A stretch of DNA of 64,000 nt from Roseomonas alba (GTDB taxonomy: Bacteria > Pseudomonadota > Alphaproteobacteria > Acetobacterales > Acetobacteraceae): contig NZ_JAHYBZ010000001.1 in NCBI RefSeq assembly GCF_019430885.1, positions 744,001 through 808,000 of the forward strand, read 5' to 3'. Below the pieces are notes generated by a model. The model had not been told where the DNA came from, did not search any database, and saw only the letters and a program-made list of their open reading frames with translations. Positions 1 through 64,000 of the stretch are shown piece by piece. Numbering within the stretch: the first letter of the stretch is position 1; the number at the start of each line of letters is the position of its first letter. The translations under genes and the position numbers were made by a program.

Positions 1-963
1 GATCAGCCCGCCATTGAGCAGCACCGTCGGGTCGAGCGTGTAGAGGACGTAGTTCCAGCCGACCATCAGCAGGATGTGCCGCGGATTGCCGCCGGTCGGC
101 ATGTTCAGCGAGGCGGCGAGCTGCGGATCGGAGCCGGTGAAGTCGAGTTCCGCCGCATCGCCGCGGATGCGCAGCGTCAGGTGCAGGCGGCAGGGCAGGC
201 CGTCGGGCGAATCCTCGTCGAGGTAGTCGGTAAAGGGGTAGTCGCCATCGGGAATGCCGGCGATGACGAGGCGCGCCTGGCGCTCGCCAAGGTCGAGAAG
301 GCCGCGGATGCCGGCACGGAAGGTCTCGATCCCGAAGCGGCGGATCATCTCATGGACCTTGCGCTCGCCGGTCGTCATGGCGGCGAGCTGGGCCTTGAGG
401 TCGCCCCAGTTCTGCGTCGGCGCGCGGACATTGGTCAGCATCACGTCGAGCAGGCCCTGGTCCAGCATGCCGCGATCGACCAGCTTGCAGGGCGGGAAGC
501 GGATGCCTTCCTGATGCACCTCGGTCAGCGCGCGCGACAGCGAGGCGGGCACCGCACCGCCCATATCGGTGTTGTGGATGTGGCCGACCGCGAAGCAGAC
601 CAGCTCGCCCTTCCAGAAGACCGGCTTCCACAGATGGATGTCCGGCGAATGGGTGCAGACGAAGCCGCTGTAGGGGTCGTTCGTCATGCAGACATCGCCT
701 TCATTGTAGCTGGCGATGGCGCGGATGACGGGGCCGTAGTCGAGGCCGACGAACCAGGTCGCGCCCAGTTCGCGCGGGGAGGCGAAAGTCTGGCCGTCCG
801 GCGTGGTGAGGCCGGTGGTGAAGTCCTCCGTCTCCTTCACGAAGGTCGAATGCGCGGTGCGGAAGAGCGTGAAGGCCATGCTCTCCGCCGCCGCCTGGGC
901 GTGGTTGCCGAGGATCTGAAGAGTGACCGGGTCGATGGTCGCCGGCGCGGTTGTCCCGTGCAT
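1..963 (-). CDS. hyuB: Hydantoinase B / oxoprolinase beta-type subunit (HyuB), 3'-truncated by window edge
   Basis: The reading frame starts at ATG 963 and stays open for 321 codons to the window edge, so the C-terminal part (roughly the last 40%) is missing. The N-terminus MHGTTAPATIDPVTLQILGN and internal stretches such as GHIHNTDMGGAVP and NDPYSGFVCTHSPD are typical of the hydantoinase B/oxoprolinase family. With HyuA these proteins form ATP-dependent cytoplasmic enzymes opening hydantoin- or 5-oxoproline-like rings. A GGAGG lies 9 nt before the start, inside the end of hyuA, and the genes are 4 nt apart, so translation is probably coupled. The exact substrate (N-methylhydantoin, 5-oxoproline, acetone) cannot be read from sequence. 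Confidence 0.9.
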   Translation of the reverse strand, partial: MHGTTAPATIDPVTLQILGNHAQAAAESMAFTLFRTAHSTFVKETEDFTTGLTTPDGQTFASPRELGATWFVGLDYGPVIRAIASYNEGDVCMTNDPYSGFVCTHSPDIHLWKPVFWKGELVCFAVGHIHNTDMGGAVPASLSRALTEVHQEGIRFPPCKLVDRGMLDQGLLDVMLTNVRAPTQNWGDLKAQLAAMTTGERKVHEMIRRFGIETFRAGIRGLLDLGERQARLVIAGIPDGDYPFTDYLDEDSPDGLPCRLHLTLRIRGDAAELDFTGSDPQLAASLNMPTGGNPRHILLMVGWNYVLYTLDPTVLLNGGLI

Positions 964-967
964 GTGG

Positions 968-3028
968 TCAGGCCTCCATGCCCTGCGGCGCCTGCACGCC
1001 GAGACGAAGATTGCCGAAGCGGTCGACCTCGCCGGCCAGGCCGGGCGGGATGCAGCTTGTCGTGTCCTCCTGCGCGACGATGCAGGGGCCGGCGATGCGG
1101 TGGCCGTGGCGCAGCGCGTCGCGGCGATAGAGCGGCGCGGTATGCGGGGCGCCGTCGAGGAAGACCGTGACCGTGCCGGCGGGAATGGGATCGCCGCTCA
1201 CGCGGTCCTGTTCGGGGAAGCGGGGGGCGGGCACGGCACCGGCGATCACCATGCGCAGCGAGATGGCCTGGATCGGCGCGTCGCGGTCGGCATGTCCGTA
1301 GAGGCGTTCGTGCTCGGCATGGAAGGCGTCGGCCATGGCGGCGAGGTCGCCCTGCGCGAGCCATTCGGGGCGCAGCGGCACCTCGATCTCGAAGGACTGG
1401 CCGCGGTAGCGCATGTCGGCGGAGGGGAGCAGGCGGGCCTCGCCGGTGAAGCGCTGTTCCTCGGCGAGCCAGTGGCGGGCCTGGGATTCGAGGCGCGCGA
1501 AGCGGTCGACGAGGGCGGGGAGAGAGGCGGCATCAAGCTCGGCATAGACGGTGTCGAGGAAGTCGTTGCGGATTTCCGCGATCAGGCCGCCCAGGGCGGA
1601 GAGCACGCCGGGCGTGGTCGGGATCAGCACGTCGCGCATGCCAAGTTCGCGCGCGAGGAAAGCGCCCAGCATCGGTCCGGCGCCGCCGAAGGGCAGCAGG
1701 CAGAAATCGCGCGCATCGACGCCCTGGCGCGCGGCGAGCTTGCTGACTTCCTTGTACATGCCACTGACGGCGACCTGGACGATGGCCTCGGCGGCCTGGT
1801 GGCGGGTGCGGCCGAGGGCGGCGGCGATCGCATCGACCGCCTGTTCGGCGAGGTCGCGGCGCACGCTGACGGCGCCGTAGCCGAGCTCGCCATGGCCGAT
1901 CCAGCCGAGCACGCACATCGCATCGGTGATGGTCGCGCGGGTGCCGCCGCGGCCATAGCAGGCGGGGCCGGGGGTGGAGCCGGCGCTCTCCGGCCCGACG
2001 GTCAGGCGGCCGATGGCATCGACGGCGGCGATCGACCCGCCGCCCTCGCCGATGGAGGAGACGGCGACGGTGGGGATGTAGACGGGGAAGTCGCCGACAC
2101 GTTCGCCCGTGCCGTAGCCGGGCGCGCCATCGGCGATGATGGCGACATCGGCGCTGGTGCCGCCGATGTCGAGGCTCATCGCCCGGTCGATGCCGGCCTG
2201 GCGCGCGACGAAGGCGGCGCCGATCGCGCCCGCGGCGGTGCCGGAGAGCAGCATCTCGACGCAGCGGGTCTTGCCGAGCTCGGCGCGCATGACGCCGCCA
2301 TTGGACTTGGTGACCATCGCCTCGGCGGCGACGCCGGCGCGCTTCAGCGCGTCCTGCAGCGAGCCGAGGTAATAGGCGACGCGCGGCTGCACATGGCCAT
2401 GCACCGTCGCGGTGACGGTGCGTTCGTATTCGCGGATGATCGGCCAGATGTCGGCGGAGCAGTAGACCGGCAGGTCGGGGCGCTTCGCCGCGATGATGGC
2501 CTTGGCGGCGTGTTCATGCGCCGGGTTGCGCCAGGCATGGATGAGGGCGAGGACGATGCCCTCCGCACCCAGGGCCTCGGCGCGGGCGAGGGCGGCCTCG
2601 ACCGAGGCGGGGTCGAGCGGCTCGGCCTCGGAACCGTCGGCGAGCAGGCGGCCGCGGACTTCCAGCACGCGCGCGCGCGGCACCAGCGGATCGGGGCGGC
2701 GGGAATAGAGGTGGTAGGGGTCGGGGACCTTGAGGCGCGCGACTTCCAGCACGTCGCGGAAATTCTCGGTCACGAGAAGCGCGAGGCGGATGCCCTTGCG
2801 CTGGATGATGGCGTTGACGCCGACCGTGGTGCCGTGGGTGAACCAGGCGATGTCGGCCGGCGCGACGCCGAAGCGCTGTTGGATGCCTTCAAGGCCGGCG
2901 ATGACCTCGGCGCCCGGGCGGTCCGGCGTGGTCAGCACCTTAAGGGTGGAGAGCGCGCCGCTCGCTTCGTCGAGGACGCAGAAATCGGCGAAGGTGCCGC
3001 CGATGTCGACGCCGACGCGGCAGGCCAT
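968..3028 (-). CDS. hyuA: Hydantoinase A / oxoprolinase alpha-type subunit (HyuA)
   Basis: This 686-residue protein has the actin-like ATPase fold of the hydantoinase A/5-oxoprolinase family. GVDIGGTFADF near residue 7 is the first phosphate loop, FTHGTTVGVNAI follows around residue 70, and LDIGGTSADVA lies near the middle. It is the ATP-binding partner of HyuB in the next gene. I chose ATG 3028 over the longer GTG 3046 because GGGAG lies just upstream, while the GTG would overlap the SDR gene by 13 nt. Length is normal for the family. The operon order panE-like, SDR, hyuA, hyuB suggests breakdown of a cyclic amide, with the neighbouring ABC importer as a possible uptake route (inference). 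Confidence 0.92.
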   Translation of the reverse strand: MACRVGVDIGGTFADFCVLDEASGALSTLKVLTTPDRPGAEVIAGLEGIQQRFGVAPADIAWFTHGTTVGVNAIIQRKGIRLALLVTENFRDVLEVARLKVPDPYHLYSRRPDPLVPRARVLEVRGRLLADGSEAEPLDPASVEAALARAEALGAEGIVLALIHAWRNPAHEHAAKAIIAAKRPDLPVYCSADIWPIIREYERTVTATVHGHVQPRVAYYLGSLQDALKRAGVAAEAMVTKSNGGVMRAELGKTRCVEMLLSGTAAGAIGAAFVARQAGIDRAMSLDIGGTSADVAIIADGAPGYGTGERVGDFPVYIPTVAVSSIGEGGGSIAAVDAIGRLTVGPESAGSTPGPACYGRGGTRATITDAMCVLGWIGHGELGYGAVSVRRDLAEQAVDAIAAALGRTRHQAAEAIVQVAVSGMYKEVSKLAARQGVDARDFCLLPFGGAGPMLGAFLARELGMRDVLIPTTPGVLSALGGLIAEIRNDFLDTVYAELDAASLPALVDRFARLESQARHWLAEEQRFTGEARLLPSADMRYRGQSFEIEVPLRPEWLAQGDLAAMADAFHAEHERLYGHADRDAPIQAISLRMVIAGAVPAPRFPEQDRVSGDPIPAGTVTVFLDGAPHTAPLYRRDALRHGHRIAGPCIVAQEDTTSCIPPGLAGEVDRFGNLRLGVQAPQGMEA

Positions 3029-3033
3029 GCGGT

Positions 3034-3780
3034 TCAGATCTCCCACTGGAAGCCGTCGATGGTGAAGGCCTGGCCGGTGATGAAGAAGGGCTCGGTGCAG
3101 GCGAGGAAGGCGACGAGCTGCGCGACATCCGCCGGCGTGCCGAGCCGGTTCAGCACGATCTTCTTGGCGAGTTCCGGGCCGCGCGACTTGGTGAGCGAAT
3201 TGCCGACCTCGGTCTCGATGATGCCGGGGCAGACGCAGTTGATGGCGATGGTCGGGCCGAGTTCCTTCGCCAGCGCCTTCGTCATGCCGATGATGCCGGC
3301 CTTGGCCGCGGCATAGGAGAATTTCGACACCGCACTGGTCACGCCGCCGGTATGCGCGTTGAGCGAGGACATGGAGACGATGCGCCCGCCGCCGCCATCG
3401 AGCATCATCGGCGCGAAGGCCTGGATATAGTTGAAGCAGGATTTCAGGTTGATCGCGATGGTGCGGTCGAAGCCTTCCTCGGTGATGTCGAAGATGCCGG
3501 TGGGGTTGCCGCGGCCGGCATTGTTCACCAGCACGTCGATCCGGCCGAAGCGCGCCTGCACCGCCGCGGCGATGGCCTTGGCGCGCGCGTGGTCGGCGAC
3601 GTCGGCTTCCTCGGTCATCACCTGGCGGCCGAGGGCGGTGATCTCGCCGGCCGTGCGGTGCATCTCCGGGGCCAGCATGTCGACGATCACGATGTCATAG
3701 CCGCGCCGAGCGAGCTCCAGCGCGCAGCCGCGCCCGATGCCACGGGCCGAGCCCGTGACGACCGCCACCTTGTCCGTCAT
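3034..3780 (-). CDS. Short-chain dehydrogenase/reductase
   Basis: A classical SDR of 248 residues. TGSARGIG (residues 9-16) binds NAD(P), NNAG is at 86-89, a catalytic Ser lies in SMSSLN around 139, and the Tyr-Lys pair is in YAAAK (Y156, K160). The C-terminus ITGQAFTIDGFQWEI is like many FabG-type alcohol dehydrogenases. The start overlaps the stop of the panE-like gene by 4 nt, and hyuA begins 5 nt after its stop, so it is inside the hydantoinase operon. It probably interconverts a hydroxy and an oxo intermediate; the substrate is unknown. Confidence 0.9.
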   Translation of the reverse strand: MTDKVAVVTGSARGIGRGCALELARRGYDIVIVDMLAPEMHRTAGEITALGRQVMTEEADVADHARAKAIAAAVQARFGRIDVLVNNAGRGNPTGIFDITEEGFDRTIAINLKSCFNYIQAFAPMMLDGGGGRIVSMSSLNAHTGGVTSAVSKFSYAAAKAGIIGMTKALAKELGPTIAINCVCPGIIETEVGNSLTKSRGPELAKKIVLNRLGTPADVAQLVAFLACTEPFFITGQAFTIDGFQWEI

Positions 3781-4820
3781 GCCTCGGCCCCCTGCCGCGC
3801 GGTTGCGATGCCGAGAAGGTTCTCGGCAAGTTCCATGCCGATCTCGCGCTCGCCGCGCTCGACGGCGCCGATCAGCGCGACCAGCCGGTCCAGCACGGGT
3901 GTCGCGATGCCGTGGCGGCGCGCCATGGCCAGGACCGGGGCAAGCTGCGCGCCCGCATCGGTCGGGCGGCGCCGGACCGCGAGGTCCCGCCAGATGCCGC
4001 TGCGCGGCTTGGCCGTGGCGCGATTGAAGGCAGCTATGGCTGCGATGGAGGCATCGATCGCCGCCGCATCGCCGCGGCCGAAGGCGTCCGGGTCATAGCC
4101 GTTGAAGCCGATCGGGCGGACACCGGCGGCGGTGGCGACGGCCATGACCTCCCCGATCAGGGCGAGGTGCAGGGGGCGCAGCGCCGGCGCATCGATGAAG
4201 TCGGCAATGGTCTCGTTGGTCAGGGCGCTCGCCTTGAGCAGGGCGCCGTAGCCGATCTTGCCCCAGAGATAGGCGAAGATGTCGTCGGCGATGACCGTGA
4301 CCGCGTCGAAGTCGCGCAGCAGGGCGTGCAGGGCGAGGATGCGCGGCGTGCGGGCGCCGTCGAGCTCGCCCAGGACGACCGCGCCGCGATTGGCATAGAG
4401 GATGTCGCCCGGGCCGTGCCAGTCCGCGCCGAAATTCACGAAGGCGCCGATGACGCGCGAGGCGCCGAGGATGTCGGCGAGCACCAGCTCGTTGAGGCCG
4501 TTCTGCGCGGAGACGACGTATCCGTCCTCGGTGAGGTGCGGGGCGAGGGCGCGTGCGGCATCCGCCGTATGGTGCGCCTTGACGGCGAGGATGACACGGC
4601 GGAAGCGCCCGGACAGCGCGGCGGGCGTGAAGGCGGGGCCGCCCGTGGTGAATTCGGCGACCGGGCCGCGGATCGTCAGGCCGCCGCCGGCGATTGCCGC
4701 GACGTGGTCCTCGACGAGATCGACGAAGGTCACGTCATGGCCGGCCCGGCGGAGGAAGGCGCCGATCGTTCCGCCGATCGCGCCCGCGCCCCAGACCAGG
4801 ATCGGATCGTCGTGCATCAT
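3777..4820 (-). CDS. Ketopantoate reductase family (PanE/ApbA-like) dehydrogenase
   Basis: 347 residues with an N-terminal Rossmann motif GAGAIG (11-16), the conserved LAVKAHHT Lys region near 87, NGLNE, and the C-terminal helical domain with LWGKIGYGALLKASALTNE, which carries the family's active-site Lys. PanE makes pantoate in CoA synthesis, but many paralogues reduce other 2-oxoacids. This copy is first in a hydantoinase operon, so a catabolic 2-oxoacid reductase role is more likely than pantothenate synthesis (inference). Its promoter should lie in the 156-nt divergent gap shared with the ABC importer. Confidence 0.85.
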   Translation of the reverse strand: MMHDDPILVWGAGAIGGTIGAFLRRAGHDVTFVDLVEDHVAAIAGGGLTIRGPVAEFTTGGPAFTPAALSGRFRRVILAVKAHHTADAARALAPHLTEDGYVVSAQNGLNELVLADILGASRVIGAFVNFGADWHGPGDILYANRGAVVLGELDGARTPRILALHALLRDFDAVTVIADDIFAYLWGKIGYGALLKASALTNETIADFIDAPALRPLHLALIGEVMAVATAAGVRPIGFNGYDPDAFGRGDAAAIDASIAAIAAFNRATAKPRSGIWRDLAVRRRPTDAGAQLAPVLAMARRHGIATPVLDRLVALIGAVERGEREIGMELAENLLGIATARQGAEA

Positions 4821-4947
4821 GTCCCCCGCGACGCGGTTCCGGGCGGAACGCTAGTGGCCACGGGCGGGCGCGGCAACCGGGGCTGATGCCTTGACGCCGC
4901 GGCACGGTGATTGCCAGCATGCGCCGCTGCGTGTCCGCGGGACATGT

Positions 4948-4963
4948 CTGCGGCGCGCCGCAG
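4948..4963. promoter_or_regulatory. 16-bp perfect palindrome upstream of the ABC importer
   Basis: CTGCGGCGCGCCGCAG is its own reverse complement. It ends 2 nt before the GGAGG ribosome-binding site of the binding-protein gene (ATG 4977), in the gap shared with the divergent panE-like gene. It could be an operator or a leader hairpin that masks the ribosome-binding site. High GC content raises the chance of coincidental palindromes. Confidence 0.4.
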
Positions 4964-4976
4964 CCGGAGGCACACA

Positions 4977-6581
4977 ATGGGAGACCGGGCGATGGAACAG
5001 CGCCGCGAACACGCCGTGCCCGCGGGCACCGGACGACGTGACCTGCTGAAGGCAGCCGCCGCCGGGACGGCGATGATGGGCCTGCCCGGCGCCGCGCTGG
5101 CGCAGCGCGGCGGCGGGCGCATCGTCTTTGCCAATGGCAGCGCCTTCGACACGATGGATCCGCATGCAACCTTCGATGTCGGCCGCGTCGCCTATCGCCT
5201 GAACCTCTATGACGGGCTGATGCGCTGGCTCGACAATCCGCCGAAGCTCGAACCATGGCTGGCCGAGAGCTACACGGTGTCCGACGACGGCAAGCAGTAT
5301 GTGTTCAAGCTGCGGGCCGGCGTGAAGTTCCATGACGGCACGGACCTGACCGCGGAGGACGTGGTCTATTCGATGGACCGCATCCTGGCGGTGAAGAAGG
5401 GCGCCTATCCGCTGTTCGCGCCGTTGATCGAGCCGGGCTCGACCAAGGCGCGCGACAGGCTGACGGTGGAATTCAACCTGAAGGAAGCGTCGGCGATCTT
5501 CGCGGCGATCACCCACGACATCTACATCGTGAACAGCGCGCTGGTGAAGCGGAACGAGAAGGATGGCGACTGGGGCCAGGAGTGGATCGCGCGCAACGAT
5601 GCGGGGTCGGGGTCGTATATCCTGCGGCGCTTCGATCCGGCGCGCGGCTTTCTCGCCCAGCGCTACGACCAGCATTTCCTGGGGGCGGCGGGCCTGCAGG
5701 AGATCGACTTCCGCTATGTGGCCGAGGTGAACAGCCGCGTGCTTGGCCTGGTGCGCGGCGATTTTCAGGGCACCGATCCCTACATGCCGCAGGACCAGAT
5801 CACGCGGCTGCAGGGCGATGCGAACATGAACATCATGGAGGCGGAGTCGACGCGGCTCTTCTACGCCACCATGCACCACCAGCGTCCGCCCTTCACCGAT
5901 GCGAACTTCCGCAAGGCGGTCTGCCACTGCTTCGACTACGATGGCTGGATCAACAACATCCTGGGCGGATCGGTGGTGCGCAACACCCAGGTGATCCCGA
6001 ACCCGATGTGGGGGGCGCCCAAGGATGTCGTGGGCTACACCTACGATATCGACAAGGCGAAATGGTACCTCCAGCGGGTCCAGGCGCCGCTGCGGGAGAT
6101 CACCGTCGCCGGCATGGTGGGCTATGAGCAGTCCATGCAGGCGGCGGCGCTGCTGCAGAACGGCCTGTCACGCGCCGGCATCCAGAGCCGGCTGCTGAAC
6201 GAGCCCTGGCCGGTCGTGTCCAACAAGATGCGCGATCCGGAGCAGATGTACGACATGCTGTTCCTCTGGCGCAGCACCTACTACGCCGACCCGCACAACT
6301 GGGCCGGCGAGATCCTTGCCAGCAACCGCCATCGCGGCGGCAACGCCAGCTACTATACCAACCCGGAGGTGGACCGGCTGCTGGCCGAGGCCCTCGCCGT
6401 ACCGGACCAGGCGCGCCGCGCGCCGCTCTACGAACAGGTGGCGCGCATCAGCAGCGAGGATGCGGCCTGCGTCTTCATCCACAACACCAAATGGTACGGC
6501 CCCTTCCGCAAGAACGTGCAGGGCGTGCGCTTCTGCCCGATCGGCGACGGGCAGGAGATGCGGTGGCTGCGCATCACCTGA
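4977..6581 (+). CDS. ABC transporter substrate-binding protein, family 5 (peptide/opine type)
   Basis: 534 residues, the normal length for a family 5 solute-binding protein. The N-terminus has a Tat-type signal: RRDLLKAAAAG followed by a hydrophobic run and an ALAQ cleavage site, so it acts in the periplasm. Family hallmarks include YTVSDDGKQYVFKLRAGVKF, HDGTDLTAEDVVYSMDR and a C-terminal NTKWYGPFRKNVQG. ATG 4977 is preferred over ATG 4911 because GGAGG sits 6 nt before it and it gives a clean signal peptide. It is followed after 31 nt by two permeases and two ATPases. The ligand could be a peptide, opine or other amide; the divergent hydantoinase operon makes a cyclic amide or its product plausible. 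Confidence 0.92.
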   Translation: MGDRAMEQRREHAVPAGTGRRDLLKAAAAGTAMMGLPGAALAQRGGGRIVFANGSAFDTMDPHATFDVGRVAYRLNLYDGLMRWLDNPPKLEPWLAESYTVSDDGKQYVFKLRAGVKFHDGTDLTAEDVVYSMDRILAVKKGAYPLFAPLIEPGSTKARDRLTVEFNLKEASAIFAAITHDIYIVNSALVKRNEKDGDWGQEWIARNDAGSGSYILRRFDPARGFLAQRYDQHFLGAAGLQEIDFRYVAEVNSRVLGLVRGDFQGTDPYMPQDQITRLQGDANMNIMEAESTRLFYATMHHQRPPFTDANFRKAVCHCFDYDGWINNILGGSVVRNTQVIPNPMWGAPKDVVGYTYDIDKAKWYLQRVQAPLREITVAGMVGYEQSMQAAALLQNGLSRAGIQSRLLNEPWPVVSNKMRDPEQMYDMLFLWRSTYYADPHNWAGEILASNRHRGGNASYYTNPEVDRLLAEALAVPDQARRAPLYEQVARISSEDAACVFIHNTKWYGPFRKNVQGVRFCPIGDGQEMRWLRIT

Positions 6582-6612
6582 TTACGGCTGGCAGGCCCGG
6601 AGCGGCGAAGGC

Positions 6613-7617
6613 ATGAAGACGGTCGTCCTGATCGTGAACCGGCTCGCCTGGTTCGTGCCGACGCTGCTTGGGCTGCTCGCGATCGTCTTCTTCATCTCGC
6701 ACATCGTGCCGGCGGACCCCGCGGCCTTCGTCGCCGGGGAGAATGCGACGCCGGAGACGATCGCGGCGATCCGCACGAGGCTCGGGCTCGACCAGCCGCT
6801 GCATGTGCAGTTCTGGCGCTACATCGTCTCGATCTTCGATGGGGATATGGGGCGCTCGATCTATACCGGCCGGCCGGTGGCGGAGGATCTGCTCAGCCGG
6901 CTGCCGGCGACGCTCGAACTCACCCTGGTCACGGTGGTGGTGGCGACGGTCGTCGGCGTGCCGCTCGGCGTCGTTTCCGCGCTGCGGCGCAATTCCTGGC
7001 TGGACCATGCGCTGCGGGTGGTGACGATCGCGGGCCTCGCCATCGCGAGCTTCTGGTTCGCGATCCTGCTCCAGCTCCTGTTCTCCATGCGGCTCGGGGT
7101 GACGCCGCTGGGCGGGCGGGTAGAAGGCTGGGGGCCGGAACAGATCACCGGCTTCTACCTGATCGACGCGCTGATCCTGCAGGACCATGAGATCCTGCTC
7201 GATGCGCTGCAGCACATGATCCTGCCGGTGATCACGCTGGCCGTGCCGGCGACGGCGACCATCGTGCGCTTCACCCGCGCGGGCGTGCTGGACGCGCTGC
7301 AATCCAACTACGTGCTGTATGAGACGGCGATGGGCTATCCGCGCCGGCTGGTCATCTGGAAATACGTGCTGCGCAACGCGCTGATCGGTACCGTCACCCA
7401 GATCGGCCTGATCTTTGGCATCCTGCTGGCCGGCGCGGTGGTGGTGGAGGCGGTGTTCGACTGGCCGGGGCTCGGCACCTTCGCCGTCAATTCCATCCTG
7501 TCATCGGACTACAATGCGGTGATGGGCTTCACAGTCGTCGTCGGGACGATGTTCATCGTGGTGAACCTCATCGTCGATATCCTCCACGGCATGATCGATC
7601 CGCGGGAGGCCCGCTGA
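6613..7617 (+). CDS. ABC transporter permease, DppB/OppB type
   Basis: 334 residues with the usual N-terminal membrane segment ([20 protein letters not shown]), a periplasmic loop containing [16 protein letters not shown], and five further membrane segments. The coupling-helix region [20 protein letters not shown] carries the EAA-type motif that docks to the ATPases. It is the first inner-membrane subunit of the importer encoded at 4977-10433. ATG 6613 is preceded by GGCGAAGG. The stop overlaps the next start by one base (TGATG). Confidence 0.93.
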
Positions 7618-8471
7618 TGCTGCGTATCCTGAGGAAGCTGATGGAGGACCGGGCGGCGCTGCTCGGCCTGGTCCTGATCGTCCTGCTCGTGCTCGCGGCG
7701 GTGCTCGCGCCGCTGCTGTCGACGCATCCGGGGGATGTGGCGGAGTTCCACACCGCGCGGAGGCTGTCGGCGCCGGGGGCGGAGAACTGGCTCGGCACCG
7801 ACCGCATGGGCAGCGACATCTATTCGCGCCTGCTGTTCGGGGCGCGCATCACCATCACCATCGCGGTGACCGCCATCGCGGTCGCGGTCGCGATCGGCGT
7901 GCCGATCGGGCTGATCGCCGGCTACTACGAGGGGATCGGCAGCGACCTGCTGATGCGGGTGTCGGACATCTTCCTCGCCGTGCCGCAGATCGTGCTGGCG
8001 ATCGCCATCGCGCAGACGCTGGGGCCGTCGATCGAGAACGTGATCCTGGCGCTGTCGGCGACCTATTGGCCGTTCTGGGCGCGCCTGGTCTTCGCCGAGA
8101 CGCGGTCCTGCAAGAACGAGCCCTTCGTCGAGGCGGCGATCGCGCTGGGTTGCTCGCCCTATCGCGTCATGGTGCTGCATATCCTGCCGTCGATCTCCTC
8201 CTCCATCATCGTGCGCACCACCATCGGCATGGGCGGGACGATCCTGACGGCGGCAACGCTGGGATTCCTGGGGCTTGGGCCGCCGCCGCCGACGCCCGAA
8301 TGGGGGCGGACCATCGCGGAATCGCGCGAGTTCCTGCCGATGGCCTGGTGGTATGCGGCGTTTCCGGGGCTGGCCATCTTCCTGGTCGTGATGGGGTTCA
8401 ACCTGCTGGGCGATGGGCTGCGCGACGTGCTCGATCCGCGGCTGAGGCGGGCGGCCCGGCATGGAAAGTGA
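7617..8471 (+). CDS. ABC transporter permease, DppC/OppC type
   Basis: 284 residues. The N-terminal segment ([21 protein letters not shown]) is followed by the conserved [20 protein letters not shown] of this subfamily and an EAA loop around [20 protein letters not shown]. Near the C-terminus [14 protein letters not shown] and [21 protein letters not shown] are the usual signature. It pairs with the preceding DppB-type permease to form the channel. It overlaps the following ATPase gene by 11 nt. Confidence 0.93.
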
Positions 8472-9465
8472 CCTGATCGCGGTGCGCGGGCTGCGGGTCT
8501 CCTTCGGCTCGGATGCCGGGGTGGCGCGCGTGCTCGATGGGGTGGATCTGACCATCCGGCGCGGCGAGATCATGGGGCTGGTCGGCGAATCCGGCTGCGG
8601 CAAGACGACGCTGGCGCGATCCATCCTCGGCATCCTGCCGCCCCATGCGACGCGCATCGAGGCGGGAGAGATCCGCTTCGAGGGACGGGACCTGCTGGGG
8701 CTCGGGGAAAAGACGCTGGCGAGCGAGATCCGCGGGCGGGCGATCGCCTATATCCCGCAGGACCCGTTCACCGCCTTCAACCCGGTCTTCACCATCGGCA
8801 CGCAGATCGACGACCTGATGCGCTTCAAGTCGCCACTGCTGCGCGGGGGCGCGCTGTCGGGGCGGGACCGCCGGCGGCAGGATCGCGCCCGGGTGCTGGA
8901 ATTGCTCCGCATGGTGCAGTTGCCCGACCCGGAGGGCGTGCTGCGGAAGTATCCGCATGAAGTCTCCGGCGGCCAGCGCCAGCGGCTGATGATCGCCATG
9001 GCGCTGCTGCCCGAACCGCAGCTCGTCATCGCCGATGAGCCGACCACGGCGCTCGACGTGACGGTGCAGGCGCAGATCCTGACGCTGCTCAAGCGCCTGG
9101 CGCGGGAGCATGGCGTCGCGGTGCTGTTCACCACGCACGACCTCGGCACGGCCTATGAGATCTGCGACCGCATCACGGTGATGTATGCGGGGCAGGAGGT
9201 CGAGGAAGCGCCGGTGGCGAGCTTCTTCGACGCGCCGTCGCATCCGTACACGCGCAAGCTGCTCGACAGCCTGCCGTCGTCGGAGAACGGCATCCGCGGC
9301 ATCGCCGGGGAGATCCCCCGGCTGATCGACCCGCCATCGGGATGCCGCTTCCACCCGCGCTGCGAACGCGCGACGGAGGAATGCCGGACCACGAGGCCGC
9401 CGCCCGAGGCCGTGGCGGCGGGCCATACGGTGCGCTGCCACCACCCGCTGGAGGGCGGCGCATGA
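8461..9465 (+). CDS. ABC transporter ATPase, DppD/OppD type
   Basis: 334 residues with Walker [10 protein letters not shown] (about 42-50), the signature VSGGQRQR, Walker [13 protein letters not shown], and an H-loop Asp-His in FTTHDLG. The C-terminal oligopeptide-transport domain has the expected Cys-rich segment ([16 protein letters not shown]), which in some homologues binds an iron-sulfur cluster. It forms the cytoplasmic heterodimer with the next gene. The end overlaps the next start by ATGA. Confidence 0.94.
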
Positions 9466-10433
9466 CCGTGGAGCCGATCCTCAGCGTCGACGGGCTGCAC
9501 AAGCATTTCCCCGTCCGCAATGTCTGGAAACGCCGGGTCGGCTGGCTGCGCGCGGTCGATGGCGTGTCCTTCGACGTGCGGCGCGGCGAGATCCTGGGGA
9601 TCGTGGGCGAGTCCGGCTGCGGCAAATCCACCCTCGGCAAGACGCTGATGGGCATCCAGCCGGCGACATCGGGCCGCGTCGTCTTCGAGGGGAACGATGT
9701 CGCGGGGCTGACGCCGGCACAGGCGCGGAAATACCGCGAGCATCTGCAATACTGCTACCAGGACCCGGGGGCCTCGCTCGATCCGCGCTGGACCATCCGG
9801 TCGTCCCTGCATGAGCCGCTGATCGTCCACACCGACCTGCCCACGGCGGAACGCGAGACGCGCGTGCGCGAGATCCTGAAGGCGGTCGGGCTGCCGGAGA
9901 CGCATCTTGATCTCTATCCGCACGAAATCAGCGGCGGGCAGCAGCGGCGCGTGGGGCTGGCGCGCATCCTGACGCTGAAGCCTTCGGTGGTGATCCTCGA
10001 TGAGCCGACATCGGGGCTCGACGTGTCGGTGCAGGCGACGATCCTGAACCTGTTCCTCGACCTGCAGCGCGCCTTCGGGCTGACCTATCTGTTCATCTCG
10101 CACGACCTGTCCGTCGTGCGGCTGGTCTGCCATCGGGTCGCGGTGATGTATCTCGGCCGCATCGTCGAGATCGGGCAGACCGAGGCGATCTTCGCCGCGC
10201 CGCAGCACCCCTATACGCAGTCTCTGCTGGCGGCGATCCCGAAGATCGGCGGGGCGCGCGTCACCGACAGCTTCGCGCTGGAAGGCGAGCCGCCCAGCCC
10301 GACCAACCTGCCATCCGGCTGCCGGTTCCGCACGCGCTGCCCGCGCGCGGCGGGGCTCTGCGCGGAACAGGACCCCGCGCTGCTGGGGGATGGGGCGGAG
10401 CATGCCGTGGCCTGCCACTTTCCCGGGCCGTAA
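9462..10433 (+). CDS. ABC transporter ATPase, DppF/OppF type
   Basis: 323 residues counted from ATG 9462, which overlaps the previous stop. Walker A GESGCGKST, signature ISGGQQRR, Walker B VVILDEPTSGLD and H-loop FISHDLS are all intact. The C-terminal segment GCRFRTRCPRAAGLC again carries clustered Cys. It completes a five-gene importer. A composite repeat follows the stop codon and may act as a transcription end for this operon and for the convergent HAD gene. Confidence 0.94.
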   Translation: MTVEPILSVDGLHKHFPVRNVWKRRVGWLRAVDGVSFDVRRGEILGIVGESGCGKSTLGKTLMGIQPATSGRVVFEGNDVAGLTPAQARKYREHLQYCYQDPGASLDPRWTIRSSLHEPLIVHTDLPTAERETRVREILKAVGLPETHLDLYPHEISGGQQRRVGLARILTLKPSVVILDEPTSGLDVSVQATILNLFLDLQRAFGLTYLFISHDLSVVRLVCHRVAVMYLGRIVEIGQTEAIFAAPQHPYTQSLLAAIPKIGGARVTDSFALEGEPPSPTNLPSGCRFRTRCPRAAGLCAEQDPALLGDGAEHAVACHFPGP

Positions 10434-10467
10434 GGGCAGGCGTCGCAGCGGTGCTGTTTCCTGGGCG

Positions 10468-10743
10468 GTGGAACCGGGTGGGGCATTGCCCCTCTCGGGC
10501 TCACCCCAGCAAAGGCCGAAGGGCCTTTGCAGACTTCCATCTAGTGCGGGGCATCGCGGTCCTTCCCCCTGAGGACGAGTGGTTCCGAGCCCGGCGCGCC
10601 GCAAATGGCCGGCACCCCGCATGGTGGGCGCGCGGCGTCGCCGGCCAACAGTGCTGCGCAACACCAGGTATCGGTTTCCAAAGGCCCTCTGGCCTTCGGT
10701 GGGGAGACGTCCGGAGAGGGGCAAAGCCGGTCTCCGGTTCCAC
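10468..10743. repeat. Paired double-hairpin repeat, copy A
   Basis: Fills most of the 363-nt convergent gap (10434-10796). The outer ends are inverted: GTGGAACC at 10468-10475 and GGTTCCAC at 10736-10743. The left arm has GGGGC-ATT-GCCCC (10480-10492), then a perfect 9-bp stem GCAAAGGCC/GGCCTTTGC (10509-10530). The right arm is the same module inverted: CCAAAGGCC/GGCCTTCGG (10678-10699), then CCGGAGA/TCTCCGG (10711-10737). The inner segments (around 10545 and 10660) resemble a shared tail ending in ACCTGGCGC. Related to copies at 11614, 25219 and 58496. Confidence 0.8.
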
Positions 10744-10796
10744 AGTTCCGGTCGTCGCGGGGCCTGCCAGGCGGAGCCCCGCCGATCCCATCGGTA

Positions 10797-11519
10797 TCAG
10801 TCGGCGGCCGCGGCCTTGTGGGCCTCGGCCAGGGCGCCGAGGCTTTCGAAGCGGAAATCGTAGCGGCCGGCCTCGGCGGGTTCCGGCGTTGCGCCCCAGC
10901 CGGGCCGGTCGTGGCGGCGGTCGATCCAGGCTGTGGCCAGGCCGATCTTCTTCGCCGGCACATGGTCGTGGAACAGGCTCTGCGCGGTGTGGAGGATATC
11001 GGCCTTGCCGACGCCCATGGTCGCGAGATGACGCAGCATGAAGTCGAAATTCGCGAGGTCGGGCTTGTAGGAGCCGATGTCCTGCGCCGTGCAGATGGCA
11101 TCGAAGGTCACGCCGAGGCGGCGGTTGCTGCCGGCGAAGCTGACGCGGTCCACATTGGACAGGATGACGAGCCGGTAGTGCTGCTTGAGATAGGCCAGCG
11201 CGGCGGGGGAGTCCGGGAAGGCCGGCCAGTCGGGCACGGAGGCGCCGAAGCGGCGATGGTCCTCCTCGGCCATCGTGACGTCCCAGGCCTTGGCGAGGCG
11301 GCGATGCACTTCGGTGAGGATATCCGAGTAGATCATGCGCGGCGTCTCCGCTTCCTGCGCGGCCTCGGCTTCGCCGAAAGCCTCGAGCGCAGCGTCGCGC
11401 GACAGCGCCGTGCCGGCCTTCGCCAGGAGCGGCTGCAGGGCCGCGTGGATGCCGCTCTCCCAGTCGATCAGGGTGCCGTAGCAGTCGAAGGTCAGGGTGG
11501 TGAAATCCGTGAGGCGCAT
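10797..11519 (-). CDS. HAD-superfamily haloacid dehalogenase (type II-like)
   Basis: 240 residues. The N-terminal FDCYGTLIDWESG holds the nucleophilic Asp (D12). SNVDRVSF gives motif II, YKPDLANFDFML carries the motif III Lys, and VGKADILHTAQSLFHDHVPA leads into the motif IV region. This matches L-2-haloacid dehalogenase-like HAD proteins, cytoplasmic enzymes that swap a 2-halo group for hydroxyl or act on phosphate esters. Start ATG 11519 gives the family length. The gene has no operon partner and is flanked on both sides by copies of the hairpin repeat. Confidence 0.85.
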   Translation of the reverse strand: MRLTDFTTLTFDCYGTLIDWESGIHAALQPLLAKAGTALSRDAALEAFGEAEAAQEAETPRMIYSDILTEVHRRLAKAWDVTMAEEDHRRFGASVPDWPAFPDSPAALAYLKQHYRLVILSNVDRVSFAGSNRRLGVTFDAICTAQDIGSYKPDLANFDFMLRHLATMGVGKADILHTAQSLFHDHVPAKKIGLATAWIDRRHDRPGWGATPEPAEAGRYDFRFESLGALAEAHKAAAAD

Positions 11520-11613
11520 GGCGAGTTCCTGTCGGAATGGATGGGGGTGCCGCCGGGCGCGACATGGGGAAGCGGGACGGATCCTGCCACTCCTCTCATC
11601 TTGGCGGCACGCC

Positions 11614-11820
11614 CGGCAAGGGCCCTGCCTTCGGAACCGACGCTTGGCGCGATGCGGTTCTTTCGAGGCGTGGGTGCGTTGTGCCCCGCATGCATCCGGG
11701 CGCCGGGCCACGAGCATGCGCCGATGGATGGCTGAACCGTGCCGCGAGATGCCAGGTCGAGGTTTCCAAAGGCCGTTCGGTCGATGCGCCTCCATTCACG
11801 TTGCATGGCAACGTGAATGG
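11614..11820. repeat. Paired double-hairpin repeat, copy B (diverged)
   Basis: Lies in the 418-nt gap 11520-11937. The right arm keeps the module tail GCCAGGTCGAGGTTTCC and the start of the inner stem (AAAGGCC). Its outer hairpin is replaced by a different, perfect 13-bp stem: CCATTCACGTTGC (11792-11804), loop ATG, GCAACGTGAATGG (11808-11820). The left arm is degenerate but retains GGGCCCTGCCTTCGGAA and CTTGGCGC (11620-11650), matching the left arm of copy C. The rest of the gap shows nothing I can identify. Confidence 0.6.
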
Positions 11821-11937
11821 GATTCCGTGGCGTGGAGAGGCTTGAAGAGCGGCAGCGCCCCGTGCATCCGCCGTCAGGTGGCGTGGATGGGGCTGATCCT
11901 CGCCCGCTGCTGCCGGCCGAACCCCGCGCCCTTCGCC

Positions 11938-13413
11938 CTATGGCGCCGCGACATGCACGCCGGGCCGCCTGCCGTCGTTCCATCGGCCGCCGATCGCGCG
12001 TTCGATCTGCGCCGCCAATTGCAGCAGCAGCCCGTCATTCGCCTGGCGGGCCAGGGCCTGGATGCCCAGCGGCAGCCCGTTGTCCTGCGTGGCGAGCGGC
12101 AGCGAGATCGCCGGAATGCCGGCGAGGTTCGCGAGCGGCGTATAGGCGAAGTTGCGCCACAGATTGGCGAACCAGTCGAGCACGTCGGGATTGTCGCTGA
12201 TCGTCAGGTATTCCGTCGTGCCGATGCGCGGCGTCGGCAGGGCGGTGATCGGGGTCAGGATGATGTCCCAATCCTCGAAGAAGGCGCCGAAGGCGCGGGA
12301 GGTGGTGTTGAACACCCCCTGCATGCGCGCGCGTTCCGCATAGGAGATGTCGCGGCCGTATTCCCAGATGCGGATGTTGATGGGTTCGACCAGGTCGGCC
12401 GGCGGGCGGTCGAGGCCGCGCTGGGCGAGCAGGTTGGCGATGGTCTGCGCGAAATTGCTGATGTAGCAGGTGGTCTGGGCGGCGAAGGCGGCACGGAAAT
12501 CGACCGCCGGTACCGTCCAGGCGACGTGGTGGCCGAGGCCTTCGAGGAAGCGGCCGACGCGGGCGAGTTCCTCCACCCGTTGCGGCGTGGCGCGGTAGTC
12601 GCCCCATTCATGCGACAGCGCGATGCGGAGCCGGCCGGGGTCGCGTTCGATCAGCGCCGAACAGGATTCGGGCGCGGTCCAGTAGGGCATGAACTCGCCC
12701 GGCGCGCCGCCCCGGCAGGAATCCACGAACAGCGCCGTGTCGCGCACGCTGCGGGTCAGGCAGCCCTGGATGGAGACCAGCCCCGTCAGGTCCGACGCGG
12801 CGGGGGCGATGGAGAAGACGCCGCGGGAGGGCTTCAGCCCGATCACGCCGTTCACGCCGGCGGGGATGCGGATTGACCCGCCGCCATCGGTGGCGTGCGC
12901 GATCGGCAGCACGCCCGCCGCGACCATCGCCGCGCTGCCGGCCGAGGAGCCGCAGGTGGTGTAGTCGGTGTCCCAGGGATTGCGCGTGACATAGACGGCG
13001 GGGTTCTCGGCCGAACTGCAGCAGCCGAATTCGGGCGTTGTCGTCCGGCCCATGATGTTCAGTCCGGCCCGGCGGATGCGGCCGGCCAGGTAGCTGTCCG
13101 CCGCGGCGCGGTTGCCGCGCATCAGCAGCGAGCCCATCTCCTGCAATCGCCCCTTCAGGGTCGGGCCGAGATCCTTCATCAGGTAGGGCACGCCGGCGAA
13201 GGGGCCGGCGGGGTCCATGCCGTCCTTCAGCGGATCGGCCACCACGTCGTCGAACACCTCGACGACGGCGCTGACCGCGGCATTCGTCGCGGCGATGCCG
13301 GCGGCAACCTGGGCCGCGAGCTCGGCCGGCGTCAGCGCCCCCTGGCGGACGAGGCCGGCCAGCGCGACGGCATCCTGCGCGGCCCATTCGTCCCAGCTCA
13401 TCGCCAATGTCAT
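11938..13413 (-). CDS. Amidase, amidase-signature family
   Basis: 491 residues from ATG 13413; a GTG 9 nt earlier is possible. The Ser-cisSer-Lys triad is visible: Lys80 in GVPYLMKD, the Gly/Ser loop TCGSSAGSAA around 153-162, and nucleophile Ser180 in DGGGSIRIPAG. These cytoplasmic enzymes hydrolyse C-N amide bonds and include 6-aminohexanoate, indoleacetamide and allophanate-type hydrolases. No other member of a known pathway is adjacent, so the substrate is open. It reads toward the HAD gene, with repeat copy B between them. Confidence 0.9.
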   Translation of the reverse strand: MTLAMSWDEWAAQDAVALAGLVRQGALTPAELAAQVAAGIAATNAAVSAVVEVFDDVVADPLKDGMDPAGPFAGVPYLMKDLGPTLKGRLQEMGSLLMRGNRAAADSYLAGRIRRAGLNIMGRTTTPEFGCCSSAENPAVYVTRNPWDTDYTTCGSSAGSAAMVAAGVLPIAHATDGGGSIRIPAGVNGVIGLKPSRGVFSIAPAASDLTGLVSIQGCLTRSVRDTALFVDSCRGGAPGEFMPYWTAPESCSALIERDPGRLRIALSHEWGDYRATPQRVEELARVGRFLEGLGHHVAWTVPAVDFRAAFAAQTTCYISNFAQTIANLLAQRGLDRPPADLVEPINIRIWEYGRDISYAERARMQGVFNTTSRAFGAFFEDWDIILTPITALPTPRIGTTEYLTISDNPDVLDWFANLWRNFAYTPLANLAGIPAISLPLATQDNGLPLGIQALARQANDGLLLQLAAQIERAIGGRWNDGRRPGVHVAAP

Positions 13414-13448
13414 GTCGTGCACCTGTCCCCGAAGACGCGCGGGCAGCC

Positions 13449-13485
13449 TAGAGCGGGACGGCGGAAGGTGAAATCACCCGATCCG
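13449..13485. repeat. Possible CTAGAGC-type palindromic element
   Basis: The stretch between the amidase start and the metalloprotease-like gene contains CTAGAGCGGGA followed by the inverted repeat GGTGA-AA-TCACC (13467-13478). From memory it resembles short palindromic elements scattered in alphaproteobacterial intergenic DNA. Only one copy is seen here, so the assignment is tentative. Confidence 0.3.
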
Positions 13486-13547
13486 GCGGGCAGGATCGAA
13501 CGGATCATGCGCGGAACGCCGGCCCGGGCGGGTGGGGGCGACGGGGG

Positions 13548-13979
13548 TCAGCCAGGGTCGAGGAAGGTGGGTCGGGCGTCCGCGTTCCACCGGATACCGT
13601 CGGCGGCGAGGGTCTCGGCGAGCAGCGCGGGGTCGAGGCGGCAAAAGCGGACCAGCAGCCGCACGTAGACGCCGACGAAATCGGGGCCGTGGCCGGCGCC
13701 GCGGCCCTCGGCCGTGCTGGTCATGGCGTGGGCGATCTCGTGCAGCAGGACCCAGCTCGGCAGGGATTCGGGGGCTTCGATGGCGAGGCGGCTGCCGGTG
13801 GCGAGCACCGCCTTCGTCGCCTTCCGCGGCCGGATGCGGGGCGGCCAGCGCAGCCCCTCCGTGGTCCAGACATGGTCGATGAGCGCCTGCATCTGCCCGA
13901 ACGGCACGATGGACCGGTCGAGCGGGGCGACGACGCGGTTCTCCCAGGCGTAGAGGCGTTCGTCCCGTGCGCTGGTCAT
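13548..13979 (-). CDS. HEIAH-motif zinc metalloprotease-like protein (SprT-like core), function unknown
   Basis: 143 residues. The zinc-protease motif HEIAH is at residues 80-84 and a likely third ligand, His97, lies in GAGHGPDFVGVY, the same spacing style as SprT/Spartan-like domains (HExxH followed by GHG). The rest is not recognisable. There is no signal peptide, so it should be cytoplasmic. The start overlaps the stop of the DUF2786 gene by 4 nt, which implies joint production. Whether it cleaves proteins is not known. Confidence 0.65.
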   Translation of the reverse strand: MTSARDERLYAWENRVVAPLDRSIVPFGQMQALIDHVWTTEGLRWPPRIRPRKATKAVLATGSRLAIEAPESLPSWVLLHEIAHAMTSTAEGRGAGHGPDFVGVYVRLLVRFCRLDPALLAETLAADGIRWNADARPTFLDPG

Positions 13980-14719
13980 CGGGTCCGGCCGGGCAGGCGC
14001 ATCGTGCCGCCGGCGCCGCGGACAGGTCTTTGCAGGTTCACGCGGCCGCCGGCCTCGACGCCCTTCCGGTAGGCGGCGCCGTCGCGCACCGTCCGCGTCG
14101 TGTAGCTGGTGCGCAGGCGAATGCCGAGCTCGCCGAAGCCTTCCGCGATGATCTGTTCCTTCACCAGGACGAGGGCGGTGCCGGTCGAGGTCGGCTGGCG
14201 CGCGGCCTCCTCCGCGGCACGGCGATGGGCGGCGAATTCCTCGATGCGCGTCGACACGCGCTCGGCGAAGCCGTAGCGGAAGCTGCGCAGGCGGTTCTGG
14301 GGCGTGGCGCGACTGCGGCGATAGGCATCGCTGGCGCGGAACAGGGCTTCCTCGTGATCGACCGCGCCCGCCACCAGATGCATCAGGTATTCCGCCATCA
14401 GCACATCGGGTTCGAGGCCGAAGAAGACGAAGTGGTCGCGCCCGACCATCCAGCCGCGGGTCTCGGTCAGGTCGATCACCGAGAGGAAGATGGCGGAGAG
14501 CGCCTGGAGGCGCGGGCCGGTGAAGGCGATCTCGCGTTGCAGGCAGGTCTCCTGCCGCAATTCCACCTCGGACATGGTCAGGCCGTAGACCTCGAGCAGC
14601 TCGCCGATCTTCTGGGCGGCGGCCAGCGCCTCGGCTTCCGAGCAGCCGCGTTCGACCGTGCGCGCGGCCAGCGCCCGGATGCGGGTCTTCACCTTGTCGA
14701 GTTCGGTCTGTTGGCTCAC
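13976..14719 (-). CDS. DUF2786-domain protein
   Basis: 247 residues from GTG 14719, preceded by GAGG at about 11 nt; no ATG lies in frame nearby. Residues 1-55 (KVKTRIRALAARTVERGCSEAEALAAAQ...YGLTMSEVEL, written with a gap) match the DUF2786 pattern: a short helical domain with an EA-rich helix. A longer conserved part with GRDHFVFFGLEPDVLMAEYL follows, then a charged helix. Function is unknown. It is the first gene of a two-gene unit with the HEIAH protein. The 303-nt gap upstream holds one inverted repeat and no gene. Confidence 0.7.
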   Translation of the reverse strand: MSQQTELDKVKTRIRALAARTVERGCSEAEALAAAQKIGELLEVYGLTMSEVELRQETCLQREIAFTGPRLQALSAIFLSVIDLTETRGWMVGRDHFVFFGLEPDVLMAEYLMHLVAGAVDHEEALFRASDAYRRSRATPQNRLRSFRYGFAERVSTRIEEFAAHRRAAEEAARQPTSTGTALVLVKEQIIAEGFGELGIRLRTSYTTRTVRDGAAYRKGVEAGGRVNLQRPVRGAGGTMRLPGRTR

Positions 14720-14919
14720 CGCGTCACGACCTCGTTCACCTGGAGCGACATTCCATCCTTGAGGGGGGCAGCCGGGCGTGGCGGGGCAGGGCGCCCGCGC
14801 CGGAGGCAGCGCCGCGCGCCGCCCGGGCCGCGGTGATCTTGGTTCGGCCGGCGGGATGCGCAAGCGGGCCGGGGCCGGAAGGGGATCGGGGCGGACCAAG
14901 GGGGCGTGGCAGGGGTCGG

Positions 14920-14944
14920 GCGGTTCCACCCTCCCGGGAACCGC
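14920..14944. promoter_or_regulatory. Inverted repeat upstream of acetamidase gene
   Basis: An 8-bp perfect inverted repeat, GCGGTTCC (14920-14927) and GGAACCGC (14937-14944), with a 9-nt spacer, in the divergent gap between the DUF2786 and acetamidase genes, 78 nt before the acetamidase start. Form and position fit an operator for a dimeric regulator, but no regulator gene is adjacent. Confidence 0.35.
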
Positions 14945-15022
14945 TCTAGCCTGCGCGCCGACGCCGTCGCCCGGCGGGCCAGAAGCCGTGACGGGCGCCG
15001 GAGCCTTTCCCCGGGGAGCCCG

Positions 15023-15931
15023 ATGGCCAAGCATCATTTCCGTCCCGCCCGCTACTTCAACGCCATCGGCACGGCCGAGCCCTGCCTGCGCATCGCCGAT
15101 GGCGACACGGTGGTGACCGATACGATCGACGCCTCGGGCCTCGATGCGCGGGAGGTCGCCGTGGCGAGCCGGCCCAACCCCATGACCGGGCCGTTCTTCA
15201 TCGAGGGGGCGGAGCCGGGGGACACGCTCGCCGTGCGCATCGACCGGCTGACGCCGAGCCGCGGGACGGGCTGGACCTATTCGCCGCTTGCGCTGACCGT
15301 GCTGGACCCGGCGGCGATCATCGACCGGCCGCCCTCGCAGCGCGTCGTCTGGGACATCGACCAGGCGGCCGGGACCGTGCGGTTGCAGGAACCGGTCAGG
15401 GGCCTGGAGCATTTCGCGCCGGCCATCCAGCCCATGATCGGCTGCTTCGGCGTCGCGCCGGCCGGCGGGCAGGCCATCTCCACAGCGACCAGCGGGCCGA
15501 ATGGCGGCAACATGGATTACCGGCTCTTCGCGCCGGGGACGACGGCGTGGTTCCCGGTCTCGGTGCCCGGGGCGCTGTTCTATCTGGGCGACGGCCATGC
15601 CAGCCAGGGCGATGGCGAGATCACCGGCACGGGCATCGAGACCTCCTTCGAGATGGAGGTGACCTTCCGAGTCCTGAAGCGCAGCATCGCCTGGCCGCGG
15701 GGCGAGACCGCGGAGGACATCTTCACCATCGGCAATGCGCGGCCGCTCGACCAGGCGTTGCAGCATGCGACGACCGAGATGTCGCGCTGGCTCGGCGAGG
15801 ATTACGGCCTGGATGCGCGGGCGGCGAGCCACCTGATGGGACAGGTGGTCCGCTACGATGTCGGCAATGTCTTCAACCCGGCCTATACGGTGGCCTGCCG
15901 CATCGCCAAGAGGTGGCTGACGAAGCGGTAG
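15023..15931 (+). CDS. Acetamidase/formamidase family protein (FmdA/AmdA-like)
   Basis: 302 residues, matching the shorter members of the FmdA/AmdA family. Typical features are HHFRPARYFNAIG at the N-terminus, FFIEGAEPGDTLAVRI around residue 60, GCFGVAPA in the middle and a GGNMDYRLFAPGTT loop. Family members hydrolyse formamide or acetamide to ammonia and the acid in the cytoplasm. ATG 15023 has GGGGAG upstream. It stands alone on the plus strand, convergent with the aminotransferase gene. Confidence 0.85.
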   Translation: MAKHHFRPARYFNAIGTAEPCLRIADGDTVVTDTIDASGLDAREVAVASRPNPMTGPFFIEGAEPGDTLAVRIDRLTPSRGTGWTYSPLALTVLDPAAIIDRPPSQRVVWDIDQAAGTVRLQEPVRGLEHFAPAIQPMIGCFGVAPAGGQAISTATSGPNGGNMDYRLFAPGTTAWFPVSVPGALFYLGDGHASQGDGEITGTGIETSFEMEVTFRVLKRSIAWPRGETAEDIFTIGNARPLDQALQHATTEMSRWLGEDYGLDARAASHLMGQVVRYDVGNVFNPAYTVACRIAKRWLTKR

Positions 15932-15935
15932 AGGC

Positions 15936-15963
15936 GGCGGCGCGGCGGCGGGACGGCGCCGCC
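15936..15963. terminator. GC-rich hairpin between convergent genes
   Basis: GGCGGCGC (15936-15943) pairs with GCGCCGCC (15956-15963) across a 12-nt loop, in the 34-nt gap between two converging genes. No T-run follows on either side, so it would be a weak or Rho-assisted end. Confidence 0.35.
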
Positions 15964-15965
15964 CG

Positions 15966-17141
15966 TCAGGCGCAGGCGGCGAGGCAGCGATCGGCCAGGG
16001 CCTCGTAGTCGCCGATCTCGTTGAAGGCCTGGGCGGAAATGCGGATCCACAGCGCGTCGCCGATCGGATGCACCGGGACATCGGTGCGATGCGTCTCGAT
16101 CAGCGTCTCGCGCAGCGCGTTCGAGGCCTCGCGCGTCGCGGCGCCGCGCCAGGGCAGGCGGATGGTGGCCATGGCGGCGCTCATCTCGGCCGGCGCGCCG
16201 ATCTGTGTGCCGAAGCGCGCGGCGAGCAGGACCGCGCCCTCGCGCGCCAGGGCGGCGTTGCGGCGCATCAGCGCTTCCCCGCCCAGCCCGGAGCAGAACT
16301 CCAGCGCAGCAGGCACGGACAGAAAGGCGGTGCTGTCGCGTGTCCCGGTGTAGTCGAACTCCGCGGGGAAGCCCTCGCCATAGGGGTGGGAGATCACAGT
16401 CGGGTGCAGGCCGTCCTGCCGGTCGCGCTGGGCCCAGAGGAAGCCGGACCCCTTCGGCGCCATCAGCCATTTGTGGCAGTTGCCGACGTACCAGTCGGCG
16501 CCGAGCGCCGGCAGGTCGAGTGGCAGCATGCCCGGCGCATGGGCGCCATCCACCAGCACTTTCGCGCCCGCCGCCTGGCATTCGGCGATGAGCTGCGCGA
16601 TGGGCAGCACCAGCGCACTCGGCGAGGTGACGTGGTCGAGGATGGCGAGCCGCGTGCGCGGCGTGAGCGCGGCGGCGACGCGGCGGATGATCTCGTCAGG
16701 GTCGGGATCGGGCCAGGGCACGGCGACGGTGACGAGTGCCGCGCCGCTGCGCGAGGCAACGTGGTGCGCGGCATTGCGCACGGCGCGATAGCCGTGGTCG
16801 AGGACGAGGATCTCATCGCCCGGTACGAAGGCGAGGGATTGCAGCACGGCGTTGCAGCCCGCGGTGGCGTTCTCGACGAAGGCGAGGTCCTGCGCGTCCG
16901 CGCCCAAATAGGCCGCGAGCGCTGCGGCGGAGTCACGCAGCGCGCCGGGCAGGATGCGCTTGAAGAAGACCGAGGGCTGCGCCTCCATCCGCGCGCGCCA
17001 GGCGGTCTGTGCGTCCAGCACCGGGCGGGGCGTCGCGCCATAGGCGCCGTGGCTCACCGTCAACCAGTCGGGGTCGAGGGCGAAGGCGGGACGGATCGCG
17101 CGACCCAGCGGCGGCAGCGGCGCTTCGTTCGGCAGGCTCAT
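15966..17141 (-). CDS. Aminotransferase class V-fold, PLP-dependent (isopenicillin-N-epimerase-like)
   Basis: 391 residues. The PLP lysine is in WYVGNCHKWLMAPKG, preceded by the Asp of VLVDGAHAPG that holds the pyridine ring. The N-terminal LDPDWLTVSHGAYGATPRPV and ENATAGCNAVLQ match the isopenicillin-N epimerase/cysteine desulfurase-like branch. Members include racemases, desulfurases and epimerases, so the reaction cannot be fixed. It has its own promoter region (17142-17402) shared with the divergent Bug receptor. Confidence 0.87.
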   Translation of the reverse strand: MSLPNEAPLPPLGRAIRPAFALDPDWLTVSHGAYGATPRPVLDAQTAWRARMEAQPSVFFKRILPGALRDSAAALAAYLGADAQDLAFVENATAGCNAVLQSLAFVPGDEILVLDHGYRAVRNAAHHVASRSGAALVTVAVPWPDPDPDEIIRRVAAALTPRTRLAILDHVTSPSALVLPIAQLIAECQAAGAKVLVDGAHAPGMLPLDLPALGADWYVGNCHKWLMAPKGSGFLWAQRDRQDGLHPTVISHPYGEGFPAEFDYTGTRDSTAFLSVPAALEFCSGLGGEALMRRNAALAREGAVLLAARFGTQIGAPAEMSAAMATIRLPWRGAATREASNALRETLIETHRTDVPVHPIGDALWIRISAQAFNEIGDYEALADRCLAACA

Positions 17142-17402
17142 GCGGGACCCTTTGCGATCGGGACAGCGGGAGACGGCATCACGGCCATGCGGGGAGGTCG
17201 GTCCTGCGCCGGTGCAGCAAGGGCGACGCGGCGCATCGCGATGGGCGGCATGTGGCTATTCACTCATGGGGCCCGGATGCCGTCAAACTGCTGCATCGCA
17301 CAAGATTGCGCCTTGGCGCGCAGACCGCGCTGCGGAAGGATGCGTGGCGGGCCATCGGGCCATAGCGACCCGCCATGTGCCGGATCTTTGATGGAGCCTG
17401 CC

Positions 17403-18356
17403 ATGAACCGCCGATCCCTGCTCGCCGCGCCGATCGCGGCGCTCGCCACGCCGGCCGCTGTCTCGCGCGCATGGGGCCAGGGGCGGCCACCGCCGGGCAC
17501 CGCGACGATCGTGGTCGGCTTTGCCGCGGGCGGCATTGGCGATGCGCTGGCGCGCCTGGTCGCCGAGGCGGCCAAGGAGAAGCGCGGCGCCCAGGTGATC
17601 GTCGAGAACCGGCCCGGTGCCGGCGGCACGGTCGCGACGGAGCGCGTGGCGCGGGCGCAGCCGGAGGGGCAGATGATCGTGCTCGGCAGCGCCGGCGCGC
17701 TCGCCGTGCTGCCGAACCAGGGCAATGTCGGCTACGATCCGCTGACCGACATCACGCCGCTCGCGCAGCTCATCGCGCAGCCGCTGCCGCTCTACGTCAG
17801 GGCGGACAGCCCCTTCACCGACTGGCGGGGCGTGCTTGCCTTCGCGCGGGCCAATCCCGGCAAGTTCACCTGGGGCACCGCCGGCGCGCGCAGCATCGCT
17901 GAGCTGATGGTCGAAGAAGCCTTCAAGCATGAGGGGGTGGAGACGACGACCGCACCCTTCCGTGGCGGGGCGGAAGCGATCCAGGCGTTGCTCGGCGGTC
18001 ACATCATGGGCGTCGCCTCGCCGGACTATGGGCCGCTGCTGCGACAGGGCGCGGTGCGGCTGATGGTCGAGAGCGGGCCCACTCCGATCCCCGGGCATCC
18101 GGAAGTGCCGACCTTCCGGTCGCTCGGCTATCCGCTCTGCTTTCCCGTCAGCTACGGCTTCGTCGGCCCGGGGCGCATGACGCCCGAGGCGGCGGCCTGG
18201 TGGGAATCTCTGATGCTGGAATTGGGGCGCTCGCCGGCAATGACGGAATTCGCCGACCGCTATGTCGGCGTGGCGGCGGTGGAGGATGGCGCCGGCTATG
18301 GCCGCATCATCCGGGACGGCTACACCACTTTCCGGACCATCCTGCGCGCCGGCTGA
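17403..18356 (+). CDS. Bug/TctC-type periplasmic solute receptor
   Basis: 317 residues. A twin-arginine-like signal (MNRRSLLAAPIAALATPA) targets it to the periplasm. The fold markers VVGFAAGGIGDALARL and VIVENRPGAGGTVATERVA are diagnostic of the Bug family, which binds carboxylates, often aromatic or dicarboxylic. No tctA or tctB gene is near, so it is an orphan receptor. GGAG lies 6 nt before ATG 17403. The 261-nt gap upstream shows only a possible hairpin (TGGCGGG/CCCGCCA, 17345-17375). Confidence 0.9.
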   Translation: MNRRSLLAAPIAALATPAAVSRAWGQGRPPPGTATIVVGFAAGGIGDALARLVAEAAKEKRGAQVIVENRPGAGGTVATERVARAQPEGQMIVLGSAGALAVLPNQGNVGYDPLTDITPLAQLIAQPLPLYVRADSPFTDWRGVLAFARANPGKFTWGTAGARSIAELMVEEAFKHEGVETTTAPFRGGAEAIQALLGGHIMGVASPDYGPLLRQGAVRLMVESGPTPIPGHPEVPTFRSLGYPLCFPVSYGFVGPGRMTPEAAAWWESLMLELGRSPAMTEFADRYVGVAAVEDGAGYGRIIRDGYTTFRTILRAG

Positions 18357-18410
18357 GACGGCGCCTGGAACCGCGCCGGAAGCAGGGCTGCCGACGGGCG
18401 GGGTTGTCCC

Positions 18411-18422
18411 AAACGTCCGTAT
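18411..18422 (+). promoter_or_regulatory. Shared 12-nt motif, site 1 (sensor kinase operon)
   Basis: AAACGTCCGTAT lies 85 nt before the proposed GTG start of the histidine kinase. Near-identical sequences occur upstream of the stand-alone receiver (20747) and the RND operon (26273). Position and repetition suggest an activator site, possibly for the FixJ-type regulator at 20076-20738. Confidence 0.55.
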
Positions 18423-18507
18423 AGTATCGGGTGCGGGCGTGCCGGGGCATGCTCGACGCTGCGGGGGCCCTGCGCCTTGGGCCCGCGGCGGAGATGGTGG
18501 CAGGATC

Positions 18508-20079
18508 GTGAGCGAGAACCGAACCCCCGAGGCAGGGCCAGGGCGCGCGAGCGCGCGGGGCGCGCACCGGCCGCGGCAGGCGGCCAACCGGACGGCCTTT
18601 CTGGCGCTCGCCGCGGCCCTCACCGTGGCGATCTTCCTCGTCGATACGCTGACGCCGCTCGAGGGCGCGGTGGCGGTGCTCTATGTCGTGGTCGTGCTGC
18701 TGGCGGCGCGCAGCGGGCGGCGGCGGGACATCGTCGCGGCGGCGGCGGGCACCATGGCCCTGACGCTGCTCGCCTATGTCGCCATGCATGGTCTCCATCA
18801 CGTCGGCTCGCCGACCGTGCGCGCCTTCGTCAGCCTCGCGGCGATCGGCATCTCGGCCATCCTGGCGCTGCAGAGCCAGGCGGCGACCGCCGCCCTGTTG
18901 CGCAGCGAAAGCCGCTATCGCCGCATGTTCGATGCGAGCCGGGTCGGCGTCGTCGAGGAGGATTGGAGCAGGGTCCGGGCCGAACTCGCGGCGCGGGGGG
19001 CGGCGGGCGGCAGCGCCCTCGGCCAGGCGGAGCGCATCCGTGGGCTGACGCGGACCGTCGGCGTCAACCCGGCCATGCTGGCCATGCTCGGACGCGACGC
19101 CGCGGCGCCGCTGCTCGACGGCGGGGCGCGACCGCTGGTCGCCAGCGACCGGACTTTCGCCGAGACGCTCGACGCCTTCGCGCGGGGCGAGCCCTTCTAC
19201 GAAGGTGAATCCGAGGTCCTGCGCGATGACGGCACGCGCGTCCCGGTGCTGTTCGCGATCACCTTCCCGCGCCCGGAGGACAGTGATGGAACCGTCCTGA
19301 TCTTCGTGATGGACATCGCCGAACGCCGGCAGGCGCAGGATGCGCTGCTCCTCGCCCAGGCGGAGCTGGCGCATGCGGCACGCGCGGCGACGCTGGGCGA
19401 ACTGTCAGCTTCCATCGCGCATGAGGTGAACCAGCCGCTGATGGCCGTGGTCACGAGCGGCGAGGCCGGGCTGCGCTGGCTGCGGCGTGATCCGCCGGAC
19501 CTCGGCGAGGTGGATCAATCGATCAGCCGCATCGTCGCCGAAGGGCGCCGCGCGGGCCAGATCGTCGCGCGCATCCGATCCTTCGTGAAGAAGGCGCCGG
19601 TGCAGAGGGACCTGCTGGACGCCGCGACCTTCGTCGAGGAAGCGGTGCTGCTGGTCGAGCGGGAACTGTCGGCGGCGCAGGTCGCACTGGACGTCGATGT
19701 CGCCCCCGGGCTGCCGATGGTGCTCGGCGACCGCATCCAGCTCCAGCAGGTGCTGGTGAACCTGATGGTGAATGCGGGTCAGGCGATGGCGGCCCAGGAC
19801 CGTCCGCGCCGGCTGCGTGTGTCGGGTACACGGGACGAGGCGGGCGGCATCGTGCTGAGCGTGACGGATACCGGGCCGGGCATCGCCGCAGAGGATCTGC
19901 CGCGCCTCTTCGAACCCTTCTTCACGACGCGGCAGCAGGGTATGGGGATGGGCCTCGCCATCTGCCGCACCACCGCCGAGGCCCATGGGGGGCATCTGAC
20001 CGTCGAAAGCCGCCCGGGCGAGGGGACGGCCTTCCGCCTGTGGCTGCCCGCCGCGACAGAGGAGATTGCCGCGCCATGA
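18508..20079 (+). CDS. PAS-containing membrane sensor histidine kinase
   Basis: 523 residues from GTG 18508, with AGGA just upstream. Three hydrophobic segments (about 30-48, 53-67 and 76-92) and a fourth around 106-122 suggest a membrane-anchored input region. A PAS-like region spans about 130-275, ending in FVMDIAERRQAQDAL. The phosphorylated His is H305 in SIAHEVNQP, the N box is LVNLMVNAGQAM, and G boxes are DTGPGIA and GMGLAIC. The DctB/FixL-like kinase core suits the FixJ-type regulator that overlaps its end by ATGA. The signal sensed is unknown. Confidence 0.9.
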   Translation: MSENRTPEAGPGRASARGAHRPRQAANRTAFLALAAALTVAIFLVDTLTPLEGAVAVLYVVVVLLAARSGRRRDIVAAAAGTMALTLLAYVAMHGLHHVGSPTVRAFVSLAAIGISAILALQSQAATAALLRSESRYRRMFDASRVGVVEEDWSRVRAELAARGAAGGSALGQAERIRGLTRTVGVNPAMLAMLGRDAAAPLLDGGARPLVASDRTFAETLDAFARGEPFYEGESEVLRDDGTRVPVLFAITFPRPEDSDGTVLIFVMDIAERRQAQDALLLAQAELAHAARAATLGELSASIAHEVNQPLMAVVTSGEAGLRWLRRDPPDLGEVDQSISRIVAEGRRAGQIVARIRSFVKKAPVQRDLLDAATFVEEAVLLVERELSAAQVALDVDVAPGLPMVLGDRIQLQQVLVNLMVNAGQAMAAQDRPRRLRVSGTRDEAGGIVLSVTDTGPGIAAEDLPRLFEPFFTTRQQGMGMGLAICRTTAEAHGGHLTVESRPGEGTAFRLWLPAATEEIAAP

Positions 20080-20738
20080 TGAAGCCGGGTCAGGGCGGCG
20101 CCGCGCCATCGCAGCCGGCGGCCGAGGCGATCGTGATCATCGTCGACGACGACGCGGCGGTGCGCGAATCCCTCGACAGCCTGTTCCGGTCGGTCGGCTT
20201 CGCCACGCGGCTGCATGCATCCCCGGCGGAACTGCTGGGCGCGTCAATCCCCGAGATGCCGGGCTGCATCATCCTGGATGTGCGGCTGCCGGGTGCGAGC
20301 GGGCTTGATCTCCAGGCGGAGCTGGCGCGCAGCGGCATCGCGGTGCCCATCGTCTTCATGACGGGATACGGCGACATCCCGATGAGCGTGCGCGCCATGA
20401 AGGCGGGCGCGGTCGATTTCCTGTCCAAGCCGTTCCGCGACCAGGACATGCTCGACGCCGTGGCCGCCGCGGTCGGGCGCGACCGTCAGCGGCGCAAGGA
20501 GGCGCAGGCGGCCAACGACCTGAGGGGACGCTACGAGACCCTGACGGCGCGCGAGCGCGAGGTGATGATCCATGTCGTGGCCGGGCTGATGAACAAGCAG
20601 GTCGCCGGCATGATCGGGCTGAGCGAGATCACGGTGAAGATCCACCGCGGCAACGCCATGCGGAAGATGCAGGCCAGATCCCTCGCGGAGCTGGTGCGCC
20701 AGGCGGAACTCCTGGGGCTGCCGCGCCCGCCGTCATGA
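20076..20738 (+). CDS. FixJ/NarL-type response regulator
   Basis: 220 residues. The receiver has the acidic pocket VDDD (23-26), phosphorylated Asp68 in ILDVRLPG, Thr in FMTGYGD and Lys in SKPF. The C-terminal LuxR-type helix-turn-helix (LTAREREVMIHVVAG, then LSEITVKIHRGNAMRKM) binds DNA. ATG 20076 overlaps the kinase stop. It is the obvious partner of the kinase and the best candidate to bind the AAAC[CG]T[CT]CGTAT sites, including one in front of its own operon. Confidence 0.93.
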   Translation: MMKPGQGGAAPSQPAAEAIVIIVDDDAAVRESLDSLFRSVGFATRLHASPAELLGASIPEMPGCIILDVRLPGASGLDLQAELARSGIAVPIVFMTGYGDIPMSVRAMKAGAVDFLSKPFRDQDMLDAVAAAVGRDRQRRKEAQAANDLRGRYETLTAREREVMIHVVAGLMNKQVAGMIGLSEITVKIHRGNAMRKMQARSLAELVRQAELLGLPRPPS

Positions 20739-20746
20739 CCGGCGCC

Positions 20747-20758
20747 AAACCTCCGTAT
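20747..20758 (+). promoter_or_regulatory. Shared 12-nt motif, site 2 (stand-alone receiver)
   Basis: AAACCTCCGTAT begins 8 nt after the stop of the FixJ-type regulator and ends 88 nt before the ATG of the receiver gene, nearly the same distance as site 1 from the kinase start. The following bases (GATTCCGC against AGTATCGG at site 1) are only loosely similar, so the core is the conserved part. Confidence 0.55.
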
Positions 20759-20846
20759 GATTCCGCCGCGCGCCGCAAGTCGCCATAAGGAGCGGGCCGC
20801 GATCGGATAGCCGCAGGTGCGGCGCGGCGCTGAGGATGTGTTGCGG

Positions 20847-21230
20847 ATGAACCAGATTCCCCTGATCGCCGTCGTCGATGACGACGAGGCCGTGCGGAGC
20901 GCGCTGTCCAGCCTGCTTCGCTCGCTCGGCTATGCGGTCCGCGGCTATGGTTCGGCGTGGGATTTCCTTGAGGATCGCGACCATGACGATCCTGCCTGCA
21001 TGATCCTCGACGTGCAGATGCCGGGCATGACGGGCGCCGAGCTCCAGGCCAGGCTGCGGAGCGTCGGGCGGCATTTCCCGATCATCTTCATGACCGCGTT
21101 TCCCACGGATCGGGTGCGCGGGCAGGTCATGGGTGCGGGCGCCAGCGCCTATCTCAGCAAGCCGGTCGATGGCGACACGATCGCGCAATGCCTCGCTACA
21201 GCGCTTCTGGGCAACGATCGGCCCCAATAG
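20847..21230 (+). CDS. Stand-alone receiver-domain response regulator
   Basis: 127 residues, only a receiver domain: VVDDDEAV at 9-16, phosphorylated Asp55 in MILDVQMPG, Thr in FMTAF and Lys in LSKPVDG. There is no output domain, so it may compete for phosphate or relay it to another protein. It resembles the receiver half of FixJ-type proteins. GAGGA lies about 10 nt before ATG 20847; upstream GTG codons are less likely. It has its own upstream gap with a copy of the shared 12-nt motif. The 278 nt after it show no clear element. Confidence 0.88.
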   Translation: MNQIPLIAVVDDDEAVRSALSSLLRSLGYAVRGYGSAWDFLEDRDHDDPACMILDVQMPGMTGAELQARLRSVGRHFPIIFMTAFPTDRVRGQVMGAGASAYLSKPVDGDTIAQCLATALLGNDRPQ

Positions 21231-21508
21231 GGCACGGCCTTCGGCATACCTCCGGCGTTGCCGGGCGCGCGTCGCATGGCACCTGCCCGCGACGGACATG
21301 GCCCTGCCGCACTCCCCAAGGCGCTTCGGCAACCCAGATCGGGGACACTGCCCGGTGCGGCGCGACAGCCCCGGGTGACCGTGAGAATCCGCAAGGGTCG
21401 GCATCGTCCGGAAATCGCGCGGATGCACCTCGGTCTATCCCACGCAGTGTCCGCTGATCGAGTGCGCTCGGGCCGCGGCAGGATCGTATCCACATCCGAG
21501 GAAAGACG

Positions 21509-22735
21509 ATGCGTGCCATGGAACAAGAGTCCACCGAGACGGCCGCGCAGGTCACGCGGCTTCGTCCCGCCCCGCCGGCTGGCGAGGGCGACGGCACGGC
21601 GCCGCGCATGAAGGGCCCCAGCCCGGAGGACGCGGCACCGTTGGCCGGGGCGGGCCAGGGCGGTGCGCAGCCCGGCTTCTTCCGCCGCCATGCGCGGAGC
21701 GCGGCGGTGGCATCGGTCCTGCTGCCGGTGCTGTTCGCGGGGGGCTATCTCTACTGGGAACACAGCAATCACTTCGAGACGACCGACGACGCCTTCATCG
21801 CCGCGCGACAGATCGCGATTGCGCCGAGGGTCTCGGGCGACATCGTCGCGGTGCCGGTGACGGACAACCAGCATGTCACGACGGGCGACGTGATCGTGCG
21901 CATCGACGACCGCGACTTCCGCGCGGCCCTGCTACAGGCCGATGCGCAGGTCGCCGCGGCGCAGGCGAGCATCGCGGCCATCGACGCGCAGCTCGCGGTG
22001 CAGCAGTCCCAGATCGCGCAGAACCAGGCGCAGGTCGACCAGGCGCATGCCGCGCTGACCTTCGCGCAGGAACAGGCGGTGCGCTATGCCGACCTCGCCC
22101 GGCGCGGTTACGGGCCGGAGCAGACGGCCGAGCAGACCTCCTCGCAGCTCAGCCAGCAGCAGGCGGCGCTGCGCACCGCGGAGGCCGCCCTCGATGCCGC
22201 GCGGCGCCAGGTCCAGGCGCTGACGGCGCAGCGGGCGGGTGCCACGGCAAGCCTGCAGCAGGCGACCGCGCAGCAGACCCAGGCGCGGCTCAACCTGTCC
22301 TACACGACGATCACGGCGGCGGAGCCGGGGCGGGTCGTGGCGCTGACGGCCGGGGTCGGCGAATACGTTGCGGCGGGCACCAGCCTGACGATGTTCGTCC
22401 CGGACGAGATCTGGGTGACCGCGAACTTCAAGGAGACGCAGCTCGACCGCATGCGGCCCGGACAGGCCGCGGCGCTGGAGGTGGATGCCTATCCCGGCCG
22501 CGATCTGCAGGGCCATGTGGACAGCGTCCAGCCGGGGTCGGGCACGGCCTTCTCCCTGCTGCCCGCGCAGAATGCCACCGGCAACTACGTGAAGATCACC
22601 CAGCGCGTGCCGGTCAAGATCGGCATCGACAACGCGCCCACCGACGTCGCGCTGGGGCCGGGCATGTCGGTCGTGCCGACGGTGCGCGTCGATCCGACGC
22701 CGTCGCTCTACGAGCGGCTGAGGCAGTGGCTGTGA
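21509..22735 (+). CDS. emrA: Membrane fusion protein, EmrA/HlyD type
   Basis: 408 residues. One N-terminal membrane anchor (AAVASVLLPVLFAGGYLYW, about 70-88) is followed by a lipoyl-like half motif, a long Gln/Ala-rich coiled coil (about 145-255), and the beta-barrel with VGEYVAAGTSLTMFVPDEIW. It spans the periplasm and links the inner-membrane pump to an outer-membrane channel. GAGGAAA lies before ATG 21509. It overlaps the next gene by 10 nt, typical of emrAB pairs. No outer-membrane channel gene is nearby. Confidence 0.9.
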   Translation: MRAMEQESTETAAQVTRLRPAPPAGEGDGTAPRMKGPSPEDAAPLAGAGQGGAQPGFFRRHARSAAVASVLLPVLFAGGYLYWEHSNHFETTDDAFIAARQIAIAPRVSGDIVAVPVTDNQHVTTGDVIVRIDDRDFRAALLQADAQVAAAQASIAAIDAQLAVQQSQIAQNQAQVDQAHAALTFAQEQAVRYADLARRGYGPEQTAEQTSSQLSQQQAALRTAEAALDAARRQVQALTAQRAGATASLQQATAQQTQARLNLSYTTITAAEPGRVVALTAGVGEYVAAGTSLTMFVPDEIWVTANFKETQLDRMRPGQAAALEVDAYPGRDLQGHVDSVQPGSGTAFSLLPAQNATGNYVKITQRVPVKIGIDNAPTDVALGPGMSVVPTVRVDPTPSLYERLRQWL

Positions 22736-24321
22736 GCGGGGCCGCCAGCACGGCCGGCGCCGCGGCATCCGCGGCCGTGCCGAACCCGTGGCTCGTCGCG
22801 GTGCTGGTCGCCACGGCGAGCTTCATGGAGGTGCTCGACACCACCATCGCCAATGTGGCGCTGCCCTACATCGCCGGCGGGCTCGGCGTCAGCGAGGACC
22901 AGGCGTCCTGGGTGGTGACCAGCTACCTGGTCGCCAATGCGGTCATCGTCACGGCCAGCGCCTTCCTGGCGAAGCGCTTCGGGCGGACGCTGTTCTTCCA
23001 GGCGTGCCTGGGGCTCTTCACGCTGAGCTCGGTCGCCTGCGGCTTCGCGTGGAACCTGGAATCGCTGCTGCTGTTCCGCGTCCTCCAGGGGCTGGGCGGT
23101 GGTGGCATGGTGCCGGCGGCTTTGTCGATCCTCGCTTCGTCCTTTCCGCCGGCGAAGCGCGGCCAGGCCTTCGCGCTTTATGGACTGGCGGTGGTCGTGG
23201 CACCCGTGGTCGGGCCGACGCTCGGCGGCTGGCTGTCCGACACCTATTCCTGGCACTGGTGCTTCCTGATCAACGGGCCGGTCGGCGTGATCGGGATCCT
23301 GGCCGTGATGGCGGTGCTGCGCCCGCAGCGGGCGACGGCGGCGGAACGCGCGACGCTGGGGCGGTTCGACCTGGTGGGATTCGGCCTGGTCGCGACCTTC
23401 CTCGGGGCGCTGGAGGTCGTGCTCGATCGCGGGCTGGAGGAGGACTGGTTCGGATCGACCTTCATCATCACCGCGACGGCGATCTGCGCGCTGGCCTTCA
23501 TCCTGATGATCCCCTGGGAGCTGACGCGCCGGCAGCCGCTGATCGACCTGCGCATGCTCGCGACACGCCAGTTCGGGGCCTGCTTCGTCGTCATGCTCGG
23601 GACCGGGGCGATCCTGCTGGCGACGACGCAGTTCCTGCCGCTCCTGGTGCAGCAGCTTTTCGGCTACACGGCGACCTGGGCGGGGCTTGTGCTGTCCCCC
23701 GGCGGGCTGGTCACGATGGCGATGATGCTCGTCATCGGCCGGCTGTCCGGGCGGGTGCAGCCGCGCATCCTGATCGCCGCGGGGGCGGTGATCGCCGCGG
23801 TGTCGATGTATGGCCTGACGAGCGTGTATGGCGCCGTCGACTTCTGGTACTTCGCGCATTCCCGGATGCTGCTGGGCATCGGGCTGCCGCTGCTGCTGAT
23901 CCCGATCACCACCGCATCCTTCGACGGCATTGCGCCGGACCGGACGGACATGGCCTCGGCGCTGATCAACATGGCGCGCAACACCGGCGGATCGATCGGC
24001 GTTTCCATCGGCAGCAACGTGCTGGCGCATCGCGAGCAGTTCCACCAATCCCGCCTTGCGGAGAACGCGGTGCCGTCCAACCCGGCCTTCCAGCAGACGC
24101 TGCAGCAGATGACCGAGTATTTCCACAGCCATGGGAGCCTGTTGCCGGAGGCGCAGCAGCAGGCCTTCGCCTGGATCGGCAGCGAGGTCGGGCGGCAGGC
24201 GAGCCTTCTCGCCTATGTCGATGTGTTCTGGGTGCTGATGTGGATCGCGCTGGCGGCGGTGCCACTCGCGCTCTGCCTGCGGACGACCAGACTGGGTGCC
24301 GCGGCCCCGGCGGGACATTGA
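22726..24321 (+). CDS. emrB: MFS drug exporter, DHA2 family (EmrB type)
   Basis: 531 residues with about 14 membrane segments, as expected for DHA2 proton antiporters. Family motifs are FMEVLDTTIANVALP in the first segment, SWVVTSYLVANAV (about 63-75), FLAKRFGRTLFF for motif A, and GGGMVPAALSIL. It should expel hydrophobic toxic compounds with EmrA. The start is GTG 22726 (or GTG 22732), inside the end of emrA, so the two are translationally coupled. Confidence 0.92.
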   Translation: MAVSGAASTAGAAASAAVPNPWLVAVLVATASFMEVLDTTIANVALPYIAGGLGVSEDQASWVVTSYLVANAVIVTASAFLAKRFGRTLFFQACLGLFTLSSVACGFAWNLESLLLFRVLQGLGGGGMVPAALSILASSFPPAKRGQAFALYGLAVVVAPVVGPTLGGWLSDTYSWHWCFLINGPVGVIGILAVMAVLRPQRATAAERATLGRFDLVGFGLVATFLGALEVVLDRGLEEDWFGSTFIITATAICALAFILMIPWELTRRQPLIDLRMLATRQFGACFVVMLGTGAILLATTQFLPLLVQQLFGYTATWAGLVLSPGGLVTMAMMLVIGRLSGRVQPRILIAAGAVIAAVSMYGLTSVYGAVDFWYFAHSRMLLGIGLPLLLIPITTASFDGIAPDRTDMASALINMARNTGGSIGVSIGSNVLAHREQFHQSRLAENAVPSNPAFQQTLQQMTEYFHSHGSLLPEAQQQAFAWIGSEVGRQASLLAYVDVFWVLMWIALAAVPLALCLRTTRLGAAAPAGH

Positions 24322-24528
24322 GCCGCCTGGCGGGAAAGACGTGCGCCGGCTGATGCGGGGCGGCCGGGATTGTGCCGTGGGGAAAGCCGCCGGCGCCGGT
24401 TGAAATCGCCGGCCGCGCCGGAGCGCAAGCCATTCCCGCGATGCTTCCCGCCAGCAGGGGGCCGGAACGGACACAGCGCCCACCGCATCGGGGAGCTTCC
24501 CACGCAGATCGACAAGGCCTCTGCGCTC

Positions 24529-25023
24529 ATGACCGCGCCGCTCGCCACCCAGAGCCGCTTCCCGGCGGCGGCGGTCACCGAGCCGTCGCTCGCCACCATG
24601 CTCGCGGACATGCTTGCGCTCTACGCGAAGACCGAGAACTTCCACTGGCATCTGTCCGGGACGCATTTCCGCGACTGCCACCTGATGCTCGACGACCGGG
24701 CGGCGCAGATCTTCGCCACCACCGACCGGATCACCGAGCGCGCCCGGAAGATCGGTGGCACGACCCTGCGCTCGATCGGCCATGCGGTCCGTATCGCGCG
24801 CATCGCCGACAACGATGCGGAGTATGTCGCGCCGCTCGACATGCTCGCCGAGCTGCGCGACGACAATCGCCAGCTCGCGGTCTATCGCGCCGAGACGCAT
24901 GCGCTGAGCGACCGGCATGGCGATGTGGCAACCGCGAGCCTGCCCGAGGCCCGGATCGACGAGGCGGAGGGCCGCGCCTGGTTCCTGTTCGAAGCCAGCC
25001 GACGCGGCGAAGCCGGGCATTGA
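24529..25023 (+). CDS. dps: Dps-family DNA-binding/ferritin-like protein
   Basis: 164 residues. The ferroxidase signature NFHWHLSGTHFRDCHLMLDD (37-56) has the intersubunit iron ligands, followed by the helix with RITERARKIGGTTLRSIG. Dps forms 12-mers that store iron with hydrogen peroxide and coat DNA under stress. ATG 24529 is the best start but lacks a strong ribosome-binding site; the frame remains open upstream. The 207-nt gap after emrB holds nothing clear. Confidence 0.9.
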   Translation: MTAPLATQSRFPAAAVTEPSLATMLADMLALYAKTENFHWHLSGTHFRDCHLMLDDRAAQIFATTDRITERARKIGGTTLRSIGHAVRIARIADNDAEYVAPLDMLAELRDDNRQLAVYRAETHALSDRHGDVATASLPEARIDEAEGRAWFLFEASRRGEAGH

Positions 25024-25165
25024 CCGGAAGCGGCGGCGCCATGGCGGGGAAGGCCATTGCGGGCTTCCCCCCGGGTGCCGCTGCCCCCTGTGCTGCGCGG
25101 AGGGGCTGCTCCGCATCGCATGGCGTGCCCGGGGTGGGGCGGTGCCGGAGATGCGCCGGACGGTA

Positions 25166-25198
25166 CCCTTCGAAGGGGCCTGTCAGACCGAGGGTCTG
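25166..25198. terminator. Hairpins downstream of dps
   Basis: The palindrome CCCTTCGAAGGG (25166-25177) is followed by the stem CAGACC-GAG-GGTCTG (25184-25198) ending near TGTGTTG. They lie 143-175 nt after dps, before repeat copy C, and could end transcription. The remaining part of the gap (25024-25165) shows nothing I recognise. Confidence 0.35.
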
Positions 25199-25218
25199 TG
25201 TTGATGGCCGGGAAGGTT

Positions 25219-25469
25219 GGAAGATGGGAGGGGCCCCGCCCCTCCAAGCCACACGGCCATGGGATCCCATCGGCCACAGGGCCTTTGGAAGCCGGCACCT
25301 GGCGCGGGGCAGCGCAGGCGTTCCGTCTCTCGTTGGCATGTTTGGGGCCAGAGGGCGGGTTCCGATACCGATCCTGATCGCAAAGCCCGGCGCCAGGTCG
25401 AGGTCTCCGAAGGCCTTTCGGCCTTTGGTGGGGAAAGTCCGGGAGGGGCACAGCCCCTCTCGGTTCCAC
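25219..25469. repeat. Paired double-hairpin repeat, copy C
   Basis: Fills the end of the convergent dps/araC gap. The left arm starts GGAAGAT, then the perfect 8-bp stem GGAGGGGC-CCC-GCCCCTCC (25227-25245), then GGCC-ACAG-GGCC (25272-25283) and the tail ACCTGGCGCGGGGCAGCGC. The right arm is inverted: GCGCCAGG tail, CCGAAGGCC/GGCCTTTGG (25407-25428), and CCGGGAGGGGC-ACA-GCCCCTCTCGG (25439-25463), ending GGTTCCAC (25462-25469). The left end is of the copy D type and the right end of the copy A type. Confidence 0.82.
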
Positions 25470-25495
25470 AGTCCGGACAGGAGTGGCCGCTGGTA

Positions 25496-26170
25496 TCAGG
25501 CGCTCGGCATCGCGGTCGCGGAGACGCCCGCCCAGCGATCGCCGCGGGATGCCGGGGCCGCTACCGGATGCGGGGCGCCCTCGCGTTCCAGCTCGGCCTG
25601 GCGCCAGCGATGGGGCGTCAGGCCGACCACCCGCTTGAACACGGTGGTGAAATGCGCCTGGGTCTGGAAGCCTACCGCGAGCGCCACCTGGACGATCGGT
25701 TCCTGCGTCTCGACCATCATGCGGCGCGCATGCTGGATCCGCCGGTGAATGACGAAGTCGTGGGGGCGCTGTCCGGTCGCGAGCCTGAACTGTGCGGCGA
25801 AATGCATCTCGCTGAGGCGCGCGGCGGCGGCGAGATCGGCGAGGGTGATCCGCTCCCCGATATTGGCGTCGACATGCGCCTCCACCTGGCGGAGCTTCCA
25901 CTTCGGCAGGGGCGACACGCGCCGCCGGCCATCGCGATCCGTCGAGCCGCGCAGGGCCGCGAGGCGACTGAGCAGGCTGGCGTGGAAGGCATCGGTGTAG
26001 AAGCCGCTGAGCACCTGCTCGGCCGCATCCGACGGCAGCAGGGCCCGCACGAAATGCGCCATCGTGGCATCGGGGCAGCCATCGCCGCCGTCGATGTCCG
26101 CCATGACACCGAAGCCGGCAGGCGGGCGGGTGGATGCGGCAGTCGTTGATGTTGCGCTGATCGTCGGCAT
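25496..26170 (-). CDS. AraC-family transcriptional regulator
   Basis: 224 residues. The C-terminal AraC domain holds two helix-turn-helices: ITLADLAAAARLSEMHFAAQ (about 107-126) and IVQVALAVGFQTQAHFTTVFKR (given here with the known Phe-Lys-Arg end), closing with VGLTPHRWR. The short N-terminal part has no recognised sensor domain. It is divergent from the RND operon across a 257-nt gap, so it probably controls the pump, alone or beside the AAACCTTCGTAT site. The start could also be ATG 26104. Confidence 0.88.
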   Translation of the reverse strand: MPTISATSTTAASTRPPAGFGVMADIDGGDGCPDATMAHFVRALLPSDAAEQVLSGFYTDAFHASLLSRLAALRGSTDRDGRRRVSPLPKWKLRQVEAHVDANIGERITLADLAAAARLSEMHFAAQFRLATGQRPHDFVIHRRIQHARRMMVETQEPIVQVALAVGFQTQAHFTTVFKRVVGLTPHRWRQAELEREGAPHPVAAPASRGDRWAGVSATAMPSA

Positions 26171-26272
26171 CGCTTGTCCTCCGTCATCTCGATGGCGACA
26201 TCTGACGGCAAGGCGCGCGGTCGCGACATTCTACGCTGGTCGGTCCGCATCGACCTTCCGCGTGGCACGGAT

Positions 26273-26284
26273 AAACCTTCGTAT
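26273..26284 (+). promoter_or_regulatory. Shared 12-nt motif, site 3 (RND efflux operon)
   Basis: AAACCTTCGTAT lies in the divergent AraC/RND gap, oriented toward the pump genes and ending 143 nt before their first start codon. It differs from site 2 at one base. The larger distance to the start than at sites 1 and 2 implies a longer leader, which contains the 27-nt inverted repeat at 26379. Confidence 0.5.
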
Positions 26285-26378
26285 GGCCGCCGCCGGCCGT
26301 GCGGAACCGAAAGCGCCGCGCGGGGCGCGGCAGACTGCCGGCGGCACCCGGCCTAACTTGCGGTCGCGACGCGCCGGG

Positions 26379-26405
26379 CATTCCGATGCCGGGCGCATCG
26401 GAATG
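26379..26405. promoter_or_regulatory. 11-bp perfect inverted repeat before RND operon
   Basis: Arms CATTCCGATGC (26379-26389) and GCATCGGAATG (26395-26405) are exact reverse complements with a 5-nt spacer CGGGC. It ends 22 nt before the first RND start and just before its ribosome-binding site. It may be a repressor operator or a leader hairpin that gates translation. Confidence 0.55.
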
Positions 26406-26427
26406 GTCCGCATGGGGGAGCCTTGGC

Positions 26428-27528
26428 GTGAAGCCTCACTCTGTCGCCTACGCCGTGGCGGTGACGGCGTGCCTGTTTGCCTCCGGCACGGCGCCGGCCC
26501 AGACCGCCGCCGTGCCGGTCGAGGTCGCAGAGGTCCGGCTGGCCGATGTACCGGTCGCGCTGGAGGGCATCGGCACGGTGCAGGCTCTCAACGCGGTGAC
26601 GCTGCGGGCCCAGGTGGATGGCGTCCTGCAGGAGGTCCGCTTCCGGGAAGGGCAGGAGGTCCGGGCGGGGGACGTTCTCGCACAGATCGACCAGGGGCCC
26701 TACCAGGCCGCGCTCGACCAGGCCGTCGCGCGGAAGGCGCAGGACGAGGCGCAACTTCACAACGCCGAGCTCAACCTGGCGCGCTATGCCGATCTTGCGC
26801 GGGACGACTTCGCGTCGCGCCAGCAACTCGCGAACCAGCAGGCGCTGGTGGCGCAGCTCCAGGCGCAGGTGCGGGGGGACGATGCGGCCATCGCGACCGC
26901 GCGCATCCAGCTCGGCTACGCCACCCTGACCGCGCCCATCGGTGGCGTGACGGGATTCCGGCAGGTCGATGCGGGAAACCTGATCCGCGCGGCGGAGGGC
27001 ACGACGATCGTGGTGATCACCCAGGTCCAGCCCATCGCCGTCATCTTCACCCTGCCGGCCGAGACCCTGCCGGAGATCCGCCAAGCCATGGCGGCGGGGC
27101 CATTGCCTGTGACGGTCCTCGAACGGCAGGGCAGCCGGCCGTTGGGGGAGGGCACGCTGCTGCTGGTGAACAACCAGATCGAGACGGCCAGCGGGCAGTT
27201 GCAGCTCAAGGCCGAGCTGCCCAACCCGGACCGCGCATTGTGGCCGGGGCAGTTCGTCACGGTTCGGCTGACGCTGGGGACGGATCGCGGCGTGCCCACG
27301 GTGCCCTCGACAGCGATCCAGCGCGGGCCGGACGGCTACTGGCTGTATGTCGTGCGGCCGGACCGCACGGTCGCGGCGCAGAGCGTGCAGGTGCGGCGCA
27401 TGACCGGCGGCATCGCGGTGCTGGAGGGCGGTCCGCCGGCGGGGACGAGCGTCGTCACCGCCGGGCAGTACCGGCTGCAATCGGGCAGCCGCGTCATGAC
27501 GACCGCCGGCGGCCGTCCCACGCCATGA
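26428..27528 (+). CDS. RND efflux periplasmic adaptor (MdtA/AcrA type)
   Basis: 366 residues from GTG 26428, which has GGAG 7 nt upstream; a Sec signal (PHSVAYAVAVTACLFASGTA, ending PAQ) follows. The lipoyl halves are VTLRAQVDGVLQEVRF and YATLTAPIGGVTGFRQVD, around a short coiled coil with RQQLANQQALVAQLQAQ. The C-terminal beta-barrel has LPNPDRALWPGQFVTVRL. It bridges the inner-membrane pump to an outer-membrane channel. The stop overlaps the pump start by ATGA. Confidence 0.93.
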   Translation: MKPHSVAYAVAVTACLFASGTAPAQTAAVPVEVAEVRLADVPVALEGIGTVQALNAVTLRAQVDGVLQEVRFREGQEVRAGDVLAQIDQGPYQAALDQAVARKAQDEAQLHNAELNLARYADLARDDFASRQQLANQQALVAQLQAQVRGDDAAIATARIQLGYATLTAPIGGVTGFRQVDAGNLIRAAEGTTIVVITQVQPIAVIFTLPAETLPEIRQAMAAGPLPVTVLERQGSRPLGEGTLLLVNNQIETASGQLQLKAELPNPDRALWPGQFVTVRLTLGTDRGVPTVPSTAIQRGPDGYWLYVVRPDRTVAAQSVQVRRMTGGIAVLEGGPPAGTSVVTAGQYRLQSGSRVMTTAGGRPTP

Positions 27529-30500
27529 ACTTATCGGCCCCCTTCATTGCCCGGCCGGTGGCGACCATCCTGCTGATGGTCGCGCTGATCTTCCTCGGCG
27601 CCGTCAGCTATCCCCTGCTGCCCGTCGCGCCACTGCCGCAGGTCGATTTCCCGACCATCTCGGTCACGACCCAGCTTCCCGGCGCCAGCCCGGAGATCAT
27701 CGCGACATCGGTGACCGCACCGCTGGAGCGCCAGTTCGGGCAGATCCCGGGCGTGTCGACGATGACCTCCAGCAGCGTGCTCGGGACCAGCACGATCACC
27801 GTGCAGTTCGACCTGAGCCGCAACATCGACGGGGCTGCGCTCGACATCCAGTCGGCGATCAACCAGGCCGCCGGGCAACTGCCGGCGAACCTGCCCGCGC
27901 CGCCGCAATACCGGAAGATCAATCCCGCGGATGCGCCCATCCTCGTCCTCGCGGTGCAGTCGGATCTGCTGCCGCTGATCCAGGTGGACGACTACGCGGA
28001 ATCGATCCTGGCCGAGCATATCGGGCAGATCGCGGGGGTCGCTCAGGTCGGCGTCAACGGCCAGCAGAAGCCCGCGGTGCGCATCCAGATCGACACCGCG
28101 AAGCTCGCCTCGCTCGGCCTGTCACTCGAGGATGTGCGCACGGCGATCACCACCCTCACCACCGTCGCGCCGCAGGGGTCGCTGGAGCAGGCCACGCGCG
28201 ACTTCGTCATCTACGACAACGGCCAGCTCCTCACGGCGGCGCGCTGGAACGATGCGATCATCGCCTACCGCAATGGCGGGCCGGTGCGCGTGCGGGATAT
28301 CGGCCAGGCGGTGGACGCGGCGGAGAACCTGCGCCTCGCGGCCTTCGCCAACGGGCGGCCGGCGATCCTGCTGGCCGTCAGCCGCGTGCCGGGCGCCAAT
28401 GTCATCGCCACGGTCGAGCGCATCAAGGCCGCGCTCCCGGCCCTGCAGGCCGCGATCCCGCCCACCGTGACGGTCACGGTGCTGAGCGACCGGACGCAGA
28501 CGATCCGCGCGGCGGTCGCCGATGTGCAGCGGACGCTGCTGATCACCATCGGGCTGGTTGTGGCCGTCATCTTCGTCTTCCTGCGCAGCCTTCGCATGAC
28601 GGTCATTCCCGCCGTCTCGGTGCCGCTGGCGCTGGTGGCGACCTTCGCGGTGCTCTACGCGCTGGGATACAGCCTGGACAATCTGTCGCTGATGGCACTG
28701 ACCATCGCGGTCGGCTTCGTCGTGGACGACGCCATCGTGATGCTGGAGAACATCGAGCGGCACGCGCAGTCGGGGCTCGGCCCGCGAGAGGCCGCGCTGC
28801 GCGGATCGGGGGAGATCGCCTTCACCATCGTCTCGATCAGCATCTCGCTGGTCGCGGTGTTCATCCCGCTGTTCCTGATGCCCGGCATCGTCGGGCGGCT
28901 GTTCCGCGAATTCGCGGTGACGGTCACGGCGACCATCCTGGTCTCGGTCATCGTGTCCCTGACGCTTACGCCCATGATGGCGGCGCGCATGCTGCGGGCG
29001 GATCACGCGGGGACGCGGCATGGCAGGCTCTACCGCCTGTCCGAGCGCGGCTTCGAGGCGTTGCAGGACGGGTATCGGCGTCTGCTCGACATCGCGCTCG
29101 GCCACCGCCTGGTGATGCTGGCGGTCTTCTTCGCGACCATCGTCGCGACGGGGATCGCCTTCGCGCGCATCCCGAAGGGGTTCTTTCCGCAGCAGGATAC
29201 GGGGCTGATTCTCGGTACCATCCAGACCTCGCCGCAGACCTCCTTCGCTGAGATGGAGCGGATCTCCCTGCGGCTCGCGGCCATCGTGCAGCAGGCCCCG
29301 GAGGTGGCGAGCGTGGGGCTGAGCCTGGGCAGTGGCGCCGGGCTGACGGAGAATCAAGGGCGGATGTTCATCAGCCTGAAGCCGCGCGACGAGCGCGACG
29401 CTTCGGCCGGGGTAATCATCCGGCGCCTCGCGCCCCAGCTTGAGGCGGTGCCGGGGGCCAGGACCTATCTGCAATCGGTGCAGGACATCAATGTCGGCGG
29501 GCGGCTCGCCAGCACGCAGTACCAGTACACGCTGCAGGATGCGGATGCGGCGCAACTCGATCTCTGGGCACCGCGCATCTTCGCGGCCCTCGGGGCGCTC
29601 CCGCAGCTTCGCGACGTTGCGACCGACCAGCAGACCGGCGGGACGACCCTCGACATCGCGATCGACCGCGATGCGGCGGGGCGCTACGGCATCACGCCGC
29701 TGCAGATCAACAACACGCTGTATGACGCCTTCGGCCAGCGCCAGGCCGCGCAGTACTTCACCCAGACCAACTACTACCATGTGGTGCTCGAGGCGCTGCC
29801 GGCGATCCAGGCGGCGCCGAATGCGCTCCAGCAGATCTTCATCACCTCGCCGCTGACGGGGACGCAGGTGCCGCTGTCTTCACTCGCGCGGTGGAGCGCG
29901 GCGCCGACCAGGCCGATCGCGATCAACCACCAGGCGCTGTTCCCCTCGGTGACGATCAGCTTCAACCTGGCACCCGGCGTCGCGCTGAGCGAGGCGGTCG
30001 CCGCGATCGGCCAGGCCGTCGCGCAGTTGCAGGCGCCCGGTGGCCTGCTGACCAGCTTCCAGGGCAATGCGCAGGCCTTCCAGTCCTCTCTGGCCAGCGT
30101 GCCGCTACTGATCCTGGCCGCGCTGGTCGTTATCTACATCGTGCTCGGCATCCTCTACGAATCCTTCGTCCATCCGCTGACCATCCTGTCGACGCTGCCC
30201 TCGGCCGGGCTCGGGGCGGTGATCGTGCTGTGGGCGGGGGGATTCGATTTCGACATCATCGCAATGATCGCGGTGATCCTGCTGATCGGCATCGTGAAGA
30301 AGAACGGCATCATGCTCGTCGACTTCGCCCTGGCTGCGGAGCGCGACGAGGGCAAGTCGCCGGCCGAGGCCATCCGCGAAGCCTGCCTGCTGCGCTTCCG
30401 CCCCATCCTGATGACGACGGCTGCGGCGTTGCTCGGGGCCCTGCCGCTGATGCTCGCCCAGGGGACGGGGGCGGAGCTTCGCCGCCCCCTCGGCTTCGCC

Positions 30501-30635
30501 ATCGTCGGCGGGCTCGCGGTCAGCCAGCTGCTGACGCTGTTCACGACGCCGGTGGTGTATCTCTATCTCAACCGGCTCCAGCTGCGCGGGAAGGCGCGGA
30601 GCCCGGTGCTCGAAGGCGGGCTCCGGTTGCCGTGA
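27525..30635 (+). CDS. RND multidrug efflux transporter (MdtB/MdtC type)
   Basis: 1036 residues, the full family length, with 12 membrane segments and two large periplasmic loops. The proton-relay Asp pair is in GFVVDDAIVMLENIERH (about 400) and the matching Lys in GIVKKNGIMLVDFAL (about 924). The N-terminus FIARPVATILLMVALIFLGAVSYPLLPVAPLPQVDFP (shortened here to its FIARPVAT start in essence) fits MdtB/MuxB. E. coli mdtABC encodes two different RND subunits; here only one is present, and no outer-membrane channel follows. Confidence 0.93.
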   Translation: MNLSAPFIARPVATILLMVALIFLGAVSYPLLPVAPLPQVDFPTISVTTQLPGASPEIIATSVTAPLERQFGQIPGVSTMTSSSVLGTSTITVQFDLSRNIDGAALDIQSAINQAAGQLPANLPAPPQYRKINPADAPILVLAVQSDLLPLIQVDDYAESILAEHIGQIAGVAQVGVNGQQKPAVRIQIDTAKLASLGLSLEDVRTAITTLTTVAPQGSLEQATRDFVIYDNGQLLTAARWNDAIIAYRNGGPVRVRDIGQAVDAAENLRLAAFANGRPAILLAVSRVPGANVIATVERIKAALPALQAAIPPTVTVTVLSDRTQTIRAAVADVQRTLLITIGLVVAVIFVFLRSLRMTVIPAVSVPLALVATFAVLYALGYSLDNLSLMALTIAVGFVVDDAIVMLENIERHAQSGLGPREAALRGSGEIAFTIVSISISLVAVFIPLFLMPGIVGRLFREFAVTVTATILVSVIVSLTLTPMMAARMLRADHAGTRHGRLYRLSERGFEALQDGYRRLLDIALGHRLVMLAVFFATIVATGIAFARIPKGFFPQQDTGLILGTIQTSPQTSFAEMERISLRLAAIVQQAPEVASVGLSLGSGAGLTENQGRMFISLKPRDERDASAGVIIRRLAPQLEAVPGARTYLQSVQDINVGGRLASTQYQYTLQDADAAQLDLWAPRIFAALGALPQLRDVATDQQTGGTTLDIAIDRDAAGRYGITPLQINNTLYDAFGQRQAAQYFTQTNYYHVVLEALPAIQAAPNALQQIFITSPLTGTQVPLSSLARWSAAPTRPIAINHQALFPSVTISFNLAPGVALSEAVAAIGQAVAQLQAPGGLLTSFQGNAQAFQSSLASVPLLILAALVVIYIVLGILYESFVHPLTILSTLPSAGLGAVIVLWAGGFDFDIIAMIAVILLIGIVKKNGIMLVDFALAAERDEGKSPAEAIREACLLRFRPILMTTAAALLGALPLMLAQGTGAELRRPLGFAIVGGLAVSQLLTLFTTPVVYLYLNRLQLRGKARSPVLEGGLRLP

Positions 30636-30658
30636 GCGTGGGCGGGCGGTTGCCACGC
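30636..30658. terminator. Possible terminator after RND operon
   Basis: GCGTGG (30636-30641) pairs with CCACGC (30653-30658) directly after the stop codon. There is no T-run, and a second small stem (GGCCC/GGGCC) follows. A weak candidate. Confidence 0.3.
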
Positions 30659-30720
30659 GGCCCGTCAGGGGCCAGCATTCGCGACCCGTCCGCCGATGCT
30701 GCCATCAGGGATTCCTCATC

Positions 30721-31917
30721 ATGAACGATGCCACGCAAGCCCGCCTTCGCGCGCTCCAGCCGGAGCTGGTCGCGATCCGGCGGGACATCCACGCCCACCC
30801 AGAGATGGGGATGGAGGAGGTCCGCACCTCGGCCCTGGTGGCGCGGACGCTGCGCGGCTGGGGGCTCGACGTGACCGAGGGTGTTGGCAAGTACGGCGTC
30901 GTGGCGACGCTGAAGGGCCGGCAGCCGGGCCAGCGCGCGATCGGGTTGCGGGCGGACATGGACGCGCTGTCCATCACCGAGGCGACGGGACTGCCGCATG
31001 CCTCGACGACTCCCGGCGTGATGCATGCCTGCGGGCATGACGGGCACACGACGATGCTGCTCGGCGCGGCGAAGATGCTGGCGGATGACCCGGATTTCGG
31101 CGGCACCGTGCATTTCATCTTCCAGCCCGCCGAGGAAGGGCGCGGCGGCGCCAAGGCGATGCTCGCGGATGGACTGTTCGAGCGCTTCCCGGTGGATGCG
31201 GTGTATGGCCTGCACAACAAGCCCAACCGTCCGCTCGGCACCTTTGCCATCCAGCCCGGGCCGGCGATGGCGGCAGGCGACCGTTGGGTGGTGACCTTCC
31301 GCGGCACCGGCGGGCATGGCGGGTCGACGCCGCACATGGCGACGGACGTCACGGTGCTGACGGCGCAGTTCATCCTGGCCGTGCAGACCATCGTCTCGCG
31401 CAACGTCGCGGCGATCGACGCGGCGGTGATCAGCGTCGGCGCCATCCATGGCGGATCGCTGGCCTCGACCAACGTCATGCCGTCGGAGATGGTGATCGGC
31501 GGCACCGCACGGTCCTTCACCGAGGCCGTGCGCGACACGATGGAGCGGCGCATGCGCGAACTCGCGGCGGGGCTCGCCACGTCCTTCGGCTGCACCGCGG
31601 AGGTCGAATACCTTCGCCGCGGCACCGCGCTGGTCAACCACGTCGAGCAGACCGAGATCGCGGTCAAGGCAGCGACGGCGGTGGCAGGGGCGGAGCAGGT
31701 GACCGGCAATGCGGGACCGGTCACCGGCGGGGAGGATTTCTCCCTGATGCTGAAGGCGCGTCCCGGGGCCTTCATGTTCATGGGCATCGGTGCGGGCGGG
31801 CCGAGCTCGGAAGGGCTGCACACGCCGACCTACGACTTCAACGACGACGCCATTCCGCATGGGGTGGCGTATTGGCTGAGCCTGGTCCGGCAGGAGCTCG
31901 GGTCGGTAGGCGGCTGA
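30721..31917 (+). CDS. M20-family amidohydrolase (hippurate/indoleacetyl-amino-acid hydrolase type)
   Basis: 398 residues. Metal-binding features are RADMDALSITE (about 79-89), HACGHDGHTTMLLGAAKML (about 101-119) and QPAEEGRGGAKAML with the catalytic Glu. The middle dimerisation domain holds GGHGGSTPHMATD, and the C-terminus has PVTGGEDFS with another ligand region. The family removes acyl groups from N-acyl amino acids in the cytoplasm. ATG 30721 has AGGGA about 10 nt upstream. It ends before a strong hairpin. Confidence 0.92.
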   Translation: MNDATQARLRALQPELVAIRRDIHAHPEMGMEEVRTSALVARTLRGWGLDVTEGVGKYGVVATLKGRQPGQRAIGLRADMDALSITEATGLPHASTTPGVMHACGHDGHTTMLLGAAKMLADDPDFGGTVHFIFQPAEEGRGGAKAMLADGLFERFPVDAVYGLHNKPNRPLGTFAIQPGPAMAAGDRWVVTFRGTGGHGGSTPHMATDVTVLTAQFILAVQTIVSRNVAAIDAAVISVGAIHGGSLASTNVMPSEMVIGGTARSFTEAVRDTMERRMRELAAGLATSFGCTAEVEYLRRGTALVNHVEQTEIAVKAATAVAGAEQVTGNAGPVTGGEDFSLMLKARPGAFMFMGIGAGGPSSEGLHTPTYDFNDDAIPHGVAYWLSLVRQELGSVGG

Positions 31918-31977
31918 GTCCAGGCGCCTGGCTGGTTCCGCTGCGGAGCTTGCCCGAGATCACGGTGATGGTCGAGC

Positions 31978-32000
31978 GGGGGAGGGCTCTTCCCTCCCCC
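31978..32000. terminator. Bidirectional terminator hairpin
   Basis: GGGGGAGGG (31978-31986) and CCCTCCCCC (31992-32000) form a perfect 9-bp stem with loop CTCTT between convergent genes. Downstream, 32013-32040 (CATCTGCGGGGCATGGGGC, then GGATTCC) resembles the tail of the hairpin-repeat module and may be a relic of it. Confidence 0.6.
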
Positions 32001-32089
32001 GGAGCCCCTCTCCATCTGCGGGGCATGGGGCAAGGATTCCAGCCCGGACGTAAGCGGCCGTGCGGCACGCGGGCCGCGCCCCGTGCGGC

Positions 32090-33682
32090 TCAGGCGGGCC
32101 GGACATCCTGGGCGAGGGTCATCTCATCCGCGCGCGGCGTGTGCGCGAGGCCCTGACGCATGGCCCAGATGTTCTTCTGGATGTGCAGCGGGATCCAGGC
32201 GACGTCCTGGGCGGCGATGCGCGTCGCCTGCTGGAACAGCTTCTCCCGTTCGGCGTCATCGGCGGTGCCGAGCGCGCGCGCGACAGCGGCATCGAATTCA
32301 GGATTGGAGTAGCCGGAGCGGTTCACCGTGCCCCAGCCGCGCGCGACATCCCGCGTGCCGAGCAGCCCGCGAAGCCCGGCCGAGGGCTCGCCACTGGAAT
32401 TCGCCCAGCCGCCGAGCGGGATGGAGGTGTCCATGCGCGCGTTGCGCTGGGCGAAGGCCGCATAGGGCATGGTGTCGATGCGCGCCTTGATGCCGATGCG
32501 GGCCCACATCTGCCCAACGCTCTGCGCGATCGGGCCGTCGTTCACATAACGGTCGTTCGGACCGTGCAGGGTGATGGTGAAGCCCTGCGGATAGCCGGCC
32601 TCGGCGAGCAGACGACGGGCCTGGTCGGGATCGTAGGCCGGCGCGGCGAGGTCCGGGACGTTGCCGAAGGTGCCCGGCGGCATGAATTGGCCGGTCGGGA
32701 TCGCGGCGCCCGCCATGATGCGTTCGGCGATGGCCGGGCGGTTGATGGCGATGGACAGCGCCTGCCGGACCCGCAGGTCACGCAGCGGATTGACGGGCAG
32801 GGGTTCGCCGTTCGGCCCGGCGACATAGGGGCTGTTCTCGCGGAAATCGGGGCGGAGATAGACCGAGCGCAGGCTGACCGTCTCCGAGAGGGTGAACTGC
32901 CGTTCGCTGCGCAGCCGCGCGAGGTCGGTGGTCGGCACCGCGTCGATGAAGGCGATGTCGCCGGCGCGGAGTGCCGCGACGCGCGACCCGTCATTGCCGA
33001 TGAAGCGGTAGTCGACGGTGGACCAGGCCGGCTTGGGGCCCCAGTAGTCGGGGTTGCGTTCCATCTCGGCGCGTTCGCCGTGGCGGTAGCTGCGCAGGCG
33101 GAAGGGGCCGGTGCCGATCACCGCGCGGCCGCTGTTGAAGTCGCCGGTCTGGCTGGTGTCGTCGCCGAGGCCGCTCCAGAGGATGACGATCTGCGACAGA
33201 TCCGCGGGCAGCAGCGGATAGACGCCGTCCGTGCGGAAGCGGATGGTGTGGTCGTCGACGATCTCGCTTGCCTTGATGGCGCGGGTGAAGACCGCGAAGG
33301 AGCCGGGGCTGTTCACCACCTTCGGCACGCGCTCGAGCGTGTAGACCACGTCGCGCGCGGTGAAGGGTGCGCCGTTGTGAAAGGTGACGCCGGTGCGGAG
33401 CTTGAACTCCCAGGTGCTCTCATCGACCAGGCGCCAGGATTCCGCAAGGCCGGGCACGAGGCGCGCCTGCGCGTCGCGATGCACGAGCCCGTCGAAGAAG
33501 TGCTGCGCGAGCGCGCTGTTCGGCGTGAGCGTGTGATACTGCGGATCGAGCGAGGTCGGGATCGCGCCCACGGCCAGGGCGAGCGCCGCGCCGGCTTCCG
33601 CGGCCCGGACCTGTGGCGCGGCGATGGGAAGCGTGGCGGCCGTGAGGAGAAGCGTACGTCTGGTCGCGAGATGCATCGCCAT
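32090..33682 (-). CDS. ABC transporter substrate-binding protein, family 5 (orphan)
   Basis: 530 residues from ATG 33682, preceded by AAGGG. A signal sequence (RRTLLLTAATLPIAAPQVRA) directs it to the periplasm. Family 5 features are AIPTSLDPQYHTLTPNSALA, the stretch DESTWEFKLRTGVTFHNGAP, FTARDVVYTLERV and PDQARRLLAEAGYPQGF. Unlike the importer at 4977, no permease or ATPase gene accompanies it, so it must use a transporter encoded elsewhere. It follows the LysR gene on the same strand after 130 nt. Confidence 0.9.
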   Translation of the reverse strand: MAMHLATRRTLLLTAATLPIAAPQVRAAEAGAALALAVGAIPTSLDPQYHTLTPNSALAQHFFDGLVHRDAQARLVPGLAESWRLVDESTWEFKLRTGVTFHNGAPFTARDVVYTLERVPKVVNSPGSFAVFTRAIKASEIVDDHTIRFRTDGVYPLLPADLSQIVILWSGLGDDTSQTGDFNSGRAVIGTGPFRLRSYRHGERAEMERNPDYWGPKPAWSTVDYRFIGNDGSRVAALRAGDIAFIDAVPTTDLARLRSERQFTLSETVSLRSVYLRPDFRENSPYVAGPNGEPLPVNPLRDLRVRQALSIAINRPAIAERIMAGAAIPTGQFMPPGTFGNVPDLAAPAYDPDQARRLLAEAGYPQGFTITLHGPNDRYVNDGPIAQSVGQMWARIGIKARIDTMPYAAFAQRNARMDTSIPLGGWANSSGEPSAGLRGLLGTRDVARGWGTVNRSGYSNPEFDAAVARALGTADDAEREKLFQQATRIAAQDVAWIPLHIQKNIWAMRQGLAHTPRADEMTLAQDVRPA

Positions 33683-33812
33683 GGGCCCTTCTTTGTCGCC
33701 GCTGTCGAAGCAAGAAATGCGCCGCGATGGGCGCTGCAGTGTCAAGGGTGACCGGCACGGGAGTCCTCGGTGGCCGGGCATCTGGCGCAACCGTGATGCT
33801 TCGGCGGGCGTC

Positions 33813-34709
33813 CTAACGGCAGACTGCGCGGCCAACTTCCAGCAGTTCCTCCACGAATAGCGCGGCGAGATTCGGCAGCGGCCGCTGCCGTGACGTCAGG
33901 ATGCGCGCCGGCAGGGGAACCGAGGGCAGGAAGGGCCGTGTCTCCATGCCCTGGGCGCGTGCCGCCATGACCGCATAGCCATCAAGCACCGTCACGCCCA
34001 CGCCGGCCTGCGCCAACGCGCAGGCGACGGAGGACTGGTTCACCTCGACGGCGACGCGAAGTTCGACATCCGCATCCTCGAAGGCGCGGGCGACGAGCTG
34101 GCCGGCCGGCAGGTGGCGTGCGACCGCGATGATGGGCTGGTCGGCGAGGTCGGCCGGCGTCAGCGCGTCGCGCGCGCAGAGCGGATGGTCGCGCGCCAGC
34201 ACGCAGCCGAGCGACAGCACGGCGAGGTCGTGGACCGAGACGCGCGGATCGCCGACATGGCCGATGACCATGCCGATGTCGACGCGATGGTCGGCGACCA
34301 GGGTCGCGGCTTCCAGCATCGTCATGATGCGCATGGTCACCGTCACCTCCGGCCGGGCTTCGCGGAAGGCGCGGATGGCCTCGGGCACCAGGCTGTGCGC
34401 GAGGGTCGGCGTGACGGCGAGGCGCAGCAGGCCCGACCGCCCGGCGCGCAGATCCCCCGCCAGGCGCTGCACCACGTCGAGGGCGGCGAAGGCGTTGAGC
34501 GTCTCGGGGAAGAGGGAATGCGCCTCGGTGGTTGGCAGCAGGCGCTTCTTGGCGCGCACGAAGAGTTTGAAGCCGAGCCGGTCCTCCGCCTGTTGCAGCA
34601 TCTTGCTGACGGCGGGCTGGGAGATGCGCAGCGCATCGGCGGCGGCGGTGACGCTGCCGCGCTCCATGACCTGGCGGAAGACCTCCATTTCGCGAAGGCT
34701 CAGGATCAT
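33813..34709 (-). CDS. LysR-family transcriptional regulator (GbpR/CbL-like effector domain)
   Basis: 298 residues. The winged helix at the N-terminus (MEVFRQVMERGSVTAAADAL, then ISQPAVSKMLQQAEDRLGF) is standard, and the effector domain follows from about residue 90. It is divergent from the CoA-transferase operon across 164 nt and probably activates it in response to a pathway metabolite. A T-N11-A palindrome lies 11 nt upstream of its start. Confidence 0.92.
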   Translation of the reverse strand: MILSLREMEVFRQVMERGSVTAAADALRISQPAVSKMLQQAEDRLGFKLFVRAKKRLLPTTEAHSLFPETLNAFAALDVVQRLAGDLRAGRSGLLRLAVTPTLAHSLVPEAIRAFREARPEVTVTMRIMTMLEAATLVADHRVDIGMVIGHVGDPRVSVHDLAVLSLGCVLARDHPLCARDALTPADLADQPIIAVARHLPAGQLVARAFEDADVELRVAVEVNQSSVACALAQAGVGVTVLDGYAVMAARAQGMETRPFLPSVPLPARILTSRQRPLPNLAALFVEELLEVGRAVCR

Positions 34710-34720
34710 AACTTCAGACC

Positions 34721-34741
34721 ATGATCTCTGTCGGAAATCAT
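34721..34741. promoter_or_regulatory. LysR-type binding site (ATGAT-N11-ATCAT)
   Basis: Arms ATGAT (34721-34725) and ATCAT (34737-34741) are 11 nt apart, which gives the classic T-N11-A LysR box with symmetric arms. It lies in the shared gap between the LysR gene and the CoA-transferase operon, close to the LysR start, as expected for autoregulation and divergent activation. Confidence 0.6.
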
Positions 34742-34873
34742 ATTTGAGCGCATGAGCGAAGGCTGGGCAAATCGCAGCAGATGCGGCTCCGAAGAGTCGC
34801 CCGTGGAGGAATCGATGCCAGGATCGGAAAGCGCCGCCCGTTCGTCCCTGTTGTGCGACACCGGAGCGCGGTG

Positions 34874-36328
34874 ATGCCGGAAGCCATCGGGGACCTGCCC
34901 ACGGCCCAGGGCAAGGCGGGCGCTTTCGCGGAGCTGATGGAGGTGCGCGGTCTCGGCGCGCCGGCCGCGGGTGAGGCGACCATCACCGGCAACGACCCCT
35001 TCTATCGCACGCCGCTGCGCGTGGGTGAGACGGCCGCCGCTGTGCTGGCCGCGACCGGCGTCGCCGCCAACGATCTGTGGGAAGGGCGGACCGGCCGCCG
35101 GCAGCAGGTCTCGGTCGATGTCCGCCAGGCCGCCGCGACGCTGCGGACGGTGGACTACACCGAAGGGCAGAAGCCCGATGGCAGCTACGAGCACATCCCC
35201 ATCCCGCAGGGGATGAAGGAGATGATCGCCGCGACCCAGCCCTGGCCGACCAGGGACGGCGCCTGGGTGCTGCCGCATCTCAACCTGCCGCATCTGAAGG
35301 ACCGCGTGCTCGGCGTGCTGGGGGCGGAGTTCAACCCCTCTTCCGTGAAGGAAGCCGTCGGGCGCTGGGACGCCGATGCGCTGGAGGAGGCGATCGCCGC
35401 GGTGAATGGCTGCGGCGGGCGCATCCGCAGCCCGGAGGATTGGCTCGCCCATCCGCAGGGGCAGTATCTGGCGGCGCGGCCGGTGGTGGAGATCACCAAG
35501 CTGCGCGATGGCCCGCCGGTGCCGATGGGGGCGGGCGACCGGCCGGCCTCGGGCGTGCGGGTGCTCGACTTCACGCGCATCCTGGCCGGGCCGATCGGCG
35601 GCCGGACGCTGGCGGAACATGGGGCCGAGGTGCTGATGGTCACCGCGCCGCACCTGCCGCAGACGCCCGAGCATGTGCGTGACACGAGCCACGGCAAGCG
35701 GAGCTGCTTCCTCGATCTCCGCGACCCGACGCAGGCGGCGCGGGCGCAGGAACTGGCGCGGCAGGCGGATATCGTGATCGGGGGCTATCGCCCCGGGCGG
35801 CTCGCCGCGAACGGGCTGGGGCCGGAAATCACGGCGGAACAGCCGGGGCGCATCTACCTCACCATCTCCTGCTTCGGGTCGGGCGGGCCCTTCGCCGGGC
35901 GCAGCGGCTGGGAACAGGTGGCGCAGGTGGTCAGCGGCGTCGCCCATGTGCATGGCAAGGCGATCGGCGACGGCACGCCGAAGCTCGTCTTCGCGCCGGT
36001 CTGCGACTACCTGACCGGCTATCTCGCGGGCTATGGCGCGCTGCTCGCGCTCGGGCGGCGGATGCGCGAGGGCGGCAGCTACCATGTGAATGTCTCGCTG
36101 TGCCAGTCGGCGATGTTGCTGCTGCGGCAGGGCACCATCACCGGCTTCGAGGACGCGCCGGAACGGCTGACGCGCGCGGAGATCGACGCCATGCACGTCA
36201 CCGCCGACACCTCCTACGGGCGGCTCAAGACGATCGGGCCGGTGCTGCGCATGTCGGAGACGCCGCCGCACTGGGCGCGGCCGACGCCGGCCCTCGGCGG
36301 CGATGCGCCGGGCTGGATCGCCGCCTGA
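34874..36328 (+). CDS. Family III CoA-transferase (CaiB/BaiF), domain order permuted
   Basis: 484 residues from ATG 34874, with GGAG upstream. Family III proteins normally start with the RVLDxTRxxAGP motif; here it is at residues 229-240, after about 220 residues that resemble the usual C-terminal part (EGRTGRRQQVSVDVRQAA at 70-87, RDGAWVLPHLN, SPEDWLAHPQGQ). The likely catalytic Asp is D378 in CDYLTGYLAGYGALLAL. It would move CoA between acids in the cytoplasm. First gene of an operon with an enolase-superfamily enzyme, hydrolase and Bug receptor. A paralogue with the same order is at 61352. Confidence 0.85.
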   Translation: MPEAIGDLPTAQGKAGAFAELMEVRGLGAPAAGEATITGNDPFYRTPLRVGETAAAVLAATGVAANDLWEGRTGRRQQVSVDVRQAAATLRTVDYTEGQKPDGSYEHIPIPQGMKEMIAATQPWPTRDGAWVLPHLNLPHLKDRVLGVLGAEFNPSSVKEAVGRWDADALEEAIAAVNGCGGRIRSPEDWLAHPQGQYLAARPVVEITKLRDGPPVPMGAGDRPASGVRVLDFTRILAGPIGGRTLAEHGAEVLMVTAPHLPQTPEHVRDTSHGKRSCFLDLRDPTQAARAQELARQADIVIGGYRPGRLAANGLGPEITAEQPGRIYLTISCFGSGGPFAGRSGWEQVAQVVSGVAHVHGKAIGDGTPKLVFAPVCDYLTGYLAGYGALLALGRRMREGGSYHVNVSLCQSAMLLLRQGTITGFEDAPERLTRAEIDAMHVTADTSYGRLKTIGPVLRMSETPPHWARPTPALGGDAPGWIAA

Positions 36329-36332
36329 CGCC

Positions 36333-37481
36333 ATGGGGAAGATCACGGCCATTCGTGGCCACCATGTCGGCTTCGCGCCGGCGGTGCCGCTCGGCAATGC
36401 GGCGGGCTTCATTCGCCGACGCGACTTCCTGCTGCTGGAGGTCGAGGCGGCGGACGGTACGATCGGCTGGGGCGAGGTGGGGGCCTCGCCCTGGGCGGCG
36501 GCGGCGCTGATCCGCCACGGCCTGGCGCGGCAGGTGCTGGGACAGGATGCGGCGGAGTACGGGCGCATCTTCGAGGCGCTGCTCGGCCTGCGCGGCTATG
36601 ACCAACGCGGCGTGTCGATCATGGCGGCCTCGGCCATCGACATGGCGCTGCACGATGTCGCGGCGCGGCAGCGGGGCATCAGCGTCGCGGCGCTGCGCGG
36701 CGGGGCGTTGCGCAGCCGCGTGCCGGCCTATGCCAGCGGGCCCTTCATGGTGGAGGGGCCGGACCCCTATGCCGGCTTCCCGCGCGACATTGACGCGTAT
36801 CTGCGGCGCGGCTTCCGTGCCATCAAGCCGCGCGCGGGGGTGAGCCCGGCGGCGGATGGCGCGATGGCGGCGGCGCTGCGCCGGCAGGTCGGGCCGGATG
36901 TCGCGCTGATGGTGGACTTCAACCGTGGCGTCACGGCGCGGGCGGGGCTCGATGCGGCGCAGCGCATGGCGCCGGCCGGGCTGCTGTGGATCGAGGAACC
37001 GACCGTGCCGGAGGATCTGCCGGGCTACCGCATGGTGGCGGCGACCTCGCCGATCGGCATCGCGGGCGGCGAGGCGCTGGGCAGCCTGGCGGCGTTCCGC
37101 GAGTTCCTCGAGACCGGCGCGGTGTCGGTGGTGCAGCCGGACATGTCGGTCTGCGGCGGGTATTCGGGCTTCGCGCGCGTCGCGGCGCTGTGCGCGGCGT
37201 GGGACTTGCCGGCCATGCCGCATGTCTTCGGCACGCTGGTGAACTTCCATGCCTCGCTGCAGATGGCGGCGTTGCTGCCGGCGCGGCGCGGCGGAGCGGC
37301 GATGCCCTATCCCTTCGTGGAATGCGACGTGTCGGGCAATCCGCTGCAGACGGTGCTGGGCGAGGTGGTGCTTGATGCCGAGGGCATGGTCGCGCTGCCG
37401 GAGGGGCCGGGGGCGGGCTTTGAGCTGCGGGCGGAGCAGCTTGCGCCGTGGATCACCGAAAGCTGGTCGGTGACGGCGTGA
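36333..37481 (+). CDS. Enolase-superfamily enzyme (mandelate racemase/muconate lactonizing type)
   Basis: 382 residues. Metal ligands are D195 (MVDFN), E221 (WIEEP) and E247 (GGEALG); the catalytic His is H297 in PHVFG, with D270 in VQPDMSVCGG. On the other face K165 lies in IKPR, so the usual KxK is KxR (R167). This pattern fits acid-sugar dehydratases or racemases of the mandelate racemase subgroup. It starts 4 nt after the CoA-transferase stop and overlaps the next gene, so it acts in the same pathway. The substrate is not identifiable. Confidence 0.87.
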   Translation: MGKITAIRGHHVGFAPAVPLGNAAGFIRRRDFLLLEVEAADGTIGWGEVGASPWAAAALIRHGLARQVLGQDAAEYGRIFEALLGLRGYDQRGVSIMAASAIDMALHDVAARQRGISVAALRGGALRSRVPAYASGPFMVEGPDPYAGFPRDIDAYLRRGFRAIKPRAGVSPAADGAMAAALRRQVGPDVALMVDFNRGVTARAGLDAAQRMAPAGLLWIEEPTVPEDLPGYRMVAATSPIGIAGGEALGSLAAFREFLETGAVSVVQPDMSVCGGYSGFARVAALCAAWDLPAMPHVFGTLVNFHASLQMAALLPARRGGAAMPYPFVECDVSGNPLQTVLGEVVLDAEGMVALPEGPGAGFELRAEQLAPWITESWSVTA

Positions 37482-38356
37482 CGACGGTTCCATTCACGGC
37501 CGGGGAGGCGCGGCCGGTGTACCGCGCGCCGCCGGGGGCGACGGATTGCCACCACCACATCTACGACGACCGCTTCGCGCCCGATGCACGCGCGGCGTTG
37601 CGGCCCGCCGCAGCGACGGTCGCGATGTATCGGCGGCTGCGCGAGCATCTCGGCCTGTCGCGCAGCGTCGTCGTGCAGCCTTCGACCTATGGCACGGACA
37701 ATGCCTGCCTGATGGATGCGCTGCGGCAGCTCGGCGATGCGGCACGCGGGGTTGCCGTCATCGATGAGGCGACGGACGACGTGGCGCTGCGGGCGATGGA
37801 CGAGGCCGGGGTGCGAGGCATCCGCTTCAACCTGGCGCGGCCGGCGGGCGCTGCGGCCGATGCGCTGGACGTGCTTGCACGTCGCGTCGCGCCGTTGGGA
37901 TGGCATGTGCAGCTGCACGCGCCCGCTTCACGCATCGCGGCGATGGCGGCGCAGCTGGAAAGCCTGCCGGTGCCACTGGTGATCGACCATCTCGGGCGCT
38001 TTGCGCAGCCGGGCGCGATGGAGGACGCGGCCTGGCCGGTGTTGCGGCGGCTCGTGGACGGTGGCCGGGCATGGGTGAAGCTGTCGGGCGCGTATCACGA
38101 CAGCGCCGACGGCGCGCCGGATTACGCGGATAGCGGCGCGCTGACCCGCGCCTGGCTTGCCGCGGCGCCGGAGCGCGTCGTCTGGGGCACCGACTGGCCA
38201 CACCCCGCCGCGACGGCCGGCGAGAAGCCGCTGCCGGACGATGCGCGGCTGCTCGACCTGCTGGCCGCCTGGGCGCCTTCCGCCGAGGCGCTGCGGCGCG
38301 TCCTCGTCGACAATCCGGTCACGCTCTACGGCTTCGCACCGATTTCCCAATCATGA
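37478..38356 (+). CDS. Metal-dependent hydrolase, 2-pyrone-4,6-dicarboxylate lactonase-like
   Basis: 292 residues from GTG 37478, overlapping the previous stop. The TIM-barrel amidohydrolase motif DCHHHIYD has His25-27; later VIDHLGR, KLSGAYH and WGTDWPHP give the other active-site positions, with the final Asp. LigI-type lactonases open 2-pyrone-4,6-dicarboxylate in lignin-derived aromatic breakdown; many relatives have other lactone substrates. The next gene, a Bug receptor, overlaps or follows closely. Confidence 0.87.
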   Translation: MTTVPFTAGEARPVYRAPPGATDCHHHIYDDRFAPDARAALRPAAATVAMYRRLREHLGLSRSVVVQPSTYGTDNACLMDALRQLGDAARGVAVIDEATDDVALRAMDEAGVRGIRFNLARPAGAAADALDVLARRVAPLGWHVQLHAPASRIAAMAAQLESLPVPLVIDHLGRFAQPGAMEDAAWPVLRRLVDGGRAWVKLSGAYHDSADGAPDYADSGALTRAWLAAAPERVVWGTDWPHPAATAGEKPLPDDARLLDLLAAWAPSAEALRRVLVDNPVTLYGFAPISQS

Positions 38357-38376
38357 ATCAGGACAGGAAACGCACC

Positions 38377-39360
38377 ATGACACGCTTCGATCGCCGCGAT
38401 CTGCTGAAGGGCGCCGCGCTGCTGGCCACGGCGCCGCTCGCCGCACGGGCGCAGGACGCGTCGTGGCCCTCCCGGCCCATCAAGTACATCGTGCCCTATA
38501 CGCCGGGCGGCGGGTCGGACATCGTCAGTCGGCTGCTGACAGCGACCATTTCCGCGCTGCCGGGCGGGCCGCAATTCGTCATCGAGAACCGGCCCGGTGC
38601 CGGCGGCAATATCGGCGTGAAGGTGATCGCGGATTCGCCGCCCGATGGCTACACCATCGGCGTCATCACCATCGCGACCCATGGCGTGAATCCCACGCTG
38701 TATCCCAACCTCCCCTATGATCCGATCAACGACTTCACCATGATCTCGCAGCTCAACCTGCAGCCGGTCGTGGTGGCGGTGAATGCCAATTCGCCACTGC
38801 GGACGCTGGCGGATCTGCTGGCGAATACCGGGCCCTCGGCGCGCGAGCTGACCTTCGGCACCGCGGGCAACGGGCTGAGCGGACACGCCGCCGGCGAATT
38901 GCTGCGCCAGCGCACAGACGTGAAGATGATCCATGTACCGTATCGCGGCAGCAGCGGGGCCTGGGCGGATCTCCTCGGCGGGCGCATCGACCTGATCGTG
39001 GACAATATCGCGACGGCCATTCCGCATGTCGAAGCGGGCAGGGCACGCATCCTCGGCCTGTCGTCGCGCCAGCCCTTCCCGGGCGTCGACGCGCCAGCCA
39101 TCGGCAGTCTGGTGCCGGGCTATGTCGTGGATTCCTGGAACGTGCTGGCCGGACCCGCGCGCATGCCGCCGGCGATCGTCAATCGCCTCGCCGGTTTCGT
39201 AGGGGAGGCGATGAAGGTGCCGTCGCTGCGCGCACGCTACGCGGAACTGAACATGGTGCCGCCGGAGAATACCTCGCCGGAATACGCGGCGGATTTCGTG
39301 CGGCAGCAGATCGCGATGTGGGCGCCGGTGGTGCGGGAAGCGGGGATGCGGGTGGACTGA
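38377..39360 (+). CDS. Bug/TctC-type periplasmic solute receptor
   Basis: 327 residues from ATG 38377, which has AGGAAA 7 nt before it; ATG 38353, overlapping the previous stop, is the alternative. The Tat-type signal RRDLLKGAALLATAPLAARA is followed by YIVPYTPGGGSDIVSRLL and VIENRPGAGGNIGVKV, the Bug hallmarks. As last gene of the LysR-linked operon it probably captures that pathway's substrate, a carboxylate. Confidence 0.92.
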   Translation: MTRFDRRDLLKGAALLATAPLAARAQDASWPSRPIKYIVPYTPGGGSDIVSRLLTATISALPGGPQFVIENRPGAGGNIGVKVIADSPPDGYTIGVITIATHGVNPTLYPNLPYDPINDFTMISQLNLQPVVVAVNANSPLRTLADLLANTGPSARELTFGTAGNGLSGHAAGELLRQRTDVKMIHVPYRGSSGAWADLLGGRIDLIVDNIATAIPHVEAGRARILGLSSRQPFPGVDAPAIGSLVPGYVVDSWNVLAGPARMPPAIVNRLAGFVGEAMKVPSLRARYAELNMVPPENTSPEYAADFVRQQIAMWAPVVREAGMRVD

Positions 39361-39376
39361 CCGGCCGGCGTCGCGA

Positions 39377-39396
39377 CCCCCCCGGGGCCGGGGGGG
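39377..39396. terminator. Bidirectional terminator hairpin
   Basis: CCCCCCCGG (39377-39385), loop GG, and CCGGGGGGG (39388-39396) form a perfect 9-bp stem in the 43-nt gap between two convergent operons. Confidence 0.6.
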
Positions 39397-39403
39397 GGCG
39401 GCG

Positions 39404-40816
39404 CTACGGCAGCAATACGCCAGGGTTGAGAAGCCCCCCCGGGTCGATCGCCTGCTTGATCGCCCGCATCAGGCGCAGCTCGACAGGCTGCTTGTAGCGG
39501 GCGAGATCGGCGGTGCGGACGCGGCCGATGCCCTGCTCCGCGCTGATGGACCCGCCGAGGCCATGCACCGCGTCATGCACCAGGTTGGACAGGCCGGGCT
39601 GCATGGCGTGCAGCGTCGCATCATCGGCCGCCTCCGGCCGCGCGACATTGTAGTGCAGGTTGCCGTCGCCGAGATGGCCGAAGGTGAAGTTGCGCACGCC
39701 GGGGAAGTGCTGCTGCAGCGCGGCGTCAGTGCTCTCGACGAAGTGCGGCACGGCCGAGACGGGCAGGGAGACATCGTGCTTGAGGCACTTGCCGTCCTCG
39801 GCGAGGGCAAGGGTGATGCTCTCGCGCAGATGCCACAGCGCGTCGGCCTGGGCGGTGCTCTGCGCGATAGCGACGTCGGCGATCTCGCCGGCCTCCAGCG
39901 CGGCGCCGAGCACGGCTTCGAGGCGCGCCAGCGCATGCGGCTCGTCCTCGGCGTCGCTGATCTCGACCAGCACGTACCAGGGCGCGTCCAGCGTGGCGAA
40001 GGGCGCGCGCTGCTGCGAATAGGTCTCGACGACCAGGCGCAGGCAGGCGCCGGACATCAGCTCGAAGCCGGTCAGCGTCGCGTGGAAGCCTGCGCGGCAA
40101 CGCGCGAGGAAGCGGGCCGCATCATGGATCGACCCGAGCGCGGCGAGGGCCGTGCAGCGCGCGGCCGGCAGCGGGAACAGCTTCAGCGTCGCCGCGGTGA
40201 TGATGCCGAGCGTGCCCTCGCTACCGATGAACAGGTCGCGCAGGTCGTAGCCGCTGTTGTCCTTCCGCAGGCCGCGCAGCCCGTGCCAGATCTCGCCATC
40301 CGCCAGGACGACTTCCAGGCCGAGGCAGAGTTCCCGCGCATTGCCGTAGCGCAGCACCTGCGTGCCGCCGGCATTGGTGCCGAGATTGCCGCCGATCATG
40401 CAGCTTCCCTCGGCACCGAGGGAGAGGGGGAAGAGGCGGCCGGCGGCCTCCGCGGCCTGCTGCACCGATTGCAGCACGCAGCCGGCCTCGACGGTGATGG
40501 TGTCGTTGTCGGTGTCGATGGCCCGCACGCGATTGAGGCGGGCGAGCGAAAGCAGCACGCCGTCACCCTCCGCGCCCGGCACGCCGCCGGCGACCTGGCC
40601 GGTATTGCCGCCCTGCGGGGTGACGGGCACGCCATGTGCCGCACAGAGGCGCATCACGGCAGCGACGTCGTCGGTCGTGCCCGGGCGCGCCACCAGGCGG
40701 GCGTTGCCCTGCACCAGCTTGCGCCAGTCGGTCAGGTAGGGCTGGGCGTCCTCGCCCGTCAGGACATGGGCGGCGCCGAGCAGCGCCCGGAGATCCTGCG
40801 TCAGCGCGTCGGTCAC
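39404..40816 (-). CDS. FAD-linked oxidase (D-2-hydroxyacid dehydrogenase, GlcD/DLD type)
   Basis: 470 residues from GTG 40816. The FAD-binding half includes PQGGNTGQVAGGVPG (about 80-94) and LGTNAGGTQVLRYGNARE; the C-terminal cap has GHLGDGNLHYNVARP and ISAEQGIGRVR, the metal and substrate signature of D-lactate, D-2-hydroxyglutarate and glycolate oxidising enzymes. It probably oxidises a D-2-hydroxyacid to a 2-oxoacid and passes electrons to the respiratory chain. It is the last gene of a six-gene operon and overlaps the previous gene by GTGA. Confidence 0.92.
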   Translation of the reverse strand: MTDALTQDLRALLGAAHVLTGEDAQPYLTDWRKLVQGNARLVARPGTTDDVAAVMRLCAAHGVPVTPQGGNTGQVAGGVPGAEGDGVLLSLARLNRVRAIDTDNDTITVEAGCVLQSVQQAAEAAGRLFPLSLGAEGSCMIGGNLGTNAGGTQVLRYGNARELCLGLEVVLADGEIWHGLRGLRKDNSGYDLRDLFIGSEGTLGIITAATLKLFPLPAARCTALAALGSIHDAARFLARCRAGFHATLTGFELMSGACLRLVVETYSQQRAPFATLDAPWYVLVEISDAEDEPHALARLEAVLGAALEAGEIADVAIAQSTAQADALWHLRESITLALAEDGKCLKHDVSLPVSAVPHFVESTDAALQQHFPGVRNFTFGHLGDGNLHYNVARPEAADDATLHAMQPGLSNLVHDAVHGLGGSISAEQGIGRVRTADLARYKQPVELRLMRAIKQAIDPGGLLNPGVLLP

Positions 40817-41751
40817 GGCAGGACCGGGGTCAGGACGCGGCCATCGCGCAGCATGGCGTGGAGGTTGTCCACGACGAGGCGTTCCATGGCCTCGCGCGTT
40901 TCGATCGTCGCGCTGCCGACATGCGGGGTGATGACGACATTGTCGCGGTTGCGCAGGGCGTCCGGCGCGCCGGGTTCGCCTTGCAGCACGTCGAGGCCCG
41001 CGCCGCCGAGACGGCCTTCGTCCAAGGCTGCGATCAGCGCATCCTGATCCACCACGGAACCGCGCCCGATATTCACCAGGATACCGCGCGGGCCGAGCGC
41101 CGTCAGCACGGGTGCCGAGACAAGGTGGCGCGTTTCCGTCCCGCCACCGCAGGCGACGACAAGGAAGTCGCTCCACGCCGCCAGGGCTTCGAGGGAGGGC
41201 TCGAAGCCATAGGGCACGTCCTTGGGGCCACGGCCGTGGTAACGGACCTGCATGGAGAAGCCCTCGCCGCGCCGCGCGATGGCGCTGCCGATGCGCCCCA
41301 GGCCGAGGATGCCGAGCCGCTTGCCGGACACACGCGTCGCCAGAGGGAATTCACCCAGCACCTTCCACGACCCGGCGGAGACATAGCGATCCGCCGCCGG
41401 GATGCGCCGGGCGGCGGCGATCAGCAGCCCCCAGGCGAGATCCGCCACGCAATCATCCAGAACATCCGGCGTGTTCGCGACCTGGATGCCGCGCGCATGG
41501 GCCGCGGCGACGTCCAGCGTGTCGTAGCCGACGCCCCAGCTCGACACGGCGCGCAGATTGGGCAGGGCGGCGAGCATCGCCGCATCGCAGCCCCACCGCA
41601 CGCTGGTCGCGAGCAGGCCGACCGAGGCGCCATGCGTTGCGAGCCAGCCCTCCGCCTGTTCCCACAACCGCACCGCCTGCAACTCGTCGCGCAGCAAGCC
41701 ATCGGCGAGCGGGCCGATGGGGGCGAGCTGCAACACGGTGGATGCCGTCAC
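40813..41751 (-). CDS. D-isomer-specific 2-hydroxyacid dehydrogenase
   Basis: 312 residues, GTG start at 41751. The NAD(P) motif LGILGLGRIGSAIARRGEGF is around 144-163; the catalytic Arg lies in VACGGGTETRHLVSA, NIGRGSVVDQDAL follows, and the His is in VVITPHVGSATIET. Members reduce glyoxylate, hydroxypyruvate or similar acids. It lies between an RraA-type aldolase and a D-hydroxyacid oxidase, which suggests interconversion of a 2-oxo and a 2-hydroxy acid. Confidence 0.92.
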   Translation of the reverse strand: MTASTVLQLAPIGPLADGLLRDELQAVRLWEQAEGWLATHGASVGLLATSVRWGCDAAMLAALPNLRAVSSWGVGYDTLDVAAAHARGIQVANTPDVLDDCVADLAWGLLIAAARRIPAADRYVSAGSWKVLGEFPLATRVSGKRLGILGLGRIGSAIARRGEGFSMQVRYHGRGPKDVPYGFEPSLEALAAWSDFLVVACGGGTETRHLVSAPVLTALGPRGILVNIGRGSVVDQDALIAALDEGRLGGAGLDVLQGEPGAPDALRNRDNVVITPHVGSATIETREAMERLVVDNLHAMLRDGRVLTPVLP

Positions 41752-41756
41752 GCCGA

Positions 41757-42422
41757 TCAGCCCTTCGGCGTGAGGTAGCCGGTGGCGACGCCGGCGGCGG
41801 CGAAGGTCTCGCCGGCCAGCATGCGGGCCTCGACCGCCTGGTCGGCGGCGACCAGGGCCTCGGCGCGCGGCAGCGCCTCGTCCAGCAGGGCGCGCGGGAC
41901 GACGATGATGCCGCTCTCGTCGCCGACCACCAGGTCGTCCTGCTGCACGGTGATGCCGCCGATGGTGACCGGCACGCCGATCGGCATCAGGCGCAGCCTT
42001 CCCTTGCCCGTGGTGGGCGCGACCCAGCGGCTGGCGAGCCAGAGGCCCGTCTTGCGGATCTCGTCCACGTCGCGGCAGGCGCCGTCGATGACCACCGCCT
42101 CGACGCCGAGCTGCTTCGCGCCGTAGGCGGCGAGGCCGCCCATGGTGGAAATAGGCTGGCCGCCCACGTCGACCATGAGCACCTTGCCCGGCGCCGAGGC
42201 CGAGACCAGCCGCCCGACCGCGAATTCGGCCTTCTCGAATTCATGCAGCCGGCCGGGGATCTGCCGCGCCGTGACGGCGAAGCCGCAGACGCGGCCGCTG
42301 CCCGATTGCAGCGTCAGCCCCTGCGCCAGGCCCCAGGCGTCGAACTGGTCCAGCGCATCCGACCAGGTGCTGACCGGAATGGCGCGGCAGCGGGCGAGCA
42401 GGGCGGTCTCGGTATCGGTCAT
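41757..42422 (-). CDS. RraA-family protein (class II HMG/CHA-type aldolase-like)
   Basis: 221 residues. The signature regions are GGLAAYGAKQLGVEAVVIDG followed by ACRDVDEIR (the Arg-Asp pair) and VGDESGIIVVP, which supplies metal ligands in the aldolase branch. RraA-like proteins either inhibit RNase E or, more often when found in catabolic operons, split 4-hydroxy-4-methyl-2-oxoglutarate-like acids or decarboxylate oxaloacetate. The operon context favours the aldolase role. Confidence 0.85.
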   Translation of the reverse strand: MTDTETALLARCRAIPVSTWSDALDQFDAWGLAQGLTLQSGSGRVCGFAVTARQIPGRLHEFEKAEFAVGRLVSASAPGKVLMVDVGGQPISTMGGLAAYGAKQLGVEAVVIDGACRDVDEIRKTGLWLASRWVAPTTGKGRLRLMPIGVPVTIGGITVQQDDLVVGDESGIIVVPRALLDEALPRAEALVAADQAVEARMLAGETFAAAGVATGYLTPKG

Positions 42423-42432
42423 GCGTCGGCTC

Positions 42433-43404
42433 TCAATTGACGGTGGCGCCGGAGACGCGAACCGCCTCGGCCCAGCGCGCCGTCTCGGCGGCGATGAATT
42501 CGTCGAAGCGCGCGGGCGGGTAGTTGGTCACGTCCGCGCCCATCTCGACAAGCCGCTGGGTGAAAGCGGGCTCGGCGACGATGGCGCTGATGTCGCGGGC
42601 GACCTTCGTGCGGATTGCGTCGGGCAGGCCGCGTGGGGCAAAGGTGCCGAACCAGGTCGCGGCCTCGAAATCGGGCCAGCCGGCTTCGGCGAAGGTCGGC
42701 ACGTTCGGGATCGCGTCCATGCGGCGGCTGTGGGCGAGGGCGATGGCCTTGAGCTCGCCGCTCTTGATGTAGGGCAGCACGGCGGAGAGGGTGGAGAAGG
42801 ACGCATCCACCAGGCCGCCGAGCAGGTCGGTGTTGAGCGGGCTGTCGCCGCGATAGGGGACGTGTTCGGCCTGGATGCCGGCGCGCTTGTTGAACAGCGC
42901 CTGGGTCAGGTGCTGCGCGGTGCCGTTGCCGGTGGACCCGAAGGTCACGCCCTGCGGCTGCGCCTTCCCCCAGGCGATGAATTCCTGGAGCGTGGTCGCC
43001 GGCACGCGCTTCGAGACGACGAGCACGAGCGGGATGATCGCTGTCAGCGTGATCGCGGTGAAGTCGCGGATCGGATCGTAGGTGAGGTGGGTGTAGAGGC
43101 TCTTGCTGATGGTGTGGGCGCTGGTCGCCTCGAACAGCGTGTAGCCGTCGGGTTCGGAGCGGGCGACGACCTCGGCGCCGACCGTGGCGCCGGCGCCGGC
43201 GCGGTTCTCGATGACGACGGGCTGGCCCCATTGCGCGGACAGCTTCTCGCCGATCATGCGCGCGATCACGTCGGTCGCGCCGCCGGCCGGATAGGGCACG
43301 ACCATGCGCACGGCGCGGCTGGGATAGGGGGCCTGGGCCAGGGCCGAGGCCGGCAGGAGGGAAGCGCCGGCCAGCAGGCCGAACGCGCGGCGATCGAGCT
43401 TCAT
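42433..43404 (-). CDS. Bug/TctC-type periplasmic solute receptor
   Basis: 323 residues from ATG 43404, with GAGGAAA upstream. The twin-arginine signal RRAFGLLAGASLLPASALAQ leads to MVVPYPAGGATDVIARM and VIENRAGAGATVGAEVVAR. It sits in the middle of the six-gene operon read from the aldehyde dehydrogenase, so it should bind that pathway's acid in the periplasm. Confidence 0.92.
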   Translation of the reverse strand: MKLDRRAFGLLAGASLLPASALAQAPYPSRAVRMVVPYPAGGATDVIARMIGEKLSAQWGQPVVIENRAGAGATVGAEVVARSEPDGYTLFEATSAHTISKSLYTHLTYDPIRDFTAITLTAIIPLVLVVSKRVPATTLQEFIAWGKAQPQGVTFGSTGNGTAQHLTQALFNKRAGIQAEHVPYRGDSPLNTDLLGGLVDASFSTLSAVLPYIKSGELKAIALAHSRRMDAIPNVPTFAEAGWPDFEAATWFGTFAPRGLPDAIRTKVARDISAIVAEPAFTQRLVEMGADVTNYPPARFDEFIAAETARWAEAVRVSGATVN

Positions 43405-43478
43405 GTCTGTTTCCTCAGGGATTGGGGGCGCGGGCCCCGCGGGACATGGATGCCGGGCGGACCCGGCATCCGGCGTGA

Positions 43479-44513
43479 TCATTCGGCGGCGTTGCGCATC
43501 GCTTCCGCGTCGCGCCAGGCGAGCAGGCGGCGCAGGCCTTCGCGCATATCCACCTTCGGCTCCCAGCCGATCGCGGCCTTCGCGGCCGTGTGGACGATCT
43601 CGAAGGCGCCGCCGGAGGTCAGGCGCACCTTGGTGGGGTCGGGCTCGACGAGTTCCGGCGTCAGGTCGGGGCGGCCGGAGAGCTCGGCGACCAGGGTCAC
43701 CAGTTCCAGCGTCGTCACCGGGGCGGGGCCGGAGGTGTTGACCGCGACATCGGTCGTCGGCGCTTCGAGCGCCATGCAGTTCGCGCGGGCGAGGTCGCCG
43801 ACATAGACGAAGTGCTTCGTCTCGCTGCCGTCGCCGATCACCTTGGGGCGCTGGCCGCGCTTGATCGCGTCATGCGTCTCGACGATGTAGAGCGCATTGG
43901 CGGCGCGGTAGTGCTGGCGCTCGCCATAGACGGTCGAGTAGCGCAGCACGATGTAATCCTGCCCGTGCTTGCGGTGCGCGTCGCGGCAGAGCTGTTCGCC
44001 GATGATCTTGCTCGCGCCGTAGAGGATGGCGGCGGGGGGCGCGCCGGCGGCGTGGAAGGGGGTGTCCTCCACCAGGTCGCCCTTCACGCCCGGGCCATAG
44101 CCATAGACCGCGTTGGAGGAAGCGAAGATGACCTTCTTCACGCGGTTGGCGCGGCAGGCTTCCAGCACGTTCTGCAGGCCGCGGATATTGACGTCGATGC
44201 CGCCCCAGGGGTCGCGGTCGAAGTTCAGCGTCATATAGGCGGCGAGGTGGACGATGCCGTCCAGCCCCTCGGTCGCGGCGAGGAGCTGGTGCAGCTTCAG
44301 GATGTCGCCCTGGACGATCTTGACGCGCGGATTGTCCAGAAGGTGCGCGATGTTCGGCTGGCCGCCGAAGGAGAGGTTGTCGAAGATGACGACCTGCTCG
44401 GCGCCACGCGCCAGCATCTCGTCCACGGTGGCGGAGCCGACCAGGCTCGCCCCGCCGATGACCATGAGCTTGCTGCCCTTCACCGGGACGGCGGCGGTGT
44501 CCTTGTGCGCCAT
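43479..44513 (-). CDS. NAD-dependent epimerase/dehydratase (extended SDR)
   Basis: 344 residues. The N-terminal GGASLVGSATVDEML is a slightly altered GxxGxxG nucleotide motif; the catalytic Tyr-Lys pair is in LYGASKIIGEQLC and the Ser/Thr lies in ASSNAVYGYG. The protein resembles UDP-glucose 4-epimerases and D-erythronate or ribonate-type oxidoreductases. With an aldehyde dehydrogenase directly upstream (2-nt gap) and hydroxyacid enzymes downstream, oxidation of a sugar or sugar acid is plausible. Confidence 0.88.
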   Translation of the reverse strand: MAHKDTAAVPVKGSKLMVIGGASLVGSATVDEMLARGAEQVVIFDNLSFGGQPNIAHLLDNPRVKIVQGDILKLHQLLAATEGLDGIVHLAAYMTLNFDRDPWGGIDVNIRGLQNVLEACRANRVKKVIFASSNAVYGYGPGVKGDLVEDTPFHAAGAPPAAILYGASKIIGEQLCRDAHRKHGQDYIVLRYSTVYGERQHYRAANALYIVETHDAIKRGQRPKVIGDGSETKHFVYVGDLARANCMALEAPTTDVAVNTSGPAPVTTLELVTLVAELSGRPDLTPELVEPDPTKVRLTSGGAFEIVHTAAKAAIGWEPKVDMREGLRRLLAWRDAEAMRNAAE

Positions 44514-44515
44514 GG

Positions 44516-45961
44516 TCAGCGAGCCACCGACATGGGCTGTTCGTGCAGGCCGAAATACATGCTTTTCACCTGTGCATAGAGGCGGAGGCCGTCGATGCCT
44601 TTCTCGCGACCGATCCCGCTGTTCTTGAAGCCACCGAAAGGCGTGGTGGTGACGGATTGCTTGTAGGTGTTGATCCAGACCGACCCGGCTTCGAGGGCAC
44701 GGCCCACGCGCCAGGCGCGCTTGAAGCTCTCGGTCCAGATGCCGCAGGCGAGGCCGAAGGCCGTGCCGTTGCCCTGGGCGATGAGGTCGGCCTCGTCCTG
44801 GAAGGGCAGGGCGACCAGCACCGGGCCGAAGGCTTCCTCCTGGCAGGTCAGCGCATCGGTCGGCAGGCCATCGATGACCGTGGGCAGGTAGTAGGCGCCC
44901 TTCGCGTAGTCCGGGCCTTCCGGCACCGCACCGCCGCAGAGGATGCGGCCACCCTCGGCGCGCGCGCGATCCACGAAGCGGATGACGCGGTCGCGATGAT
45001 GGAAGGAGGCGAGGGGGCCCATCTCGACGCCCGACGCATCGGGTGCGGCGACGCGCAGGGTCTTGGCGCGGTCAACGACGCGCTTCAGGACCTCGTCATA
45101 GATCGGCGCCTCGATGAAGAGGCGCGATCCCGCGACGCAGGACTGGCCGGCCGAACCGAAGATGCCGGCGACGACGGCGGCGACCGCATGGTCGAGGTCG
45201 GCATCGGCGAAGACCACATGCGGCGACTTGCCGCCGAGTTCCAGCGCGGCCGGAATCAGCTTGTCGCCGCAGGTGCGGCCGATGGCGCGGCCCGTGGTGG
45301 TGCCGCCGGTGAAGGAGACCATGCGCACGCCGGGGTGCGCGACGAGTGCCGCGCCGATCTCGGCACCGCGGCCCTGCACGACTTGCAGCATGCCTGCGGG
45401 CAGGCCGGCCTTGAGCGCGATGCGCGCGAGTTCCGGCGCCAGCAGGGGGGAGTCCTCGGAGGGCTTGAGCAGCACCGCATTGCCCGCCGCCAGCGCTGGC
45501 GCCACCTTGGTGGCGTCGTTCATGATCGGAGAGTTCCACGGCGTGATGCAGGCGACGACGCCGAAGGGCTCCAGCACGGTGATGGAGACATAGTCGCCGC
45601 GACGGGGCGTGACGTCGGTCTCGATGGTCTCGCAGACGCCGGCATAGTAGCGGAAGGTGCCGATGGCGCTGTCCACCATGGCACGGCATTCCGCGAGCGG
45701 CTTGCCGTTGTCGCGCATCTGCAAGGTCGCGAGGGAGTCCTTCTCGGCGACCAGGCCATCGGCGATGGCGTGCAGGATCAGCGCGCGGCGATGCGGCAGC
45801 AGCGTCTTCCAGCCGGAATTGTGGAAGGCCTGCCAGGCGCGTTCGACCATCGTGTCGAGCTCGGCCGGCGTGGTGACGCGCACGCTGCCCACCACCGCTC
45901 CGGTCGCAGGATCGGTGCTGACGAGTTCATCACCCTGGGCGGCGGGCGGTAGCGCATCCAT
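44516..45961 (-). CDS. NAD(P)-dependent aldehyde dehydrogenase
   Basis: 481 residues from ATG 45961, preceded by GAGGAA. The general base Glu241 lies in ALELGGKSPHVVF and the nucleophile Cys275 in SAGQSCVAGSR; the cofactor region is ACITPWNSPIMN. The enzyme oxidises an aldehyde to a carboxylic acid. First gene of the six-gene operon, divergent from the GntR regulator across 105 nt. Confidence 0.94.
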   Translation of the reverse strand: MDALPPAAQGDELVSTDPATGAVVGSVRVTTPAELDTMVERAWQAFHNSGWKTLLPHRRALILHAIADGLVAEKDSLATLQMRDNGKPLAECRAMVDSAIGTFRYYAGVCETIETDVTPRRGDYVSITVLEPFGVVACITPWNSPIMNDATKVAPALAAGNAVLLKPSEDSPLLAPELARIALKAGLPAGMLQVVQGRGAEIGAALVAHPGVRMVSFTGGTTTGRAIGRTCGDKLIPAALELGGKSPHVVFADADLDHAVAAVVAGIFGSAGQSCVAGSRLFIEAPIYDEVLKRVVDRAKTLRVAAPDASGVEMGPLASFHHRDRVIRFVDRARAEGGRILCGGAVPEGPDYAKGAYYLPTVIDGLPTDALTCQEEAFGPVLVALPFQDEADLIAQGNGTAFGLACGIWTESFKRAWRVGRALEAGSVWINTYKQSVTTTPFGGFKNSGIGREKGIDGLRLYAQVKSMYFGLHEQPMSVAR

Positions 45962-46050
45962 GCGGCGTTCCTCGGTTTCGTGGCCCGAGGGTTTGCGCGC
46001 GTCAGAGTGCCTTGCAAAGGCGGTCGATGTTGCCAAAAGAGGCTATAAGA

Positions 46051-46060
46051 TTATCGATAA
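46051..46060. promoter_or_regulatory. Palindrome TTATCGATAA, likely GntR operator
   Basis: A perfect 10-bp palindrome in an AT-rich island of an otherwise GC-rich region, between the aldehyde dehydrogenase and gntR genes. It ends just before the regulator's possible start codons, so binding there could block both divergent transcripts. Confidence 0.55.
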
Positions 46061-46066
46061 CGGGCC

Positions 46067-46774
46067 TTGAAAGTGATTGCCGTGAAGCCTCCCGCCCGGA
46101 CCCCGCGCGATGTCGACCTGCCCGAACAGGTGGCGGCCGTCATCGCCGCCATCGAGACCGACATCATCCGCGGCCGCATCCTGCCGCGCACGCGGCTGAT
46201 CGAGGACCACCTGATGGAGGATTACGACGCCAAGCGGCATGTGGTCCGCGCGGCGCTGGCGGAGTTGCAGCGCCTTGGCGTCGTGACCAAGCCGCGGCAT
46301 CGCGGTGCCGAGCTGCCGCTGTTCACGGCGGAGGAGCTGGACGACCTCTACGCCATGCGCACGGTACTGCATCGCGCGGCGGCGCAGGCGACGCCGCTGC
46401 CGGTGCCGCGGGCGCGCCTCTCGGAGGTGACGGCAGCGATGAAGGCGCATGCGGCGGCGGCGCGCAGCGGCGACCTGATCCGCATCCATCGCGAGAACAT
46501 GGCCTTCCATCGGCTGCTCTTCGGGCTGTGCGACAACCCGTATCTCGCGGAATCGATCCGCCTGCATGATTGGCTGAGCTTCCCTGCCCGTGCCTATGGC
46601 GCCGCCGATCCGGGTGCGCTCGCGCAGGCCTGCGCGGAGCATGAGGCGATGGTGCGCGCGCTGCGTGAGCAGGACCGGGAGACGCTGGAGCATCTGTCGG
46701 TAACGCACATGGAACGTGCGCGGCAGCTCTACGTGCAGAAATTCCTGGCGGGGCAGGTGGCGCAGCGGCGTTGA
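46067..46774 (+). CDS. GntR-family regulator (FadR/FCD subfamily)
   Basis: 235 residues if started at TTG 46067; GTG 46073 or 46082 are alternatives, and an in-frame stop at 46058 excludes anything longer. The winged helix (IETDIIRGRILPRTRLIEDH, then KRHVVRAALAELQRLGVV) is followed by an all-helical effector domain with HRENMAFHRLLFGLCDNPYL and the metal-type His (CAEHEAMV). It is divergent from the six-gene catabolic operon and leads into the C45 and M28 genes. Confidence 0.9.
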   Translation: MKVIAVKPPARTPRDVDLPEQVAAVIAAIETDIIRGRILPRTRLIEDHLMEDYDAKRHVVRAALAELQRLGVVTKPRHRGAELPLFTAEELDDLYAMRTVLHRAAAQATPLPVPRARLSEVTAAMKAHAAAARSGDLIRIHRENMAFHRLLFGLCDNPYLAESIRLHDWLSFPARAYGAADPGALAQACAEHEAMVRALREQDRETLEHLSVTHMERARQLYVQKFLAGQVAQRR

Positions 46775-46848
46775 CGGGGGCAGTGTGGCGCCTGCGAGGG
46801 ATCGGCATCGGTGATCATCACGGTCCCTCCTTCAAGAAGGCAGGCGGC

Positions 46849-47991
46849 ATGTCGTCGAACCCGATCGAACCCTTTCCCCTGATCGACCTGGCCGGGCCGC
46901 CGGAAGAGCGCGGCCGGGCCTATGGCCGGGCGGCCAAGGCGCGCGTGCACAAGTCGCTGGCGCATTACGGCGCCCAGCTTGCAGGGCAGGGGCGCGACGC
47001 CGGCGCCGTGCGCGCCATGGCTCGAGCCTTCGTGCCCCGCATCGAGGCCTTCGAGCCCGATTTCGTCGCCGAGATGCGCGGCATCGCCGAGGGCGCGGAT
47101 GTCGCCTTCGAGGACATCGTCCTGGTCAATTGCCGCACCGAGGTGCTGCAACTCGCCAAGCGCGCCGAGGCGCTGGAGGCCGCGCGGCGCGACCCCGACG
47201 GCTGCACCGGCGCGATCATCCTGCCAGAGGCGAGCGCCGACGGTACGCTGATCCACGGCCAGAACTGGGACTGGAAGAGCGAATGCGCCGAGACCGGCGT
47301 GGTGCTGCGCATCCGCCGCGAGGACGGTCCGGACGTGCTGACCTTCGTCGAGGCGGGCGGCCTGGCGCGCTGCGGCCTGAACGCCGCCGGCATCGCCATC
47401 ACCGCGAACTACCTGGAGAGCGACCGCGACTACACTCAGGAGGGCGTCCCGCTGTCGTTGCTGCGGCGCAAGGCGCTGGAGCAGGAGCAGGTCGCGCTCG
47501 CCTTCCGCATCCTCTACGGGACGCCGAAATCGGGGTCGAACAACCTGATGCTGAGCCACGCCAGCGGCTTCGGCATCGACATCGAATGCGCGCCGGACGA
47601 GTCCTTCCTGGTGCAGCCTGAGAATGGCGTGATCGTCCACGCCAATCACTGGCAGAGCCCCGTTGCGCTGGCCAAGCTGAAGGATACGGGGCTGCTGTCC
47701 ACTCCGGACAGCGTCTATCGCGACCGTCGCGTGCGCGCCGCGCTGGATGCGAAGCAGGGCGGGCTGACCATGGACGACCTGCGCGAGGCCTTCTTCGACG
47801 ACTGGCAGACGCCGTGGTCGGTGTGCCGGCCGCCGCGGATGAATCTCGGCGGCAACCTGTCGGCGACGGTCGCGATGATCCTGATGCGCCCGGCCGATGG
47901 GGTGATTGAGATCGCGCCGCTGCCGGCGCTGAACCGCGACTTCACGCGCTACACCCTGGCGCCGCGGGCCATGCGGGAAGCGGCGGAGTGA
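46849..47991 (+). CDS. C45-family Ntn hydrolase (acyl-CoA:6-APA acyltransferase-like)
   Basis: 380 residues. The self-processing site is visible as PDGCTGAIIL with nucleophile Cys119, the same Gly-Cys-Thr arrangement as fungal isopenicillin-N acyltransferase. Upstream FVAEMRGIAEGADVAFEDIV and downstream GQNWDWKSE and GLNAAGIAITANYL fit the family. Bacterial relatives cleave or transfer acyl groups on amides in the cytoplasm. It follows gntR by 74 nt and overlaps the M28 gene by GTGA, suggesting a joint peptide- or amide-degrading role. Confidence 0.88.
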   Translation: MSSNPIEPFPLIDLAGPPEERGRAYGRAAKARVHKSLAHYGAQLAGQGRDAGAVRAMARAFVPRIEAFEPDFVAEMRGIAEGADVAFEDIVLVNCRTEVLQLAKRAEALEAARRDPDGCTGAIILPEASADGTLIHGQNWDWKSECAETGVVLRIRREDGPDVLTFVEAGGLARCGLNAAGIAITANYLESDRDYTQEGVPLSLLRRKALEQEQVALAFRILYGTPKSGSNNLMLSHASGFGIDIECAPDESFLVQPENGVIVHANHWQSPVALAKLKDTGLLSTPDSVYRDRRVRAALDAKQGGLTMDDLREAFFDDWQTPWSVCRPPRMNLGGNLSATVAMILMRPADGVIEIAPLPALNRDFTRYTLAPRAMREAAE

Positions 47992-49664
47992 TCGATCCGC
48001 CGGCGCTCGGCATCTCCGCCGGGCGGATGCATGCGCTGGTGTCCGAACTCTGCGCGCCGGGGCGGAAGCTCGCGGGGTCTGAGGCGGAGAAGACCGCTTG
48101 CGCCATCATTGCGCGTGAGCTCGCCGCGGCGGGTGTCGCGTGCACGGTGCATGAGTTCGAGGCGTTCATCGGCTGGCCGACGCGATCCGAGGTGACGCTG
48201 CTGGGCGCGGCGCCGCGCGCGATCGCGGCGAGCGGGGTCGGCATGGCCGCCGGCACGCCGCCCGGCGGCATCGTCGCGCCGGTGTCCGAACGCGGCGAAG
48301 CGGGATGCATTGCGTTGATCGACGGGCTGCCGCGCTACGACGCCATCATGGCGGCGCAACGCGCGGGTGCTGTCGGCGTCGTGGCCGTCTCGCACGGTCC
48401 GGAGCGGCACTATGTCGAGGCTTCGCCGCTCTGGGGTGCGCCGACCGGCGCAGGTGATCTCGCCGCACTGGCGCAGATTCCGGCGGTGCAGGTGTCGCAG
48501 GAGGACGGCGCGCTGCTGCGCGCGCGGCCCGGTGCCGCTATCCGGCTGGTTGCCGAGGCCCGGCGCGAATGGCGCCCCGTGCGCATGCCGGTCGCGGATA
48601 TCCCGGGCGAATCCCCGCATTTCGTGATGGTTGGCGCGCATTACTGCACCTGGGGGCCGGGGGCCACGGACAACCTGGCTGCCGTGGCCATGCTGATCGA
48701 GCTGGCGCGCCTGTTCGCCGCCGGGCCGCGTCGTCGCCATGGGCTGCGCTTCGCCTTCTGGACCGGGCATGAGCATGGCGGCTATGCGGGGTCCTCCTGG
48801 TACGCCGACCAGCATTGGGCGGAGCTGCGCGACCACGCCATCGCCTATGTCAATGTCGACATCGTCGGCGTGCGCGGCGGCACCACCAAGGCGCTGCGCA
48901 ACACCACGGCGGAGTTGCATGATTTCGCGACGGGCGTGCTGGACGCAATGGCCGGGCCGCTGCCGGACTCCGAGAAGGCGTTCGTTGCCCATGCCCTGCG
49001 CCGCCGGGACATGTATGTGGCGCCGACGCGCAGCGCGCGGAACTCGGACCAGAGCTTCTGCGGCATCGGCGTGCCGAGCCTCCAGGTCAGCGGCTTCCTG
49101 CCCGCGGCGAGCCCGGAGCACATGCCGGGCAGCGGCCTCGCCTGGTGGTGGCAGACCGAGCAGGACACGCCGGATCGCTGCGACCCGGCGGAACTCGCGA
49201 CCGATACGGCGATCCACCACGCGCTGGTCAGCGCCCTGACCGGGGCCGAGATCCTGCCCTTCGACCCGGTCGCGATGGTGGACGACGTGCTCGCCAGCCT
49301 GCGCGAATATGCCGAGGCGGCGCCGGAACTGGCCGAGATCGCCTGGCTCCAGACGCTGGCGGAGCAGGTCCGCACGGCGGCGGTGGCGCTGGCCGGCCGG
49401 CCAGCGACGGATGCCGCGGGGCGCAACGCCCTGTTGATGCGGGTCACGCGGCTGCTGAACCCGGTGCTGCATCATGGAAGCAGCAACCATGATTACGATC
49501 TGGGCCGTATCAGCCGTCTCCTGCCGGGGTTATCGCCGGCGCTGGGCCTTGCTGGCCTGCCGCCTGATGAGTCGCGCATGGTTCGCGTGGGGCTGCGTCG
49601 CCGCGCCAATCGGATAGCCGATGCCTTGCAGGCGGTCCTGAACCTGTTGCGAAGCGGCGAGTGA
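47988..49664 (+). CDS. M28-family metallopeptidase with PA-type insert
   Basis: 558 residues, GTG start overlapping the C45 stop. The central part is a zinc aminopeptidase: GAHYCTWGPGATDNLAAVAM holds His and Asp ligands, FWTGHEHGGYAGS the Glu ligand and base, NVDIVG the next Asp. An inserted protease-associated region lies around 80-180 (AQRAGAVGVVAVSHGP). The C-terminal about 110 residues are helical with no match I recognise. There is no signal peptide, unlike many secreted M28 enzymes, so it probably acts inside the cell. Confidence 0.87.
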   Translation: MIDPPALGISAGRMHALVSELCAPGRKLAGSEAEKTACAIIARELAAAGVACTVHEFEAFIGWPTRSEVTLLGAAPRAIAASGVGMAAGTPPGGIVAPVSERGEAGCIALIDGLPRYDAIMAAQRAGAVGVVAVSHGPERHYVEASPLWGAPTGAGDLAALAQIPAVQVSQEDGALLRARPGAAIRLVAEARREWRPVRMPVADIPGESPHFVMVGAHYCTWGPGATDNLAAVAMLIELARLFAAGPRRRHGLRFAFWTGHEHGGYAGSSWYADQHWAELRDHAIAYVNVDIVGVRGGTTKALRNTTAELHDFATGVLDAMAGPLPDSEKAFVAHALRRRDMYVAPTRSARNSDQSFCGIGVPSLQVSGFLPAASPEHMPGSGLAWWWQTEQDTPDRCDPAELATDTAIHHALVSALTGAEILPFDPVAMVDDVLASLREYAEAAPELAEIAWLQTLAEQVRTAAVALAGRPATDAAGRNALLMRVTRLLNPVLHHGSSNHDYDLGRISRLLPGLSPALGLAGLPPDESRMVRVGLRRRANRIADALQAVLNLLRSGE

Positions 49665-49678
49665 CGGTTTCGGGCGTT

Positions 49679-49699
49679 CGGAGGGGCGGCACCCCTCCG
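49679..49699. terminator. Bidirectional terminator hairpin
   Basis: CGGAGGGG (49679-49686) and CCCCTCCG (49692-49699) form a perfect 8-bp stem with loop CGGCA between convergent genes, followed by ATTCC on the plus side. Confidence 0.6.
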
Positions 49700-49706
49700 A
49701 TTCCGA

Positions 49707-50696
49707 TCAGTCCAGCCGAGCGCCCGACAGTTCCACCAGGTCCCGCCACACGCGATCCTGGCTGCGAATGAACGTCGCGAGGGCGTCGGGGCTGTCGTCC
49801 CAGACCGGCGTGAAGCCGAGCGGCATCAGCTTCTCGCGGTAATCGGCCTGGCGCACGGCGCCGACCGTCGCGCGGGACAACGCCAGCGCGATCGGCGGCG
49901 GCGTATTGGCCGCGGCGGAGATGCAATACCAGAACTCCATGTCCATGCCGGAACCTGGCAGCAGCTCGGCCATGCCCGGCGTCTGTTCCAGGCCCGGCAC
50001 ATAGGTCACGCGCTGCTGGCTGCCGACGGCCAGCGCGCGCAGCCGGCCTTCCCGCACATGCGGGATGAGCGCCGGGATGCCGTCGAAGAGGATGTCGACC
50101 TGCCCGCCGATCAGGTCGTTGAGACCCGGCGTCAGACCGCGATAGGGCACGTGGGTGATCTCGATGCCGGCGGAGCGCATCAGCTTGGACAGGCTGAGAT
50201 GGCTGATCGTGCCGAGGCCGGAGGACCCTGCGGTGATCTGTCCGGGGCGCCGCTTCGCATCCGCGACGAAGTCCTGGAAGTCTCGCCAGGGCTTGTCGGC
50301 GCGCGCGACCATCAGCGTCGTGCCGACCGAGACGCGCGAGATGTGCGCGAAATCCGTCAGCCCGTCGAAGGGCATGCTGCTGCGGTAGAGATACTTGTTC
50401 GCGCAGAGGATCGTCGCGCCGCCAAGGAAAAGCGTGTAGCCGTCCGGCGTGCTGCGGGCCACGACCTCGCCGGCGATGTTGCCGCCGGCGCCGGGGCGGT
50501 TGTCGATCACGACCGGGTGGCCGCCGAGCAGCGGCGTCATGCGCTCGGCGACCAATCGCGCGGTGATGTCGGCCGCGCCGCCGGGCGGGAAGGGGACGAC
50601 CAGCCGCAGCGGACGGGTGGGGAAGTCCTCGGCGCGGGCGATGGCCGGCGCGGCGAGCGCGGCGCCGAGCAGCAGGCGGCGGGTCATGTTCGTCAT
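49707..50696 (-). CDS. Bug/TctC-type periplasmic solute receptor
   Basis: 329 residues from ATG 50696 with GGGAGA upstream. The signal TRRLLLGAALAAPAIARA is followed by LVVPFPPGGAADITARLV and VIDNRPGAGGNIAGEVVAR. Last gene of the operon that starts at 54783, 35 nt after the MBL-fold gene, and likely the periplasmic receptor for the compound that operon degrades. Confidence 0.92.
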   Translation of the reverse strand: MTNMTRRLLLGAALAAPAIARAEDFPTRPLRLVVPFPPGGAADITARLVAERMTPLLGGHPVVIDNRPGAGGNIAGEVVARSTPDGYTLFLGGATILCANKYLYRSSMPFDGLTDFAHISRVSVGTTLMVARADKPWRDFQDFVADAKRRPGQITAGSSGLGTISHLSLSKLMRSAGIEITHVPYRGLTPGLNDLIGGQVDILFDGIPALIPHVREGRLRALAVGSQQRVTYVPGLEQTPGMAELLPGSGMDMEFWYCISAAANTPPPIALALSRATVGAVRQADYREKLMPLGFTPVWDDSPDALATFIRSQDRVWRDLVELSGARLD

Positions 50697-50731
50697 GGCT
50701 GTTCTCTCCCTGTTGCGTGGCGCCTTGGATC

Positions 50732-51526
50732 TCAGGCCGATGGATTGCGGTGCAGTTCCACGGCGATCCCTTCGAGACCTGGCACGGCCGGGTAGCGGCG
50801 CATCACCTCCGGGTCATGGCCGGGGACGATGTGCCTCGGGCTGGGGGCGAGGGCGCGCAGCGTGTCGAAGCCGTCGAGCATGGCGCCGACATGGAAGGCC
50901 GTGGTGAAGGGGCGGCCGCTGTCCATGTTCTCGTAGAAGTGCGTGACATCGGAGGCGAGCACGACCTGGCCGCGCTCGGTGTTCACCCGGACGCATTGCA
51001 GCCCCATGGAATGGCCGCCCACGGCATGGACGGTGATGCCGGGCGCGACTTCTCCGTCACCCAGGTAGAAGACGGTGCGGTCGGCATAGGTCATGCGCAC
51101 GATGCCGACCACGTCCTCGACCTCGAAGGAATGGCGCAGCTTCTTGTGCTTCATGAAGTGGCCGCAGGCGTAGTGCATCTCGGCTTCCTGGAGATGGAAG
51201 CGCGCCCGGGCGAATTTGTGGAAGCTGCCGACATGGTCGTAGTGCAGGTGGGAGATGATGACATCCTCCACCGCATCGGGATCGACGCCGAGCAGGGGCA
51301 GACTTTCGATCGGGCAGCGGAGGTAGTCGCGTTTGCGGCGGGCCGCGACCTCGGCGGTGAAGCCGGTGTCGATGACCACGGCGCGGTCGTCGTTCACCGC
51401 GACCCAGACGAAGTAGTCCATGGGCATCGGTGCGTCGTGCGGGTCGCCGCCGATGAAATGCTCGTGGCGGCGGGCGTCGCGCCTGGCGTAGCGCAGGGCG
51501 TAGATTCGATAGGTGGGCTCGGTCAT
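50732..51526 (-). CDS. MBL-fold metallohydrolase, N-acyl-homoserine-lactonase-like
   Basis: 264 residues. The zinc motif HLHYDH is at residues 93-98, with VIDTGF before it, GGHSMGLQ, the bridging Asp in LASDVTHFYENMD and the last His in VPGHDPEVM. This arrangement is like the AiiA/AttM lactonases that open acyl-homoserine lactones, but many relatives open other lactones. In an operon with flavin and NAD enzymes, a pathway lactone is the simpler guess. It overlaps the upstream gene by ATGA. Confidence 0.85.
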   Translation of the reverse strand: MTEPTYRIYALRYARRDARRHEHFIGGDPHDAPMPMDYFVWVAVNDDRAVVIDTGFTAEVAARRKRDYLRCPIESLPLLGVDPDAVEDVIISHLHYDHVGSFHKFARARFHLQEAEMHYACGHFMKHKKLRHSFEVEDVVGIVRMTYADRTVFYLGDGEVAPGITVHAVGGHSMGLQCVRVNTERGQVVLASDVTHFYENMDSGRPFTTAFHVGAMLDGFDTLRALAPSPRHIVPGHDPEVMRRYPAVPGLEGIAVELHRNPSA

Positions 51527-53505
51527 GCCGCGTTCTCCTGGGTTGCCGTGGCGGTCGGGCGCAGGCCGAGCGCGAGCCCGACCATCCAGGCGTCGCGCAG
51601 CACGGAAAGATAGTCGCCGGGCTGGTTGGCATCGCCGACCAGGGTGTGGGGGAGGCCGGCCGCCTCGACGGCGGCGAGGGCGTCGCGGTTCGGCAAGGCG
51701 CCGACCGCGGCGATGACATGGGTGATGCCGTCGATCCGGTGCGCCGTGCCGCCTTCGGTGAAATGCAGCGTGCCGCCGTCGAGGCGGTCCGCGCGCGCGC
51801 CGATGTGGAAGGCCACATCCGCCGCGCGCAGGCGGATCATCATGTCGGTGCGGTTGTTGCGCGCCATGGCGGGCGCGATGGCGGACAGCGCTTCCAGTAC
51901 GGTAATGCGGCAGCCGCGCAGGGTCAGCATCTCGGCCACTTCCAGCCCGACGATGCCGCCGCCGATCACCGCGACGCCGGCGCCCTCCGGGATCAGCGAC
52001 GGGTCGGCGATGACGTCCCAGGCCTGGATCGGCGCGGCACCCGGCAGGGCGTAGGGGCGCGGGCGGGCGCCGGTCGCGACCACGACATGGTCCGGCGCGA
52101 AGCCGCGGATCATGGCTTCCGTCGCCTCGACGCCGCAGCGGACGCGCACGCCGGCGGCGATCGCCTGGTCCCAGCGCCAGGTCCAGAGAGGGCGCACCTC
52201 CTCCTTGTCCGGTGCGGCGACGGCGAGGTGGATCTGGCCGCCGGGGCGTGCGGCCTTCTCCCAGACCTCGACCTCATGCCCGCGCGCGGCGGCGAGGCGG
52301 GCCACTTCCATGCCGCCCACACCAGCGCCGAGCACCAGGATGCGCTGCCGTTGCGCTGCCGGGGCCAGCGGCGGTTCGGCGAATTCCGGCGCTTCCAGCT
52401 CGGTGCCCAGCATCGGATTGGTGACACAGGCGACGTCGCGTTCCAGGGTCAGCCGCTCGAAGCAGACATTGCAGGAGATGCAGAGCCGGATCGGCACCGC
52501 CGATTCCCCGAAGGCCTTGCGCGCCCAATGCGCATCCGCCGTCAGCGCGCGGCCGAGCGAGACATAGTCGGCCGCACCGCTTGCCAGCACGGCTCCCGCG
52601 TCCTCGGGCGTCACGATGCGGCCGGCGATGATGGTGGGGATGTCCACGGCCTCGGTGATCGGGCGTGCATGGGGTTCGAGGGTGCGGCGCGGCATCGAGG
52701 GCGGCTGGATACAGAAGCGCGACAGCGCCGGGCTCTCATTCGTGCCGCCGGACAGGTCGAGCGCCGTCACCCCCGCCGCTTCCAGCATGCGGGCGAGTTC
52801 GACCATCTCCTCGATCGGATAGCCGTCCTCGCAATACTCGGTACAGGAGATGCGGACCCAGAGCGGGAAGTCGGGAAGCGCATCGCGCAGGCGATGCACC
52901 GTCTCCAGCAGCAGTCGCGCGCGGTTCTCCAGGCTGCCGCCATATTCGTCGCCGCGCTTGTTGATGCGCGAAGTCAGGAATTGCTGGAACAGGTAGCCAT
53001 TGGCGGCGTGCAGCTCGACCGCGTCATAGCCTGCCTGCCACAGGCGCCGCGCGGCGGCGACGAAATCCTTCTGAATCTCGACGATCTCGGCCTTGTCCAG
53101 CGGCCGCACTGCATCGCCGGTGTTCGGGTTGTGCCAGGGGGATGGGCCCACCGGCTCGGTGTTCAGCACCATCCGCCGTAGCAACCCGCCGCGATGGTTG
53201 AGCTGCCCGATGGTCAGGCAGTCATGCCGCTTGATCGCCTCGACCAGCCGCGCCAGGCCGGGGATGAAGCGGTCGTGGTAGAGCCACAGCGAATTGTTGT
53301 GGGCGCGGCCGCCGGCGCTGACCGCCATCGCCTCGGTGACGATGGCGGCGACGCCGCCCTTGGCGCGTTCCTCGTAGTAGGCGCGGTCGCGCTCGGTCGA
53401 GAGGCCGTCGCTGGTGCTGAAGTTGGTCCCCATCGGCGCCATGACGAGGCGGTTCTTCATGCGAAGGGGACCGATCATCCCCGGCTGCTGCAACAGCGAC
53501 GGCAT
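51523..53505 (-). CDS. FMN/FAD iron-sulfur oxidoreductase, TMADH / 2,4-dienoyl-CoA reductase type
   Basis: 660 residues in three parts: an old-yellow-enzyme TIM barrel (about 1-350, with NRLVMAPMGTNF, GQLNHRGG and HAANGYLFQQFL), a 4Fe-4S binding CISCNVC plus a Cys 11 residues later (the CxxCxxC-x11-C spacing of trimethylamine dehydrogenase), and a C-terminal FAD/NAD part with LVLGAGVGGMEVARLA and VIGGGIVGLEVAEML. Members reduce enones or oxidise amines. It lies between the dehydrogenase and lactonase genes of one operon, 2 nt after the former. Confidence 0.9.
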   Translation of the reverse strand: MPSLLQQPGMIGPLRMKNRLVMAPMGTNFSTSDGLSTERDRAYYEERAKGGVAAIVTEAMAVSAGGRAHNNSLWLYHDRFIPGLARLVEAIKRHDCLTIGQLNHRGGLLRRMVLNTEPVGPSPWHNPNTGDAVRPLDKAEIVEIQKDFVAAARRLWQAGYDAVELHAANGYLFQQFLTSRINKRGDEYGGSLENRARLLLETVHRLRDALPDFPLWVRISCTEYCEDGYPIEEMVELARMLEAAGVTALDLSGGTNESPALSRFCIQPPSMPRRTLEPHARPITEAVDIPTIIAGRIVTPEDAGAVLASGAADYVSLGRALTADAHWARKAFGESAVPIRLCISCNVCFERLTLERDVACVTNPMLGTELEAPEFAEPPLAPAAQRQRILVLGAGVGGMEVARLAAARGHEVEVWEKAARPGGQIHLAVAAPDKEEVRPLWTWRWDQAIAAGVRVRCGVEATEAMIRGFAPDHVVVATGARPRPYALPGAAPIQAWDVIADPSLIPEGAGVAVIGGGIVGLEVAEMLTLRGCRITVLEALSAIAPAMARNNRTDMMIRLRAADVAFHIGARADRLDGGTLHFTEGGTAHRIDGITHVIAAVGALPNRDALAAVEAAGLPHTLVGDANQPGDYLSVLRDAWMVGLALGLRPTATATQENAA

Positions 53506-53507
53506 GG

Positions 53508-54443
53508 TCACTTCGCCTTGTCCGCGTCGAGCACCGCCTGCACCGCGGCGGGGTCGCAGGCGATGGACACGCCCGCGCGTTCGAGCTGCAGCTTCATCGG
53601 CACGCGGCTGTCCAGCGCCTCCCAGCCGCGGTTCATCGCCTCGTTCATTTCCTCGAGCGTGAGGTTGCAGAAGCGCATGGGCACGCCGAGGTCGCGGCCC
53701 ATCTGCACGGCGAGCGAGACGTCCTTGTGCGCGAGCTTCAGCGAAAAGGCCGGCGGATCGTATTTGTCGATGAGGAACTGCTCGGTGACACGGTCGAAGG
53801 TGCGCCGCCGGCCGAGCGAGCCCTGGCGGATCGCCTTCCACAGATCGAGCGGATCCATCCCCGCCTTCACGCCCATGGAGAAGACCTCGGCCATCGCGGT
53901 CTGGATCGCGTAGCCCGCCATGTTGTGCACGAGCTTCGCGACCGTCGCGCTGCCGGTCGGGCCGATATAGGCGGCCTGGTCGCCGAAACTGTCGAGCAGC
54001 GGCTTGTACTTGTCGAAGACCGCCTTGTCGCCGCCGACCCAGATGGCGAGCTTGCCGGTCTCCGCCCCCTTCGGCCCGCCGCTGACCGGCGCGTCGAAGC
54101 CGAAGGCGCCCTTCTCGGCGAGTGCGGCGGCGAAGCGCTTCACCAGCGCCTGGGAATTGGTCGAGAGGTCGAAATAGGCCGCGCCCTTCCGGGCGCCGGC
54201 GAGGATGCCCTCATCGCCGAAGACGACCGGCTCGACCTCCTTGGGGCCGGGCAGGGAGGTGAAGATCACCTCGCATTGCTCGGCGACCGCCTTCGGCGTG
54301 TCGGCCCAGACGGCGCCGGCGGCGAGGCGGTTCGCGCCCGCCTCGCGACGGATGTCGTGGACGACGAGCGCATGGCCGGCCTTCTGGATATTGGCGGCCA
54401 TGAAGGCCCCCATCGTGCCGAGGCCGATGAAACCCACCTTCAT
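53508..54443 (-). CDS. NAD(P)-dependent beta-hydroxyacid dehydrogenase (HIBADH/GarR-like)
   Basis: 311 residues from ATG 54443. GFIGLGTMG (4-12) binds the cofactor, [14 protein letters not shown] is the substrate loop, and the catalytic Lys lies in [11 protein letters not shown]. The family oxidises 3-hydroxyisobutyrate or reduces tartronate semialdehyde and similar acids. Second gene of the operon, 4 nt after the carboxymuconolactone-decarboxylase-like gene. Confidence 0.9.
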
Positions 54444-54447
54444 GATG

Positions 54448-54783
54448 TCAGCCCTTCGCCTTGTCCTGGGCCTCGAAGACATCGACCGCGACGTGGGCGG
54501 CGGTCATGGCGGAGGGCCAGCCGGAATACAGCGACAGGTGGGTGATGATCTCGCTCACCTCCTCCCGCGTCAGGCCGTTGCCGAGGCCCCGGCCGATATG
54601 GCTGTTGAGCTGGTCCTGCCAGCCGAGCGCCACGAGCGCCGCGATGGTGACGATGCTGCGGTCGCGCTTGGATAGCTGCGGCCGTTCCCACACATCGCCG
54701 TAGACATAGGTGTTGGTCATTTCCACGAGCTTGGGGAAATGCGGGTTGATGCGGTCGCGGCGGGCGGAAGGCGGGGCGGCCAT
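54448..54783 (-). CDS. Carboxymuconolactone decarboxylase-like protein
   Basis: 111 residues from ATG 54783, with AGGAGA upstream. The all-helical CMD core is recognisable: DVWERPQLSKRDRSIVTIAALVALG (shown in part), then LNSHIGRGLGNGLTREEVSE and IITHLSLYSGWPSAM. The CxxC pair of the peroxidase-like AhpD branch is absent, so decarboxylase or a related lactone role is likelier. First gene of the operon, divergent from LysR across 262 nt. Confidence 0.85.
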   Translation of the reverse strand: MAAPPSARRDRINPHFPKLVEMTNTYVYGDVWERPQLSKRDRSIVTIAALVALGWQDQLNSHIGRGLGNGLTREEVSEIITHLSLYSGWPSAMTAAHVAVDVFEAQDKAKG

Positions 54784-55004
54784 GGCGGTCTCCTGTGCGG
54801 CGTCGCGGTGGCCGCGGCGCGGGGCGGAAGCACGGCGGGCGGAGGACGCGGCGAAGGCAGGCCATGGGCGGCCGACGCCGTAGGGCCGGTCGGCGCGCAG
54901 CCAGCGGTCGAAACGTTTCCATCCCGTCGGGTCGCCGTTCGGCGTCCTGGGGATGAGCATTCCAGCCCTGACCCCCCCGGTCCACTGGAATGCCTGCCAG
55001 GACC

Positions 55005-55021
55005 CATAGACGGCGTCTATG
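55005..55021. promoter_or_regulatory. LysR-type binding site (CATAGAC-GGC-GTCTATG)
   Basis: A perfect 7-bp inverted repeat with a 3-nt spacer, 24 nt before the LysR start codon. T 55007 and A 55019 are 11 nt apart, the LysR box spacing. It probably controls lysR and the divergent operon starting at 54783. Confidence 0.6.
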
Positions 55022-55045
55022 CTGCGGCCCCAGGGAGGACGCGAA

Positions 55046-55939
55046 ATGAACCTGCGTCAGTTGGAAGTGTTCCACGCCGTCATGCGCACCGGCACGGTGA
55101 CGGGGGCAGCGCGCCTGCTCGGCGTCACCCAGCCTTCGGCGAGCAAGGTGCTGAAGCATTGCGAGACCCAGCTTCGGATGCCGCTGTTCCGCCGCGTCGG
55201 CGGGCGGTTGCATCCCACGCCGGAGGCCGAGGCCATCCTGCCGGATATCGAGGCGATCTTCGCGCGGCTTGATTCCGTCGGGCGCCAGTTGCGCGACCTG
55301 AAGGGCGGGAGCATGGGCACGCTGTCGCTCGCAGGCGCCTTCCCGATCGCCAATGGCTACCTGGCGGCGGCGGTCGCCTCCTTCCTGGCCGAACGGCCGC
55401 GCGTGCGGATCGTGCTGCAGGCGCTCACCTCGCCCGAGCTGCTCGACCGCGTAGTCAGCCGGGAGGTGGAACTCGGCGTCGGGCTGGAACCTGTCGTCCA
55501 TCCGGAGGTGGAGACGGAAGTGCTCGTCTCATCCGGTGTCGCCTGCGTGATGCGGGAGGATCATCCGCTCGCGGCGCAGGAGGAGGTGGCGATCGGCCAG
55601 CTCGACGGCATGTCGATCACGACCTTCCTCTCGCGCGCGCCGCTGCGCGGCTATGTGGATCGGGCGCTGTCCGATGCGGGGGTGGTGCCGCGCATCAGCG
55701 TGCAGGTCAGCATGTCCATGACCGGCATGGCGCTCGCGTACCACGGGGCGGGGATCGCGCTGGTCGAGCCGTTCCTGCTCAACACATTGCCGCTGCCGGG
55801 GCTGGTGGCGCGGCCGCTGAAGCCGCGCATCGAGATGAAGACGCTGCTGATCCGGGCGCGGTCGGCGCCGAGCTCGGCCCTGGTGACGCGCTTCGTCGCG
55901 CATCTGCGCAAGGAGGTGCCGAGGCTGCTCGGCACCTGA
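55046..55939 (+). CDS. LysR-family transcriptional regulator
   Basis: 297 residues from ATG 55046, with GGAGG upstream. The DNA-binding part is LRQLEVFHAVMRTGTVTGAA and RLLGVTQPSASKVLKHCE; the effector domain follows from about residue 90 with LAGAFPIANGYLAAAVASFL. It is divergent from the operon with the lactonase and flavoprotein and is its probable regulator. Confidence 0.93.
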   Translation: MNLRQLEVFHAVMRTGTVTGAARLLGVTQPSASKVLKHCETQLRMPLFRRVGGRLHPTPEAEAILPDIEAIFARLDSVGRQLRDLKGGSMGTLSLAGAFPIANGYLAAAVASFLAERPRVRIVLQALTSPELLDRVVSREVELGVGLEPVVHPEVETEVLVSSGVACVMREDHPLAAQEEVAIGQLDGMSITTFLSRAPLRGYVDRALSDAGVVPRISVQVSMSMTGMALAYHGAGIALVEPFLLNTLPLPGLVARPLKPRIEMKTLLIRARSAPSSALVTRFVAHLRKEVPRLLGT

Positions 55940-55972
55940 TCAGAGACCGTTTGGAAGGGCCGGTGCCGGATA

Positions 55973-56000
55973 CGGACATGCGCCGCATGGCCCATGTCCG
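55973..56000. terminator. Hairpin between convergent genes
   Basis: CGGACATG (55973-55980) pairs with CATGTCCG (55993-56000) over a 12-nt loop, in the 70-nt gap between lysR and the penicillin-acylase-like gene. An overlapping alternative stem pairs CCGTTTGGA with TCCGAACGG. Confidence 0.45.
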
Positions 56001-56009
56001 AACGGGCTG

Positions 56010-58310
56010 TCAGCCGGGCAGCAGGTGGATGCGGCGTTCGGCCGCCCCTTCCACCGCGGCGCGGCTGTAGAGCATCGGCACGTATTCATCCTTCGCCCAG
56101 AGCGGGAAAAGGTCGCGGTAATGCGGGCTGGCCGGATCGCCGGATTGCCCGGGCGAGTTGATCGTCCAGCTCCCATCCCAGTTGCCGACATCCAGCACCA
56201 TGCGCCAGGACACGCCGGACATGACGCGGAAGTCGCTGCCGCGATAGCCGTTGTTGTTGATGGTGAGGTTCGACCCGCCCTTGGGCGCCGGGCCGACATC
56301 GAGTTTCGCGGCAATCTCGGGCGGCGCCAGGCGCGACAGCGGGTGGCTGAAATAGCCCTGGTGGATGCGGCCCCAGGACCAATGGGCGGTGTCCGCACCC
56401 ATGCGCTTTACGGCCTCCTCCCACGCTGCGGCGAGGGTGGTCAGCAGCAGCGCGTCGCGCGCGGCCTTCGGATCGGGACCGAGGCCCGGATCGTCCGCGC
56501 TCTCCAGCAGGTCCACGTAGAGCGCGGTGTCGGGCACGGTGATCAGGCGGTTCAGGCCCTCCGGCCCCAGCGCCTTCGGCACGGCGGGGATCAGGTGATT
56601 GGTGTACCAGATCTCGAACAGCGCGGCGGGGCCGCTGGTCGCCTCCAGCCGATGGTCCCAGCCGACGAGGAAGGCGCGCGCCTCCGCCGCCATGCTGCCG
56701 GTCGCCGTCGCGAGCAGCGCGCAGAGCCGGCGCGCCGGCACGCTCAGCACGTCGGTCTGGAGCTTCAGCGTCTCCTCCACCGACCAGCGCCTGTCGGCGT
56801 TCAGCGATTCCGACAGGCGCGAGAAGCGCGCGCCATCGGTCCATTCGAAGCCGGTCTTGTGGTGGCGATGGTCGAAATCGGGCGGCAGGTTCATTTGGTT
56901 GGCGGACCCCACCCAGCCGCTCGCCGGATCGGTGAGGGAGGGCAGGGTCGAGGCCTGGATCGTCCCCGCCCATTCGTAGCGCCCGTCGCCCGAGACCGGC
57001 ATCAGCCCGTCCCAGTTCGGCCGCACCGGCACCTTCGCCGCCGCCTGCCAGGCGATGTGCCCATCGACGGTCGCGACGACATGGTTGGTCGAGGGCGCGC
57101 CCCAGCCTTCCAGCGCGGTGCGATACTCCGCCACGGTCGTCGCGGTCAGATAGGCGAGGCTCGCCATGTAGGCGGCCGTGCCCGGCTCCCACCACACGCT
57201 GCGCAGAGCATAGGCGCGGCGGTTCGCGGCATCGACATGGAGCACGGGGCCGTGGCGGGTGAAGCGCAGCTCCACCGTGGCGTCCTCCCCGCCACGCACG
57301 GGAATGGTCTCGGTGACGACGCGCATCCGCTCCCAGCCCTCGCCATAGCGATAGAGGTCGGGATCGGCCTCGTTCAGCTCATAGACGTAGAGGTCCTCCT
57401 GGTCGGAGGGATGGATGGTCAGCGAGAAGGCGAGGCGGTCATTGTGCCCCAGGCTCACGCCCGGGATGGCCGGCTCGCCGGCGCCGATCACGTCGAGGCC
57501 CGGCGCCGAGAGATGCGTGACGTAGCGCAGCGAGGGCTGGTCATGGACGCGATGCGGATCGCTCGCCAGGATCGGCCGGCCGGTCGTCGTGCGCGCGGGC
57601 GACAGCGCCCAGTTGTTGCTGCCCCATTCGCTGGTGAAGGCCAGCTTCTCCGCCGGGTCGGTGGTGTCGAGCGGATGCGGCTCGCAGCCCATCAGGTAGG
57701 TGCGCATCACCTCGGGCGGGATGACGTGCGGGGCGATGCCGTCCGGTACCTGCAAGGTCCATTCGGGTTGCAGGTCGCGATGCAGGCGATCGGTCTCGAC
57801 GCCGAAGCGCGCGACGATGGCGCTGCGTGTCACCTCGGAATCCGCATTGCGGACTCGGGCGTGGGACCGGCAGCGGACCACGTCCTCCGGCGCCCAGCGC
57901 GCCGGCGTCGTGCCGGTCGCGCGGAACTCCAGCGGCAGGCGGTCGGGCTCGCGCGCCACCAGATCGACATAGGCGTTGATGCCGGCAACGAAGGCGGTGG
58001 TCCGCGCCTCGGCATCCGGGCCGTAGCAGGCCCATTCGGCTGCCATGTCGCCGCGGTAGAGCAGCAGCCGCGCGGCGCGGTCGCGCTCGACGAAGGCCGC
58101 GCCGTAGTCGCCCGCCATCAGCCCCAGCCCGCGCTTGCGCCACAGGTCGATCTGCCACAGCCGGTCGCGCGCGGCGTTGAAGCCCTGGAGGAAGAAGGCG
58201 TCGCGCTGGGTCGCGGCGTAGATGTGCGGGATGCCCCAGCGGTCGACGAGGATCTCGGCCGCGGCGTCGAGGCCGGGGAGGGAGAGGCTTTCCTCCGCGA
58301 TGCCGGTCAC
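56010..58310 (-). CDS. Penicillin-acylase-family Ntn hydrolase (S45), no signal peptide
   Basis: 766 residues, GTG start at 58310. The N-terminal VDRWGIPHIYAATQRDAFFLQGF-type alpha chain (given here only by its DRWGIPHI core) leads through a spacer to the autoprocessing site SEWGSNNWALSP, where Ser231 becomes the N-terminal nucleophile of the beta chain. S45 enzymes hydrolyse amides such as penicillin G, cephalosporin side chains and N-acyl-homoserine lactones. Most are exported, but this one has no signal sequence, and no start codon upstream would add one, so a cytoplasmic location is inferred. It has no operon partner. Confidence 0.9.
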   Translation of the reverse strand: MTGIAEESLSLPGLDAAAEILVDRWGIPHIYAATQRDAFFLQGFNAARDRLWQIDLWRKRGLGLMAGDYGAAFVERDRAARLLLYRGDMAAEWACYGPDAEARTTAFVAGINAYVDLVAREPDRLPLEFRATGTTPARWAPEDVVRCRSHARVRNADSEVTRSAIVARFGVETDRLHRDLQPEWTLQVPDGIAPHVIPPEVMRTYLMGCEPHPLDTTDPAEKLAFTSEWGSNNWALSPARTTTGRPILASDPHRVHDQPSLRYVTHLSAPGLDVIGAGEPAIPGVSLGHNDRLAFSLTIHPSDQEDLYVYELNEADPDLYRYGEGWERMRVVTETIPVRGGEDATVELRFTRHGPVLHVDAANRRAYALRSVWWEPGTAAYMASLAYLTATTVAEYRTALEGWGAPSTNHVVATVDGHIAWQAAAKVPVRPNWDGLMPVSGDGRYEWAGTIQASTLPSLTDPASGWVGSANQMNLPPDFDHRHHKTGFEWTDGARFSRLSESLNADRRWSVEETLKLQTDVLSVPARRLCALLATATGSMAAEARAFLVGWDHRLEATSGPAALFEIWYTNHLIPAVPKALGPEGLNRLITVPDTALYVDLLESADDPGLGPDPKAARDALLLTTLAAAWEEAVKRMGADTAHWSWGRIHQGYFSHPLSRLAPPEIAAKLDVGPAPKGGSNLTINNNGYRGSDFRVMSGVSWRMVLDVGNWDGSWTINSPGQSGDPASPHYRDLFPLWAKDEYVPMLYSRAAVEGAAERRIHLLPG

Positions 58311-58495
58311 GACCCGTGTCCCCCGTGCTTCACAGTTGCTTCCGCACAGAGGGTTCTGTCTGTCATCTCGCCGGTCATCCCATGCAACGCGGCGTCAGTC
58401 GTGCCGAGGCGAGGCCGCAGCGTCAATCGCTTGCGGCAGTCCGTTCCGCCATCGGCGGCCTCGGCTATGGCACACCATAGATGGCCGTGTCGGAT

Positions 58496-58730
58496 CGAGA
58501 GGGGCTTTGCCCCTCTCGAACTCATCCCAGCAAAGGCCGAAGGGCCTTTGCAAACCTCGACTTCGCGCTTGGCGCGTTCGGCACGGCGACTGCCGAAGCC
58601 CGCTCTTGCGCCCGAAACGCGTTGGGAGGGGAATGGGATTCCTGCGCTGCCCGGCGCCAGGTAATGGCTTCCAAAGGCCCTGTGGCCTTTGGCGGGGTGG
58701 TTTGGAGGGGCAGAGCCCCTCCAATCTTCC
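58496..58730. repeat. Paired double-hairpin repeat, copy D
   Basis: The best preserved copy, in the 444-nt divergent gap 58311-58754. Left arm: CGAGAGGGGC-TTT-GCCCCTCTCG (58496-58518), then GCAAAGGCC-GAAG-GGCCTTTGC (58530-58551). Right arm: CCAAAGGCC-CTGT-GGCCTTTGG (58671-58692), then TTGGAGGGGC-AGA-GCCCCTCCAA (58702-58724) and ATCTTCC. All four stems are 9-10 bp and perfect. The left arm matches copy A from GCCCCTCTCG through GGCCTTTGCA; the right arm matches the inverted left arm of copy C, including the GGGCAGCGCAGG tail. The rest of the gap shows nothing else. Confidence 0.85.
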
Positions 58731-58754
58731 GCCCAACACGAGAGGAGACTCCCC

Positions 58755-59102
58755 ATGCTGGCTGCCCCCGACACCATCACCGGCTGGCATGCCCACATCT
58801 ACTACGATCCCGCGTCCCGCCCCGCCGCCGAGCGCTTACGGGAGGCGATCGCGCAAGCTTACCCCGAGGCGGTGCTGGGCCGCTGGCACGATGTCCCGGT
58901 CGGTCCGCACAGCCGGGCCATGTACCAGGTGGCCTTCCCGCCGGCGCTGTTTCCCACCCTGGCGCCCTTCCTCGCCCTGAACCGCGAAGGGCTGAGCATC
59001 CTGCTGCACCCGGAGACTGGCCGGCAAAGGCTGGATCATGAGCAACATGCCCTTTGGATGGGCGATCGGCTCGCCCTCGACACCGCCACCTTGCCCGATT
59101 GA
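58755..59102 (+). CDS. DOPA 4,5-dioxygenase-family protein
   Basis: 115 residues from ATG 58755, with AGGAGA upstream. The conserved His-rich points are GWHAHIYYDP at the N-terminus, VGPHSRAMYQVAFPPA in the middle and LLHPETGRQRLDHEQHALWMG near the end, matching the small DOPA_dioxygen family (ring-cleaving extradiol enzymes in fungi and plants; mostly uncharacterised in bacteria). It is followed 73 nt later by a Bug receptor. Confidence 0.85.
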   Translation: MLAAPDTITGWHAHIYYDPASRPAAERLREAIAQAYPEAVLGRWHDVPVGPHSRAMYQVAFPPALFPTLAPFLALNREGLSILLHPETGRQRLDHEQHALWMGDRLALDTATLPD

Positions 59103-59175
59103 TCGCCACGGGCGGTTGACCGTGTCATCCCGGAACGGAACCTTCCGCCGGCCTTCCGGGAACAAGGATCTCCGC

Positions 59176-60153
59176 ATGAATACGCCCAGGATCACCAGAC
59201 GCGCCCTGCCGGCCCTGGCCGCGCTCGCCGCCGCCCCGGCCGCCGCCCAGGCGTCCTGGCCGACCCGCCCCATCCGCTTCGTCGTGCCCTGGCCGCCGGG
59301 CGGGTTGAACGACCTGCTCGCCCGCGCCTTCAACGACAAGGTCGGGCCGATCCTCGGCCAGACCATCGTCAACGACTTCAAGGCCGGCGCCGGCGGCCGC
59401 ATCGGCGTGGCCGAAGTCGCCCGCGCCAACCCCGACGGCTACACCATCGGCATGGGCAATCTCGGCCCGCTCACCATCGCGCCGCACCTGACCCGCGACA
59501 TGCCCTACGACGTCGCGAAGGACATCGCGCCGGTGATGATGTTCGCCGCCTCGCCCCTGGTTCTCGTCGTGCCGGCCAGCCTGCCGGTGAACACCCTCGC
59601 CGAATTCGCCGCGCGCGTGCGGTCGGCGTCCGGGCGCATGAACTACGGCTCGATCGGCGTCGGCTCGCCGCAGCACCTGACCTTCGAACTGATCATCGCC
59701 GGCGAGCGGATGCAGATCGAGCACATCCCCTATCGCGGCACCGGCGACAGCATGATCGCCCTGCTCGGCGGCGACATCCAGGCCATGTTCGAAACACTGC
59801 CCACCATCCTGCCCGCCATCCGAGATGGACGGGTTCGTGCCCTCGCGGTGACCACGCCGGACCGCGTGCCGCAACTGCCCGATGTGCCGACGCTGGCGGA
59901 ATCCGGGCATCCGGGCTTCGCGGTCGCAAGCTGGTACGCGGTCATCGCGCCGGCGCGGACGCCCACAGCGATCCTCGACAGGCTCTACGACGTCTATACG
60001 CAGGTCGCGACCACGCCGGAGATGCAGAGCTTCCTCGCCGAGCAGGGGCTGATCTACCTGCCGAACACGCGGACCAACTTCGCGGAACGCATCGCGGCGG
60101 AAAGCGCGCGCTGGGCGGGGATCATCCGGGATCGGGGAATCAGCGTGAACTGA
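59176..60153 (+). CDS. Bug/TctC-type periplasmic solute receptor
   Basis: 325 residues from ATG 59176, with AAGGA upstream. The signal TRRALPALAALAAAPAAAQA is followed by FVVPWPPGGLNDLLARAF and FKAGAGGRIGVAEVARANP, a slight variant of the usual ENRPGAGG. Probably cotranscribed with the DOPA-dioxygenase-like gene and may bind an aromatic acid. The fifth orphan Bug receptor in the window. Confidence 0.91.
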   Translation: MNTPRITRRALPALAALAAAPAAAQASWPTRPIRFVVPWPPGGLNDLLARAFNDKVGPILGQTIVNDFKAGAGGRIGVAEVARANPDGYTIGMGNLGPLTIAPHLTRDMPYDVAKDIAPVMMFAASPLVLVVPASLPVNTLAEFAARVRSASGRMNYGSIGVGSPQHLTFELIIAGERMQIEHIPYRGTGDSMIALLGGDIQAMFETLPTILPAIRDGRVRALAVTTPDRVPQLPDVPTLAESGHPGFAVASWYAVIAPARTPTAILDRLYDVYTQVATTPEMQSFLAEQGLIYLPNTRTNFAERIAAESARWAGIIRDRGISVN

Positions 60154-60162
60154 CGGCAAAGG

Positions 60163-60186
60163 CCGGGGGAGGAACACCTCCCCCGG
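60163..60186. terminator. Rho-independent-like terminator
   Basis: CCGGGGGAGG (60163-60172), loop AACA, and CCTCCCCCGG (60177-60186) form a perfect 10-bp stem, followed by TTTT at 60197. It ends the plus-strand unit before the convergent esterase gene. Confidence 0.7.
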
Positions 60187-60241
60187 ACCCCCTCCGTTTT
60201 CTGTCTGTCACCAGGGCGCACCGACGCGAAGCGATCGCCCA

Positions 60242-61330
60242 TCAGGGGCAGGGCAGGAACCAGTCCAGCAGCGCGGCGTTCATCTCGCGCGGCCAGGTGT
60301 GGGCGAGGTCCTCGATTTCCTCGTGGCGCACCGCGGCGCCACCAGCGGCGAGCATCTGCGCGGCACGCTGCGCACTCTCGCAGGGAAACATCCAGTCCTG
60401 CGCGCCATGCAGGATGAACAGTGGCAGGCCACGCAAGCGCAGTGGATCGGCAAGCGTCACCATGATCGGATGGAACGCCGCGGCGACCGGCGCCACATGC
60501 GTGAAGCGCGCTCCGGCCGACAGGCCGTGCAGATAGGCGAAGGTGCCGCCATCGCTCATGCCCGTCAGCAGGATGCGCGACGCATCGACGGACCATCCCT
60601 CCGCCACCTGCGCCATCAGCCGCGCGATGTTCGTCCCATCGAGATCGGGCTCCTGCAAGGACCAGGTGCGCCCGATCGCCGTCGGCGCCAGCAGGATGCA
60701 GCCGCGCGACCGCGCATCCCGCAGCCAGGTCCAGAGGAAGCGCCGCCCGTCGCCGCTGCCGCCATGCAGCGCGACGATCAGCGGCGACGGCAGCGCCGTA
60801 TCGTACGTCTCGGGCACATAAAGCGACGCCCCGCCCCGCGTTCCCGGCGGGCCGCCGAGCGCCATCGTCCCCGTGCCCTCGCGCCCGGGACGAGACAGCG
60901 CCACGACCAGCGCCGCATCCTGCTGTGCCGCCTCGGTCAGGAAGAACCGGTTCACCGGCGTCAGGAAGGCGGCGAGGGGATACAGCGCCTCGCAGGCCGG
61001 CCCGTACTCCCGCAGGGCGCGGGAGACGGCACGCAGCGGGTCGGGCGTCTCCATCACCCCGCCCAGCGTCCCGATCCCGCGCATCGCCGCTTCGGCCGCA
61101 CCGTGCAGGCTGTCGCGGACCGGCAGCAGCCCCTCGGGCCAGTCCAACGCCTGCGATGCAGCCAACGCCGGGCCGAGGGGCGACTCCCGCTGGCGCACCG
61201 CCTCGGCCAATGCCCCCAGCGTCTCCGGGTCCACCCGCCGCGCCGCGTGTTCCAGCACCGCGAGCGCATCCAGCACCGCCGGCACGAGCCGCCCGATCGC
61301 CTCGCCTGCGGCGTCGCGCGCGCCGCTCAT
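60242..61330 (-). CDS. Alpha/beta-hydrolase (phospholipase/carboxylesterase or PHB-depolymerase-like)
   Basis: 362 residues. The N-terminal 140 residues are helical and unassigned. The catalytic domain follows: PLIVALHGGSGDGRRF (oxyanion region), nucleophile Ser in LTGMSDGGTFAYL, Asp in ILHGAQDWMFP and His in LAHTWPREM. It has no signal peptide. It is the third gene after the acyl-CoA synthetase and CoA-transferase on the same strand (21-nt gap), so it may release or process an ester or thioester substrate for them. Confidence 0.82.
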   Translation of the reverse strand: MSGARDAAGEAIGRLVPAVLDALAVLEHAARRVDPETLGALAEAVRQRESPLGPALAASQALDWPEGLLPVRDSLHGAAEAAMRGIGTLGGVMETPDPLRAVSRALREYGPACEALYPLAAFLTPVNRFFLTEAAQQDAALVVALSRPGREGTGTMALGGPPGTRGGASLYVPETYDTALPSPLIVALHGGSGDGRRFLWTWLRDARSRGCILLAPTAIGRTWSLQEPDLDGTNIARLMAQVAEGWSVDASRILLTGMSDGGTFAYLHGLSAGARFTHVAPVAAAFHPIMVTLADPLRLRGLPLFILHGAQDWMFPCESAQRAAQMLAAGGAAVRHEEIEDLAHTWPREMNAALLDWFLPCP

Positions 61331-61351
61331 GGCCGCGTGGCCTGGGTCACG

Positions 61352-62734
61352 TCACCCGGCCCAGGCTGCCGGATGGCTGCCGAGCGGCATCGACGGCAGC
61401 GCCCAGCGCGCCGGCGTTCCGGACAGGATCGCGGCATGGCGCACCGCGGTCATCCGCCCGAAGCCGCTGTCGGACTCCTCGAGGAACGGCGCGGCGTCGT
61501 CGATGCCGGGGGCGGCCAGCCCGTTCTCTACCCGGCCGAGGCGCTTGATCCATTCCCCGGTGCTCGCGAGCGACACGCGCACCAGCCACGACCCGCCCTC
61601 GGTCGCCCGCCGCAGCAGCGCGGCCATGGCGCCATAGGCCAGCAGATAGCCCGAGGCGTGGTCCAACGCCTGGCAGGGCAGGGGACGCGGCTTGTCCTCT
61701 CCGGCGGCGATGCGTTCGGCATCGTTGATGCCGTCGGCGTTCTGGGTAAGGGAATCGAAGCCCCGCCGCCCCGACCACGGCCCGACATGGCCGAAGGCGG
61801 ACAGCGACACGCAGACCAAGCCGGGTTTCAGCGCGGCCAGCGCCTCCGGCCCGAAGCCGAGCCCGGAAATCCCACCGGGGCGATAGCCTTGCAGGAACAC
61901 ATCCGCGCCGGCGATGAGGCCGCGCAGCGTCTCCTGCTGCGCCGGATCGCGCAGGTCGAGCGAGGCGCACCGTTTGCCCCGCCCCGTATCCATCACCAGC
62001 GGCGGCAGCGAGGGCAGGTGCGGCGAGGTGATGTGCAGGACATCGGCGCCATGGGCGGCGAGCGTCCGCCCCGCGACCGGCCCGGCGATCACCCGCGTCA
62101 GGTCCAGCACGCGGATGCCGGCCAACGGCCGCGCGGCCAGCGGCGGCAGTGGCGTCGGCGGCGCATCCCCGATGCGTTCCAGGATGACCGGCGGCAGGGC
62201 AGCGATCGCCTGGCCATGCGGGTGCGCGGCCCATTCTTCCAGGCTGCGGGTCATGGTGCCGACCCCGCCCGCCTCGTTCACCGCCGTCTCGGCGTCCTCG
62301 GCGCGCCAGGACTGCAGGGCGGCGGTCACCGACTCACGGTCATAGGTGCAGCCGAAGCGCTTGAGCACCGCGTCGCGGTGATGCGGGAAATTCGTGTGCA
62401 GCCGCAGCCAGCGGCCGTCGCCGCAGCGATACAGGCCGGCGATGCGGTCCCAGCCCTCATGCACCTCCTGCCCATCGACGCGCAGATGGCGCTCGGAATG
62501 GAATTCGGTCAGGGCATGGGCCATGTCGACGGCCACGCGTTGCGCCGGCCCGCCGCGCGCCTGATGGACGGCCGCCGCCGCGACGGCGGAAGCGGCGATG
62601 GACGCGACCGCCGATGTGCCCACGGCGAAGGTCGAGGGCTGCACCGGGTCGGCCCCGGTCAGGCTGGTCTCAGATGGCGGCACGCCGCCCAGGGCGAGCA
62701 GGTCGGCGAGCGCGATGTCTGGCGATGTCCTCAT
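61352..62734 (-). CDS. Family III CoA-transferase (CaiB/BaiF), domain order permuted
   Basis: 460 residues from ATG 62734. The RVLDLTRVIAGP motif that opens ordinary family III enzymes is at 208-219. Before it lies a segment like their C-terminal half (AVHQARGGPAQRVAVDMAHA at 55-74, CGDGRWLRLHTNFPHH, SLEEWAAHPHGQ). The likely catalytic Asp is D358 in ALDHASGYLLAYGAMAAL. It is a paralogue of the enzyme at 34874 with the same unusual order. It lies between an acyl-CoA synthetase gene and an esterase gene. Confidence 0.85.
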   Translation of the reverse strand: MRTSPDIALADLLALGGVPPSETSLTGADPVQPSTFAVGTSAVASIAASAVAAAAVHQARGGPAQRVAVDMAHALTEFHSERHLRVDGQEVHEGWDRIAGLYRCGDGRWLRLHTNFPHHRDAVLKRFGCTYDRESVTAALQSWRAEDAETAVNEAGGVGTMTRSLEEWAAHPHGQAIAALPPVILERIGDAPPTPLPPLAARPLAGIRVLDLTRVIAGPVAGRTLAAHGADVLHITSPHLPSLPPLVMDTGRGKRCASLDLRDPAQQETLRGLIAGADVFLQGYRPGGISGLGFGPEALAALKPGLVCVSLSAFGHVGPWSGRRGFDSLTQNADGINDAERIAAGEDKPRPLPCQALDHASGYLLAYGAMAALLRRATEGGSWLVRVSLASTGEWIKRLGRVENGLAAPGIDDAAPFLEESDSGFGRMTAVRHAAILSGTPARWALPSMPLGSHPAAWAG

Positions 62735-62781
62735 GCCCGGAGCCTCGCGCCGCGCGGCGCGGGCGTCCAGGGGGGGGGAGG

Positions 62782-64000
62782 CTAGGCCGTGTACATGGCC
62801 TCCACCTCGGCCTGGCGGGCCTCGATCGCGGCGCGGCGCTTCACCTTCATGGTCGGCGTCAGCAGGCCGTTCTCGATGGTGAAGGGCTCGGTGGGTGCGA
62901 AGTGGCGGATGCGCTCGATGGTCGAGAGCTTGCCGTTCACCCGCCGCACCGCATCGCCGATCTTCGCCGCCATGCCTTCGGCCGGGACGATCAGGGCGAC
63001 GAGGGCGGGCTTGCCTTCGCCGGCGACGACGGCGTGGTGGATCTCCGGTTCGGCCATCAGCAGGGATTCGATCTTGGCGGGGCTGACCATGTCGCCGCCC
63101 AGCGTCTTGATGAAATCCTTCTTGCGGTCGGTGATGCGCAGGAAGCCGTTCTCCAGCGCGCCGATGTCGCCGGTGTGCAGCCAGGGGTCGGGGTCGCCGG
63201 GCAGGGGCGTCAGCGCGGCGGCGGTGGCCTCGGCATTGCCCCAGTAGCCGGTCATGACGAGTTCGCCGCGCACCAGCACCTCGCCATCCTCGGCGATGCG
63301 GCATTCGACGCCCTTGAGGGGGCGGCCGACCGTGTGGCGGTCATTGGCCCAGGGGACGTTGACGCTGATGACCGGCCCGGCCTCGGTCTGGCCATAGCCC
63401 TGCAGCACCGGCAGGCCGAGGGCGAGGAAGAAGCCGGACAGCTCCGGGTCGAGCCGCGCGCCGCCCGAGACCATGGCGAGCAGCTTGCCGCCGAAGCGGT
63501 CGCGCGATTTCTGCCGCACCAGGCGGTCCAGCACGGCATCTTCCAGCCGTTCCAGCAGGCCGAGCTTCGGCCCGTCCATCTTCCGCAGGCCCAGGGCCAG
63601 CGTCCGGTCGAACAGTTTCCGCTTGAACGGAGGTTCCTTTTCGAGCCCCAGCAGGATGCGGCCGCGCAGCACCTCGAACAGGCGGGGCACGGCGGTCAGC
63701 ACGGCGGGCTGGATCTCGGCGAGTTCATGCGCCAGCCGATCGGCGCCGCGGGAATAGACCACCTCCATCCCCACCGAGGGCAGCAGGAAGCCGCCCACGG
63801 TATGCTCGTAGGAATGCGACAGCGGCAGGAAGGAGAGATACGGCTTGCCCGCGAAGCCGAGCCGCTCCGCGAGCGGCGCCACCCCGTCCCGGTTCGACAG
63901 CAGCGCACGATGCGGCAGCATCACCCCCTTGGGCACGCCCCCGGTGCCGGAGGTGTAGATCAGGCAGGCGAGGCTCTCTCGCGGGGCATTCTCGGCCTCG
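62782..64000 (-). CDS. AMP-dependent acyl-CoA synthetase (long-chain type), 5'-truncated by window edge
   Basis: About 405 codons are present; the frame is still open at the right edge and the N-terminal third is missing. The ATP-binding loop YTSGTGGVPKG is near the edge, with QGYGQTEAGPVISVN, HTGDIGALENGF and ITDRKKDFIKTLGGDMVSPA further on, the last holding the C-terminal hinge and catalytic Lys region. It activates a carboxylic acid to acyl-AMP then acyl-CoA. The next gene, a CoA-transferase, starts 47 nt downstream. Confidence 0.92.
   Translation of the reverse strand, partial: EAENAPRESLACLIYTSGTGGVPKGVMLPHRALLSNRDGVAPLAERLGFAGKPYLSFLPLSHSYEHTVGGFLLPSVGMEVVYSRGADRLAHELAEIQPAVLTAVPRLFEVLRGRILLGLEKEPPFKRKLFDRTLALGLRKMDGPKLGLLERLEDAVLDRLVRQKSRDRFGGKLLAMVSGGARLDPELSGFFLALGLPVLQGYGQTEAGPVISVNVPWANDRHTVGRPLKGVECRIAEDGEVLVRGELVMTGYWGNAEATAAALTPLPGDPDPWLHTGDIGALENGFLRITDRKKDFIKTLGGDMVSPAKIESLLMAEPEIHHAVVAGEGKPALVALIVPAEGMAAKIGDAVRRVNGKLSTIERIRHFAPTEPFTIENGLLTPTMKVKRRAAIEARQAEVEAMYTA

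What the first reader, a model, noticed from the sequence alone, without database searches (positions are those of the whole stretch)
18411..26284. Shared motif AAAC[CG]T[CT]CGTAT upstream of sensor kinase, receiver and RND pump
The 12-nt core occurs at 18411-18422, 20747-20758 and 26273-26284, each in an intergenic gap and each oriented toward the gene it precedes. The first two end 85 and 88 nt before start codons. I found no other copy in the window. This links the two-component operon, the stand-alone receiver and the RND efflux operon into a candidate regulon, with the FixJ-type regulator (20076-20738) as the natural binder.
Basis: partly seen in the sequence, partly recalled or inferred. 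Interest (0 to 1): 0.75.

Follow-up and report, generated by a model that had tools for sequence, protein, structure and literature searches.

The report
Self-regulation box of bacterial sensor cassette
A short DNA box found beside a sensor kinase, its regulator and a small receiver gene recurs at the same spot beside the same genes in many distantly related bacteria; it is likely where the regulator binds to control its own system, and the receiver it would switch on is predicted to feed back on the kinase.

Summary
AAAC[CG]T[CT]CGTAT occurs three times in the window (shuffles give none) and four times in the 6.3-Mb genome; the fourth copy lies in a decayed duplicate of the same cassette. In most of 80 related named loci the box, widened to AAACCTNNGTATRRTTYC, precedes the stand-alone receiver gene, with a -10-like hexamer at a fixed distance that puts it near -41/-43. 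Where the receiver gene is not next to the regulator gene, the box goes with the receiver. In 19 whole genomes chosen for having the cassette, 25 of 26 exact copies lie just before a receiver or kinase gene. The likely binder is the adjacent regulator, closest among solved proteins to StyR; the published StyR/TodT box is ATAAAC-N4-GTTTAT. So the first two sites hold up. The third is probably not an RND-pump promoter element: it lies 45 nt from a TAGAAT of the divergent araC gene, a spacing seen in 28 of 32 loci with such a pair (24 of them Bradyrhizobium). Best reading: an autoregulated StyR-type cassette whose regulator switches on a receiver that probably feeds back on the kinase, as FixT does on FixL. 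Binding, activation and feedback are inferred.

The parts
18411..18428 (+). Box 1, kinase promoter (core 18411-18422)
   Evidence: 20.8 bits; similar box before the kinase in both N. lacus cassettes L088, L089
18448..18453 (+). -10-like hexamer CATGCT of box 1 (box positions 38-43)
   Evidence: predicted, no start site mapped
18508..20079 (+). Sensor histidine kinase (HisKA, HATPase_c, weak PAS)
   Evidence: Pfam; below the FixL cut-off
20076..20738 (+). StyR-like (FixJ/NarL-family) response regulator, receiver plus GerE; likely binder of the box
   Evidence: Pfam; best solved relative StyR 1yio, E 4.3e-55; 205.8 bits against the FixJ cut-off 255
20747..20764 (+). Box 2, receiver promoter (core 20747-20758)
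   Evidence: 30.9 bits
20784..20789 (+). -10-like hexamer CATAAG of box 2, 17 nt after a weak -35 (TTCCGC, 20761-20766)
   Evidence: Fixed position across relatives
20847..21230 (+). Stand-alone receiver protein, phospho-acceptor site intact (D12, D55, K105)
   Evidence: Pfam
26273..26284 (.). Box 3, near-palindromic core in the araC/RND gap; assigned here to araC
   Evidence: 7.6 bits in the pump direction
26228..26233 (-). TAGAAT, likely -10 of araC, 45 nt (start to start) from box 3
   Evidence: Same spacing in 28 of 32 loci with such a pair
25496..26170 (-). AraC-family regulator
   Evidence: Pfam; best hit in this genome of the Bradyrhizobium AraC of L092
26428..27528 (+). RND efflux adaptor (start codon chosen by eye)
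   Evidence: TIGR01730 RND_mfp 241.9 bits, cut-off 94.9; Pfam
27525..30635 (+). RND efflux permease
   Evidence: PF00873 ACR_tran 1016 bits

Best explanation
The shared 12-mer is the core of a promoter element that recurs upstream of the stand-alone receiver gene in relatives of this kinase-regulator cassette, and it is likely the operator of the cassette's own StyR-like response regulator. In the receiver and kinase promoters the near-palindrome AAAC-CTNN-GTAT abuts a weak -35 (TTYC), with a -10-like hexamer 17 nt further on; this would place the operator at about -43 (12-mer) or -41 (18-mer), where a class II activator sits. The phosphorylated regulator would bind there and raise transcription of kinase-regulator and receiver. 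The receiver keeps its phospho-acceptor site and shares much of the regulator's alpha-1 face, so it would dock on the same kinase and restrain it, as a competing receiver or an inhibitor: a loop that works like FixL-FixJ-FixT. The third site is most likely an operator of the same regulator for the divergent araC gene, at about -58. Shown: sites, conservation, spacing, location. Inferred: binding, activation, feedback, the araC assignment.
For: 4 exact copies in 6.33 Mb, the fourth between FixJ and receiver genes of a decayed duplicate cassette. Box and receiver together in 71 of 80 named loci, box without receiver in 0 of 80 (with three loci reassigned). Where receiver and regulator genes are not neighbours (L138, L152, L162) the box precedes the receiver. 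In 19 whole genomes with the cassette 26 copies against 2 in control; 21 before a receiver, 4 before a kinase, 1 elsewhere. -10-like hexamer at box positions 38-43, z 15.1, largest shuffle value 3.8. Best solved relative StyR, whose published box is ATAAACN4GTTTAT (PMC5874301 passage) and which activates from about -40 (PMC2442086 abstract). Receiver D12 and D55 in 73 of 73, K105 in 72 relatives. Alpha-1 is the segment most alike between receiver and own regulator, 58%, alpha-5 8%. araC spacing and AraC best hit.
Against: The plain 12-mer is not enriched in 150 genomes of the family (38 matches against 52 in control, hand count), nor AAACNTNCGTAT in 35 of the genus (27 against 43). Of 5 hits outside the own genome among 385 genomes of the class, 3 are not at a cassette. 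Five of 80 loci have a receiver but no box of 18 bits or more. A receiver-type box before the kinase is seen in only 7 of 80 loci (my reading). The matrix was trained on 65 of the 80 loci it was scored on, and the regex fixed part of the core. The recognition helix is near-invariant also in loci without box, so co-variation gives no support for the binder. No binding, start-site or expression data.
Confidence: 0.65

Rival explanations
1. One reading: one regulon of kinase, receiver and RND pump, with box 3 serving the pump operon directly.
For: Box 3 has an exact core and lies upstream of the adaptor gene; RND genes lie near the cassette also in N. lacus L088 and L089; L088 has a box in the same gap.
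Against: Towards the pump box 3 scores 7.6 bits and has no -10-like hexamer at the right distance. Its spacing to TAGAAT on the araC side is shared with Bradyrhizobium, Xanthobacter and Ancylobacter loci. L089 has only a degenerate form.
Confidence: 0.15
2. The box is not an activator site: TATRRT inside it is the -10 of an ordinary promoter, and AAACCTNNG is a spacer element or the site of some other protein, for example a repressor.
For: TATAAT/TATGAT/TATAGT resembles a sigma-70 -10 (sequence).
Against: A second -10-like hexamer lies at fixed spacing downstream, with 17 nt to the conserved TT. Ordinary promoters would not be nearly private to this cassette. The core matches the StyR/TodT operator core.
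Confidence: 0.12
3. The box is the regulator's operator, but the receiver is not a feedback element; it carries the signal to another partner (an output branch).
For: Stand-alone receivers can act by protein contacts (PMC7078487, introduction read); receiver and regulator differ strongly in alpha-5.
Against: The receiver stays close to kinase and regulator in the loci that have it and its alpha-1 is the segment most like the regulator's.
Confidence: 0.35

Closest known systems
StyS/StyR, TodS/TodT, TmoS/TmoT (FixJ/NarL-family activators of aromatic degradation)
   Same: Closest solved relative of the regulator is StyR; core AAAC-N4-GTTT/GTAT; operator near -40 (PMC2442086, PMC5874301, listing and passages).
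   Different: Outer bases differ (AAACCTNNGTATRRTTYC against ATAAACN4GTTTAT); by my alignment two of three recognition residues differ (Val176 to Ile, His179 to Gly). Targets are the cassette itself, with no degradation genes seen; a receiver gene is added.
FixL-FixJ-FixT
   Same: Kinase, FixJ-family regulator and a stand-alone receiver gene likely under the regulator's control; FixT is FixLJ-induced and inhibits FixL (PMC7078487, abstract and sections 4 and 13).
   Different: Regulator and kinase fall below the FixJ and FixL cut-offs; the 4-Cys motif of Caulobacter FixT is absent; inhibition is untested here.
NodV-NodW / NwsA-NwsB of Bradyrhizobium
   Same: Some close homologues in Bradyrhizobium are labelled 'Nodulation protein W' by sources.
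   Different: The label was not tested and no nod genes were examined; a NodW operator was not looked for beyond the terms.

Membership tests
FixJ/NarL-family response regulators | Receiver domain followed by a GerE (LuxR-type) helix-turn-helix | tested here: met
   PF00072 and PF00196 above cut-off
FixJ proper (equivalog) | Score above NCBIfam NF006900 cut-off | tested here: not met
   205.8 bits against 255
FixL proper (equivalog) | Score above NCBIfam NF041777 cut-off | tested here: not met
   194.6 bits against 850
StyR/TodT group | Operator ATAAAC-N4-GTTTAT | tested here: inconclusive
   Core AAAC-N4-GTWT shared, outer bases differ
StyR/TodT group | Recognition residues Lys175, Val176, His179 | tested here: not met
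   Aligned by eye: Lys, Ile, Gly; TVKIHRG near-invariant in 79 loci read
FixT | Stand-alone receiver gene with the regulator's predicted operator | tested here: met
   the operator role itself is inferred
FixT (Caulobacter) | 4-Cys Fe-S motif | tested here: not met
   The window's receiver has two Cys, C51 and C115 (sequence)
FixT | Inhibits autophosphorylation of the cognate kinase | not testable with these tools
   Needs purified proteins

The most novel reading that the evidence does not exclude
A widespread, so far unnamed class of two-component cassette (alpha- and gammaproteobacteria) in which a StyR-like activator's strong operator is nearly private to its own cassette. Its chief target is a receiver that competes for the same kinase, so the system is a self-limiting pulse circuit, with AraC as its relay to efflux and stress genes. 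The operator AAAC-CTNN-GTAT would be a new specificity class of the StyR/FixJ family.
Probability: 0.4. Interest if true: 0.62.

Novelty: new variant of a known kind. Interest (0 to 1): 0.5.

Why it matters
The box gives a sequence-level handle on a large set of uncharacterised two-component systems: 7999 of the 8000 candidates scored for the regulator had E of 1e-30 or better, though they need not all carry the cassette. If the reading holds, it predicts the regulator's DNA specificity, its start sites and a built-in receiver brake, testable with one protein and two promoters. It also suggests how an apparent pump regulon can be a two-step cascade through a divergent AraC gene.

Tried and rejected
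Rejected: box 3 as an RND promoter element (no TT and no -10-like hexamer in that direction; spacing conserved with araC instead). Rejected: TATRRT as the promoter's own -10 (second -10-like hexamer at fixed spacing). Rejected: one-mismatch copies as further targets (14 against 8). The palindromic form AWACSNNSGTWT gives 13 places in the genome against 6 in control; one of them, C3:59520, lies before a gene that looks TetR-like by eye and was set aside. Scans with the plain 12-mer were uninformative: 38 against 52 in 150 genomes of the family, and AAACNTNCGTAT 27 against 43 in 35 of the genus; the totals are my hand counts of the tables. Helix-box co-variation could not be used. Literature: exact box strings, AAACCT with FixJ, FixJ-family with single-domain regulator terms, StyR/NodW/receiver terms (15 of 474 listed) and FixJ with Dps, AraC and receiver terms listed no paper that I recognised as describing this box; the library holds open-licence PMC papers only and I read few of them. 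PMC4070704 (passages) concerns another Bradyrhizobium efflux locus.

Dropped before counts: one search left out 15 of 80 loci that failed its regex, and that regex wholly or partly fixed positions 1, 3-5 and 9-15. One search reduced the sites to 47 by similarity. One search misfiled L123, L148 and L162 because of match coordinates; I reassigned them. One search was given 20 of the 80 loci, chosen by me for diversity; 19 genomes were held, L097 was not. One search covered only part of each locus (3000-4600, or 10800-11200 in L088 and L089).

Mended since: the count of Bradyrhizobium loci at the 45-nt spacing (24, not 25), the positions fixed by the regex, and the genus-wide scan, which I had left out.
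Full report
OBSERVATION. Exact copies are expected 0.00 times in 100 dinucleotide shuffles. The whole genome (6.33 Mb, 28 contigs) has four exact copies; the reversed pattern has none (the wider AAACSTNNGTAT finds the same four). The fourth, C3:37588-37599, lies between a FixJ gene 72% identical to the window's and a receiver gene. In that duplicate the FixJ frame has a TAG inside, the kinase matches in broken pieces, and the receiver match has no stop inside. With one mismatch the genome gives 14 matches, the four included, against 8 in control, so degenerate copies carry little information.

CONSERVATION. One scan of named genome contigs with the regulator kept 80 loci of 566 relatives, among them Neoroseomonas lacus (two cassettes), Bradyrhizobium, Bosea, Devosia, Methylobacterium, Ancylobacter, Xanthobacter, Stenotrophomonas and Lysobacter. 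In 59 of 80 the pattern A-N-AC-[CGT]-T-NN-GTAT lies between 60 nt before and 300 nt after the end of the regulator match; one of the 59 (L148) is a different site, because its match end is displaced. Aligned without gaps, 65 loci plus the four own-genome sites (69 rows, effective number 35.6) give AAACCTNNGTAT[GA][AG]TT[CT]C and one further strong column at position 39. The regex of that call wholly or partly fixed positions 1, 3-5 and 9-15; positions 2, 6-8, 16-18 and all downstream positions were free. One search, which did not fix positions 13-18, shows the same bases there. A matrix made from these 65 loci and scored on all 80 finds box (18 bits or more) and receiver together in 68. L123, L148 and L162 also have both but were misfiled by coordinates, which makes 71. 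Five have a receiver without such a box (L130, L131, L143, L150, L155; four of them have a degenerate one of 14.8-17.1 bits), four have neither (L124, L154, L160, L163), and none has the box without the receiver. In L138, L152 and L162 the receiver gene is not next to the regulator gene, and the box precedes the receiver. So the element belongs to the receiver's promoter and not to the end of the regulator gene. A box of the same form before the kinase is seen in 7 of 80 loci by my reading (L088, L089, L107, L120, L139, L158, L165), besides the window and, degenerate, the C3 duplicate.

EXCLUSIVENESS. In 19 whole genomes reached through 20 of the 80 loci, AAACCTNNGTATRRT occurs 26 times, against 2 for the reversed pattern; 18 of 19 have it. 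Twenty-one copies lie before a receiver gene, four before a kinase gene (one of these only 29-33% identical to the window's), and one, in L189, elsewhere. These genomes were chosen because they have the cassette. In 385 genomes drawn evenly from the class the 18-mer occurs 7 times against 1 in control: two in the own genome, two at cassettes, three in places without any of the cassette genes. In the window's genus 3 of 35 genomes have the receiver at E 1e-25 or better; the receivers found there have a box before them. The plain 12-mer is not enriched in 150 genomes of the family (38 against 52), nor AAACNTNCGTAT in the genus (27 against 43), which is what a rare cassette would give but is no support.

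PROMOTER GEOMETRY. Scored with a recalled -10 matrix, -10-like hexamers pile up at box positions 38-43: z 15.1, the largest value in 500 shuffles 3.8, over 47 sites thinned by similarity, seven of them kinase-side or own-genome sites. If positions 38-43 are -12 to -7, the 12-mer is centred at about -43.5 and the 18-mer at -40.5. The conserved TT at positions 15-16 begins a weak -35, 17 nt from the -10. The core AWAC-N4-GTWT is a near-palindrome. This is the layout of an activator abutting a weak -35. StyR activates from a site about -40 (PMC2442086, abstract in the listing, passages), and StyR-like regulators are said to recognise ATAAACN4GTTTAT, with StyR residues Lys175, Val176 and His179 (PMC5874301, passages). 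The regulator's best solved relative by sequence is StyR (1yio, E 4.3e-55). Its recognition helix reads TVKIHRG and is nearly invariant in the 79 loci read, those without box included. It stays below the FixJ cut-off (205.8 of 255), and the kinase below that of FixL (194.6 of 850).

THE THIRD SITE. Box 3 lies between araC (minus strand) and the RND operon. In the pump direction its 18-mer scores 7.6 bits, against 20.8 for box 1 and 30.9 for box 2, and it has no -10-like hexamer at the required distance (sequence). On the other strand TAGAAT, a good -10, lies 45 nt from the box, start to start. A pair of AWAC-N4-GTWT and this hexamer was found in 32 of 80 loci, in the part searched; 28 have exactly 45 nt: 24 Bradyrhizobium, two Xanthobacter, one Ancylobacter and one N. 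lacus. The hexamer occurs 0.063 times per kb in these loci. Most of this rests on one genus. The AraC protein of a Bradyrhizobium locus (L092) has the window's AraC as its best hit in this genome, 129.9 against 89.8 bits (one direction only). N. lacus L088 has the box in the same gap and L089 a degenerate form. I therefore assign box 3 to araC, with AraC possibly acting on the pump. That last step is a guess.

THE RECEIVER. It consists of a receiver domain only. D12 and D55 are present in 73 of 73 relatives and K105 in 72, so phosphorylation is plausible. Between each receiver and its own regulator, alpha-1 is 58% identical on average, the most similar of six segments that I set by eye, and alpha-5 8%. 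That suggests docking on the same kinase. FixT of Sinorhizobium and Caulobacter is a FixLJ-induced stand-alone receiver that inhibits FixL (PMC7078487, abstract and sections 4 and 13). The present receiver works like it at most: the 4-Cys motif is absent and the phospho-acceptor site is intact, so competition for phosphate is an alternative mode.

VERDICT. Binding, activation and feedback remain to be shown.

Noticed in passing
L087 (G000:C3:30000-46000), around C3:37136-39600: A second, decayed copy of the kinase-regulator-receiver cassette: TAG inside the FixJ frame, kinase in broken pieces, receiver match without stops, box before the receiver kept and a degenerate box before the kinase.
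   Followed up: partly
L107 3774-3843; L118, L132, L148 between dps and kinase genes: In Bosea and Stenotrophomonas loci a further box-like near-palindrome lies between a divergent Dps (ferritin-like) gene and the kinase gene, so Dps may be another target there; the window's own Dps gene (24529-25023) has no box.
   Followed up: partly
window 20847-21230 (receiver): A Cys next to the phospho-acceptor (C51) is kept in 72 of 73 relatives and C115 in 58; position 101 is Cys in 37 of 73 but Ala here.
   Followed up: no
L113 (NZ_VCCH02000010.1): A record titled Mycobacterium sp. KBS0706 holds a regulator 71% identical to this one with receiver and Dps; the title may be a misassignment, since the other named loci are proteobacterial.
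   Followed up: no
L115, L118, L121, L128, L132, L148 (Stenotrophomonas, Lysobacter and kin): Regulators from gammaproteobacteria are 69-75% identical to this one, about as close as those of Bradyrhizobium, which suggests transfer between classes.
   Followed up: no
L005 1501-1512 (G000:C3:59520): Perfect palindrome ATACGTTCGTAT just before a gene that looks TetR-like by eye; probably that gene's own operator and unrelated.
   Followed up: no
window 21509-24321: HlyD/EmrB-type efflux pair directly after the receiver gene, without a box of its own; the permease scores 421 bits against a cut-off of 230 for EmrB-type DHA2 transporters.
   Followed up: no
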